Source: Branchiostoma floridae (taxonomy: Eukaryota; Chordata; Leptocardii; Amphioxiformes; Branchiostomatidae). From it: DNA of 64,000 nt. Shown piece after piece: positions 1-64,000 of the stretch. The notes below the pieces were generated by a model, which did not search any database, had not been told where the DNA came from, and saw only the letters and a program-made list of their open reading frames with translations. Position numbers and translations under genes: made by a program. Position 1 is the stretch's first letter. The number at the start of each line of letters is the position of its first letter. The stretch spans positions 6,470,976 through 6,534,975 of the forward strand of contig NC_049990.1 in NCBI RefSeq assembly GCF_000003815.2, read 5' to 3'.

Positions 1-1436
1 AATCGCGCCTAATGTGAGGGGGGGTATAAGGACACAGGATCCCACGAATTGCCTTACGACAATCGTACTGTGGATGGAGCCGGTCTCTTAGTGCGTATAT
101 GTGTTTAGATATTACAAATATACATGTGAAGATACATCACAAAACCCCGCTATAGATAAAGAACGAAACAAATAGCATTGCTGCATTGGTGGCATGTGAC
201 CTAATTTTTGAAAGACCCCAAAAGTAGATAGTGGTCGGTTCATCACATCAACGAAGCGAACATCATTAGGAGAAGATTTAATGGTGATAGGGCGTGTCGG
301 TGTCCCTCAAACATGTCAACCTACACGATATCTATGGTGACCAGCTCAGTTAGAGTTTGCTCGAAGCCAACATCACAAGTCGATGTCATCAAACACATTT
401 CTTATCGGGCTTTCAACATGTCGCGAATGTTTTGTTTGTATCCAAATTAGAATAAAACCTCATAAATGTATTTCAGTGCTGTCCCCATTCCTGGTTTAAC
501 GCGCGGCAGCTGTCGATAAAAACGTTATAAATGATCGGATTAACAAACAGAGACAAGTGATTGATAACGGTCATCCGGTGACATTATGTACGTTCCTCGT
601 GCATTGGCATGTGTATAAATGCTGTGAAAATGTGCCCAGATTTGACTGTTTGGAACGCTAGACAACTTGGCAGGCACAAATAAACTTTATTGCGGAAGCG
701 ATTTCTCATGCACAATCTTTTTGAAGAACTAGCATTCCACGGCAATCCTACGCAATGTGCAATTCACATTGGATTGTCATATAGAAATCATATATGTAGA
801 CAACTCGGTATGGCACACAAATAAGGAAAATATAGAAAGGTACGTTGTTTCTGAAGGCATACAAAGTGTACAGGCTGTTTTAAAGCAGACATTCGATGGT
901 AGAGTGCTACAAAATGTGCACATATCATATGGAAAGCATACAGAAAGTCACTGATGGAATACAGTGGATGTTTTCTGGCCGTTTACGAAGCTTATCCAAT
1001 TGCTTTGTATTGAGCATTTTTCCTGCACGCTTACACAATTGAGGAAGTAATGCAAAGTAGAATTACGAAAGGTTTCTAGCAAAAATGTGTGAGAGACCAC
1101 GACAGAAAAGGGGTTTTAACGATGTGTCATTTTGGAAACAAAAGTATATATTACTTTTTAGGGCATACTTCGAATTCTTTCCCAACTAGATAGACATATT
1201 AGCCCAGCATTATCATATCTTCGACGTTCATAATTGTATTTACTGGAATAGCGTTGACTTTCGACTTCTTTACTCCGTTAAGTGAAATATATTCACAAAA
1301 AGGGGGGATGCTATAAAGCGAACAGAATCGTTAGCGCTATGTGTTTCGGTCTGAAACCACATTCCATTATCACTTACTGCATTTATGTGCTCAATACACG
1401 CGAGCTAAAAAAAGGCATTAAGTAACAACAGCCAAC
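1..1436. other. Non-coding flank, nothing recognised
   Basis: AT-rich sequence without an open frame that carries a recognisable domain, splice-site pair or RNA gene. The remaining exons of the gene whose first coding exon lies at 1437-1536 would be expected in this direction, but I could not find a death-domain exon here, so they are probably further left, outside the window. Confidence 0.5.
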
Positions 1437-1536
1437 CTTTCTTCCTCCGTTCCTCTGCCTCTTTCTCCTTCTGCCACATGATCTTGTACTCCTGGCGAGT
1501 TTTCTCCACCCGTGAATTCTTCGCGTCGTCGTCCAT
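1437..1536 (-). CDS. First coding exon of a paralogue of the death-domain gene (partial)
   Basis: Reading the minus strand, an ATG at 1536 opens 33 codons starting MDDDAKNSRVEKTRQEY, rich in Lys, Glu and Arg, and stops at an apparent donor GTTGGC after phase 1. The exon at 15132-15300 has the same design: a short acidic start, a VEK-x-R-x-x-Y-x-x-MW motif, phase 1, and the unusual donor GTTGGT. This suggests two tandem paralogues on the same strand. Upstream there are acceptor-like TTTCAG and CTGTAG sequences, so the ATG probably sits in a second, mostly coding exon. Frame reading into the intron ends after about ten residues. No death-domain exon for this copy is visible, so its function is inferred only from the paralogy. 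It may also be a relic. Confidence 0.5.
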
Positions 1537-3959
1537 GACTTTTTCCTCCTTCCGAAAATAAAGACAAAATTTACCGCTGAAACTACAGACAGAAACTAAC
1601 AATCACAGCCTCTTGCGTCTGGGTAGCGGACAAGGAAAATATAGATTACTAAATCGGACACCAATGACATTAAATCTATTCGCGGCTTCATCAAGAGTCT
1701 TCTGTAAATATAGTAAGCAAGCATCTAACTCCTCACGACATGTAAATAGAGTATTTGCTCAGCCTACTCAGATTGATTTGTTAGCGCCCTGGTGGTTTGT
1801 AGACTAAGATGACATGTTTCAGTAAATACCCAAAAGCTAAGGAACGCCGCTTACCCGACAACTGCCCAGGCTTTGTTGGAAGGCGATTTATTTGGACTAA
1901 TCATAAGCCATAAGCTGTGAACTCATGCTCACCACCAAGCCTAACCGTATTTTCAAATTCAGCCAATGAGCGATAGCTATGGATTTGATCATCCAATTAG
2001 CGCGTCGCTATGGGGCTTCGACGTAAAAATCCCAGGATCGCATGACTGACAGGTCTTGTTTGTGGTGATACCTCAAAACCGCAAGCAATTCGCTGTCTCT
2101 TCCAGCCTCCGGGTGAATCCGGTGTAGATGAGAAAGATGAGCTTCAAACCTCTTAATCAATCTTCTGTTATGTCCTCCCGACATTTCAAAGCTTGGGCAG
2201 TGGATCAAGAATTGCTAGGGCTGACGGGCAAACATATGAGAAGCAAATGAGAGGGATCAAACGAAAGACAAGTCTTTCGGTTTGAACCAAACGATCTAGG
2301 GAGGTATAATCTTCTGTTAAATGGTTTGCGACCCTACCTGTGGTCTAGACCAAGACGTTATGGGTTCGAAACCCGGCTGTATGACGCTCACCTGACATAC
2401 ACGCTACTGGAAAGGGTCACGGTCCTCAGGACGGGACGTTGAGCCGTGATCCAATATTCATTATGGGAGTGGAAAAGAGCTGGGGAATTTTTCCGGTAAA
2501 TACCATACATAGCGTCTGTCTTCTCTGTCACGATTATTGGAAGAATGGCTCTCCTGTGAGCTTTATGTTTTGAGATCACTTTGAGTGACTTCTAGGCTAC
2601 AGAGTAGAAGCTAGGGTTGACAATGACTTATTATATTTGAAGGTCTCAATCGGGGTGGGCAAAAGCGATACATTGCGGCCCTTTCGTTAATTTGTTTTAA
2701 ACAGGGCCAAACAAATGGCGAATAAGGTCCACATTCCATAGCGTTAAATAGAACTAGACATGGAAGCATCTGTCGATTTTTACTTGGTACAAAGGTGAAA
2801 TGGGAACAACAATTTCGTATCCCAAAGTTGAAATATCAAATTATCTGGTGGTAGAGTAAGATCGCACAGAAGTACCTTTGGTTTTATTAAAGACGGACCA
2901 TGCCTGAAATGACAGCTTTTGTCTAAACCACGCCTTGAACACTTCGGATGGACCTTGGTTGAAATAAAATAAAAATGTTTCTTTAATACTTTATTGCTTA
3001 TTTTTAACTTCTTACGTAACCTGAAGTAGAGCGTTGGACTCAATAGGACCGGTTCGGCACTCGCTATGCGCCGATGTTGTCTGACAATATCTTCACGTTT
3101 GCCAGTACGGGCTTTTTTTATCTTCACGCCCTTTCCCAAATGCTGATTGCTAAACAATATTACCGTTTTTACAAACTTTGGTACGACTCGGAATGGGATC
3201 CAACTCACGATCTATAATGGAAGGCGAGTACCTAATGAAAGTCGAGTACTCTGCCCACTTGACCATGCACCGGTATCCAATACAGGAACACCAGCTAAAT
3301 ATATAGACTTTTATGAACTGTCATTAACCCATTTAAAAGGACTTTACATACCTGATACGTCTGTCTGGTGTCCTTAGCACGGCTTTTATGCGGCAGCCCA
3401 CCAAGCGACAGAATATTACCGACTTTTATAGCCACGGATTTAGGCGGTATTATAATATAATATCCTTGTTTATGTTTTCTCCACCAGGGTTTGGAATTTG
3501 TATCACCGAAGAAGAATTCCATGGACTTCTTTTTGGTTGAAAATAACAATGTTTTCATCAGCTGTTGCTCTTTCAGAGGCAAACAAGTTGGAAAATGCAT
3601 AATGATTAACTGAAGAGAAAATAATTTTTTTCTAAGAGCTGAACTCAGTTGATCATATTTCCAACCAAGGTTATGTCAGTCATATTTTCTAGACAATCGA
3701 GGTCAACATGAGTAAATCTGAAATATCTTATTACATTCAGGTGGTTACAATATCCTTTTTAATGACAAGGCAATCTTTTATGCATTTACCAATTTTCGCA
3801 TTGTGAGCGTATGTTTAATGGTATTAAGTCTCTTGAAATCTGTTGCACTCTAGGAAAGAAACATGGGCAACCTACTTAGTATTACGTAAGACATAGTTTA
3901 TGTTGCATTCCATGACATAAAACGAGCGCAATACTTTGTCAGCTGGCATTGGTGATTAT
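1537..3959. other. Intergenic stretch, nothing recognised
   Basis: Short chance open frames only. The minus-strand frame at 2008-2208 has a basic, His-rich composition but matches no family I recognise and has no convincing splice partners. Confidence 0.4.
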
Positions 3960-4080
3960 CGAATACAGAGAGTAACTTTATTGGGCAACAATTATACAAG
4001 GTACAAAGTATGGCATATACTGATACATAACTACAGTTCTATAAGGCCAATCTACTTAATACAAGCGTGCATAGTATGGG
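3960..4080 (-). mobile_element. Probable LINE 3-prime end fragment
   Basis: Read on the minus strand, the segment around 3977-4014 contains a block of about 38 bases ending in an AATAAA polyadenylation-type signal (3977-3982). The same block, with a few changes, recurs on the minus strand at 10698-10735. A shared short tail with AATAAA and no shared sequence beyond it is what 5-prime-truncated LINE copies leave. The assignment to a LINE class is inference. Confidence 0.35.
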
Positions 4081-5335
4081 ATGAAAATGGTTTTTTACAA
4101 TCATTGGATGAATTTCTAGTGTCTAGACATGCTTTAATGTATTCTCCTATATATACATGTACTATGCAAGGTTGTCACATATGCATACATGTCCATACAA
4201 TTCTAATTCACAGTTCACACTGTAATGTGGTGTTTAATCGATTAACGATGTGTTGTTCTTTCATTCCATCTAATATTCAACTTAACCAACAGTAATCGTA
4301 CCATACCAATGTAAGACTTGGTATTTCAACATTGTTGGCTTTAATACTTTTAGAGCAGTACTTTGTGTCTTGGTGATTATTTCGCTGGGTCTTCTTTCAC
4401 CATTGCTAGTTTACAACATCGTCAACCTGCCTTGGACAACGATGTCTTAGACTCTAACACGATCTTATAGACATTATGTGGAAGTGTTATAGACATCAAT
4501 TCAGATTGTCAATCAATGGACTGTCCGGACGACCATGTAAGACGAACTGCTACACTACTGATGGTGTCGTAGTGGACATTCCTAGTGACATGAGACGTTC
4601 TTCCCTTGAACTCTTTTACCAACGCGCGCCACCGCGGCCAACAAGTGACAATGATGATCACTCTTTATCACTTGAACACCATCTTTAATTGTGGCATATG
4701 CATTACACTGGCGTTCATATCTATCTAACATATGATCTATTTTATAGACTTCGAGAATTGTCGATAAACGGTTTTAAGGTATGGATGATAAAACTGTCCG
4801 GCTAAAGATAGCCAAGATGGTTATGCAAAGTCTATTTGATGACATATGATACGCTTCATAAAGGGAAGTAAAATGTATAACACGACATCCTGGCTTGCCG
4901 TAGTCTTATATTGGCGACACCCGATATATTATAGACATACAAACAACGTTAACCAGGCGCCCCTGTGTTGCATTTTTAGTCTTCGGTGACCACTGCCAAA
5001 ATATAAACATGTCGAGGAACAAAAATATCTAGATATGAATAGATATTAGGTTTAAATTGCTCAGATTGATTATGTATACAAGCGTACGTTCTCGTCATTC
5101 GCCGTATTTCACGGTGGAAGATTTCGATATTTGTTATTAAAGTTTTAAATTTGTTTGATATCGGGTTAAAAGGGCACACTCAAAAACACCAGGTGCGTAT
5201 GGCAGACATTTGTAAACAATCAATCCCGGAGGGTTTCGGAAATAACCCTTATAGCCGTTTAAAATACCAGATCAAATATACGGCCACTGTTAGAAAATGG
5301 CTAAATTTTGCCAAGATCTGGATTCTGTATCCGTT
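4081..5335. other. Intergenic stretch, nothing recognised
   Basis: No open frame with recognisable domains, no RNA gene. AT-rich sequence. Confidence 0.4.
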
Positions 5336-5620
5336 GTAACCACCCATTGACGTAAAACACCGGCTTCTACATCTGTATCTGTATTTAAATTGATATGTAC
5401 CCACTATAACCACTCTTTAATTTGGCGTAACACATAAGCTTTTGTATCTGTATCTATGTGTACATATTATAACCACCCATTGACGTAACACACCAGCTTC
5501 TGCATCTGTATCTATATGTTCATAATATAACCACCCTTTGGCTTAACACACCAGCTTCTGCGTCTGTATCTGTAAAGCCAGTATAACCGCCCTTCGCATA
5601 ACACATGCACCAGCTTCTCA
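5336..5620. repeat. Degenerate tandem repeat, about 5 units
   Basis: Repeated modules of the form ACCACCCATTGACGTAACAC, then CAGCTTCTGCATCTGTATCT, recur about every 45-85 bases, with variable AT-rich spacers. At least five copies are recognisable between 5336 and 5616. The core GGGCGTAACACACCAG also occurs once alone near 50993. This looks like an intergenic minisatellite. No coding potential. Confidence 0.7.
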
Positions 5621-6339
5621 GGCACGCGGCATGCTATATTCACGCCTAACCCTTGTAACGTTACATCTAGCTGAGGGCGTTATTCAAATATCTAGTGAGG
5701 ATGCTTCTTAAATATTTGGGTGGAACGAGTTCCGGGCACTCTACGATGGGTCGAGGAAAATACATGTACAACGTTTTAACACAGCAATCCTGGGTTTATA
5801 ACCAAGGCTGATGCTTGAATGCCGAACTGTTTCTTGACTAATGTTCTTCTCTGAGTTGGTATCAGACACTTAGTAGATGTGCTGAATGAGATAAGAGTTG
5901 GAAAAATCATAAACAAGTTTGCTGCTTCATGTGGATAATAACGTTATCACTCTGCTGGCCAATTATTCATCCTACATTTATCAAATTCTACTACCCATAT
6001 CCCTTTGGAAGGCCTGGTGGACGCTTAGTACTTACCCGATAGAAACTTATATGATGCATGGATTTGTAAACCGGAAAATTTTTATCATACGTACTCACAT
6101 GAGACTACTGCGCGGTGAACGTTATCTTTGTGTTGATCTTTGTGTCTATCTTAATTGGTGGGCGATCCGTGCCACATAACTTAATGTGAACAAAGCATTC
6201 CTGAATACCACATTAGTAAGCCTATTATTATTCACAGCTTTGCGATAAGCGAAAAATTGTTTTACGATTGTCGGCATCCGACGGGCACCGCCATCTTGGG
6301 ATGCTCACATCTTCCGGCCGCCCAGACATTTCTGTCAAC

Positions 6340-7250
6340 TCGTTAACCCTATCCAGACTGGGCTTTTTGGGCATTCCCTGGCCTGGGGGGGGGGGTCATT
6401 CGACCCCCCCTTCGTATTTTCAAAACGGCTTACTGTACTCAGGGGTTGTGCTGATCGAGTTTTATAATTCCTGAAATTTTGATAGCATTATGACGTAATA
6501 TGACGTAATTATGACGTCATTAATTGATATTTTTTGCTAAAATGGGGAATTCACATAACACCTAAATATCTCACTCAAAAAGTTACCAATAAAGGTTTCT
6601 TATTAATATTTAAGTGTTATAAGACTTCTGTTGTCAAAAGCCGACGCAACGACGTCAAAATGACCTCATAGAATGACGTCATCTGTAGTTTAGCTATCCG
6701 CCATCTTGGATTATCAACCTTAAATTTTTAAAGATACATTTTTTTCAACATATAACGCTAAAACCCCATGGAAATGGATTAAAAACGTTCACATGAATGT
6801 TTTCTGTAAGAAAATACCACGTAGTGATGAAAAGTGAGTGAAAATAAGCTTGTTATACTTTAAATCATGATATTGTCGACCATCTTGGATTTTGACCAAT
6901 TACGTCATCTCATTAGCATAATGTATGAATATTCAATTATAAATGTTTAACTAAGATGTGTTGGATATTAAAGATATATGAAAATAAGTTAACTTTAGCA
7001 AGAAAATCTTAAAATTCCATTGTTTAAACCAAAATTAGTGATTTTTGTAAAATTTGCTTTTCAGAAACCCGTTGTCATGGCAACACGAAAAATCATAAAC
7101 TTACCCAATTTTTTTGAATTGTTGGCAACAATATTTTAGGAAAACTCACCAAGTTTGGTTGTTCTAGCACTAGCCGTTTGGGAGCTATAGGAGGTCAAAT
7201 TTGGCGCGACACTTTTAGCCCCCCCCCCCCCAACCCCCACCCCCCATGTT
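6340..7250. mobile_element. Putative non-autonomous element with G and C homopolymer ends
   Basis: The block begins near TTAACCCTATCCAGACTGGG, followed by a G10 run at about 6386 and a C7 run, and ends near a long C run at about 7218-7231. In between are several copies of TGACGTAA/TGACGTCA (6489-6680) and the phrase GCCATCTTGGA at least twice. Composition differs from the flanks and no frame is open throughout. The TTAA-CCCTA start recalls piggyBac-like ends, but I found no matching right terminal inverted repeat, so the class is open. Confidence 0.35.
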
Positions 7251-8691
7251 TTATAATTTAGATATTGCGTAATACGTGAAAATGTGACTTAGAAGACAAT
7301 CTTTCGAACCCCACAGTGCCGCACCAAGTGCAGTGAGATACCACCTTTAGGCGAAAGCAGAATATCTTCCGTCTGGGCTGCAGTACTACCATGGAATACT
7401 AGTCGGCTCTTTTCATTTGGTACCACCATCTTAAGTTTCTGACATGAACAGTACTCAATAAAAATACGTAATGTTCACTCCTGAAAATTGTATCACATGC
7501 TTAGAACTTTCTGCCAACAGGAATTATACTTAGTCTAGTACTTTAGTTTATTTGGAGTCTAAGGCTATTCCTGCTGAAATATTCGGGTTTACCTGGTTTA
7601 AGGGAAATACATCCTTAAGCTCCACTAAGAAACGCAAAGTATAGAAAGTCCACAAATTGCTTGGCAGACTGTCTTTGCGGTCTAGCAGACACCAAAGCTG
7701 TGTATGTGGTGATTCTGAACAGTCATAGCACACACTGCCAATATCTTTGAAGTCGCCCTGGGGAGCTCTTGGTTCGTTGTTTGAGACTCGATGTCAACTC
7801 CTTTTCATGTAACTCGCCTTTTATTGAGACATCATATAAAAACTTATTCAAAGTTATGGTACAAACGACTATTGTAAGCTATAAATACATCGACTCTACG
7901 TTTAGATGTCTACTGATACAACCAGATCATTTGAACAGCCAAATTAACATAAGTCATACCAATGAATGAAATTACGTTATTTTAAAACAACATTTTATAC
8001 TAGAACTAGTTATGTGTACAATTAATTATGTTAAGCTGCCGTTACTCATACATGAACTCAATTCAATGTTTATATTCTTTATCAGAAACTTTCCGTTGAT
8101 ATGATGATATTTTCTACATTAAGTCATTGTTATACTAATCTGAGGATAGTATCTACAGTACGCCTTTGAATACAACATCTAATATCGGTATCTTCTGAAT
8201 ATACATTTGCTTTTATTTACTAAGGCTATATTAACTTTGTTGTATGGATGACATCCGCGCGCGCCTAAATTTTCGTCCGTTTCACAAAAAAAAGTTGTGA
8301 CGATACTGAAAATTGTACAAAATGTAAATTGCAACAAACATCGGATAACGTATCTTAATGAGTAAAGTCTTCCAAATCCAAAGAAGAACAGGCGCTTAAA
8401 ATGAGCTTTTTATTTTGCTAGGTTTCTCTTGGTCCGTCGAAGAAAACCTTAATAATAGAAAGCCCAATAAAATGTGTAAAAGATGTAAAAACAGCCTAAC
8501 CTCTGCTTGGAGAGTCTGGATGTCATCTACATCATTAAATCAGGATAACCCGAAGGTCACCACAAAATATTGCTCAAAAGCTACTTGAGGTTAAGGGTTA
8601 TCTAAAAATGAAAATGTTGAGAAACTTGAAATACAATTAGACTAAAGAGTAGAAGTAGGATAATTAAGATACAGTTGACATTGACTTTGAC
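7251..8691. other. Intergenic / 3-prime flank of the death-domain gene
   Basis: No gene recognised. On the minus strand an AATAAA at 8409-8414 lies about 280 bases downstream of the death-domain gene's stop codon and could serve as its polyadenylation signal, but no transcript evidence is available. Confidence 0.35.
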
Positions 8692-10200
8692 TCAGAGGAT
8701 CTCCGGCTCCACAGTTGACATCGAAGGGTCATCTTGACTCCAGTTTGCGCCCGGAATTCCTCCTCCACTGAGGTCACTTAAAGTCTAAGATAAATAAACA
8801 ATGAACAGTCGAACCCTAGCCCGTAGCTATTTCCTAAATATTTTTTTACATTAGGTTGTTATCACATACATATAAAGATGGAACCATAAATAGTCCAACA
8901 CCACCACAAGTGAATAAACTCAACAGATGTGTGAAATATGGAAATGACATCACATGAGCAGCAAATGTTGATGAGCAGCAATAACAACAACATAACAACA
9001 AAATATGAATAAAAAAAAACATGGATGATGCCCAGTCGTCCGGAGAAAAATATTGGGCCTCTATGATGACCTGGAAGTGATGACGCGTTGCCATGACATT
9101 GACTCTGACGTCATGATGAATGAACCGGAAGTGGATGGTGCATGACGGATGAGATGTGTGGCCTCATGGCAGATGATGACAGCTCTTTGCTGACTATGTC
9201 ACATTCGACCAGTCAATTACTTTGCCTGTTAATTGTAATCAAGATATTTTAGTATGTAACGATAGGTTAAACAAAGTAATGAACATGTATTACATCATCA
9301 TCATAATCATGTTTCCAAAAACCTAGTACTTTAAAAGTACAACTTGAATAACAAATTTGATTCTAAGACGTTTTTGACCAAGCAAACTACCGTGTTAAGA
9401 GAACAGAGATATAGGGTATACGCTTGATATATTTTCAGCCTACATCATGTAAAACAGGGTGAACGTACAACAATATGCATGTTTCTACTTCAATATAAAA
9501 ACAATTGTTACCTGTGACTCAATGATTTCGGTTGGGCGGGTATCTATCCACTCCTTCCCGAGTTCTTTAAGAACGTTCTCGTTAAGGTGTCTGGAAGAAA
9601 CATCATTGAAACAAAAGCAACTCTCAGGGCAAACAAGTTCGTAATATAATCGATGAAAGTAAGACACCCAAATAAAATTCGCAAGGTAAAATTACTCAGC
9701 TCTCTGGACAAAATTTGGAAAATTCTATCCATTTTCTTGAGTGCGTACTACCCTGCGCGTCTATGATTTTATTTTTAGTAGTGATATATTAACAGCAGAA
9801 TACATTGACTGCTAAATTTTCAACATCATGACATGCACAATACCATACTGTTTACTTAAGATGTCCATGAAAGACAAAGAAGTACAAACGATTGAAAAGT
9901 TACTTCAGAGCTCCGTATGCTTTGTTTCTCTCCAGGGCTTCGATGACTGAATCTGCGTCCACGTTTCCACTTCTACCTTTCTTCTTCATGATGTGACGCC
10001 ATTTCATCAAAACCCACGGGATCTGCGATGCAAAAAAAAATCATAACTTGGATGTGAAATTTCCAAAGACAGCTACAAAAGCTTAAGGTTGTGCCGCAGC
10101 ACCAAGTAAAACAGCAAGGTGCCCAAAACGTTTGTACTTGTGCGACCTTATTTAGCCTTTTTGGCTGGTGGCGCAAGAGTCATTTGAGATCAATGGAACG

Positions 10201-10252
<52 letters not shown>

Positions 10253-13200
10253 ACAAAATGTATTCAATTGGTTTATTCATACATAAATACATATACATAC
10301 ATACAAGGACATACTAAAACAACGTTGCAGCCTGTTATACCTTGCTGTAAAACTGGCTGAATTAAGTTAGTTTAAGTCTTTAAAAAATCTTAAGATAACA
10401 CACACACACACACACACACAAACAAACAAACAACCACAAACAAACAAACAAACAACAAAATACTATAACAACGCTCCTGTTATCCATCATGTTAAGACTA
10501 CCTGCTGGTCGATGGTCTTGCAATCCCTTCTGATGACGGCAAGATCAATGCTTGATAATCCCATGGCAATCGCCAGAGGTCCCCACGACACACCTAAGCA
10601 TCGGAGCAAGATATTGTTATACCCCTGTTACATTTGGCGAAAATTCATCGGACGACGATTCTGCCACAATCGCCCGAGCCTCGCTTATAGTAATAAGTTT
10701 ATTGCACAACAATTGTACAAGGTACAAAGTATGGCTTATATATGACTGGGACGGTTTTCAGGTGAAAAATACGCGCAACCCTCTGTCGATCTTAAATATG
10801 GCCGATCTTCCATCGATACGCCCGAAGATCGTGGATAAAGTGACAGGGGTATTATGACGTCTGCAGTATTACTGTCGTTTCAACAGCAGCACATGTTGTA
10901 TATGATTTCTTATATATCAACTTTGTTTCTGGATCATCCATACAGCGTGTCTTCGTCGTCGCTATCCCGAAATACTGTGAATTTTAAATATTCGCGGTGG
11001 TTTTAAAATTGCAGTGAAGTTTGTGGGAATTTGTCATTAATTGATACTAGATCAACAGATCTGTCTGTGCTACAGAATAGCAACGTTACAAAGGTATGAT
11101 AATCGCAACTTGTGGATTTATAAATAATTGGCATACAGCTAAATGCTAGATTCATACAGTAAAGTGTAATAAACGATTTAAGCAACTTACCGGCCTTAGC
11201 AACCATTGTGAAGTAATCTATGAGACTGTCTTCGATCATCTTCATTTCTGCAATTGTGGACAGAGGAAGAATGCTTAATAGAGTGCACGTAATACCGTTT
11301 ACTGTCCCATATTCGGAATGGACTCAACAACCGTTTCATGCTCTGGGGAATGAAATGTCAGTTTCCTTGATAAAATTAATGTGGCAACTGTATGAGCAAA
11401 TTCAACTTCACTTTAGCTTCAAGATTTAAGGTAGAAACTTTACCTAAATTTTTGGTGGTTTTGTGTAAATATGTCTTGTCCGTTACAAAACCATAGAATT
11501 TAAATAGAATACATATGTAGCAAACAAGTCACATAAAAGCACAAAAAGGGTAGCAATAACGACAAAAATTTATGTACATATCTGTAGCATATAGATATGT
11601 TATGTGAGAACAAAAGATGCCCAAAATGGATGTTTTGCTGCAGTACCCGGGTCATCCACCAGGAGGCTGAAACTCGATCTTGACCTTTGTGTCAACAACA
11701 CCAGCCGATGTACCAAATATCATTATATTCTATCCAGGGACTATTGCTCCGGATACGTACGCACACACACACACACACACGTGTACGCAATTTTCTACTA
11801 AAATTTACATACATGTTAACACAACAGCCCTTCCCCCGGTCACTACGATTGCATCATACTTCAGCTATTATGCTGCTTGCAACAAGTCTGTCAACCTCCC
11901 CTGACGAGACTTTGATTTACTGTTTTTACCCATGGCAGAATAGTTCGGGACAGTCATGGCATGACTCTGCTCATTTTCGGAATGCCTTGGAGTCTGGAAC
12001 ATACCAGAGAACTGGCGGGGAAGTAACGTTACACACATGTATACGCGGGCGACCATAAGCAATGTACGTGCCAACATAAGGCGATCCGCGCTGCTGGTAT
12101 GGCAAAGTTCTGACAGCTATGTAGGGGCGTAAGGGATGATGGATTGCGCAGAAGGTTGGACTGGTTTGCAGTGGTCTTCTTCCTCTCTTCCGCACATCAT
12201 TAGCGCAGTCCTCTATAAAGTACGTGTCACAAAATGAACAGTCTTCGAACAAATGTTCGAAGTGTCTTCTCCTGTCAAATGTTTATGAGTGCCCTGAAAA
12301 GCCATCTCATGTGCCGTTAAAGCTCCTTGAAATAGTTTTCAATATCTCACATGTACACTTGTGGTAAATAATCTAATATCAACTCACATCACTAATTATG
12401 TTAATATCATCGGCCTTTGTGTCTTTATCACTTTTTTTTATGTATTACTGTTTTAATATTTAACGAATATCCTTACGCAAAGGCTCTTTTTGACTAAGAT
12501 AATTTCATACTCAAACCATCTCATATTGACGATGAAACTGTTGATTAAACTAGACTAAACTAAAATCAAGTTAACTTAGATGAATCCAGCGTCCTGGGTT
12601 GAAAGAGGCAACTGACTTTCAAGTCACCTTGCAATGACATTACCCTGACCTAACCACCGTACATACTAACCGGTTTTACTATAAATACTGTGGATATCTT
12701 TAGCAGATCCCAGATGCGTTTCAATGGCAGACGGCCTGCTGAGTACCCATGAACCTTCCTCTTTAGCATCTCAGTCAAACATGACAATCTGCCAACTGAC
12801 CATGAACTTCCTTGAAAACTACGTACTCGTCATAAAAAGTGTTCGTATGAAACGTATTCGTACGGAAATACGAATGCCTTGACACAAAAAATATTCAGTT
12901 GTGAGCGTTATGAAATGATACATGAAGAAAGATTCCCCTAGACGCTTCTATATTAAATGACAAAGAAAATGTAGAGCATGTAGATTAGAATCTTCCCAGT
13001 GTCATTCGTTATTGGAGAGATCGACGATCTACCGCATTGTATATGTTTGCCTTTTACCAATTGGTACGGTAAGCTGTACATGCATATGTGATTTTTCTTT
13101 CAGTAAACAATCTAACTCTGTAAGCCTGTGGTTATGTAACATTGGTGTACGGATTGCATAAGTGACAGATCTTGTCGCATCCCATTTTTGGAAAAACACA

Positions 13201-15300
13201 ACCATTAACGTCGCATTGAAAATGAGTCCCTTCTTTTTGCAAATGAAAGACATGTGAGCTGTAAGAAGTCACCAAGCAGATCATACGGTAGCATAAGATA
13301 GTATCAAAAGCTGCCAGGGTAGTGAAGCTGGCCTAGGAGTGTGTTGGGCAACATGGCTGGCAAATGTGCACCTCTTGGCTGACTATTCTCCTTGGTACTA
13401 TCTTATGCCATCGTAGGATCCCTCCTAAGGTGCTTGAGATGCCCACGTTTCTCGGTACTTCTCTGATATGTTGATTTAAAGAAGAAATCACTTTGTGCAA
13501 ACATTATAAGGACTAGTTTTCCGGCTTAGCATCTTCAACGGCCTTTTCAAGTTGACCTCTATCGTATATGAATATAGAGTGGACAAAAATGTGTCCACAA
13601 CGTAGGATAAGGATCGCGTGTGAGTGAGGGCAGTGCTCTGTTACACAGCTTCCGTTTTAGTAACTTTGACTATGAATTGGCCATTTATTTATTACTTTAG
13701 TCTATAACTGGACTGGTCTAGGATTTACGAGGAGGTTGGTCAGGCAGAGTGTCACGCAAAATTTGTGGTTGTCCCTTTTTCTGGGTCTACGTTCCCATTT
13801 TTTATGTCTACCTCATCTGATGGGCAATAGCAGACAGACTGTTCACGTACATTTTGCTTTATTCTTGGCGGCTAGAATTAGAGTTGTATCTTGTGCCTCC
13901 ATCCAATTATTACAAGTATGTTTCCAAAATTGTTTGAAACTTTGAAAAGAATGGACTCTGATAATGCAAGTAGTTGTTTTAAATGAAGCGTGGTAACCCA
14001 ACCAGGATATACGTCATTTAATATAAATATAAATTCATATAAATCATTTTTGCTTGAAATTTCATAACGTACTTAACAGGCTCGTTGAAGGCAGCTTACA
14101 ATGATTGGAGTACACTTAGAACTTATATGTCATCAGAAAAAGAAAAACATATTGTGAGCAAAACAGCCAATCTCGTAAAGCTTGTTAAAGAGGCTAATAG
14201 TGCATTGTGTTAACACACCCTCCCCTTTCTATATGATATTTCCTGGTCAGGCCGATCGCGAATTTACACAAAATGCCACACTGTCGCTACGCCTACCCCA
14301 TACTCTGTTACCTCAGCTCACCCCATTCCATATCCATATGCACGAATGTATCATCATTCGCTGAATTACATTCCGACTGTATAACAGTCGTCTGTAATCC
14401 GTCAATTCTGACAGCAACAAGTTCCAGCTACATCACTTAAAGGCCGTTTGGCATTCCGATATTGCTGTCGGCTCGCTAAACCCACACCACATGCTGCTTT
14501 GCGTTTGGCAATGTTCCTAATGTGTATTGACATATCACCAGAACGTTATGTGTAACGTATGTGAAGCTAGGCCTGATAACGCTTAATCTTTCAAGCTACA
14601 GGGAAGGAAGATATGAATAAATTTTCAAGGCCATACAAGTGAACTATAAATCCCACGGCTATCTGTTCAGCTGAGCACATTAAAAGGTTTGAACCCATGT
14701 CCGAGAGATATTAGTAGAGGTTATCATTGTAAGACATTGTTGGGAAGATAGTAATATGCCCCGTGGCCCGGAATTCTATGGTGTCAGCGCTTAACTTGCA
14801 CGAGAAAGTATTGCATCAGCCTGCAAGTCTTATACACACCAGTATACTGTGCGAGGATCTACTGTAATATTTGTTCACGGTATTGTTCACTGATTTTGAT
14901 TCTATACACTTTTCTTTCCCTCGGCTGTTTTTATGTCTTCATCTTGTTATGTATGTTGCTCTTTGTATCTTCATGTAATCTTTATCTGTGTCTTTGATGT
15001 TCTAAGGAAAGGGCTTACATTGAGTATGTTGCTTTTTGTCCGATTATATGAAATGATTGAATAGAATAAAATAGAATAGAATAACCATATCTGAGAGCTA
15101 TGTTTAAAAAACTACAGCGACCGCTACCAACCGTCGCCTTGCTGTTTGACTTTCTTTGCCTCCGAGTGCCACATCTCTAAGTACCACTTCCGCATTTTCT
15201 CAACGTACGCCTCCCGATCCTCGCTGTTGCGGCGTTCGCTCCCGCTCCCGTCTTCCGAGGTCATACTGATACTCCTCTGCAAGGTGTTCCCGGAATCCAT
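8692..15300 (-). CDS. Small death-domain protein, six exons
   Basis: Coding exons on minus: 15132-15300, 11191-11247, 10502-10593, 9904-10022, 9512-9590, 8692-8784 (609 nt, 202 aa). Phases chain without a break. The N-terminus is acidic and Ser-rich, then a charged helix (VEKMRKWYLEMWHSEA). Residues about 60-140 form a death domain: the W-x-x-LA-x-x-MGL core of helix 2-3 in exon 3, then VLMKWRH of the fifth helix and a closing VIEALERN. Death domains mediate homotypic adaptor contacts in apoptosis and NF-kB signalling. No second effector domain is visible, so it would act as an adaptor or regulator. The start ATG has a good context (ACCATGG) just inside an acceptor. Exons 5-6 are less certain: if the donor after CTGAA is not used, translation stops three bases later, giving 146 aa. 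The exon 1 donor is GTTGGT, shared with the paralogous exon at 1437. Confidence 0.72.
10202..10250. repeat. (CA)n microsatellite
   Basis: About 24 uninterrupted CA units, followed at 10398-10458 by a second CA run that grades into CAAA repeats. Both lie in the intron between coding exons 3 and 4 of the death-domain gene. Confidence 0.95.
10685..10760 (-). mobile_element. Probable LINE 3-prime end fragment, second copy
   Basis: Carries the same minus-strand tail as the copy at 3960-4080: a block of about 38 bases ending in AATAAA (10698-10703). It lies in the intron between exons 2 and 3 of the death-domain gene. Confidence 0.35.
11600..11790 (-). repeat. Dispersed repeat with microsatellite head, copy 1
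   Basis: Read on minus, a (GT)n run is followed by a stretch containing AATATAATGATATTTGGTAC, AAGGTCAAG and GGGTACTGCAGCA. The plus-strand segment 34155-34392 has the same order: a GTCT/GTGT run, then AATATTTGGTATCTAGG, CGGTCAAGGTCG and GGTACTGCAGCAG. The two therefore belong to one dispersed repeat family. No coding capacity is visible. Confidence 0.55.
13280..13420. mobile_element. MITE-like element with about 29-bp inverted ends
   Basis: The left end (13280-13308) and the right end (13392-13420) are imperfect inverted repeats sharing the core GCATAAGATAGTA. The spacer is about 83 bp and there is no open frame. Located in the first coding intron of the death-domain gene. Confidence 0.6.
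14880..15086 (+). mobile_element. Probable LINE 3-prime tail ending in (GAATA)n
   Basis: A pyrimidine-rich region leads to AAGGGCTTACATTGAGTATG, then a GAATAGAATAAAATAGAATA microsatellite tail at 15058-15083. A 3-prime UTR-like segment ending in a short A-rich microsatellite is typical of CR1/L2-type LINE copies. No reverse transcriptase frame is present, so this is at best a truncated end. Confidence 0.35.
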
Positions 15301-16400
15301 GGTTGTTTCCTGGAATATACCTGGAAGATGAAGATCCTCGTTGAGTCATAAAAGAACTATCTAGAAGTTCATTTACACTTCACATGGAAATGTCTCAGAC
15401 AAACAGATTAAGGAAGATTCTCGTTGATTCATATCTATAATGTCTTCATTTACAGTACTACACACAGCTACAGAAATGCCCGGGGTGTTTCCTGAATCTA
15501 TTGTTGTTTCCTAGAATCTACCTGAAAGATGAAGATGCTCGTTGAGTCAGTCAAAAGCAACGAAAATTTGTTTATTTACAGTACTGCCATAACGTGTCAG
15601 ACCACACAGAGCTTAAGGAAATTCAGAGGTGTTCACAGAATCTATTGTTCTTCCTGCAATCTACCTGGAAGATGAAGATTCTCGTTGAGTCAGATCAAAA
15701 GTAACGAAAATATGTTTATTTATTGTACATGGAAACGTGCCAATCTACACACAGCTTAAGGAAGGTTGGAGGTGTTCTCAGAATCCATTGCTATTCCTGG
15801 AATCTACATAAATGATGAAGATGCTCACTGAATCAGAAATTTTTATAGCACTTCACATGGACATGTGTGAGACGGCACCCAGGTTAAGGAGCATCCAAAG
15901 TGTTCTCTGAATTCATCGAATCCATTGTACTTCCTGGAATATACCTGAAAAATGAAAATCCTCGTTGAGTCAGGAATATCATCATTTACAGAACGTCACA
16001 TGTACATGTGTCAGACTACATAAGGTCAAAGAAGGTCCGAGGTGTTCTAAGAATCCATTGTTCATCCTTGAATCTACATGGAAGACGGATCGGAAATATC
16101 TCTATTTACAGTTGTAACGCTGAAATGTATCAGACTACAAACAGGTTAAGGAAGGTCCGATGTGTTCCCTCTCCATTGTTCTTCCTGGAATCTACCTGGA
16201 AGATGAAGAGCATCGTTGATTCAGATCAAAAGCAACGGAAATATCTTTATTTACACTACTTCGCTTTGAAATATATCAGTCTACAAACAGATTAAGGAAG
16301 GTCCGAAGTGTTGCCTCTCCATTGTTCTTACTGGAATCTACCTGGAAGATGAAGAACCACGTTGAGCCCGATTAGAAGCAACAGAAATATCGATGCAGTA
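15301..16400. repeat. Tandem array that duplicates the acceptor/start region of the death-domain gene
   Basis: About eight diverged units, spaced roughly 120-190 bp, each contain the plus-strand module TTCCTGGAATCTACCTGGAA, then GATGAAGATCCTCGTTGAGT. Most are preceded by a GAATCCATTG-type sequence. On the minus strand this is the acceptor and start-codon neighbourhood of the gene's first coding exon (ATGGATTC at 15300). Unit positions are near 15310, 15515, 15660, 15800, 15940, 16070, 16190 and 16335. Some units keep an ATG after the acceptor-like TTCCAG. None continues into the coding exon. Confidence 0.75.
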
Positions 16401-19400
16401 GTTAACATGACACGGTCAGCATACTCAACACGATACAGTAAAAGTAGTTTACAGCAGTTAATATGACACAGAAAGCAAGACACAAGAGCTCACCAAAAAG
16501 TGAATGAACTTATCATAGGTTACAAATCTTTAATATCAACTGAGACTGATAATGCTATGTGTAGAAATTCTTCGTTATTAAAGCGTTTAGAATCAACCTA
16601 ATAATATTCTGAAACAAATGTTTGAGATGTTTTGCAGTGGACAGAAAGAAAATAATCAAAGAAGTAAGTGCAATGAATAATCATAGGACAGACCATCGAT
16701 TTCTGTAATTATCGAGTTCGTCAGTACGCACTTCAGTTGGTTTTTGATACTGTAGACGTCAAATTTCTGTTCGCCAGGATATGTTTCATCCTAATTCGGC
16801 CCGGAAGCAGGTACGTTTGACACCTAAGACGATAGCATTAGTTATGTATAGAGTTTATGTAAACACAAAGCTTGTAACTGGGCCAGAAACACCAACAACA
16901 GGAATGTGGATCTAGTTTTACAAGGACCCCTCACCCAAATCGTTTTCTCGTTTTAGTCTTTTCTTGTTTAAAGTTTTTCGAAGATGAGCGTATATAAAAA
17001 AACTATGTTACTAGGAACTATTCAAATATATTTTATCCAACTCACTGAGAATCCCTACATTTGATTAAATTACTTTCTGTGCTGTGATGAGAAAGACTTC
17101 AAGCAAGACTATAACATGGCTAAAAACTTGGCTACGTCTCGCACCAGTAACTATCTATGTGGGGATTTTATCATGTTTTATTATTTACATACCTGAATTT
17201 AAGTGCTGTTTTTATCAATACTTGAAATCAATGACGCATCCAAGCAATATCAATTTTATGCAAGTACCTGCTAATAGGTCAATGAAAAATAAAATCTGAA
17301 CACATATTCTCAGAAATGCCCCCTGCGTGTTGGTTGGGAAGACGGTCTATCGTGTTACAATTCGTGCTCAGTTAAAAGTTTAAAAGAAGACCACCCTACA
17401 GAGATGACGGACAGAAAAGGAACCTAATGCCACATACAGTCCACAGGTTCCACATAAGCATGCTCCGAAAATTCTTCAGAACTATTTCTGCCGCTGCGGC
17501 ATCTTTATAATTGTGACTGACCTCTGCACCAAAATGCCAATAATTCTGGATAAACTATTTACCTCGTGTTAGGATAATCGTATGCATACGAGTACTAGTA
17601 TCTTATTGAAGAAGTAAGTGGCATGGACTTACCGTTAACGATGATTAATGTTGCAACGTTCGCAATGAAACTGACTGCCAGTTAACAAAGTTTTTAAGTA
17701 GCTTCAGTAAGAATGAGGATAAAGACGATTTTAAACCAATGTTATGTTACCGGTGCGTGGTTTACAGTGCTTCATCTAATCCGTATCCAAACAGGTTTAT
17801 AGTCCTTCCACTTCAAAGCGGCAACGACCGTGCAATGTACAAACTGAGAAGCGAAAACCCTTTTCGTCCGTTTGTAGCCGCTAACTTTTATGCTTTATTC
17901 TACCCAGATAATTGAATATTTATACAGACATCAACTTTTGCTCAGTTAAGCTAAAATATGTACGTAGTTGTTTATAATGCAGGAGTAGTCTATTTGAATT
18001 TCAAAAGTATGATTCACATTTTAAGTACATGGGAGCATCTGCAAAAGGGGGAATTTCCACTTAAGGACTTTGAAATTCTCCAAATAAAATTGTCAATAAT
18101 ACTGACATGCTAACACGACTTGTTGTAATATTAGTAATGCAAAAATGGTCAAAATATGACAATTTTGTTCAAATATCCATAGCCTTCGTAGTACGGAGAT
18201 TATCGTTTCAAAGGCTTAGCACTCGGCTCGAATAGGAAATGACTGATTCATATTACGTAAAGCGATACATCTAAAATATACGATTCTACAAACAAATTGA
18301 TTGTCTCCTATCGTGACAACATAGTTTACTTTTTTCTACTAATTGAATGACGTTTGTGAGCAGAGCTAGTTGAAAATACGAGTGCACATAACTTACGTTA
18401 ACGGTTACGTATGCAGTTTTCCTTAACAACAGAAAACATAACATTTTGCTTTTCGTAGCTTTTCTGGCCAAGAATTTTGTCATGATTTATAGTGTCTAGC
18501 CACTAACATGTTTAACAAGAAAAATGGGTACCTGATCGTTAAACAGAAACTGGAAACTCCAGGAGCCAGCGATGCCAGTTGCGTTGAAGCCCAACTTTGC
18601 ACGTCTGTGTCACTTGCAGCACCTCAGTAGTACAAAAGGTCTTGGAGACTTCATTTTATGGCAAAGTCACGTGATCGGCGCAGACCAATGAGAAGACAAA
18701 ATCTTTTCGGAATTTGTTTGCCACTCCAAATCCGTATACATTCAGGCCACATGGCTGAACTTTGAAGAAGTCTGAGCTGCTCAAGTTTCTTCTGCTTACC
18801 CCTACCGAGGTGGAGAGCTCTCTCCCGGTGTTGTCCAGATGATGCATGTTGTCCCATCCGAACTGATGACTAGATGCAGTCTGGTTTAACTAACCTACTG
18901 ATGACTAAAGCTCCGATTCTGTGACGTTAGACCACAACAAGTAAATTGTATGGATGGCATCGTCTGCAGACTCCAAACTAAGTGTGAGTTTCTAAATATA
19001 CATTTTTACTTCAACAAGTGCATTCATGGCTACCTCAACATTGTCATTTCTACATCTCAACATAAGAAACATACTTTCCCATTTTCGTTATTTTCTTGTC
19101 ATTTTGACAATCTACGGTTATTTTTTCAGATCAGGCAAAAATCAATACGCGTACGCACTACTGATGCCACCCATACGCTTCCCTTGTTGTGGCTTTAACA
19201 CGAAATACTGACATTAGATACATGCGGTCTGGATTTATCCGCGATCCGAGTGGCCCCTAGACCAGTAGCATTGCAGACCGTTGACTTGATGAATTAGTCT
19301 TCTTCATGTAGCTAATGAAATGCTGACACTGGGTTAAGGCAGATCTAGACCTGTAGAAGCGATATCAGACGTGTTGCATTTCTGAATAGAAGAATCGTGT

Positions 19401-21290
19401 TGCATTTCTGAATTGAAGAATGGAATCTTCCACTCTAATTTGACATTGACCCTTAGGGACTGTTCAGGCCTAATAACCCAAAACAACAAGACGTGACTTC
19501 GTATGTCAGACCTGAAAAGAGACCTAGCTAAGCAAATTTAAAACTTTCCCATTTACGAGTATGCTATCTTATTGTTTCATCCAAAACGATAGGATATAAC
19601 ACTTTTGTACGTACAACACTATATGTAAGTTAAAAGTTGCAACATCGCTAACACCCTGATAAACCAGACAATTGACGAGCGCCCTTCACCCCAGCCGGGT
19701 TACCACATGAAACTTGATCTGGCTAGAGCTAGCCCAGAGTTCAAATGTACGCGACATCTCCATGTCCTCTTCCGTTTAGGAGAGGCAAACATTTTAAAAG
19801 GCGGCAGCTTCACCCATTGGATGCCTCTGATCATGTGTCTATCACAAACCCCTGTACGTTACAGATTTACTAGACACAAGAGATCTATTCCTTTATGTAG
19901 AAATTACAAGAAAGAGATTAAAAAATTCATGGCCATTCCATTTTGACCAAGTATGGTTTCTTTCTCATCTCATCAAGCGAATACCATTTTGCAATGGAAC
20001 GGAATATTGAAAAACAATGCTATCTACCATGACAAGGACAGAAAATCAATAAAAGGTAATAGTGCAACAAAGGTTAAGTTGCACTAAGCAAAATAACATT
20101 CTTAATTCCTGGCCCTGAACCCAAGCCAACTGTTGTATATAGAGTTTTATTTATCTATTTATTGATCTTTAGGGTAGTCCCTTCAGTATTTAAAAGAAAT
20201 GGCACCATGTCAAGTGCAGTTAACTTTGTTTTCCATTTACAGTCATGAAAACAATGTTATTGACTGGGCCATAGCCAAATACGTTAGGGAGACCAGAGAT
20301 CAAGAGACAGATCAAGAAAATATAGTTTTACGCTAACTTGTGTGTTTAGTAAACCACAAGATCTCATTAATATACAATTATATAGTAACTCGCTGATCTG
20401 GTGTCCCTTTGCAACTGTGATGTTCTGATGTTGTCCCCACCCATTCAATGTTTTTCGACTGTCCTTGCCTTGATTTGAAGGACATACTACCAGCGTATTA
20501 CTCTTTGATACTCAGCCCATTCTTTCGGTCGTAAATTGTGCATGTTTTTGAAGGTTATGAACCACCTACGTGTGTGTTCTGTTATGCTTTATGTCGCGGT
20601 CATATTGGAGTCAATTGGAGTTCAAGCCTCTCATTTAGCTATACAACTATAAGTAAGTATGAGACACTCTTCCACAGAAGAGGAAGTATTTACTAGTACA
20701 TAAATACTGTAGGTTTACAATTACAAGTAAACAGTGTAAAAACAATGGATGTATTTATTATTCTATCAATGTTCTGTACACCCAATTACAAATGCATACA
20801 CACATTTTAATGAGGTATATTGGAGGAGGTTGACATAAAGCATGAGCTCATGTTTAACTTTTTTCATCAACAAGATGCACTCTATCAGTATCTACTCCAC
20901 ATCTGGAAAACAAAAATGAAAATTGACAAAAACGAACAAATACAGACACATAAATGCAGGCACAGCAACAAATGGGCAGTCCAGTATGGAAGACAAAGTT
21001 AAAAGCGGGTACATATTCGGAATGTTTGACTTTCTTACACTAGTAGCGGCATCATTAAAAGCTTCTTCTGTATGTAACCTACTTCAGTCATTGATTGATT
21101 GATGCTACCATCAATCAAATGGACAGGCAGATGCCAAAAGGGGCTGTTATTTCAGTGCTGAGAGCTCGTGTCAATCAGGGACTTGGATGATGCTTGCTTG
21201 ACATGTTGTCCTCTCATCGATCAAATGCTCCACATATTGACCTATCTTATAGGACTCCTATACATTCCATCGTGTCCGTGTTAGGCCTTC
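16401..21290. other. Intergenic region, nothing recognised
   Basis: Only chance frames. A two-unit 26-bp duplication (GTGTTGCATTTCTGAAT-A/T-GAAGAATC) lies at about 19370-19426. The plus frame at 19707-19946 has no recognisable motif. 5-prime untranslated exons of the death-domain gene could lie here but cannot be placed without transcripts. Confidence 0.4.
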
Positions 21291-21466
21291 GTCACATTTT
21301 CAAACCGGGCTCTTTGTGGAAACGAAAAAGAGAAATGTATGCATAGAAATATACACAAATAATGCCCACGACTATATATTTACGTCTTGTGTAGTTTTGG
21401 CGTTTCTATACGATCCTTTTTGTTCCCGAAAACTACCCGGCCGGGCCCCGGTTTGGAAATGTGACA
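21291..21466. mobile_element. MITE, family B copy 1
   Basis: The left end reads GTCACATTTTCAAACCGGG and the right end, reverse complemented, GTCACATTTCCAAACCGGG. The interior is AT-rich without a frame. The copy at 25087-25271 shares the ends and the nearby GGGAACG and GGCCGG elements. Confidence 0.6.
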
Positions 21467-23492
21467 CAGCAGGAAAACCGATCGGCCGAGGAGTCTGTGA
21501 GCTCTAATGTGGCACTTAGACAGTTAGATACATGCCTGGTCTTCTCTCGATCATTGCGCAATATTTAGGATCGGCCGATGTTCACATAGCTCTAGGCCTC
21601 GTCCAATGTGATAGGGTAGATTTTCAGAATACACTGGAGTCTCTGGTGATCAACAGATACAGCCAAAACTCGTCGACTATGTGACAGGGACATAGCTACT
21701 TACGGTGGAGGAGTAGAGCACATGAGGAGGACAGCAGTATTATATTCCTTTCGAATTAGGGGCTGATACCTCTTTTGCACCTAGGAAGCTTACATCTTTT
21801 GCTTTTGGTGCATTGTAGAGTTTACTAGACACACTTATGTAACCCTGTCACGTCTGCAGTTTGTCGTCCACGTCAATCGCAGTAAATCCGAATGACAAAC
21901 GCTTAGCCTTTGACCTGGTCATTCTAAAACGGGCGATGGGACATCCGTAAACAAGCACAGAGACTTGTCGGTCCGGGTCAGTTGAAGACTGAATGGAGGA
22001 CGATATAGTACACGAGGAGCTGTACATAAGGGTCAAACTATAGTAAGAACTATACGCTTGGCCACCAATTGCTCCCATGTCGTAAAATCTGGCTACTCTT
22101 AGCCACACTTTAACACCTCTGTGCCAGATAAACATTGTGCTTGTGGCGGACGCAGGAAACATTATGATCCCTGGTAGTTATGCTAAACTCCTTTTTCGGC
22201 ACAGCGCGAGGGTCCTTTGATATGGGTATCAAATCGCATGTGGTATGTTGGGATATTTTTCATCTTTTCGACAAGCAAAGACGAGGACAAACGAGGACAA
22301 ATCGTGACAAATTGCCGAGAACTTTAAACATGACAATTCACGTGTGGACAGTGCAGCGAGAGAGAAAATGTTATATTTTTTATAGCAGTAATCATTGCAA
22401 CGGGTGATGCTATAGATTCTGTTTTTGAGTTGGTCGTAAGTATTAGGTTACAAACTAAAACTAAAGATAGACGTAGTAGAGGGTTGGAATTGTAGAATAG
22501 ACAGCAGTGCAGTGACCTAGAAACGAAAGGACAGTCAAATTAGCAACGATGAAGGGAGATGAGAAAGCAAGAAAAGGAAGGATATAATGGAAAACACGAG
22601 AAGAAATATTCTCAAGTGAGGTATAATTTAGGGTGTAAAACATGGAAGCAATTTGAATAATAATTAATTATAATGATGAATAATTCAATAAATCACAATG
22701 GTGAGAAGAAATTGAATTTATTACATTGTCTTTAACGTAATTTTAGATAAATAAAGAATAACGAGTATATTCATTTAAACATATTCATTATACAAACTGT
22801 ACAGTAAAACATACAAATGTATATAAATTCTCCGCAAAAATGGTAATATACTTGACATGGCTTTCTTGAATGAAATTAAAAATCTGCATGGCTGTATACA
22901 TGTCCACGGGCGTTGAACGTTTTTAAGATACTCGATAACGTCTTATCATTCGATATTTTATAGATGCTAAACTTAATGCAGCATAGAGTATGGTTATCGG
23001 AAACCCGTATCAAATGGGACATTCATTTACGTCAACAAATGGCGCAAACTACACTGGAATAACACACATGTTAAAAGTACATATGTATGTACCGAAGAAC
23101 CATTGTAATCAAAACATTCATGAAGACATCTATGTAATCCTGAAATAAATTGTCAACTGTGTACTCTTTGGTGGGACAGATCAGCAACAGTTCCAGGTGC
23201 TACAGGGTTCTTCCGTTAGCTAGTATGGCTTCCTATGTATTCTTTTGACATACCGAGTTTTTACAATGAACTACATTTCCTATATCAGATATGGGTCCAT
23301 AACATGCATGTCATATCATACTAATGGTGGAGTCCTATCTGTGACATCACTACTGGTTGCTATAGTATTGGTCTGACCAAAGAACACACAGTGAACAATG
23401 GATTGACATAGTAATAGATGTCTTCAGGTAAAAGAATATTTTTTTACTTGAATGATAGAAAGAATTTCATATGTCATTAACACTTTAAACTG
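21467..23492. other. Intergenic region / 3-prime flank of the Patched-like gene
   Basis: No gene recognised. A minus-strand AATAAA at 22717-22722, about 770 bases downstream of the Patched-like stop codon, is a candidate polyadenylation signal. Confidence 0.35.
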
Positions 23493-26400
23493 TCACGCAA
23501 TGTTAGGTAACGCGTAGCTCGCTTTCTGCTGGAACCGGTTAAAGTTATGGCGGACACTCTTGTGGTAGCGTGGGGAGGGGTAAGACTGGGAGCCGTGGTC
23601 TCGTGTGGGACGGGTACCGTTGGGCGGTCTGGATCTGTAGTACGGTGGATAGTCTGGTTCCGGCAGGCCTGCGTACATGGCGGGGTTGTAGTGCCCTGTG
23701 GTAGCCTCTGGCGTCTGCTGTGCCAGCTTAGTTGTAGACGACGACGACGAAAGCTGCAAGAGATATAACAGGGGTCTAAAAACAGCAACGTAATGACTGT
23801 ACATTATGCTCTTTATTACTGCGAGGACCAATATATTTTCATGTCTACAAAACTGCCATGTATTAGCGATATTGTTTACACTTTTTATGGGTGAAGTGGG
23901 TACGTATACCGGTACATCGAAAGAAAATCAGTGGACCGGATCTCGGACCGATTACCAAATGAACAGATTACATCATCAAGCACTCACTCAGTGTTGATAG
24001 TTTTATGCTCTCTATCTTGTATTTTTCTATACCATGTTCTTACTCGATGTAAAGTAAACAAACATTTACTACAGAGATTTGGCATGCATGCTATAACAAT
24101 ATATGAGATATTCACATGTGGAGACTCGTCATCGTCCGTCGTGGTTTCTTCGACAATGTCGTCCTTTTTCTCTGATTGGTCCATCTTATTGTCCGATGAC
24201 GTGTGGTAGGGCGCTGGACCAATTAGGCTGCAGATAACAGGCAGGAAGACTAGCCCGTGCCACAGTCCGAACAGGACAACTCCAAAGAAGACCTTGATAG
24301 GAAATAACAAATGTGTGTCCATCTTATGTCAATCTGCTTTTAGATTGCCTTAATCAGTGATGTTCAACCTTTGTCCAAGATTAGACGAATAAACTCTTTC
24401 ATATATACTGAAAGATATATATACTGAAAATACGTTGTAGACTAGAAAGGCAACATTTTCGAGAAAACGTAGGTTGTTTCTCTCCCCGCAATTTTCATTT
24501 TGCCAAGCTATTCGCACATAAGTCTCTACCATTGACCAAAAAAGGCCACTTTGTATTTGCTGAAGTAGCTAATATTTCGTTCATATTTGATGTAACAGCT
24601 GATGTAACTGGCAGTTCTAAGCTCTGATGTATTAGTGAAAGAAGAAGAAGAAGAACACGCCAGCAAAAATAACATGTTTTCTTTATGGGAAACATAACTA
24701 GATACGACTGAGCACAACTATAACAATGAATACAGCCTCACCTTGAAGAATGTCTGGAAGATGTACGACTGTGAGCCGGACAACAGCACAAACGCCAGGA
24801 AGGTACTGAAGCCGCCATTGAAGACCGCCGTCCCGATACGCAACAGTGTCTCCTTTGCACGTTCTGTCAGTAAATATTGGTTCGATATTTGAGAAGACTT
24901 ATGACAGGTTCTTACTGTTATCTCTCTTGCAATTGCAGTTGCAACAGTTAAGAAGCAATTGACAGCTATGTTATTTTCTTGGTGGAAGTGGTTTTCTATT
25001 TATTACTCGACTAAAAGGCTTGAATTAGTGGTTATGACTTGGAGGTTGAAATGTACATCATGACGACAGCTAACTCTAAAGGCTAACGTCACATTTCTAA
25101 GAGGACCGGCCGAGCAGTTTTGGGGAACGAAAATTACGATATAAAAGGCAACAAAAACACAAAACGGACCAAAAAATAGTTCAACAACATTCCTTGTGCA
25201 AATTTATTGGCATAAACTTTAATTTTTCGTTTCAGCAAACAGCCCGTCCGGACCCCGGTAGGAAATATGACGTAGTTCTAATCAGATCAAAAGTTATTCT
25301 GGACTTATACCCTACCCTATCATCCTACATCAGAGACAATTTGCCCCCATACCGTTCCGGGTCCCTTGCACCAGCATAAAGGTGTGTCCGACGTGGGCGG
25401 AGTAGTCCACGGCCAGTCCGACTGCCAACACCAGGATGACCATAGTGGACAGCTCTATGGTCAGCCCCCAGAAGTGCATCAGCCCGCCCAGGTCAACCTG
25501 CGGACAATACAGGTACGAACTTAGTCTTGACTCGTGTGTGACAGAGGATTCATACGTATTTTGAATCTAGCGATATATGTATTCTCCTTCTTCACCCTCT
25601 AACTTGGTTGTTTACCCCCTAACTACCCAATCGGGGCAGTGCTGAGGGGAGTGGCGTATGGATTAGGACAAGCGGGTCAGACAGTTTGCCGATTCCACTC
25701 AACAATTGTGGAGGAAAAAGGAACATTTGAGACAGTCTCTTTTGGCTCTGATCAACTGATATTCAAACGTGTGGCTTCCTTAGTGTATGCTTGGAGATTG
25801 TTTATTCTCTTTTTATCGATGAATGGCATTTGGCAACATCACTTTAAATTTACGTGATAATACGTTAAGCTTGGGACCGCATTTGGAACACTGCAGCAGC
25901 GACACCTAGCTGCAGTGCGAAGTAGAACCAGACATTATTGCCCTCAAGAAAAGCCTCCGTGGACCCAAAATTTAATCACATATTTGTCAAGGTAAAACGT
26001 AAATGCACATCAAATATTATAGAAATCAATCAATCATTTGATAGCTTCTTAATCTATTCCTTTTAACAACGAAAGCAAGGTTATGACAAGATGAATTCCA
26101 AACTCACCAGTGTGAGAACCACACACAGTGTGATGTAGATGCTCATGAGCAGGTCAGCCACCAGCAGGAGCGTTACCAGTGCCACAGCCACCATAGCCAG
26201 CCCGATGTTCCTGTACACTTCCTGCTGAATGATCTGGGCACATGTAGAAGATCAATGCTATACGTTACTGTTGTATGAAACAAAGGTAAGGCTCTACGAG
26301 CGGTGAAAAGAGTATTTGTGTGGCCAGGGGGAAGGCATATCCCATATGGTCTAGTGGTTAGGATTTGGCGCTCTCACCGCCAAGGCCCGGGTTCGATTCC

Positions 26401-29400
26401 CGGTGTGGGAAGTAGTATTTTTTTCACATTGTTATCAACAGTTTACATTCTACCTGACACTAATTAGTATGTATTTGCTATCAGGGTATTCGTTGTCTAT
26501 AGACCCTTTCACACAAAGCTGACCGTGGCCTTCCGACCTTCTCGAGACCATGGTTGGAAGTTAGTCATGAGATAGGTCATCATCGGTTGGGAGTCGGTCA
26601 GCGAGGTTGACTACTGGTCTTAAGAAGTCATCTGTGACATTCAACGATAAAGTGTGATAAATAAAAGTCGGGAACGTCATATTCTACTTAGATATAGTGA
26701 TAGGTCAAGAGGTGTTTGATAGGGGTTACGTATACACAGCATTTTGTTGGTTTCGTAGCGGCGGAACTGACTAGCGTACAGAAAGACTGTAAATATTCAA
26801 CTTAGACATCGTGATTTCATGGTTAAATGGGTTTGATGGGGGTTGCATTTACATACTCCCAGTATATTCTCGTACCTTGTTGGTCTCGTACCGGCGGAAC
26901 TGAGTGGCGTACGGGAAGACTGTTGACTGGAACCCGGCGGAGTCCGCGAGGCTCACCACGCTATCCATACCTTGTACTTGAGCTTCGGTGCTCGACAGTC
27001 GAATGAACTTAGCCCTCATCCTCGAAGTCTTAGAAACAAAACAAAATGATACAAAACGAATACTTCTGTAAACAGACTTGGTCGTTATAAGCGGACTTAA
27101 ACTTTTCTAACCACTTACCTACATGAAAACGGAGAAAACATTTTTTTGGTTTTGAACTATTGTGGTTGTTTGTTTGCCTTAGTGTTTGTCTGCAGGTGTG
27201 TCCTCAGTAATGTGGATTACGCAGAATGACACATATGTAACATAAGGTGATAGTGGTGTCATAGGATACTTGGAGAATCGGACGGCTGGTTTTGCTAGAC
27301 TCAAACTGAATGGTTGGTCAAAGATGTACTTACATAAATCCAAGTTTCTGATTGGGTAGTATCAAACTTGACGTCAGAGGCAAAGTTGTCACCGCCAACC
27401 GGAAATGGCGCGGCCAGGTACTCTTCTAGCAACGTGTAGAAGTAGCTCTCGTTCCCAGGAAAGTCGTCTGTAGAATATAAAACGTTTGCATGTGACGTCA
27501 CAACTAAAAGATATCAAAAGTTACAGGCGCAATATTAGTGGTGTGTCCAGATCCAAGATGGCGAATGGTCGTCTCGGACGTGCAGAGGTTGCATTCCCAA
27601 AACGAGTCATTCGAAGTATGGAGCTAGGTCTCTAGACATGCGAAGATACATTGAGAATCGTCTATTTAGTAAACGTTTTCAAAAGGTAAATTCGATTCTC
27701 TAATTGGTTGACAGCTGGTTAGAAGCCTCGCCCACAAACGTGGAAACCTCAGCCCGGGGTAGTGGAGCCTCCCTAGGTATATTGTATCGGTCGACACATA
27801 GGAGAATTATGTCGGTTTTAAAAGAACATTCCATTGCGTACCTGCAGTGATCCCTGGATCGCCGGACTTTTGTGCTTTGATCCACTCCAGAAAGCCGTGA
27901 TACCAGCTGACTACAGTTGTAGAGTCGATGTACTCATTACTCCTGAGGTTGGTGTACAGCGCCTCCATCCTTACTCGTTCGGTGTAATAGTCGGTGCCAT
28001 TTTCTAGTGGCACAGAAAAAAGATTTAACGAGGAGGTTCATTGTTTCAAGCGCAGAGGCACAGTAAAACGCATAGTGGGTGATATGTCAAAGGTGAATGC
28101 CCCTAAGTTGTAAGCTGTCCATGCCTATACGTAATGCATGTCCAGAGGTATTTGTTTATGCCTTAGGGGTCTACCGATTTTATATATTACCCACAATGCA
28201 TCTCACAGTGCATGCGCAGTTGGAGCGAAATGCACTGAGCTGTTTCTAAGTGATCAAACAAATTAACAAACTAACATGGGTCTTATATGGGTTTATATGA
28301 TACGTCTTTATATTGCATAGCCTAAATTAGAACTGGAAGTTTTAAAATGATTCTTCGTCTTTTAAAGAGATGAATGTAACAAAAAATACGGACTTACCTA
28401 TATACATCCCCACGTCCACACCGCCCTCTTCTGGGAAATACTGGGTATGCAGAATATACCGATCATTAACTGTTCATCAAAAGTATCTACTGTTCAATAA
28501 ATGACAGAATGGCAACTACTGATATAACTAATGAGGAATTTAACGTACAACCAATGAGAGAATGGTAACAAGCAGTGCAACCAATAAGATAGTAGCTGAA
28601 TGATAGGACCATGTAGTCGGTCTATTGGTACGACCATTCACTGATTACGATTCTTTATTTCAATGTGTAAAATTAACTCAACGGTAGAGTGGGGCAATTA
28701 AGTCACCGTCAAATCAGTATACTATTGTAATTCTAAGATCCGTACGTACCTGTTCATACAGGGTAGTGTACCTGAAGACGTAAGACTCGGCAGGTAGATA
28801 CCAGACGAAGTTGAAGTCCTGCTTCAAGCTGTACGTACCGTACGCCATCCACCCTGCCGTGCCGAACGTGATCAGAAGCACCAGAATCTGAACATGGAAT
28901 AGATGGCAAAATACAATGTACGAAAGGTCACATTATGACTAGAATGGCTATTGTGGGTTATTTCCTTTTATATTTTCATTCTTCTTTAATAATCTTGCAT
29001 GTGAATGTAATATGACTAAAAAGATTTACTTCCCACACCGGGAATCGAACCCGGGCCTTGGCGGTGAGAGCGCCAAATCCTAACCACTAGACCATATGGG
29101 AGATGTCTTGCTTTTAGCCGTTCAAATACTGTTTTGATACTCAATGTTGTTTATGAATTAGAACTGAAGGAAGTACATAATTTCAAATGGTGATCAAATC
29201 GTCAGGCATTCGTCAGTCAAATTAGCGTAGACATCTGTGAAAGCATTGTTGATTTAACATCATACATAAGCATATAGCGACCATCGCTCACCTTCACCGG
29301 GATTGTCAGCAAGATCCGGGAGTAGCATTTGTCGAAGAACCAGTGTACAAGGCTTTTGCGTGAACATCTGCAAAACAAAAAAGCGTTAATTTTCACGGAA

Positions 29401-31129
29401 CCTCCAAGAAATTCATCTTCTCTTGGTCGTGACAGAGAAGACAGGCGCTAAGTAGTAATACAGTATCTACATGTTCATTCAAGAGAAATCCCCCTAGCTC
29501 TTTCCCGCAATGAACAGTGAACCATGCTTTAACGTCTCATGCCGAGGACTTCAACTCTTTCTAGTAGCGTGCATATGCAGTGAACGGCACAACCGGGGTT
29601 TGAATTCCCAAGCTCGTAGTCCAGAGACGGAGTCCCTAGCGCTCGTAACACTAGACTACGTATGCTACAACGTAACAGAAACATTACAGTCTTCAAACTG
29701 AGTCAGAAAATATGTCAGTAATCCGTCAGAAAACATTACAATCTTCAATGTCAGCATTTAGATATAAGATTGTTCTTCTTCCACTCACGCCATGGGTTTA
29801 TAGTCCTTGCTGTGTTTGAAGCAGCAGCAGGCGTCCCGTCTGGCCTCCCGGCGGTACTGGTCGATCACGAGCGCCCCCATGAAGAACGTGCATTGGAACA
29901 GGAACAGGAACACGATGGCGACGGCAACGTAGATGCAGAAGGACCTCAAAGCCGGGATCGGCTGTGCGAAGGAGTAAAACACAAAAATATGATTACAAAG
30001 TATTGCCTCCGTAAAAACTGATGTATTGTTCTCGGTTGGGTTATTTTTTTGTTTGTTTGTTTAAATCACCAAAATCAAGTTCAGTTTTCAACATGATATG
30101 CTACACAGATAACAGGTACATATTCTGCAGTATTTCACCTTTTACCGAAATTTACACCCGAAGATGGCATACTTATGTTTGCAATACATATGCTACATGA
30201 AAATAGGAGAATACCTAACTGCAGCCTTGTTTTGGTGCATGACCCCAGATGACCCCAATAAATTTAAACATGACCACTGTAACTGGAAAGTGTTTCGTTT
30301 CCGTTCATGATCCGATAACCTATGAACATTAATATTTACCGATGTTGCCCCGATCCCAAAAGCCACCAGGTCGGTTATAGAGGTGACAGTGATGGACACT
30401 CCGGCGTGCTTCATCGCCTTGGCGGCGGCTTCTCGTTTGTTCTTTTTCCGTTCTTTTGGAGTCAGGTTTTCCCAGGCTTGTACAATGATGAACATGTCAT
30501 CTACTCCAACACCTGCAAAGGGCGTTGGTAGATTATAGATAGAATTGAGGCTTCGCGTGTATATGAATGCCATCGAAATAGATATGGGTACGAAGAACAT
30601 TGGTTAGAAATGCTGACCTTCAGCAATGTACGAAGATGGAAACGGAAAATTCAATTCAAAGGCTGTCCCAATTGAGAGAAATGGGTGGAATGTTGCAGGA
30701 CCAACAATTCTCGAAATATATATTCACCTTAAAAGCAAATATGATATGAAGTATAGATTAAATTCTATAACATACACAAATGCAGTGATACACAAACCAA
30801 TGGGAAGAATCAATCAATGAATGAATATATCAATGAATGGTTTAACAGATCATTATAATCATCTTTTTTGAAAGGGGAGGGCTGTAGAGTATGAAATGAC
30901 AAACCTATCAAAAGGAAAGGCATGACACTGTGGATGGGTCCGTACAGAACTCCACAAAGGGAACAGAACCCTATGGACGCTCCTGTTGCCATGCCAACGG
31001 ATGCCACGCCCAGAAGGCCGACGTAAATCTGCATGAGAACAGCATTAAGGCATGTCAGAATAAATCAACATTTCAAGCTATTCTGGTTTATGAAATAATA
31101 GACCCATGGCTTATGAATTAGTCTCCGTC

Positions 31130-31182
<53 letters not shown>

Positions 31183-31218
31183 TATATATATATACATGGG
31201 TCTATTATTTCATAAACC

Positions 31219-31261
<43 letters not shown>

Positions 31262-34200
31262 AACAGGCCGATTCTATACTTTCCCTTACCTCCGTCAAAA
31301 CCCAGTGCTAATAAGTAGAATCAGAATTGCAAATATACTCCGACCTCTCACGGTTCGAAGCGCTATTTCTTTATTTGCTTTAAGGCAGACAGGACCAACA
31401 TGGCATTACACTGAAATTAGTAACTTACTTAAACCGTGCCATGTACAGAGATCTTTTTGCCTTAGCCTTTTCATGCCGTAAGAGGAGTAAGTTGTTATCC
31501 ACTGTCTACAGGGTACGGTACTTGATGGCGGAGTCCATCCCTCTCCTTTTACCTCCCAACGGAAGCGCTAATTATAATTGGTAGGTTTTCATCGGTTGAA
31601 CTGTAATTGACATACAGGATTGGTCTCTTGCATGTGTTTGCCACGTGTGCTTCTAGATAAAGTGTGTTAACTTTATTACCTACCCTGTGCTCCACTACGT
31701 TGATGTTGCCGACCATGAGCACGACGTACGCGATGATGAGCGCGTAGCCGGCGGACAGGAGCTGAATCTCTGAGAACGTTTGACCTCGGAAAGCGTCCTG
31801 AAAACTGGAATAATACAAATGCGTCAAAGATATATCTATTCTACCAGACAAATCTGCCCCTCAAAATGCAGGAAATAGCGTTTCATTGGGTCTTAGATTT
31901 CAAATATTGCAGAACCCCCTAGGACCGTCGCGCGGAAGCCCCCGACAGGATTTCATTTAAAATTCAGGGGAGACAAAGTACACTGTGTATGTTTTTCTAT
32001 AATGAACAGATTGAAATGAAATCAGACAAGAACCTACCTTCTTATTGCCCTTGGTAGGACTTCATCAAGGTCATTGTGCCCCGCCAGGCCTACATCGATG
32101 AACTCAGCCTCCCAGGCCTTCCCGACATCTCCACCCTGAAGACAATATAAAGGCAAGTTCTTAGTCTCGCACTTAAGATGGTCAGTCAGTTGTCTTCAAT
32201 AAGGTGCTTAATGCCTTCAACTGCGCATGTGCATCAAAATGCCTTGTGGGTTATATGTCAAAGGTCATTTTCATCATCATATCTATGTCGAAGGCGAAAG
32301 CCCCTGAAACATACACAAACACTTCTGGACATGTATCAAGTTCAGTATCAAGCATGGTCAAGACAAGAACTGTTAACAAGTTGGGAGCCTTCACCTGACG
32401 TATCATCCACACTGCAATTCGCTGCACCTCAGTTGGAACCAGAACGCCTCTTCTTACCCACACCAATTGCATTAAGTACTGCCTAGACATTATGATAAGA
32501 AAGTAACTAATCAGTTTATACTCATATACTCACCAGTCTCAATGCATACACCATGGTGTGTGCCTTTGCGCCGGTGATCTCTCCATTCCCGTTCCGAGTT
32601 ATCTCAGCTAGCACCTTATCAACATAGAAGTCTCCCAGGTACACGGGACTGGAAACAAAATGTAATTTTATTGGTTGGTAAGTATGTATCTGTAAGTTAT
32701 AAGAAAACGGGACTGTGTCTGTGCCCTTGCGTATACGATGTTGATTGCTTAAGTAACAGCCGCCTTGAAAAAGTTCAATAGCTACACGCTTTTGACTCAT
32801 ATAAAGTAAAGTAATATTGTCTCATATGCTATTAGTATTACGAACTATGAACATCACATGGCTTGTATGATCTATATGTTAGAATGCTCACTTTTTGCAT
32901 ATGTCACTAAAAGGAAACTACTATCATTTACTTTAGAGTGCGGCCTGTGCTCATTATAGGTATGCAAAGCTCTCTGTAGCGTAGCGTTCAAGTTGAAGAC
33001 ATCCAGATATTCAGCTGTTTCCCATACCTGGTGAGGTTGACGGTGTTGACCATGTCTATGACGTCCTGATCTGTCAGGTTACTTATGATCGTCTCGTTAA
33101 AGCTCCACAGCTCCAGCAGACTTGTTGAGAAGCAAACTCCATTGAGCCTGAAAGATAAGTTGGTGAGATCTTACGTTAAAGACAAAGAAATAAACGTTAA
33201 ACTAGACTTGGCAAAACAAGACTTGACTGCATGGGTGGCATCAACGCGAGTATCAGGTTCATCTCTTTCAAACAAAAAAGATTGCGACCATAATATTAAT
33301 CGTGTTGATTATGTCAAATGTCACAAGAGTACTGTTATCATGATATGATTTTTGAACATACTATTATTAATTTCTGTTATACCAAATTGTCCTGAGTTGT
33401 ATAATTTTGAACATTCATTCGTTTTAGTTGATCATTCCGATCATTTGTTGTAATCTCTTGTTCCCCACAATCACAGCAGGCACAATTGAAAAAAAAGTCA
33501 TATGACAAGTTCATGCCATTTTAGGTAAATAAACTAAGACTAAACTGAAACTGTACAAATATGGAGACATCTGAATAAATATGTATACCACACAAAATAT
33601 CTTGAATCCAGCAGAAATCACCAGATTACCACCATGATTTACACGGCTACTTTCCCCCTGAATAAATGAGAACATTAATCAAAGACCTCTCTTGTGAAAA
33701 GAAAAGATGTACTCACTTGTAACAAATGTTCTCCCAGGAGGGGACGGTTTCAGCATCTATTGTCTTGACCTTCTTGTCGATTTCGTACATCTGAAAAAGA
33801 AAATTTTATATAGTGTCATGTTCAATGTTAACCCTCAATCCATTTTCAAGGCGTGTTCGGGTCTTTAGCACGCATTACTGCCAAAACCAATCAAAACAAC
33901 AATTGCATGATATCTAAACCGTCGGTTGCGTCTTTGACAGCTAGCGTACGTACTGTAAAAACGCATTTTTCTACTGCAACAGTAATATGAAGTTTTATTC
34001 TAAAATATTTTTTAACACCCAGATGTCAGATCAAGAATTCTATGTACCTTGCAATTGCCAGAGGTCAAACCCTTATGAGGTTTGGAATGGCAGGTTAACG
34101 TTGTTGCTAGGATCGGTCTGGTATATGGAAATGCAGCATTTCTATCTCCAGGAAAATGGAGATATAGTTTTGGGTGTGTTTGTGTGTCTGTCTGTCTGCC

Positions 34201-37200
34201 TATCTGTCTACCTGTCTGTCTGTCTGTGTGTTTGTGTTTCCGGAATTTTTGTAGTCATCATAACCCAAGAACCCCTGGGTGTATTTCGATAATATTTGGT
34301 ATCTAGGTAAGTGTTTGGAAGACAACGGTCAAGGTCGATATCGGGCACCCGGTGACATTGGTACTGCAGCAGAACTTGACCTGGACGTGCTATGGTATTG
34401 ATTTCTTGTTATCAATTATCCAGTCTCACCGCTCTGATGCTGTCTGCAGTCAGCACGTTCTCGTCCATGACCAGAATGTACTGGTACCGGCCGGACAGGC
34501 TGGGGAAGTTTATGGCTACGAAAGCCGCCTTGTCTAGTATGGTGGAACCTGGAAGAAGAAATAGATCAAAACAATTTTTATAAAACTCATTCATTTATTA
34601 GGAGTAGCTTCCTTGGCAGACTTCTGAAGTAGCGCCAGGGCTTATTTTTTTGGGAGGGGCGTTTATTCGCAATTTGCAACATTGCTAAGCTAAGGTTCTC
34701 TATGCTGAAATGGAGTCTGGGTGCGACCAAACTCCTTTCCCTGCATATAACCCTTAGCTCATGTTGAAATCGCGAATCAGCGCTCCCTAAAGAATAAACG
34801 CAAAGTCTGTGAAGGAGGCTACAATATCATATACATGACACACATGTATGATATACATGATTGTAGTGATCTTTCACTAGTGCACTTTTAATCGGTTGTG
34901 TTGTCTACGACAAAGACCACCTTGCCACCTTACTTGCTAAAACCTTAGATTTAAAATCAACAGTTGACAGAATTCTACTGACCGTCTGGGACCCAGAGGT
35001 TGTTGTATTCCGTCTCCTGGTAGAACTTGATGAACCCCGCACAGAAACCACCGGTCACCAGCAGTGGCACAAGGATGGCGAGCCAGTGGAACCGGCCTAC
35101 AAATCTGCCAACCCTAAGGAGGACAGAAAGAAGAAGAATCATACGTCATTCTTTGTGGAAGAGCTTTTCGTTCTGCTTAAGAGTTACACGTGGGTCTTTT
35201 TTCCTAAAGAAAATAATGTTTTGAACAAATTGGGTGATATTTGCCAGCGTTACACAATTCTAGCCAGGTCAAACGGAGCAAGACATTAGCTTCAGCCCCT
35301 GCACACAGTAAAGGACCATCACCGGTGGCCTATGCTCCGACTAGGCATGTCAAAGGGCCCAAGTAAAGTAAGTTGCGCTCAGAAGTAGGACTCTCATCTT
35401 ATCGACAAGAGCTTACGGGCTCTTAAACATGCTAGATATAGAAGAGTGCCTCTTTTCAAAGAGGTTGAACCTTCCTTTTTCAACCTCCTTGCTATTTTCA
35501 AACGCAAAGACTTGCTATAGGGTATAACGTCCTTTTCAAAGTTCTCCTTTGATTGCGGATCAAAGACATTCTGAAGGCTATTGTCTCGGTGTTTGACTTT
35601 TCCTTTGTTTAAAGGTTATCTGTATTAGGCAGAGACCGGACTAGCTGAGGTAAGATTACTCAGGGCTACACAGTGGTCTCACCACCCATTACCTTGGTTA
35701 AATATGACAGAAATTAATGGATAGATGAAGAAAATCATTTCTGTTAGGATCGTGGGGTGCATGTGGTGGCATAAAGCTTAAGAGAAATACACATTTCACG
35801 GAAATTATACGAAACATTGGAAAGCATCAATACATCTTACCCCCTCTACTTTCTGTATTAGTTGATAAGAGTTACCTCACAGACAAATGACCATAAATTA
35901 TAGATTGGTCACTAAAACCATTCAGGCGCATCCAACGTGTAGGTTTGCAACAAAGCGCCCCCCCCCCTCCACCAATGATGAGAGCGTCCGTCTTTCAGAC
36001 AGTGTTTGCAAACGTCTTCAAGACATTGTTTGCAAACATCTTCAAGACATTGTTTGCAAACGTCTTCAAGAAAGTGTCTACAAACAGTGCTTTACGATGC
36101 AGGACTCGAAATTGATTTTGTGGAATTGGTGTACCGGTGCAGCTTGTCTGAGAGTTATGTGCACATAAAATATGGGGTGAGCTACAAACATAAAGCAAAT
36201 GTCAGCTAAACCTATACAGATCTCTACTGCCTCTTTTCATGATAGGAATAAAAAAAATTCATAGCTAACTTCAAAACATTATACATGTAAAGAAACAGTT
36301 GTTTCTAACACTTACATCCCAAGATTATACTTTTTAATAGTGTCCAATAGTCATTTTGTACTTAACCCTACCCAGATATCTAGGTACACCAGTGCACCCC
36401 TGGTCAAAGATTAGGTGCATGGCACCAAAGGTAGATATGTACCAAGTATTTTGAGCTCTAACATACGATAACATACGTTCGAGAAGAGTACATCATAATA
36501 ATCATTAATTATGCATCCCTTACGATGGTATATTCTACGTCACCCAGTCTGTATGCAACATTTTGTATTGTCAGTCATATCTGTTTATAGTTATCGACTG
36601 AACAAATTCAATATGTTGTGTTTCATATGGTCTGATTCTATCACCAACAACAATGTCTGACGTTTACAGAACAGTAACAAATGATGATGAATGTAGCAAT
36701 TTATTGGACAGAGACGGATTCGCTTTGTGTACACTATTTAGTCGGATACACAATTTGCCAACCACGAATTAACTAGAATCCATGGTATTGTCTGAAAAGA
36801 CCACAAAGAAATGGATTTTTTTCCTTGCAAAAGGCATGATATATTTTTAATAATTCATCATCATGATCATTATTATAGGTATATGCTGAATTACATACTT
36901 TTAGAGGTGATACTTGAAGCTAACTGTTGAATTCTTTTGCAATGCACGAATTATCATCGGTACCATCCAACTGTCGTAACCCGTTGAAAAGCATGGACAG
37001 TGTTGTCAGGTCTTTGCAAGCTTTCACAAAATTACACAGAAACACTTAAATGTAATAATAAAAATGATTTATTGTAGGTTTTCTGAAATATAAAAAAAAT
37101 CTTCGTCGTTTTTTTCTTTATATATGGCTCAGAAACATGGTAGGAACTCGCATGTAGCAGGAGGTACCATGACCTAGCCGCCTATTCAACTACGAGGGTA

Positions 37201-37726
37201 AACAAAGCGTGGTGGAACACAATACCCGGTACATTCCAGGTCCTCACACAAGGAAATCTTCCCTTCTTTTTGCCACAGAAGTCTACCATGCTTTGATATA
37301 TCTTACAGACATGTTGCAAAAGGAACTTGAATGGTTTCAAAAGGCATTGATCTTAACGTACGGTATGTGTCTAGTAGATATATAAAGGGGACTCGTCTTC
37401 GCCCCCCTCCCCTGACAGTAAAACAAAAAGTAGGGATCGCGCATCAACTGGTCTCACCTTGTGAACAGTTCCTCCAAACCGTGCACCATAATGTAGCTGA
37501 CGGACTGCAGACATGCTTGGAAACACGAACAGCTGCATTCGCAGGTGCCCGAAGGACAACACCGCAAACAACACCTGGAACAACAATGCCTCTGCTCGGA
37601 CTTTCCATCCTTGTCGTCTTCTGGGTCTACCAACACTACTCCGCCATTCTGTTGGTCTACCTTCTCAGAGACAGTCGGGAGACTTCCGTTTATGTTCGTT
37701 GACTTCTCAGCGGTGTTTCCCGCCAT
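23493..37726 (-). CDS. Patched domain-containing protein (PTCHD3/PTR-like), 22 exons, complete
   Basis: Minus-strand exons: 37458-37726, 34983-35113, 34430-34548, 33717-33790, 33028-33147, 32534-32648, 32038-32135, 31684-31804, 30905-31028, 30340-30512, 29789-29961, 29292-29367, 28750-28887, 28398-28440, 27842-28003, 27334-27467, 26876-27028, 26108-26233, 25353-25497, 24742-24863, 24116-24292, 23493-23753 (3054 nt, 1017 aa, frames continuous). It is an RND-superfamily membrane protein with the Patched/sterol-sensing fold. TM1 is at about 100-120. TM2-6 form the sterol-sensing-type block (exons 8-11), with GVGVDDMF at 391-398. The second block has GLAVDYSAH at 810-818 and FNGGFSTFLAF in exon 20. 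Both RND-type Gly/Asp motifs are present, so proton- or ion-coupled lipid transport is plausible. The N-terminus has a Cys cluster (about residues 48-74) and the C-tail (exons 21-22) is hydrophilic and Pro/Tyr-rich. The closest match is PTCHD3-like rather than the Hedgehog receptor. Ligand unknown. Confidence 0.92.
25087..25271. mobile_element. MITE, family B copy 2
   Basis: The left end CGTCACATTTCTAAGAGGAC and the right end, reverse complemented, CGTCATATTTCCTACCGGGG are imperfect terminal inverted repeats that match the copy at 21291-21466, including the inner GGGAACG/GAAACG. It lies in the intron between exons 19 and 20 of the Patched-like gene, close to the exon 19 donor. Confidence 0.6.
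26340..26411 (+). tRNA. tRNA-Glu-CTC: tRNA-Glu (anticodon CTC)
   Basis: A 72-nt cloverleaf. The acceptor stem TCCCATA/TGTGGGA pairs over seven bases with one G-T. The A box is TGGTCTAGTGGTTAGG and the B box GGTTCGATTCC. The anticodon stem TGGCG/CGCCA carries the loop CTCTCAC, giving anticodon CTC. A run of seven T (about 26418-26424) follows as polymerase III terminator. It lies in the intron between exons 17 and 18 of the Patched-like gene, on the opposite strand. Confidence 0.95.
26670..26925. repeat. Tandem duplication containing a relic of Patched-like exon 17
   Basis: The segment ending near 26792 repeats the segment ending near 26925. TTGTTGGTTTCGTAGCGGCG, then GAACTGACTAGCGTACAGAA, matches the 3-prime part of exon 17 (26876 onward: TTGTTGGTCTCGTACCGGCG, then GAACTGAGTGGCGTACGGGA). 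The flanking intron bases (TTTGATAGGGGTTAC versus TTTGATGGGGGTTGC) also match. The relic has lost the donor (GGTTTCG instead of GGTCTCGTACC context) and is not a usable exon. Confidence 0.7.
28049..28222. mobile_element. MITE, family A copy 1
   Basis: The left part contains GCATAGTGGGTGATATGTCA and the right part, reverse complemented, GCATTGTGGGTAATATATAA. CCCCTAAG and CTTAGGGG face each other inside. Outer ends share the GCGCA...TGC motif. Related sequences occur at 32220, 49188 and 57828. Located in the intron between exons 14 and 15 of the Patched-like gene. Confidence 0.6.
29030..29101 (-). tRNA. tRNA-Glu-CTC: tRNA-Glu (anticodon CTC), inverted second copy
   Basis: The minus strand has the same 72-nt tRNA as 26340-26411, read by eye as identical over the gene body, with an A discriminator and a TTTTT terminator (29018-29022). 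It lies in the intron between exons 12 and 13 of the Patched-like gene, in the gene's own orientation, opposite to the first copy. The flanks of the two copies do not obviously match. Confidence 0.95.
31084..31260. repeat. Perfect 25-bp inverted repeat around an (AT)n/(AC)n tract
   Basis: The arms at 31084-31108 and 31195-31219 are perfect reverse complements (TGGTTTATGAAATAATAGAC, then CCATG). Between them lies a long (TA)n run with some CA units, and a second (TA)n run follows at about 31220-31258. It is predicted to extrude a cruciform. Located in the intron between exons 8 and 9 of the Patched-like gene. Confidence 0.85.
32220..32438. mobile_element. MITE, family A copy 2 (degenerate)
   Basis: The left end TGCGCATGTGCATCAAAATG, then CCTTGTGGGTTATATGTCAA, is a well-preserved family A terminus. 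The right end (CCTTCACCTGACGTATCATC, then CACACTGCAATTC) is a decayed inverted counterpart. Located in the intron between exons 6 and 7 of the Patched-like gene. Confidence 0.5.
34155..34392 (+). repeat. Dispersed repeat with microsatellite head, copy 2
   Basis: A GTGT/CTGT-rich microsatellite (34172-34238) is followed by a conserved non-repetitive block that ends GGTACTGCAGCAGAACTTGA. It is the same family as 11600-11790 in opposite orientation. It ends about 38 bases before Patched-like exon 3 (34430-34548), on that exon's donor side. Confidence 0.55.
35997..36085. repeat. 24-bp tandem repeat, about 3.5 copies
   Basis: The unit GACATTGTTTGCAAACGTCT-TCAA is repeated with few changes (CAGTGTTTGCAAAC, CATTGTTTGCAAAC, AAGTGTCTACAAAC variants). 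Because 24 is a multiple of three, the array gives open frames on both strands that are not genes. It lies in the first intron of the Patched-like gene. Confidence 0.85.
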
Positions 37727-39632
37727 GGTTCCCTATTACAATGTTCGGCTGGTCACAGAAAGGTCCCAGTCAGTCCCACATGCAGTACAACAGGTTTAAG
37801 ACAGCAAGTAGACATACTCGTAGGGTGGTCGCGGATATGTCACACACATTTTAGCTGTCTTGTGACTGGACAGGTTTTCGTAGATTCCTTGTCGCCAGTT
37901 GTTTCGGTCATACGTCCGGTCCTTTGTGACTGCGGCTCTAACAGTTCTCCCGCTACCCCTACACGTTCTACGCACCAGGTATCAGTGCCCGGTAAGCTTT
38001 GTTGTCTGTCTAGGAGGTAGTAAGATCGCATTTCCTATAAAACCTATACCTGGCACCTGCAATTACAACACCTTGCCAACTGGATCGGGGTCAACGTACT
38101 CTGCTGAATGGTAGGCCACGCGTATCGGTTCTCGTTTTCACAACAAAAGAGAAGGAGTTAGCCCCCGGCTATGTAACACGGGTGTTAATGATACAGTGTA
38201 TTCTCGCTGCATTTGTCATTATCAAAATCTTATGCTACACCTCGCGTCTTGGCGCAACAAAGCAGACACCTAATGAAGGTTATGCTTTATTGTCATACAA
38301 TTTGTTGTTGTTGCCTTTGTTTTACGTCTATTCTTTCGCTAGACGTGGTCCCCTATATGCTGGTTTTCATTTATTTCAGGTTCGTGATGATGGACTGTCT
38401 AGGTCTTTAGCTTATGGTGAAATTATTGCAGATTGTATTCACATATTCACAATATTACTGCGGGGGATTCATTGCTAGGCACAATGAAGAAGACGTATTG
38501 GCTTCAGTTGTCACACAATATACATCAAGTCACATACCATACATGTCATAAATACACAATGTACTTCTATAGCTATATATTCGCTTTTTTTCGGTATCTG
38601 ATACATGTTTTACTTAATCATACACATACCTCTGCATTCCTAGAAAATTTCGCCTGAGTGATCAATGCGCATGCTCCATCCAGAACTTCTCATGAATACC
38701 TTATTCGATACAACCCTAACATGCTCGCAGATAGACCCAACACCCAGCCACCAGGTGATTGAAGTTCAAGAGAATTCCGCTAGGGGAAATGCTTCTCTTG
38801 AATACAGCGATACCATTCCCAAATATTGGGAAAAGGACGAGGCCAGAAATGAAAACGTCACTATTCTTACATCTGCTTGGAGATCCAAGATCCCTTTACA
38901 AGTTAATGTTTATTTGTTTGTTTAAACCTTTGTTTATTCATGAAAGCTCAAATCGGCCTGTATGCATGTATATCTATATATATGCCGCTTTTCATTGAGG
39001 TCATGGGGGAGGAGACAAGGCTCGGACAAAGTACATAACATAGATACAGTTTACATCACAAGACTTAGTCATAATGAGTCTTATAAGTCTGATATGTTGA
39101 TACGTAAGTGTGTATTCTAGGGCTGCATACCTAAACGTGGGTTTAGGTATGTCAGTGTATATCGACACCTAGGCCTGTCCGAAAACTTGTCCAACAACTT
39201 GTCCAATAATGAGAGCTGCGCATTATTCCGGCTGACTGAAATGCAAACATCTTATATTTTTCTGGATGTAGTTCGAGCCCAAAGTCTAGGAACAAACTGG
39301 AGGGAGTGTGCAGATCTTCATTGGTGATTTTTACAGCTGGATTTTACAAAGACAGGGCGACAGGAGGTGTCGTCTTTCGCCCTATTTAGTACGTTTACAT
39401 GTATTTGACTTCATTGTCATAACATGTTCGACAAGTTGCTATTTGTACAAGATTTTCTGCCAAATTTGAAAGACTTGTACAACCGTTACTATTGCATGTG
39501 GCGTTAGTGGTTTAATATTTGACCCAATATTTGCATTGCTACCCACAAGCTGCCATTGTTTTTATGCTGGCCATGGGTATACGTTACTTTTGAGCACACA
39601 TCGCGTGGCATACTGAGGGGAGTGTACGCAAC
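37727..39632. promoter_or_regulatory. Divergent intergenic region between the Patched-like and GH31 genes
   Basis: The start codons of the two genes face away from each other across 1.9 kb, so this interval should hold both promoters and 5-prime UTRs. No clear TATA box or other motif can be assigned. A short hairpin with 11-bp arms (CATACCTAAAC, loop GTGG) lies at 39126-39151. No RNA gene recognised. Confidence 0.45.
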
Positions 39633-42600
39633 ATGGCCGCTCTGCGAGGTGTTTATTTCCAGTGTCCTAAATTCGTCCACCATGTCCTGATATGGACGAT
39701 CCTATTTACGTCAGGCTGTCGTGCTTTCACCGTGAGGCAAACCAGCGATGGCGTCGACGTCCTTCTCGGCGGAACCTTGCTACTTCGCCACGAGAGAGCG
39801 AACCCCGCCATTTCGGTCGGGACAGGCACCACAGTTTTCCGTGAGCTTCATGGGAACTTCAACATCTCGGACACGGTGGACTCACGAGTTGCGTTACCTG
39901 ACGTCGCCGTGACGCAGCCCTCTCCGTCAGAGTACAGGCTTGTGTTCTCCTCTGGTGGCAACTATCAGGTAGGGATTTCTAAAAGAATTACGAAGTGGTT
40001 ATTGCTCTGATTTGTGGAGCAATTTATAAGTAATCTATTCGCACACATTTATAAGAGCAAATGTTGTCAAGGCTTCGACAAAGGTCACAGAGGTCAAAAA
40101 GAATTTTAGCGCATTTTAGAGGAGAAAATGTTTTGGTCCAACCCTCGCATAACCGCTAATTTACCATTCGAGTTGGCAAAGTCGGTCGTGCATAGTAAAT
40201 GATATATTTGACCTTCCTGGGTCACAGGGTGACAATGATTTAGCTAACAGTGCTAGTGGATTATTCTGGGCTCCAAACAAATTCTTTATTGGGGAGACGA
40301 GGATAGAAAAACGCAGACCACTAGGTACACGTACAAAAAACCGTATAAGTAGTAAATGGACCCCACATCTGCTTGGAGATATGCTTTCCTGTAATGTTCT
40401 TACTAAGGTTAACAAAACATGTTTTTTACACGTGTGATATGAAGTAAAACGTGTTAAAGAACACTAGAAAGAATGTCAAAAGTAGTTAACGTCTTGGAAA
40501 AAAGAAAGCATCTGATATATGAATCTGAAGTTATAGCGAAAGACTGAAAATAATATTGAGTCTCCTCTTTCCACATTCGGAAACGTATAATGAATGATAT
40601 AGTTTTTCTTTGTAAAATGTTTTTCTGCAGACTGAGATGAGGCTGATGACTGGGAACAAGGGGTACGATCACGTGATGAACATCTCGATCCCAGGGAACC
40701 TGGACAGAACGTGGCTGCGGCTCTACGCTGATGACGGAGAGCATGTTTATGGAGGTAAGAGCCCCTAGAGATGGTCGATCTACTTTCTCTCCCTTTCAAT
40801 GACTTTTCATAGGTAAAAAGAGAAAATTGGTAGTTGTGAGTACAAATGGGATAATTGGCAGAAAACACGAGACTGGAATGGCACGATGTAAGCATAAGCA
40901 AGTCTTCCTAAACTTGAAATTATGTAGGTGGCGTTTTTTTATGACAGGAGAGAAACATGATATGTGAACAAAAGTTAAGGTAATCCCAGTGAAAAAAGCT
41001 CAGATATTTCTGTTTGTTTGTAGCATTAACGCTTACATATCTGTGTAGATTAAGACATGAAAAGGAGAGTTTCCACAGATGTAACCTCCCCCAGCGAAGT
41101 CAAGTACATTTTCACATTGATTGGGTGATTCTAATTAAATCTCTTGATCACCGACGCCACTCTATACACCTATACATGTATTACAATATCATGGGGACAG
41201 AATGTAACATTTTGGCAATTGATTTTTTCCTGTAGGCGGGGAACAGTTTACGTACTTCGACCTGCGTGGACGGAGTTTCCCGATATGGACCCGGGAGCAG
41301 GGCGTCGGGCGGCAGCCGGGCACGTTCGTCACCGACGAGGCCAACAGACGTGACGGTGGCGGCGGGGACTACCACACCACTTACTGGCCACAGCCAACCT
41401 TCGTCTCCTCGCGGAGGTATTTCTGCCATTTTACCACCACGGACTACATGATTATGGACTTTAGCGACACCAACGCCCATGTGATACAGATGTGGGGCTC
41501 GCCGGGTGTGATTCACTTCGGCTCCGCCGCCAACTTTCGGGAAATCTCGGAACAGATCGGAGAACTGCTCGGGAGGCAGCCGGAGCTTCCCGACTGGGTG
41601 CACGACGGCGCGATTCTCGGCGTACAGGGAGGAACGAGCGAGGTTCTGAGGTACTTAGAACAAGCTGAAGCTCAGGGGGTCAAGGTCAACGCTCTGTGGA
41701 TCCAGGACTGGGCGGGAAGAATCACAACGTCCTTCGGAAGACGACTGTTCTGGAACTGGGCGTGGGACGAGAACCAGTACCCGGGACTCCGACAAGAAAT
41801 CGTCAGACAGAAGGAGCGAGGGGTCCGATTCCTCGGGTACATCAACCCGCATCTCAACAAACTCGGGGACCTGTACACCATCGCAGATTCCCGCGGATAC
41901 TTCGTGAAGAACTCCACGGGACAGACGTACATACAGGACTTCGGAGAGTTCTTCTGCGGTACCATCGACTTGACCAACCCTGCAGCCTTCCAGTGGTACA
42001 AGAACGAAGTCATCGTCAAGAACATGATCGAGCTGGGCCTGGCCGGTTGGATGGCGGACTTTGGCGAGTACCTCCCGCCCGACATGGTGTTCCACAACGG
42101 CGTTCCAGGGCGAGAGATGCACAACCTTTACCCAGCACTGTGGGCAAAGGCCAACAGAGAGGCAGTAGAAGAGTCCGGCAAACTTGGAGAAATAGGTACG
42201 ATGAGACGTTTCATTCCTTCTGCTAAATCCATGGGAACTTGAAAAGCTGCGTAAACTTTCTTGATGTTTTACTTATTATTAAAAGATTAGTTTTAGGTCC
42301 CAGTACAAAGACAAATTATGGAACTCTCTCGACCACAACTGTTTCCCTCTTGTCTACAACTTATCAGCCTTGGAAACAAATGTCCACCGCTATCTCCGTG
42401 CACAGTTATTTCCAACTTCTGAGTTCATTACCACGAGGTGGTCTAATGACCTTGCTCTGAACAAACTCCTTAAAGAAAGGTTGCTGAAAACTGAAATAGA
42501 TCGCATGCAAAAAGAATTATTTTCATAAAGAAATGCAGAGATTTCAACGATACTTTACAACAATAGATGTTATAGGTATATCATTATATGTACGAATTTC

Positions 42601-45453
42601 AGTGTTCTGGATGCGGGCTGGGTTCTCCGGCAGTCAGAACTACTCCGTGATGTCCTGGGCCGGAGACCAGTTTGTAGACTACAGTCTGGGTGACGGGCTG
42701 GCGTCAGTCATTCCCGCCGCCTTGTCTCTAGGGGTGTCCGGCTACGGGCTGTCCCACTTCGACATCGGGGGATTCACCAGGTAACGTTATAGATAGATCC
42801 CGACTGTCAATCAAGATAAGTTTTTATTCAAAGATTCGTTTAAGGTTCCTCGGAGTGTCTCTTGGAGTGTCCGGCTACTTCCGTTTTTACGAAGGGAATA
42901 CTTAGTACATATCTTACGCATTGTCTTTCATTTCAGCTTGTTTGGGATAACACGTACGGAAGAGTTACTTCTCCGCTACACAGAAATGGCCGTCTTCACA
43001 CCGATGATACGGACCCACGAAGGTAATCGACCAGCAGATAACTGGCAGGTAAACGTTTTTGTTTTCTTTCACATGTATGTCTCTATTGTATACCACATTT
43101 AAACGGGCAGTTGCTTCCAATACAAGGAATTGGACTGCCTATATAATGGCCAACCAAACTTCATGGAAGGGGGACGATATCAACTTTGACCCATGACCCA
43201 CAACATGCATCATTCACATGTTCTCAGAAGTGGGACCAATCATCCTGAGTCAGGTCGTAGCTACAGTCGAATATTATGTTACTCTGTTTCATCTAGTAGT
43301 TAGATGCTACAATGATGTCTGTCATAATTCATGCCCGTAATCTCAGTCACGTTCGTCATCAAAATTCTTGACCCTGCAGGAGCGACACCTGGCTGCTGTG
43401 CGAAATATCATGGGCCAGTCAGATATGTCTGAGGAGGGAAACAGACGGTCACCAAATTAAATAGATATTAATGTATTAGTTGTATACAAAGAACTTTGCT
43501 ATCCTTGGTTTTGTAACGTTACAATGATGTACATTTCCAGGTGTACTCCTCTGACAGCACGCTGCAGCACTTTGCCCGGCTGGTGGACGTGCACGTCAGT
43601 CTGAAGGACTACATCCGGGAACTCGTGCAGAACAACAGCCGTTACAACCTCCCCGTGCAGAGGCCGCTGTTCTTCCACTACCAGGAGGATCCGGCGGTAA
43701 ATTCCCCTTCTGATATCTAATTTGTGAATCTTGGTACTGTTTTTGATGTGTATGCGAGTCTGCGTGTGTACATGAATGTTTGTGATGTGAAGTGGAGCGG
43801 ACTCATTCCTCACGTTACCTACATCTTTCGCACTGCAGTCGTCTCGCGGAAAGACATCTGGAAACGCATTGTTGTTGTTTATCACAACCGGATTGCTTGC
43901 GTAAAACGCCTTAGTTATACTTACAACTTCACAGCATCACTCTACTTTACATTGCACATGTGTTTAGTTAGTTTTTCAATTCTTGGCCAGCTAAGCAGAA
44001 GCTATGAATGAATTGTAAGGAATGTTTGCAATGTTTTCTTGTTTGTTTGTTTTGTTGTTTGGTTGGTTTGTCGGTAGCATATATTGATACTACAACTTTC
44101 CCAGGTGTACAGCATCAAGTACCAGTACCTGTTCGGACCGGATGTGTTGGTGGCACCTGTGTACATGGAAGGCGTGGACTCCTGGCAGGTGTACCTACCC
44201 GAGGGGGACACCTGGGTAAGAAATCTTCACTATCTATTCAAATTAATGTACACGACATACAATGTTCGACGTAAACAATGAACAAAGTTGTCTTTAAACA
44301 ATCTTCTTTAATTTGTCAGTAAACTTTTCGACGACCATCTATCGCCTAAGAATTAAAGTAAGTTGTATAACGAAGAAGACTTTGTTCAATTGATCCTATT
44401 TACGGAAATGGTTTTAGAAAAACCATGTCCGTTAAAAGTGCATATGTCAGTCCCAGAAGTAACTAACGACAATGTCAACAAAAATTTATACTTTAAGTGT
44501 GGCAAAAGGCATTTGATCTGTATCTGTCTTGTCCACATGCATAGCATTACATATTTTTAATGAAAATTAATTACATGTTTAATTAAGTACAAAACCAGAT
44601 TAATGATGGATTGGCACGTTTCACCAAGTGCTGACGTCGCGTATCCGCAAAATCACATGTTTATAGATCACGTGTTAACAAAATCCCGTGTCTGTACGCA
44701 ACTCTCGCGAGTATACGTTCTGAAGTGATTGGTCATCAGTATTGATCCTGAAGAAGGCGACTTTGGTCGTTGAAAATTTTATCCTTGTATACCTTTGTAC
44801 TGTAAGAAAGTTTAGCATTGTACTAAGATATCATTATTTTTGGAATGCTACATTTATTTCTTTGTTACGTTGTTGCCAGGTCCATCTGTGGAGTGACAGA
44901 AGCTATGACGGCGGCCAATTGGTGACAGTGGACGCACCCCTCGGGCAGACGCCATTTTTCTTCCGAGCGGCCTCCAGATGGGCATCCTTGTTCAGGACAG
45001 TCGCTAGAGGCACGTACTTTGAATCTTTCTATTTCGGACATCTAATCATACCTATGGAGAGAAAGGGTGGAGAGAGGAGGGGAAGAGGCGGAGGGAAGAG
45101 TTTTAAGTATAAAAACAATCTTATTTTTGTACTGCATGACTATAGATAGAACACTCTGCATATTAAGCTATTGGAACAAGTGGGTAATTCATTGATTGAA
45201 TGAATGACTATAATGTATGGGTCCATTAACACATATGAAAAGTCAACAAAAACAAATGCTGCCTGGTTTTCTGTGGCAAACTTTTATATTGATTAATGAG
45301 ACAAAAATCATCACTGCCTTAATAATGTTTTGTCTTTTTCCTTTTTCAGACAACCCTCTGCCAGTGAACGGAACGAGCTTTCACCGCATCATCCTACCTT
45401 ACGTCACAGCTATAATCGCCATCTTTGTCTTCTTCTGGTTCCGAAATCAGTGA
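39633..45453 (+). CDS. Sulfoquinovosidase-like GH31 glycosidase, nine exons, complete
   Basis: Plus-strand exons: 39633-39968, 40631-40754, 41236-42195, 42603-42780, 42937-43048, 43541-43696, 44105-44215, 44880-45009, 45350-45453 (2211 nt, 736 aa). A hydrophobic signal segment lies at about residues 17-35. The catalytic domain resembles bacterial YihQ, a GH31 retaining alpha-glycosidase that releases sulfoquinovose from sulfolipid glycerol. The nucleophile is D428 (WMADFGEY) and the acid/base D495 (WAGDQ). The sulfonate-contact residues recalled for YihQ correspond to Q310 (WIQDW), R323 and W326 (GRRLFW). The third contact, Tyr in YihQ, is F531 (DIGGFTR). MRTHEGNRP-type active-site loop residues are kept in exon 5. 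A C-terminal hydrophobic stretch (about 716-732) ending FWFRNQ predicts a tail anchor, absent in YihQ (about 678 aa). The last intron needs a GC donor (GAG|GCACGT). Many introns exclude bacterial contamination. Confidence 0.9.
42290..42528 (+). pseudogene. Unidentified ORF relic in GH31 intron 3
   Basis: From about 42298 a frame without an ATG stays open for about 76 codons to a TAA at 42526-42528, with protein-like composition (YKDKLWNSL ... RWSNDLALNKLLKERLLK ... ELFS). A TTTTAG acceptor-like sequence precedes it. I do not recognise the family. It could be the end of a mobile-element protein, a skipped exon, or chance. Nothing around it supports expression as part of the GH31 gene, whose exon 3-4 junction is in frame without it. 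Confidence 0.3.
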
Positions 45454-46113
45454 TTCGACAAAACAGTTCATGTTCTTTGTACTGTAGGTAAAGCTGTGTT
45501 ACGCTGGTCGTTGAAATCAGCACCACGTTTTAGACTATAGAAATTCTCTCGAAATCGTTGGTTTTCTGCATAAGGTACCTGACGGCTATGTTAACTTTAT
45601 GTTAAACTGTTTATGTTTCTTTTATCTTTCAAAAATATACAGACCTGTACCTAAACTCTTATTCCGGTACTTGTACTTGTGATGTTACCTTTAAGACATG
45701 CCTACACTCGCCCCATCCGCCTACGCAAAATAAGAGCAAAGCAAGTACAAACCGGATGTCCACACCTGCTTGAAGAGGAACACTCAGTATCAACAGTGGC
45801 AGTATGTAAGCATACCTGAAACGCACGCTAGGTCAAAGTTACCGGTCAATGACACCTAACTTTGTTGACTCTATTTGATATCTGAACCGCCCGCTCTTTT
45901 ATTCCGATACCAAAGTGCAGAATGTAATCTTTTGTGCAACTACCAAAGACCTTTTAAGTCACGTGGTGCAACTAATTGCTGATTGGCTGGGTGACGCGCA
46001 TTCATCAGGTTTGTATTGGGTACCGTTGTTTTGTGTTCAATACCGTGAAGTCTGCTGGACTTCTGGGAAGCGAAACTGTGAGATTAAGCTCGAGATTTCA
46101 CGAAGTGCCCAAC
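45454..46113. other. Intergenic region between GH31 and the ferroxidase fragment
   Basis: 660 bases without a recognised gene. Holds the GH31 3-prime UTR. No canonical AATAAA was found close to the stop (an AATAAG occurs near 45729). It must also contain any promoter of the downstream plus-strand fragment. Confidence 0.4.
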
Positions 46114-46740
46114 ATGTCAGCTTGGGTGAAGACCATCTGGTGTCTTCTTTGCGCTCACCAGCTGATAACCTGTGCAAATGCAGCCGTAAAAGAACGGCAT
46201 TATTTTGTCGCTTGTAAAGAAGTGTTGTGGGACTACGCACCGGGAAGCTACAACAAGATCACCAACACCGCCATTTCTGACGACAGGTAAATCATTTTAC
46301 AATAATGCGACGGTATATCCAAACGTTTTCGGTCTCACGCGCAAAAGAGGGTTGCTTAGGGGACGTAAGTCTAATTTTTGTAAATAACTACGCAGTATGA
46401 AAAAAGTATGATTGAATTGTTAAAGCTATCCCGGCCCCCCAAAAATGTGAGTGTCCGTTGTTTCAGGGTGAACCTGAGAAGTTTTTGACGTACCCAGGAT
46501 TGGTACAATAACCTAGTGAGTAGAGTATTCTCCTTACATGCAATATCAATACAGGCTGAGTCATACGAAATGGTACATACTGCTTTCTGTGCTTAGCAAT
46601 TGGCGTTTGGAAAAAAATATGGGAGTTGAACCGATACGAGAGGACTATTCCCCGGATGTAGTGCTTCCACAAGTTGAGTGGTACCGCACTTAGTTGACAA
46701 GAACATCGTGTCTAAAGTACCCTGCAAGGTACTGCGGTGT

Positions 46741-47020
46741 ACCGAAAGTGCGAAAAAGAACGAAAAGGAGCGAAAAGGAACGAAAAGGAACGAAAAGGAG
46801 CGAAAAGGAACGAAAAGGAGCGAAAAGGAACGAAAGGGAACGAAAAGGAGCGAAAAGGAACGAAAAGGAACGAAAGGGAAAGTACCGAAAGTGCGAAAAG
46901 GAACGAAAAGGAAAGTACCGAAAGTGCGAAAAGGAACGAAAAGGAACGAAAAGATTGGATAGGAACGAAAAGGAACGAAAAGGAAATTACCGAAAGTGCG
47001 AAAAGGAACGAAAAGGAACG
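46741..47020. repeat. GGAACGAAAA satellite array, left side of gap
   Basis: Tandem 10-bp units (GGAACGAAAA, GGAGCGAAAA, GGAACGAAAG) are punctuated by a higher-order spacer AGTACCGAAAGTGCGAAAAG. All reading frames through it are open because the array lacks stops. Located in intron 1 of the ferroxidase fragment. Confidence 0.95.
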
Positions 47021-47292
47021 GGTTCCCACGCGGGCTGTCACAGATCAAATTGGGGGGAGGGGGTGGGGGATTGAAAGCCGCTGAGTAGCGCGCTAGAAAA
47101 ACGTTTGACGAGTTGACATTCTGGTGTAGGTTATTTTTCTACGGTCCCAAAAATGTCACAAAGTCGTTTTCTAGTGGTCCCGGCCTGAATTATAAGTGGC
47201 CCCGGGCAATCGGGACACCGCGTTGATTTCAACTCGAGGCCTGGCTCCAAAGACTTTTTCTGCCCGAACCCGCACGGGAGACGTGTGTCGCC

Positions 47293-47392
47293 NNNNNNNN
47301 NNNNNNNNNNNNNNNNNNNNNNNNNNNNNNNNNNNNNNNNNNNNNNNNNNNNNNNNNNNNNNNNNNNNNNNNNNNNNNNNNNNNNNNNNNNN
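47293..47392. other. Assembly gap of 100 N
   Basis: Exactly 100 N, the usual placeholder for a gap of unknown length. On its left the satellite reads purine-rich on plus but ends 270 bases before the gap. On its right it starts at once and reads pyrimidine-rich. The missing sequence could contain exon 2 of the ferroxidase fragment. Confidence 1.
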
Positions 47393-47554
47393 CCTTTTCG
47401 TTCCTTTTCGTTCCTTTTCGTTCCTTTTCGTTCCTTTTCGCACTTTCGGTACTTTCCTTTTCGTTCCTTTTCGTTCCTTTTCGTTCCTTTTCGTTCCTTT
47501 TCGTTCCTTTTCGTTTCTTTTCGTTCCTTTTCGTTCCTTTTCGCACTTTCGGTA
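47393..47554. repeat. Satellite array, right side of gap, inverted orientation
   Basis: Units of CCTTTTCGTT with the spacer CGCACTTTCGGTACTTTCCT, the reverse complement of the left array. The outer border also matches in inverted form (ACCGAAAGTGCGAAAA next to a CAGTACC/AGGTACTG-type flank), so the arrays form a large inverted repeat around the gap. Confidence 0.95.
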
Positions 47555-47754
47555 GACCCAGGTACTGCTACACAGGTCTACACGTTCTAGACCAACTTTC
47601 TTACATACTACGTTGTCCAAATTCCGCACAGTATTTTCGAGTGAAAAAAGTTCAATGGGGTATTCAATTTTGACAAGATCCGTAGCTAGTCGAGTCGACG
47701 GTTTTGTCATAATCGCCAAAATTCCCTAGCCTAAGTATCAGTACTGTCTATTCA

Positions 47755-48330
47755 TCACATTATTTTAGATCAAAAAAGTTTTTAAAACCGTGATAATGGT
47801 TTCACATTAGATGATATCACATTATTTCACTAGTATAGACAAAAACTATTCTCATCTTGAAATGTGAAATAATGTGATACCGGGTGACACAATCTTTTTC
47901 CTCTTACTAATGAAACAATGTGATAACACCCGGTCCTTCTATCACATTATTTCACTAGTAAGAGTTAAAATATTGTTTCTATCAGTGAAAAATGTGATAG
48001 CACCCCTCTATCACATTAATTCACTAGTAAGAGGTAAAAGATAACTTCTATTAGTGGAAAAATGTAACAGACCCGTCTATCACATTGACTCAATAATAAA
48101 AGTAGGATTGCAAAAGAACGGTCTAAATGTGTCTAGTAGTGAAAAATGTGATAGCACCCCTGTATCACATTATTTCATCAGTAAGAGTTAAAAGATTTTT
48201 CTATTAGTGACAAAATAAGTATATAGTATATAGACAATTATTGAAATAACTGTTCGAAAACAAGTTATCGCAACTTTTGCAACTACAGTGTATCACATTT
48301 TCTGTCCTAAAATACTATTCAGGGCTTAAT
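47755..48330. repeat. Tandem satellite with internal inverted repeats (TATCACATTATTTCACTAGT)
   Basis: The core TATCACATTATTTCACTAGT is repeated about five times, each followed by AGAGTTAAAA-type sequence and then an inverted counterpart of the form TATTAGTGAAAAATGTGATA. Units are about 65-90 bp and each can fold on itself. It lies in the intron before exon 3 of the ferroxidase fragment. No coding content. Confidence 0.85.
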
Positions 48331-48886
48331 GAATGTGATAGATTATGAAATGTTGAGTATCAGCCATTTAGGCTCCCATTCTCACCCCAAGAGCAATGAA
48401 GGTAAGAATGTTGCTGAATCCTTACCATGTCTAGCACTAGTCACTGCTGTTCGTTCGTTATAGCGATAATGAAAGAAAGAATTTGGTAACAATGATGACA
48501 CAAAAGACTGTAACACTTTGAATGAGTAACTTGCAGTACGTCCAAGGGTACCTAAGATTTAGATCATTTTCCTGACTTGACCACGACTTGAAACTTAAGG
48601 TAAACTATATTCAAAGGTTATACAATATGTCGAAAAGTGAAACCGAATACTGATTTAGAAATACAATCGTTTTCAGGAGCTCTTTACTACGACGGAACGT
48701 CTGGTAAGAACAAATCGGACGACGCTGTCCCACCTGGCGACACCTATGTGTATCGCTGGCAAGTGACCGAAAACGAGGCCCCCGCTGACGACGATCCGCC
48801 ATGTTTGACGTGGATGTACCATTCGCATGTTGACACCCCTAAGGACATGAGCTCCGGCTTGACGGGGACCATAGTGACCTGCAAAC

Positions 48887-49177
48887 CAGGTATGAGTTTC
48901 ACGTGTTATGTGTTGACTCAACTCTATATATCTGACATAGTAGTCCTTTTTTATTTTATGTACTAAATTAGGCTAACATTCGTACGTATTTTATGTCTTG
49001 GCGTGGTGGGACTTTGGTGCACTGTTATGTTGATTAACTGAGTTCATTTATCTATTGTATTTTGTTATGTGGCACTGCTAAAACAAGTTTTATACCTTGA
49101 GTAGTGCAGTGCCATATTGTCGTTGTCATGTGTTCTTGAATAAAAAAACAGGTATGTGTTTCACGTGCTATGTGTTT
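48887..49177 (+). mobile_element. Probable retroelement 3-prime fragment flanked by 28-bp direct repeats
   Basis: The donor region of the exon at 48677-48889 (CAGGTATGAGTTTCACGTGT, 48887-48914) recurs at 49149-49176 (CAGGTATGTGTTTCACGTGC) with only two or so differences. Between them is a 234-bp segment with a GTGGCACTGC...GCAGTGCCATATTG motif ending in TTCTTGAATAAAAAAACAGG, i.e. a polyadenylation-like, A-rich 3-prime end. This is the expected footprint of a retrotransposed LINE/SINE with a long target-site duplication. Family not identified. Confidence 0.55.
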
Positions 49178-49187
49178 CAATGGTCCC

Positions 49188-49272
49188 TATAGGCGTGTGC
49201 AGTGTCCACAAATCCAAGGTGTTTTACATTTAAATGGCTATCACCTTTGACATATTACCCACAATCCAGCAC
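49188..49272. mobile_element. MITE, family A copy 3 (partial)
   Basis: The right terminus CACCTTTGACATATTACCCA, then CAATCCAGCAC, matches the inverted terminus of the copies at 28049 and 32220. The left part (CCCTATAGGCGTGTGCAGTG) is only loosely similar. Confidence 0.45.
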
Positions 49273-50649
49273 AGGTTGCGTGGTTGAATTAATTCATTAA
49301 GAGGTCTAATATGTAAATTAAACAAGAAGCTACCATCAGATTGGTGGGAATTGGAAGAGAGTATGATTTTAGAAAATAGACAATAATAACTAATGTTTTG
49401 CCGTTTCAACATGTCTCACATCCCATTTGTAAGATGATAGACCTAACTTTCTGGCACATTAGGTAGCCCAGGACTGGACGCTATTCTCAAATAGCGTCAA
49501 GGTTCCACCCGTTCAACGGATCCAACATGTGTTCACTGGGCCTTTATTCTTGCCCGTAGCGCCGGATTCTTGAACTCCCTAGATTCCCAACGCACTTACC
49601 TGCCTTGACGGGCGAAAAAACAACTCCAGAAGCCTCGAGATAATCCACACCAGGGCTTCAAAGACAAAGCTCCATTCATAAAAGCCACCGGCCGGCCATT
49701 TTTGTCATTATTTATGCGAGAATTTGACCCGATGTGACCCCCACGTCAACTTTGGAAAAATGATAGCAGCTCATTCGTCCCCTGTGGTTTCTTCAGTTTA
49801 ATTCAAAGTTTCAAGGACACTAAACTGAAGAAACCGTATTTCCGAACCGTGAGTTGTAGCAGTTGCATGCGGTCGTGTTGAACCAAACCAAGCACCATGC
49901 ATCCATGCATCCATCCATGCATCGAAGCAAGCACTGAAGGTAAAACCCAATACATTGCGTTTCGTCACAATATAACTGTATGTAACACATTATTTTTTTA
50001 TTAATAACACTCTATATAACACTTTCAATTTACATTCATGTTCAACATATGGGCAAGAGTTCTAATAGAGTGAACTCCATATAATTATATATCACTATAT
50101 CATCTGATATTACCAACCCTAAGGATCTATTTATTAGATAAAACACTTTTAAGATCTTATATAAAACAACATAACGTTTGATTTATATTTAAGCTGAACA
50201 ATAATAGCTTCCACATTACTTTCCACATCAGGTATATCAACAGTCACATAGATGGGTTGTACTTCTTGTTCATCAGGCACAAAGGTTGTAACCCAGGTAA
50301 CATGTATAACTCCGCAATGAATCCCACTTGGCGAGCAAAATAAATAGTGGAGTCAGTTAAAGAATCCAATTGTTTTATAGTGTCGATTTGCTGTGCATGA
50401 ATGGGCATTTGAACACAACCGAGCAAAGTCAATCCGTTTCATGATTATTTCTTTTGCCAAAATAATAGCCCATACTAAAACGCACTCCACACTCAAAACA
50501 GTATCTAGTACCCTTTTCCCATTACTGATGTAACGTTACAGACAATCCGATGTATTCTTATTCAGGTTGATGAAATAGAAAGGATGAAAATGTCTAGTTT
50601 TTTTTCAAAGCAGTAACGTTAGGCTAAATGAGTCGCTTTCACACTTGGA
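49273..50649. other. Intergenic region between convergent ferroxidase sequences
   Basis: No gene recognised. Contains a perfect 15-bp inverted repeat (GGTTTCTTCAGTTTA at 49786-49800 and its complement at 49821-49835, loop of 20), a CATGCATCC microsatellite at about 49897-49925, and minus-strand AATAAA signals at 50130-50135 and 49997-50002 that may end the complete hephaestin-like transcript. Confidence 0.5.
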
Positions 50650-53600
50650 TTATAAGTCCGCCCCCGTATTGTCGTATCCGGTCATCTCCATGTTTCTTCC
50701 CTTGCCCTTGTTTCTCTTTCGAATGACAAGGTATCCGATCATGAAGCCGACGAGGAGTGTTACCACGCTGACAGCTCCCATAATCGCGAATGGCTGCCAA
50801 GTCCTGGTCCATTCCACTTTCTGTGCGCTGACACTTCCGGGATCTGGTTTAGTTGTCTTTTGCATCTCTGAAAGATACGACCAGGTTCATTAGAACATTT
50901 TTAAATCCCGTACGAACGTTATACATAAACATTAACCAACAACTGCTTCTGTAATGATCTTTTTGTTTCTTCTGCTGACCGCGCGCCATTGGGCGTAACA
51001 CACCAGTTTTGTACAGTTCACCAGACTCAGCTGTCTGATAGTTTTAATCCAATCACACCGGGATGGCCCCCTACTGTTTCCGATAAGTGTGATGAGCTGT
51101 ATAACGCGTAGAATCTATGCCTCCTCTCAAACACAGCTTTATGTCTAATAGGAGAAGACGTCCCTAACCCAAGCTTGGTACTCTCGAATCAGGTAATGTA
51201 TGTAAAACACCTTTCCCTAGGACATACCATCGGAGCCCTCAAGAGATTTGAACCCAGAACCTTTACATTCTACATTTGTAAGTCAACTGTCCTAATAACA
51301 AACCACATTGTCACTTTTTGATGGAGAAAAAAATCATAAATCAAACAACTTTCCTTTTTTCCTGGTTAATGTATGTGCGACACGAAAAAATAGACAAGAT
51401 ATACCAGGCGATTTTGTCGTATTTGCATCAGACAATCCTGTTGTCTTTGCATCAGGCAGTTCTGTTGTCTTTGTGTTAGGCAGCCCTGTTGTCTTTGCAT
51501 CATCCTGATGTTCTCTGGATTTGATAGTGTAGAAGGCCATCATCCCTTTGTCAAAGTGGTCTGCCACGTGGCAGTGGATGATCCACGTTCCTGGGTTCTC
51601 CGGCCTCATCCGAGCAGAAGCAAACACACCTGCATGAACAATCCAGGATAAAGAAATGATTTATCTAAAAAAAGTAAAACACTGGAGGACAAGGTTAAGA
51701 ATCTTCGTAGAGAATGCTTACAGCATAGAGAATGCGTACAGCAGTAGATTAAGAATTTGCAGATATTTCAAGCCCCCCCTGCCCATGAACAATCAATTGG
51801 TGGTAAAATCGCATTCAAATGCTCAACCCATTCAATATTGATACATTCTGACAGAAAGGAGGAGACCAACCTGGGAAGAGGTCCCAGACGTCTCCCCGAT
51901 GGTGCCTCCTGTTGTCTGTGGTGTGGATGAAGGTCTGTCCGTGGAAGTGCACGGTGTGAGTGTCCACCTCCGTCCCCATCCCCATCAGGTACCACACGAC
52001 ATCCTCATCTTCAACCATCTCCAGACCCAGGAGGTTGTGGAGAACGTAGCCGTTTATAGCTGTATGAAAGAAAATAAAACTAGCTGTATACGTATTGTGC
52101 AATATGTATTGATAGATGCAACAATGGCTCCAACTGAACATGTCCAGTAAAATAGATTGTGGCTAATATGCCAAATATGAATGCTTTTTTCTATTCAGTG
52201 CTGAATACGTGCCAAGACAAGTTCTTAATGACTTGTGGCATGTAACACACAAATGCATTTTGCTGTGTGCGCATACGCATTTGAAACCATAAAACTACCA
52301 ATGCCGTAGCAATTCTTTTTATCGAAGGTACCACTAATATACACGAGAAATAAAGAATAATTGTACGATAACAACAGATCACTCAGAAACAAAACAAAAC
52401 GTATAGTCGTACCAAACATGTGGTTGGCTTCCACGAAATCCCCGTCCTCTGGATCCACTTGATCTGGATTCCCGCAGTGATTCTGGATGTTCTCGTCCAG
52501 GTACCAGCTGTTACTCTCTTCCGTCCCCGTAAACATCAGGACGAACTCACGGTCAGCGTCTGATCGGCGCCCGTCGGCACCGAGCGTTCCTTGCCGACAA
52601 ACCACGAGCGGGCCGATGAGACCCGAACTGGTGTCCTTGACGGGATCGACGCTGGAGTAGTAGGCCCATGGGATGCAGTTGTCTGATTTCTCCGTAGGAC
52701 CCGCTCTTGGTGGAACAAACCATGTATAAGCATACATGCCATTTGGTTCTACGACATCGTCTCCTTTTGACACCCCCGATGTCTTGTCCTCATACAGCGC
52801 CCCCTCGTCCCACTTACTGTACAACAGGCCGTGCGGGTGCATGGAGTAGGGATGTGACGCCATGTTCTTGAAGTAGACCAAGATGACGTCACCTATTTCC
52901 GCCTCGATCATTGGTCCAAGCATGCCCAGATGCTGGTCCCGTGGTCCTCTCTGTTTTTGGACTGTGAAGGTTGAATCGGTGTACTCCCGATACAGGGCTT
53001 TCTTGTACTGTGATCCAATCATGGTTGGTCCAGAATAGATTCGGTCGTACAGAGAGCTGAATGTGGGGAAGAAAATCAAATTGTAATTCCTCGTATATCA
53101 AAATTAATTGCCGAGTAACATGATCATAAAATTCAACTTTCTTAAAAACTTCACCGGGACAGAGGACACTTCCAGATACTGCCGGAGGTCACGAGTCAGA
53201 CGTGATGGGGGTCAGTATTTCTGAAGAAGGTAGAAGCGTCGGTCGAACATTCCAGATTGAATATTTCTTGTATCTATCTGTATGTACGTTGCAATGTAAT
53301 ATAATCTGTACATTTAGAGAAACAGAATCTGCCCCTTCCCAAATTAGACGGGGCTTAGCAGGCACTTTTGTTATTCTTTTACTCTCAATGAACAGGTTAC
53401 ATCAAAATGTATCTTACATACAGATACAAACAAATGCATCTATTTAAGAACCTAGTACCTGCTTTCATTAGTCACAATGTCTCCGTAAATATCTCTTTTG
53501 TCCTGTGCGTAGTCCCATTCCTCCTCCACAGTAGCGATGTAGAACGTCCGGATGTTCCCTGAGCTGCGGAACCAGAACTGTGGGCCGTCTGCATCGCAGG

Positions 53601-56600
53601 TCTCCACAGACACTTTGGCCTTCATCCCGGCACTGTAGTGGTCGTTGGTCACACATTTGATAGCCCAGTCACCTGTAACATGGAAATAGTTAAGATTAAT
53701 TTGGTCTTATCGATATATAATGGTGTATCCTTCCCTGAAAAGGAGCTTTAATACATCTCTTACCCGTTAAACTAGTAACGTTTTCTACGTTAATTTGACA
53801 TTGTCTATGTAGTAAAATGTAGAACATCTCGACGTACTGGCAATGCATTTAAACGGTTCATTATTAACACTAGTATTCTATGTAATGTATAAACAATTGG
53901 GTGCTCCTTGTGGTGATAATTCTAGATGTGTAGATGCTTAATTTCTAAAATCAGCCCTAAAGTATCTTTCTATTTTAGAAAATCTACATCCCTACAGACA
54001 TTAAGATGGTGGTACGTACCCTCGTTATCTGGCACCATCTCCAGAGTCTCTGTGGACCCAGGGAAGATGGAGATGGAGTCCCGGGTCTGTCCGTGGTACT
54101 GGAAGGTCAGACCGTGGAACGCCAAGGTGTGGATGTCAACCTCGGTCCCCAGACCCATGACGTACCACGTGACGTTGTCGTTCGTGCACATGCTCAGACC
54201 GGGGAGGTTGGCGTACATGTATCCGTTGATGCCTGGTGAGAGAGGTTTTAAGGTTTTAATCATGCAATTCTAATAAAGATAACACCTTAAGCTGAAATAC
54301 GTGGTGATTTCCCAGGTTTTCTAGACTCATTTTAAAGCATAATTAAAGCTACGCCTGCTATGCCTGCTATGCCAGTTGACGTAGCTGGTATTTTAACTTC
54401 CCGAGTTACAGACATCCAATGACACATTACAGAGATATCTATAGAATTCTTGGCAAACAGACATATCATATATTATTAGGCTGTATCTCAGCACTCAAAC
54501 TCACCATGCATAAGATTTGACTCTGCAAAGTCTTCATCCTCTGTATCGCCAACAGTTCCAGACTCTGTGAAGTTCGCAATGTTGTCCTCCAGGTACCAAC
54601 TTTGGTTCTCGTCGTAGACAGCAAGCATCAGGAAGAACTCTCGACTGGAGCTGACATCAAGCTGAAAAATAGCAACAGTGACAATCTGCTCACTCTTGGG
54701 GTATCACCAAAAATGTAAAGTTTTCTTTAAACCTTCGATAGGTAACGATAGTTAAGAAAAAGTTGGTCCTCGGTCAATCTTCTTACCCGCTTTCCTTCGC
54801 TGTCCAGAGTCCCTGCCTTACAAACGACCAGAGGCCCGACCAGTCCGGAGTAGGCATCCTTGACCAAGCTGACCCCTGACCGGTACAGGTTCACTAGACA
54901 CGCAGGGTCTCGCTCTGTTGGCGCCACGGACGGAGGGACAGTCCACACATAGGTGAAGGTTCCACCGGGCTCCACACCCCCACCTGCTGTCTTGTTATCT
55001 AAAGAAAATAGATATCAAATTCTCTGTCTAACAATACACCACGATTTAAAAAAAAAAACAAGCAAGCACAAGCAAGTGTCAAACTGCACTGACAACAGTA
55101 GTGGGGCATCACTACTTACCACTTCCATAAGAAGACCCTTCGTTTGACTTGTTGTAGAAAACGCCATGTGGCTCTATGCTGTACGGCCTGTCCGCCATGT
55201 TTTTGAACGTCACCCTGATGGTGTCCCCGACCTCTGACCTGATGACCGGTCCCAGCATGCCTAGGTGCTGCTCCTCCTGAGTGCGGTTCTTGCGCACCGT
55301 GAAAGTGGCGTCGGTGTATTCCCTGTAGAGAGCTTTCTTGTACTTCCCTCCGATACGCTCTGGCCCTTGTTCGAAGAATACCACCGAGTCGCTGGCGACA
55401 TAGAACATTGCAATAGATAGTGTTAGAATTAGAATACTCACTGACCGGTAAAAAGTTACAATAGACAGTGCCCAAAGTGAAAGAAGTCATCTTCATCAAT
55501 GCACGTAAATCTTTGCAAGATTTATAGGACAGGGGCTCATGCCTGCTTCCATTTTGATATCATTACTGCTTTTAATTCAAAACTATTACCTGCCGTCTTT
55601 GAGAAGACTCCCTCCCTCGAAGTGGTTTATGCCTGAAGGTGCGTAGTCCCAGGTCACCATCTCTGCTGCGATGTAGTAATGGCGGACAGTCCCCTCCAGA
55701 GTTTCTTCTGGCATGACGTTACCGCAGCCGCTAACGTTGTATAGGGCCTGCATTCCAGCTAAAACACGGAGCCACATACATGTATTAACATAATGTTTTT
55801 GTAACTTTGACGATTAAAGATGTCCAAAATGATGATGATGATACACATATCGAAAGGAAATAAAATGATGTGCTAGTAAGTTTTATTTTATATTTTTATC
55901 AATTCATTCATTTTGAAATAGAACATTTTGGGACAATATTGCTACCCTGGTATCCAGCCGTATCATGGCTCCCGAGTCTCTTCTGTCCTCTCCGCAAATT
56001 TCCTACGGCTCAGGACATCAGGCTACAATGTTGCCTGATCTGTTAAAACACACATATACAACACCATACAGAGAGTATATTTTCATTCGTGCATTGAGAC
56101 CCTCACCCAAAAAGTGATCTCCAACCTGACAGCTGACCATCCACTCTCCTACATTCCGTGGCTCCATGACAACAGTCGCAAAAGATGCTGGGAATATCCC
56201 TGCTGTGTCCGTTCTGTAAAGATGTGACAAAATTTTTAAGTTTCAAACATGTTCATGTAAATTGCCATATATGATCAGTTTTAAAGTGCTTCTTGCTAAC
56301 GATCACGACAAGACGATGATAAAAATTGATCAGACATTTTGTTGATCTACCTGTGAAATTGGACGCTGACTTCGTGACCCCGGAAGTGAATGGTGTGGAT
56401 GTCAACCTCTCCGCCCCTCCCCACCAGGTGCCACGTGACGTTCTCTCCCACACACATGTCCAGGCCGGGCAGGTTTCCGTACAGATAGCCGTTTATGCCG
56501 TGCATCAAGTTACTCTCCTGGGAAATGGACAACAATGATATTCAATTGGCAATCGTTCATGCTTCTAGCAGCCCTTTCACTGGTCAGGCCCATAGAACCT

Positions 56601-59600
56601 TGATACCCAACTTCGCCAAGCCAGGAGAGTTGTCAACATCCTTGTTTATTCATACATATGTGATAACATGGACCAATTATCATAAGACTGAGATCTGTCT
56701 GTTGGAAGCTGTGGTGCCTGCTTTAAAATTAACCACTGACAGTGATAGATTGTGTTACACCGCCTTCAGTATATTTGTGCAAATCTGGGATCGATCAAGT
56801 GTTAGTGATCACATATATCTTTCAAAATTACGTTACAGGATGTTTATGGCTCCCAATAACTTTGAATACCTAAGGGTATTTTCCAAGAACATTCAGGTAC
56901 TTCCTCACATACCTGGAAGTCTTCGTCTTCCTTCAGGGCTGCTGCCTCTTCGTCGGTGACGTTCAGGAAGTGCGCGATGTTCTCGTCTATGTACCAGCTG
57001 TTGTTCTCGTCAAGGATGCCGAAGTTTATGGCAAAGTCTCTGTCAACTCCTTTTTGTTTTCCATCGTCACCAAGGTAACCTATTAAAGTTAGACAGGACG
57101 TCAAAATAGACTCATGTCAAGCAGTGAGACAGTTTGAAATACATAAAAGCTGCTTTAAGGAAAACCTTCTTCCCAGCCCTTCGCATGCGTCTCTACTCAC
57201 CATGTGTCTTGACCCACCATGTGTCTCAATAAGTCACCATATGTCTAGCGTCTTTTCCCATCGCGTGTCTTTACTCAACACGTGTCTTTATCCACCATGT
57301 GTCTTAACTCACCCTATATCTTTACAAACCATGTGTCTTAGATCCGCCATGTGTTTTTCTCAGCATGTGTCCCTGCCAACAAGGCCTCCTTTATACCCAC
57401 CATGCGTCTTTACCCATAATGCGTCTTTACCCACCATGCACATTCTCTCATGTTCGTTAAACACACATGACAGCAAACAAATTCACCATAACATGCAGAC
57501 AGAAGGAACACATACCTGGTTTGCAGGTCACTATCGTTCCCGTCAAGCCCGCGTTCATGTCCCTGTCGGCAGCGACATGCGAATGGTACATCCAGGTCAA
57601 ACATGGCGGATCGTCGTCAGCGGGAGCCTCGTTCTCAGTCACCTGCCACGTGTACACGTAAGTCTCGCCCGGTGGCACATGGTCGTCCGATTTGTTCGTA
57701 CCGGAAGTACCGTCAAAGTAAAGGGCGCCTACATAAAACATCAGTCTTCTCAATCATTGATGTAGGTACACATGTAGGTATATTTATTCAGAGACATTCT
57801 CTCACAATAACCAAGTTCATAGTTTTACGTGCGCAAGTGCAGTATGATGCACTGTGTGTAAGACGCCAAATTTGGAGGCCTTTGTCCATTCTTCGTGTAC
57901 TGCCAGGGGCAATCAACTTTGACACTGACTAGCTACCCACAACGCATTATTACTGCACATGCGCACTTCAACCTCTGAATAAGCTTATTCTCAGTGATGT
58001 TTAAGTAGGTTACAGTAATTAGCTAGGAATTAAGTGACAAGAAAATAGTACAGTGGAAGTATTTCGAAATCCGTACCTTCGCTGTTTTTCTCGTACAAAA
58101 CTCCGTGAGGATGCATGCTGTAGTCCCGTGACGCCATGTTCTTGAAGTGGACAATGATGTCCTCCCCCACTTCTCCACTAATGGTAGGTCCCAGGTACCC
58201 TAACCATGTCGGGTGTTCTTTCTCCACGGTGAAGGTTCCGTCCGTGTATTCCCGGAACACTGCCTTCTTGTAGACGCTGCCTATCCGGTTTGGACCTGGC
58301 TCCAGGAACACGGCTGCATCACTGAAAAGGACAAAAGAAAAATTCACATTTTTCAAATTTCTGCAAAGGGAAAGAGCATAAGTGGCATTCTATAGGCACT
58401 CAAATTGTAATAAAATTCCTATCTTACAACTACGTTACCGATTTATCCTAAGCATTCAACGATCAGGAAAATGTCCTGGGCACAGAAGTAACAATTGGAA
58501 TCAGATAATGCCACTTGTAAATAAGTCAATGGATTTTGCCACATTTCCAATGATGAAAAGAATGGCTCACTTTAAAGAATACTATTGACACAATCCTTGG
58601 CCAACAAGAGCTGTCTTGAACTACATACATACATACCGCATGTGTCACGATAACCATATCGAACGTTTACTTTTGCCATGGCAGACGGGATACAAATACA
58701 AACTAGATTGACATATAGACTTAGAGATGAAATATTTGCTTGATATACGAAAGATAATGAAAGTGGCAAGTCTGTGTCTTCGACAGTTTGAAAAACGTTG
58801 AAAAATGTTTGTCTTGCATATAATAGGGGAATCCCTTCCTTTTTTAGAAGTCATGCCGCTATATATGATTTAGTACTACTTTAAGTATTTGGCCCGATTT
58901 GGCATGAATGCGCATCAAAGCAAAGGAGTCAATATTTTCATTGATCTCAGCTGAACGGCTACAAACAAGCACTTTGAACTTGAGTTATCTAATCTAAGCG
59001 ATCTCGTCTAAAATAGTTTTAAAGGAAGGTGCACCAAAACATCAGAATGTCTCCCGAAGAAATCTGGCTTTGAGCCAGAGCTGTCTCTACAACACAATGG
59101 AAATGTCACTCCAACAGACTGCGAATGCCTTTTATACACCAATTACCGGCTTGTATGTATATAAGTACGCGGTACGGCCAGGAACGAGATAACATGCCCT
59201 TCTTTAGCCGAGTACAAGATGGTGACGTGCCACTATAGGCTTAATCCTAAACAATTAGTGCCGAATATCTTACGTCATATATACGTAACATAAAATTTGA
59301 GAACTTGTCTGTCACTACTCGTGCACTTTTTGCATGTAGAAAACGGAAACATCAACAATCAACAGACGATACATTTTATAACTAAGAATACATACCTTTG
59401 TCCTCTTACTAGACGTCGAAGTCTATAGCTACTTCTGTCGTAAATTAAACTAATGTTTTTTTTTTCAGTGTAAAGAGAATCGAAGTGAAGTCTACTAGAG
59501 AAGTCTACTTACGCCTTGAGGATGTAGTTCTACACTTCAGAGGTCTATGAGAGAAGTAGACTATGATGTCTAGTACGAAAATCGTTAACATACTTCTGTT

Positions 59601-61022
59601 ATAACATAACAGGTGTATTTACATACCTAACTAGCTACGAAAGGTGCACATGTATCTGGACAAATATTGAATTGTGGCCACCTTTTGCGTGAAGGCACGT
59701 ACGCCTTTGGCCCTTGGCTTCCCAACAAATATGCCTCTACATATCCTAGTGATGTACTGATGATTTATAGCGTTTGGTTGCTTTCTTCGCAATTCGAGCT
59801 TTAATGAATATGTAACACATTACATGTTTAGGTGGCCCTTCGTTGTATAATAAGGTATCTCCTCGCTTATGTAACTATGTCCGCACAACAAAAATATGTC
59901 AACAATGCTTTCTTTGATATTATTACATTCATTGCATGTTAATTGAGCTTGCCTCGTTTTCGTGCGCGCTCGCGAGATTTCGACAGGGCCCGATCCGAAG
60001 AGATGCGTTACTGGCAAGGGGATTATTTCAAGAAACAAATAGAAAGCAGACCTTATTTGCTATCTTTTGCTTAAGATTTAAAAAATATAATTAACACGCA
60101 ATGAATGTAATAATATTAAAGACAGCATTGTTGACATATTTTTGTTGTGCGGACATAATTACATAAGCGAGGAGATACCTTATTATACAACGTAGGGCCA
60201 CCTAAACATGTAATGTGTTACATATTGATTAAAGCTCGAAGAAAGCAACCAAACGCTATAAATCATCAATACATCACTAGGATATGAAGAGGTATATTTG
60301 TTGGGAAGCCAAGGGCCAAATAGCGTACGTGCCTTTTAGCTTCACGCAAAAGGCGGGCACAATTCAATATCTGTCCAGATACATGTGCATCTTTCGTAGC
60401 TAGCTGGGTATGTAAATACACCTGTTATGTTATAACAGAAGTATGTAAGCGCTTTTTGAACCCTGTCGATTGAAATGCTGTCGAAACTCTCTAAAACAAC
60501 TCATTAACGTAAACATTCAAACTAAAGGCTTAACGTTACCTCATTATAATTAGTATCTTTTTTTTATCGTAACTATCGCAATTTTTACTGAACAAGCTGA
60601 TGCAACTTGGAGGATTCACTATCCAAGCATAAACTAAATGCTGCGTTTCTCTGAATAAACTGTTTGAGGACCAGACTTGTTATAACCTTGATTCTTAGTC
60701 TAGAAATCCTAATTGTTAGGCAACAGTTTGCAACATAAAGGTATGTTCGTGTACGCTAGAAAATATCGTTAACGGTAATGTTGGAGTTAACCACTTCACT
60801 ATAAAACCACACTACCGCTACTTGTTACAAATGTCTATATTTCAAATACCTGTCGGCCGAAATGGCGGTGTTGGTGATCTTGTTGTAGCTTCCGGGTGCG
60901 TAGTCCCACCAAACTTCCTTACAAGCGACGTAGTAGTGCCGTTCTTTTGCGGGTGCATTTGTGCCTGCTGCCAGGCAGGCACTCAGCAGGAGAACACAGA
61001 CGGCCTTTAGGAAAGCAGACAT
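50650..61022 (-). CDS. Hephaestin/ceruloplasmin-like membrane ferroxidase, 16 exons, complete
   Basis: Minus-strand exons: 60850-61022, 58077-58321, 57516-57728, 56913-57079, 56351-56517, 56107-56213, 55590-55758, 55120-55391, 54787-54998, 54505-54661, 54020-54232, 53459-53672, 52413-53056, 51871-52059, 51405-51629, 50650-50867 (3585 nt, 1194 aa). It would oxidise Fe(II) at the cell surface using O2. A signal peptide is followed by six cupredoxin domains as three pairs. The trinuclear cluster ligands are H128/H130 (HPHG), H188/H190 (YHSH), H1022/H1024 (HFHG) and H1066/H1068 (HCH). Type 1 sites, each with Met: H307-C350-H355-M360, H662-C705-H710-M715, H1019-C1067-H1072-M1077. The third domain has EPHG, as expected for a non-cluster position. 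A Thr-rich stalk (about 1086-1120), one TM helix (1149-1171) and a basic tail follow, as in hephaestin. An in-frame ATG lies at 61061, but the downstream ATG begins the signal peptide and matches the paralogue at 46114. Confidence 0.95.
51406..51515 (-). repeat. Coding 24-bp minisatellite (8-residue Thr/Pro repeat) in the ferroxidase stalk
   Basis: Four units of eight residues ([32 protein letters not shown]) follow the last type 1 copper site and precede the membrane helix. Multiples of 24 bp keep the frame. Thr/Pro content suggests an O-glycosylated, length-variable stalk that holds the enzyme off the membrane. Confidence 0.85.
57180..57445. repeat. 17-bp degenerate minisatellite (CACCATGTGTCTTTACC)
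   Basis: About 14 diverged copies of CACCATGTGTCTTTAC in the intron between exons 3 and 4 of the ferroxidase gene. The plus-strand open frame across it is a by-product of the repeat. Confidence 0.85.
57828..57980. mobile_element. MITE, family A copy 4
   Basis: The left end GTGCGCAAGTGCAGTATGAT, then GCACTGTGTGTAAG, and the right end, reverse complemented, GTGCGCATGTGCAGTAATAA, then TGCGTTGTGGGTA, are inverted repeats of the family A type. Located in the intron between exons 2 and 3 of the ferroxidase gene. Confidence 0.6.
59589..60445. mobile_element. Foldback element with about 357-bp inverted arms
   Basis: The left arm 59589-59944 and right arm 60089-60445 are near-perfect reverse complements over their whole length, starting CATACTTCTGTTATAACATA at both ends, around a loop of about 144 bp. 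TAA flanks both ends (59586-59588 and 60446-60448), a possible 3-bp target duplication of the kind PIF/Harbinger elements make, although a TA duplication cannot be excluded. No transposase frame. It lies in the first intron of the ferroxidase gene, between exon 1 (60850-61022) and exon 2. Confidence 0.85.
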
Positions 61023-62811
61023 GGTTGAAGTCCCGTTTTGCTGCAAGTCAGGCTTTGACACGACCAGGCCACCGTTTACACAACCTCACTTACGTATGCT
61101 GTTACAAAATGTGTGTAATAAGTCACTAATTTATCGAAATGCGTGCCGATACTAAGCTGATCCACGACAGCGCCTCAAGATTTGAAACTGAGAGATAACT
61201 CCAGCCGGGGGATAAAGAAGGGCTCGCCAACAAAAGGACTTGATTCTGCACAACTAGGTAGACTTGCCCTTTCTATGAGTGGAGGTCCACCAAAGTATAT
61301 GACACCAACTACCAAGTTACGTCACTTAGGGTGTGCCCTAGCTAGGGATGAAAGTCCACAAGTACGACTCGGTACCTGAAGCCACTTCACTGGATGATAT
61401 GATGAAAAAAGAAACGTATTGACGTAACCTGTGGTGATATTAGAAAACAAAAGGAACAACATACGAGTATTTCATGTATACAGGGGTGGGGGATTACTAA
61501 AGATGTCCAGGTCAACTAGGCTTTGAATTGTTTGCCTAAGGTGTGTCTCCAGAGTTGTTCGTGTCTTGAATTATGTCTTGATTTCTATACAGATATATCA
61601 CATGATAGCCGTTTACCATGGCAAATGTACAAATGTTTATTCTTGCCGTAGAGCACGGGACACAGAAACAAACAAAAAGGTTGACATGAAGTCTTTAGAA
61701 GAATCAGAGATGATATATTGTTTTTTGATGCATGAAGTTACTAAAGTGGTGCTTCTGTGTCTTATATATATATATATATATAAACACTTAAGCAGTTGAT
61801 TGACGTGGATGTTGATATCTGTACGTCTTATCTATAATTTGATGACGTCTGAACACGTGATGACATCTTCACCACAACATGTCGGTAAATAACGAAAGGT
61901 CACATACTAAGAAGTTCTCTTCAAATAATGCATTTTGACCATTCTATTTTGTCAAATCGACAATGTTTCTTAATTAGAGGGCTGTGTTAGACATGTCCAA
62001 GTCGAATACTCTGAATCATACAGTCTTTACGTGTGTAAAAGACGTGTTTCGCCCTCGAGTACGACATAATAAGACCCGTCCGATCGGTCGACGTCCGATA
62101 GGCTCTTTTATGACCTCTGACACTCCTCCTAACTCGACCTCCACAAAACTTGAAGCGGCCCCGACAGCCGACACTTTCGAGTCAAAATAAAAGCACAAAC
62201 AAAACGAACAAATGTACTTTTCGTCGTCTGATGTCAGTCAATGTTTTACAAACATTGTCAGATAAAACAAAACAAAAATCGACGATACCTTTATTGTGGA
62301 TTCAACACACTTCTACCATAAAGTAAAGATACCATGTAGACGGTGATTCAATTGTGCATGCTGGTGGCATGATAAACATAGTTTTAATTCTGTACTTTCC
62401 TCCTTTACTTTTAATACCCTGTCTTTTACGTTGTAATATACTCAAAACTATTAGGCCCTACGATACCACTAAGCAGCCTCTAACTAGTTAACTAAATTTC
62501 TAGTCAAAGCTCTCTGGATATTCAGATGAATAGTTAACTGCATTTCTGGTCGAAGTTCTCTGTATATGCACTAGCGAGGGCGAGATATGTTTATGACTTT
62601 TGACTTTGTAATTTGAATATGATTTCTAAAACTGTATTTTGAAAGTCAACAAACGCATAAAGCTAACAAATACACTTCTTTATCAATAATGATTCGTTTG
62701 AACTATTTTTGTCGTTTGAACAATTTTTGTCACTCATGCATGGTCGCTCAACAGCCGCCACCTAGCGGTAGACAGGGAGTTTAACAGGTGACGTGTATCG
62801 TTTGAGTTTGA
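61023..62811. other. Intergenic region between tandem ferroxidase genes
   Basis: Contains the 5-prime region and promoter of the gene starting at 61022 and the 3-prime UTR of the gene ending at 62812. No other gene recognised. A short (TA)n run lies near 61761-61780. No iron-responsive-element hairpin was identified by eye. Confidence 0.45.
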
Positions 62812-63550
62812 CTAAGCTTCAGCAGGTTCCACGGTGTAGGTAGTGCGCATGCCCAGTACGAAGTGATCGCTGTTGTGGCAGTGCACCAGCCAGGTGCCGG
62901 GGTTATTCGGGGTCATGTGAACCGTCGCAAAGGTTCCTGGGAAACAAAGGAGAGAGAATTTCAAATCAAACGTCATATGACGCTTACAAACGTTTGGTAT
63001 GTAGCCGATACGCTTCTGCAAAAGCATAATGGTGCCAGACACATGATCGGTCCTTTAGTGTGCTCATGGTGGGGCTCCTCAAACATGGGACCCCAAATGA
63101 TATCAACGTTCTCTCAGCAGAAAACCTATTCATACTAGCTAGTAAAAAAACTATGCCTTGAGGACGTTTATACGTCATCCCGATGACACAAACAAAACAA
63201 AACAAAACAAAACCAGATTTATTCACGAAATAAATATCATGATTTCCATCCATAGGTTAAGCTGACCGCCAACCAAAGTATCCGGAAACACATATACAAA
63301 TAAACAAACACATAGAAACACCGTAAACAATACCTCCGCTCACGGAGGTAAACAGACTCACCTGGAAATAGATCCCAAACGTCCCCACGCTGGCGCATGT
63401 CCGGCCCGGTGGTGCGAGTGAAGGCGTTGCCGTGGAAGTGCGCGGCGTGCGCGTCCACCTCCGTCCCCATCCCCATCAGGTACCAGTCCACACTCTCCCC
63501 CACACTCATCCGCAGGCCACGCAGGTTCCCCAGGGTCAAACCGTTGATGG
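62812..63550 (-). CDS. Second hephaestin/ceruloplasmin-like ferroxidase, last two exons (partial)
   Basis: Minus-strand exons 63362-63550 (189 nt, same size and phase as exon 14 of the complete gene) and 62812-62936 with stop TAG at 62812-62814. They encode the end of the sixth cupredoxin domain: [16 protein letters not shown] with the type 1 and trinuclear histidines, then [15 protein letters not shown] with the Cys, the His five residues on and the Met ten residues on. Translation ends about 12 residues after that Met (TVEPAEA), so this paralogue has no stalk or transmembrane helix and should be a secreted, ceruloplasmin-type enzyme. The rest lies beyond the right edge. It is tandem to, and on the same strand as, the membrane form. 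Confidence 0.85.
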
Positions 63551-64000
63551 CTGGAATTAAGAAAAAGAATCAAATGATGACTACCCACAAGGTCAAACAA
63601 ATCGGCAAAACTGGTCAGGATGGCAAGCTGAAAAAGAGCCTTAAACTATACTACTGGAAGAACAATGCTGTGACAAGCTCTACACGTACGTGGGTCCCCT
63701 AGAGTCAAGCCGTAAATGGCTGGAATTAAGAAAAATATCAGATGATGAATACCCAATCAAGAGTAACCCAAATCGGCGAAAATGGTCAGGTGGCAAGCTG
63801 AATAAGAGCCTAAAACTATACTTTTGGCAGAACATTGCTTTGACAAGCTCTTCGTGGGTACCCCTAGGGTCAAGCCGTTGATAGCTACAATCAGGAAACG
63901 AAAGGATGGATAACCACTGAAGAAACTGCATCGGCATAACTGGTCAGGGTGGCAATATGTACAAGATCCCAATACAGTACTATTGGCAGATCATTGCTGT
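63529..64000. repeat. About 160-bp tandem repeat that duplicates an exon head and its acceptor
   Basis: Three units begin at about 63529, 63693 and 63858. Each carries the first two dozen bases of the penultimate ferroxidase exon (plus strand GGGTCAAACCGTTGATGGCT and variants) with its adjoining acceptor, then a shared intron block (GGTCAGG-ATGGCAAGCTGAA, AAGAGCCT-AAACTATACT). Only the unit at 63550 continues into the full exon. The window ends inside the third unit. Confidence 0.85.

Follow-up and report, generated by a model that had tools for sequence, protein, structure and literature searches.

The window, a 64,000-nucleotide stretch of the Branchiostoma floridae genome, carries on its forward strand a gene (positions 39633-45453) whose nine exons splice into an open frame of 736 amino acids encoding a GH31 protein (Table 1). 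Splicing of the window DNA to this frame bears out the strand, coordinates and eight introns given in a first-pass annotation of the sequence. Seven of the eight introns have GT-AG splice sites, and the eighth fits the frame only as GC-AG, a call that is supported because an intron of the paralog described below has the identical position and phase. Comparison of the window with Rfam also identified two tRNAs.

Table 1. Exons of the GH31 gene in the window, with the protein features that each encodes
Feature	Position	Strand	Content
Exon 1	39633..39968	+	Start codon and weak hydrophobic leader; N-terminal domain begins (aa 1-112)
Exon 2	40631..40754	+	Both flanking introns (phases 0 and 1) common to paralog
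Exon 3	41236..42195	+	Much of barrel; Q284, Q310, R323 and W326 of pocket; nucleophile D428
Exon 4	42603..42780	+	Acid/base D495; F531
Exon 5	42937..43048	+	Next intron (phase 0) common to paralog
Exon 6	43541..43696	+	Gene model
Exon 7	44105..44215	+	Gene model
Exon 8	44880..45009	+	Followed by GC-AG intron matching paralog intron in position and phase
Exon 9	45350..45453	+	Linker, then membrane segment near C terminus (about aa 712-733), short tail and stop codon

A second copy and residence in the genome

A second YihQ-type gene, which the first-pass annotation had overlooked, is located 358 kb away and encodes a protein that is 56.7% identical to the window protein and has all five of the pocket residues discussed below. 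Four introns of the two genes coincide exactly in position and phase, and random intron placement gave at least three shared introns in 0 of 200,000 trials. Therefore, the common ancestor of both copies had introns. The remaining introns are not shared, four being found only in the window gene and three only in the paralog, and together with the level of identity this suggests that the two copies are old paralogs with a long separate history.

Bacterial proteins are highly similar to the window protein, as would be expected of bacterial DNA contaminating the assembly or of a transfer in very recent times. However, the gene contains eight introns and lies within a 23-Mb contig between sterol-sensing/Patched-type exons on one side and ceruloplasmin-type exons on the other. 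In addition, it has a paralog with shared introns, and its identity to aligned rows from outside this genome is at most 50.8%. The introns, flanks and paralog rule out contamination, we consider an origin of this kind extremely improbable, and the earlier view of the locus as a resident animal gene holds.

A third YihQ-like candidate, on contig C8, was judged to be another GH31 type from the look of its translated pieces: one shows 45% identity over 49 residues and another 58% over 36, and the others are weak or at chance level. Scanning the genome contigs with a single protein as query returned one distant GH31 only, and two scans of viral contigs with narrow patterns gave no relative of the window protein. 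Elsewhere in the genome, a span of 473 kb on contig C16 holds 14 homeobox loci, all on the same strand and two of them each broken into a pair of pieces (150 of 246 candidates were scored), a run that fits the single large Hox cluster of lancelets. Lancelets are also described as having GFP-family genes (PMC4911609); our search of the genome for this family gave no match, nor did its controls.

Placement among GH31 enzymes

The enzyme type represented by YihQ is best known from bacteria and releases the sulfur sugar from the sulfolipid of plants and algae. In a search of PDB sequences, E. coli YihQ matched residues 32-700 of the window protein with a score of 764 bits (E = 1.3e-228) and 49% identity over 677 columns. 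Other YihQ-type entries scored 761 (8r56), 671 (6pnr), 669 (5ohy) and 667 bits (5ohs), the last two being entitled 'Alpha-glucosidase yihQ', and the next GH31 in PDB after these entries scored 162 bits. Against the NCBI yihQ model, NCBIfam NF007746 (PRK10426), for which the curated cut-off is 553 bits, the window protein scored 895 bits over profile positions 10-678 of 683, and the paralog scored 831 bits.

The window protein also matches Pfam GH31 domains, and an ordinary animal GH31 enzyme of the MYORG, glucosidase II or acid alpha-glucosidase type could resemble YihQ by shared motifs only, given the common fold family. However, the best glucosidase II chain reached 97 bits, acid alpha-glucosidase 64 bits and MYORG 55 bits, and MYORG-like genes exist separately in this genome, among them one that scores 501 bits to MYORG. 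Grouping with MYORG had been named beforehand as an outcome that would refute the sulfoquinovosidase-like identity, and an AU test rejected a clade of the YihQ-like pair with the MYORG-like proteins of this genome, both in a 25-row set (p = 4.9e-5) and in a reduced set (p = 0.0027). The scores and the AU test rule out this identity, which we regard as very improbable, and sustain the original claim that the protein is nearer to YihQ than to any of these three animal enzymes.

The first tree contained 25 rows. Leaving out the five flagged as long (Entomospira, G328, L036, L037 and L009) and the half-filled row lancelet_C15b gave a reduced tree of 19 rows. The window protein and its paralog pair with support of 100/100, and the pair groups with 13 rows taken as bacterial sulfoquinovosidases with support of 87/93 in the 25-row tree, which includes the flagged long rows, and 100/98 in the 19-row tree. 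For the 25-row set, the AU test rejected none of bacterial monophyly (p = 0.127), a grouping of lancelet with E. coli (p = 0.122) or a grouping of lancelet with the G122 group (p = 0.316), and the 19-row tree recovered bacterial monophyly weakly (61/58). Trees covering these rows favor neither a nested nor a sister placement of the lancelet pair relative to bacteria. Transfer from bacteria and old retention would both fit them.

Catalytic residues, sulfonate pocket and membrane segment

Catalytic and pocket positions were read from the alignment in E. coli YihQ numbering. Asp428 and Asp495 align with YihQ Asp405 and Asp472, the nucleophile and the acid/base, respectively. A catalytically silent or decaying gene is a quite improbable explanation, as the frame is open across nine exons and both catalytic Asp residues are kept. 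At the pocket, Gln284, Gln310, Arg323 and Trp326 correspond to YihQ Gln262, Gln288, Arg301 and Trp304, such that the R-x-x-W spacing is the same in both proteins. The YihQ sulfonate pocket motif is QQRWY, and these letters are present at those E. coli numbers in the alignment. The first-pass annotation had correctly listed the Asp pair and the Q...R-x-x-W residues, but it overlooked the fifth position, where Tyr508 of YihQ is replaced by Phe531 in the window protein. The same position is Tyr in the paralog (Tyr534) and in 12 of the 13 rows taken as bacterial sulfoquinovosidases; the exception, L044, has Phe, and its counterpart of Trp304 is Tyr. With Phe at the Tyr508 position, the window copy does not have the complete YihQ pocket. 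In YihQ, Tyr508 takes part in sulfonate recognition. Therefore, the window copy may act more slowly or have a changed specificity, with the full motif being found in the paralog.

One explanation of this substitution is that the exchange of Tyr for Phe has retuned the window copy of a YihQ-derived glycosidase for some other alpha-glycoside, either one with a different anionic group at C6 or one of a neutral sugar, and that the paralog has kept the sulfoquinovosidase role. The difference between Phe531 and Tyr534 and the long separation of the copies, apparent in their identity and unshared introns, are consistent with such a shift, as is L044, in which the two changes look as if the pocket can drift. 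Nevertheless, Arg323, Trp326 and both Gln residues are retained, and the overall score is far above that to any other GH31 type, such that we consider a changed substrate unlikely.

Outside the catalytic domain, both copies have a C-terminal membrane segment, which YihQ lacks, and a hydrophobic leader at the start that is weak in the window copy. The Kyte-Doolittle mean over 19 residues reaches 2.13 at residues 715-733, the maximum of the window protein. Its leader, VLIWTILFT, scores 2.37 over nine residues, and an internal stretch at residues 43-51 scores 2.41; the leader of the paralog is prominent, at 2.92 over nine residues compared with a maximum of 2.14 in residues 40-690. Of the signal peptide and C-terminal anchor initially proposed, hydropathy therefore clearly supports the anchor, whereas the leader of the window copy is weak by this measure.

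Proposed function and known relatives

We propose that the product of the window gene is probably an alpha-sulfoquinovosidase of the YihQ (QQRWY) type, an animal member of GH31 that enters the secretory pathway and is membrane-anchored at its C terminus. Gene structure, family placement, the catalytic and four of the five pocket residues, the C-terminal hydrophobic segment, the second copy and the shared introns come directly from the sequence analysis; its activity, substrate, topology, place of action and use on algal lipid are what we infer. The N-terminal leader would direct the protein into the secretory pathway and the C-terminal segment would hold it in the membrane, the catalytic domain facing the lumen or the outside. 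Judged from its homologs, the enzyme would be a retaining glycosidase in which Asp428 attacks the anomeric carbon and Asp495 serves as acid/base, while Arg323, Trp326, Gln310 and Gln284 hold the sulfonate, and alpha-sulfoquinovose would be released from sulfoquinovosyl glycerol or sulfolipid. The animal may thus be able to cleave the sulfur sugar off plant or algal sulfolipid without microbes. A bolder reading, on which we are evenly divided, is that the sulfolipid cycle would here have its first animal enzyme: a filter feeder would have kept its own membrane-anchored sulfoquinovosidase through an old duplication, would free sulfoquinovose from algal sulfolipid without bacteria, and would have had the sulfonate pocket of one copy retuned for a second substrate.

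Single-query searches of this genome with E. coli YihT and YihS, run without a positive control, found no match, and therefore no downstream sulfoglycolysis was seen with these two queries. A 2025 study describes mammalian cells, human ones among them, and germ-free mice as not degrading sulfoquinovose, and calls the ability of animals unclear (PMC12330013). Therefore, the function is not one of all animals.

The main structural paper on sulfoquinovosidases reportedly discusses their wide distribution, and animal sequences of this kind may already have been named sulfoquinovosidase-like automatically in databases. The yearly production of sulfoquinovose is put at about 10 billion tons (PMC10755693). 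Reviews report no characterized sulfoquinovose-degradation pathway in eukaryotes, and one from 2022 describes degradation as detected in plants and algae, with the eukaryotic enzymes unknown (PMC9594981). With the catalytic Asp residues and most of the sulfonate pocket present in an animal gene, sulfoquinovose cleavage by animals becomes directly testable, and the natural Phe/Tyr pair of copies at one pocket position offers a test of specificity. Activity-based probes for GH31 sulfoquinovosidases have been described (Li et al. 2024, cited in PMC12312396).

Among known systems, E. coli YihQ (PDB 5aed/5oht) is alike over residues 32-700 and in the Asp pair, Gln262, Gln288, Arg301 and Trp304, whereas the lancelet gene has eight introns, an N-terminal leader, a C-terminal membrane segment and Phe at Tyr508. 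Furthermore, yihQ in E. coli lies among sulfoglycolysis genes, none of which was recognized in the flanking frames tested around the lancelet gene. The aligned row of highest identity from outside this genome (50.8%) is PDB 8r56, 'Glycosyl hydrolase, family 31', whose pocket is Q, Q, R, W, Y; the lancelet gene differs in its introns, leader and membrane segment, and 8r56 has Tyr at position 508. Entries 5ohs and 5ohy (667-669 bits) belong to the same family and are the Agrobacterium enzyme, whose pocket reads K-E-R-W-Y; rhizobial relatives have K, E, R, W and Y where the window protein has Q, Q, R, W and F. MYORG, the human GH31 alpha-galactosidase (PDB 7qqf), is likewise described as a membrane-bound animal enzyme (PMC9491548), but it matches the window protein with only 55 bits, and the pocket residues of the MYORG-like row L001 are different. 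Finally, the NAD+-dependent sulfoquinovosidase SqgA of GH188 catalyzes the same net reaction but belongs to a different family and uses an oxidoreductive mechanism. On sequence grounds, GH188 members are reported for plants and an alga (PMC10755693), and therefore eukaryotic sulfoquinovosidase candidates already exist in another family.

Family identity and active-site residues

A search of the Protein Data Bank (PDB) with the window protein returned 61 distinct sequences at E ≤0.001, of which the top six score from 764 to 667 bits over nearly its full length. Two of these are YihQ itself, two were deposited as 'Alpha-glucosidase yihQ' and two are generically named (8r56 and 6pnr), the latter being classed here as putative YihQ-type enzymes by their scores and pocket residues. 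Among the best 60 of the 61 sequences, the seventh-ranked is Agd31B at 162 bits, and the best glucosidase II chain, acid alpha-glucosidase and MYORG score 97, 64 and 55 bits, respectively. In addition, the window protein scores 895 bits on the NCBI equivalog model for yihQ (PRK10426), whose cut-off is 553, and 198 bits on the second-ranked model, alpha-xylosidase, whose cut-off is 606. The first-pass annotation had proposed a closer likeness to YihQ than to known animal GH31 enzymes, and both comparisons bear this out. Pfam matches the GH31 barrel and C-terminal domain, with the GH31 N-terminal domain slightly under its cut-off (25.7 versus 27). PRK10426 is still labelled alpha-glucosidase at NCBI.

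E. coli YihQ positions were counted along its own sequence in the alignment. In the window protein, Q284, Q310, R323 and W326 occupy YihQ Q262, Q288, R301 and W304, and both Asp residues are retained as D428 (D405) and D495 (D472), in agreement with the earlier claim of two catalytic Asp and a Q ... R-x-x-W arrangement. In YihQ-type enzymes these residues serve in catalysis and in the sulfonate pocket, whose motif variants are called QQRWY and KERWY. At YihQ Y508 the window protein has Phe for Tyr (F531); in the product of a second YihQ-like gene on the same contig, the paralog, the seven aligned positions read Q, Q, R, W, D, D and Y. Among the 13 presumed bacterial sulfoquinovosidase rows, position 508 is Tyr in 12 and Phe in one (L044, from genome G305), the Entomospira row being gapped there and outside the count. 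L044 also has Tyr at Trp304, and L042 (from genome G087) has Gln at Arg301; both score above the yihQ model cut-off. Therefore, the pocket is variable in nature, and these two proteins may act on other substrates. Phe at 508 is not confined to this animal, yet it is off-motif relative to characterised enzymes. A divergent YihQ-like protein on Entomospira culicis plasmid p98 (L016; 27% identity to E. coli YihQ) shows Arg where YihQ has the acid/base Asp, and Pro in place of Arg301, although alignment is unsure at such distance.

Gene structure, second copy and genomic setting

Splicing in silico joins the exons of the window gene into a continuous open frame, with start codon and splice sites predicted from the sequence. 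Introns 1-7 are GT-AG, and intron 8 requires a GC donor for the frame to enter the final exon, a donor that is favoured because a paralog intron shares its position and phase. Searching the genome (G000) with the window protein gave 24 matching pieces: some belong to the window gene, some to the paralog, and the rest are weaker matches to other GH31 genes. The paralog is 56.7% identical to the window protein and has the full QQRWY pocket, a leader and a C-terminal membrane segment. Four introns are common to both copies at the exact alignment column and phase, with four found in the window copy only and three in the paralog only. As none of 200,000 random intron placements gave three or more shared, the common introns most likely predate the duplication; much intron change appears to have followed it.

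The genome totals 513 Mb in 431 contigs, and the window occupies 6.47-6.53 Mb of one of them, the 23-Mb contig C12. The window holds 96 frames of at least 90 residues, and 10 flanking ones were searched against Pfam. Five match: two to sterol-sensing/Patched and three to multicopper oxidase, one of the three falling just under the cut-off. One oxidase exon resembles ceruloplasmin (554 bits, the sum of three repeats), and one Patched-type exon resembles an NPC1-related protein, with a weaker match to Patched. The DNA around the window gene is therefore animal, and the ceruloplasmin-like exons perhaps form a local gene cluster. The two tRNA matches in the window have equal scores and opposite orientation, with about 2.6 kb between them. 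Elsewhere in the genome, 14 homeobox loci fall inside a 473-kb region of contig C16, all in the same orientation, fitting the single large Hox cluster of lancelets, and a GFP-family search of G000 found no match.

Coordinates of the features in the window and elsewhere in the genome
Feature	Location	Strand	Details
Window gene (YihQ-like)	window 39633-45453	+	9 exons, 736 residues
Paralog (YihQ-like)	G000:C12:6874688-6880684	-	loci L010-L012; 8 exons, 757 residues
tRNA match	window 26340-26411	+	Rfam
tRNA match	window 29030-29101	-	Rfam
Repetitive stretch	window, about 46600-47700		several frames give repeated KERKGTKRNEK; N run inside
Ceruloplasmin/multicopper-oxidase-like exons	window 48604-57753	both	Pfam and sequence match
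MYORG-like GH31 gene L001	G000:C2:16482200
MYORG-like GH31 gene L002	G000:C2:19025324
MYORG-like GH31 gene L003	G000:C15:14026332
MYORG-like GH31 gene L008	G000:C15:16258494

Phylogeny and bacterial sampling

In a 25-row tree the window copy and paralog are sisters (100/100), and the pair joins the 13 presumed bacterial sulfoquinovosidase rows at 87/93, a branch starred by the tree tool; removal of six rows raises this to 100/98 in a 19-row tree. Grouping with MYORG, set beforehand as a refutation, is rejected both for a clade of the pair with four MYORG-like rows of G000 (p 4.9e-5) and with three such rows in the reduced tree (p 0.0027). Only L001 was identified as MYORG-like by search (501 bits to MYORG), and the other rows take the name from their 100/100 grouping with it in the 25-row tree. 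One of these genes contains an unbroken 654-aa open frame. Three alternative placements of the pair are not rejected (p 0.127, 0.122 and 0.316), and the 19-row tree recovers bacterial monophyly weakly, at 61/58. With a limited bacterial sample and G000 as the sole eukaryote, the trees are compatible with the animal pair lying inside or beside the bacterial set.

Proteobacterial rows were drawn from a plasmid collection, in which 204 records matched and 44 of these spanned 80% or more of the query. L009 comes from a Syntrophomonadaceae genome whose phylum is taken to be Bacillota; among 398 genomes of that phylum, 5 exceed the yihQ model cut-off and 7 match at E 1e-100. Two orders inside the phylum, overlapping with the phylum set, give 2/189 and 2/4 genomes. 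None of 14 named control genomes, E. coli included, exceeds the model cut-off. When 5426 complete E. coli genomes were searched with a 1000-base yihQ query, 3867 gave a near match; by this query, a close copy is absent from about three in ten.

Predicted membrane architecture, proposed function and known enzymes

Both animal copies carry a C-terminal hydrophobic stretch followed by a short tail, with 19-aa hydropathy means of 2.13 and 2.14 that are each protein's maximum, whereas E. coli YihQ is without a comparable segment (best 1.16). An N-terminal leader stands out by hydropathy in the paralog; in the window copy it is weak and is narrowly exceeded by a stretch inside the protein. Of the leader and anchor first described for the window protein, the anchor (2.13) is upheld and the leader is left weak. 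The window protein is predicted to be a type I membrane protein with its enzyme domain on the lumenal or outer side; it carries six N-glycosylation motifs.

By homology, it would be a retaining alpha-glycosidase that releases alpha-sulfoquinovose from sulfoquinovosyl glycerol or sulfolipid, acting on the outer or lumenal face of a membrane. Filter feeding and algal food may provide a link to sulfolipid use, and we speculate that the host might benefit through glycerol or lipid salvage, or through clearance. No sign of further metabolism of the released sugar was observed: E. coli YihT and YihS as queries found no match in G000, in a search run without a positive control.

Among the papers searched, which include few subscription ones, none on sulfoquinovosidase points by its title to an animal-encoded enzyme; nor does one appear among the best 40 of 49 matches for 'yihQ', or among the matches listed for related searches, some of them over-broad. 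One plant transcriptome paper uses yihQ as the name of a fruit gene, and a red-algal paper merely cites the E. coli work. Closer comparison drew on portions of PMC12330013, PMC9594981, PMC10755693, PMC12890257, PMC5902678 and PMC12312396. Taken at the level of sequence, this animal carries two old copies, with putative membrane segments, of an enzyme type familiar from bacteria, and this family membership is both genuine and surprising. The enzyme class is already known; the animal host, the architecture and the Phe variant are apparently new, at least to us.
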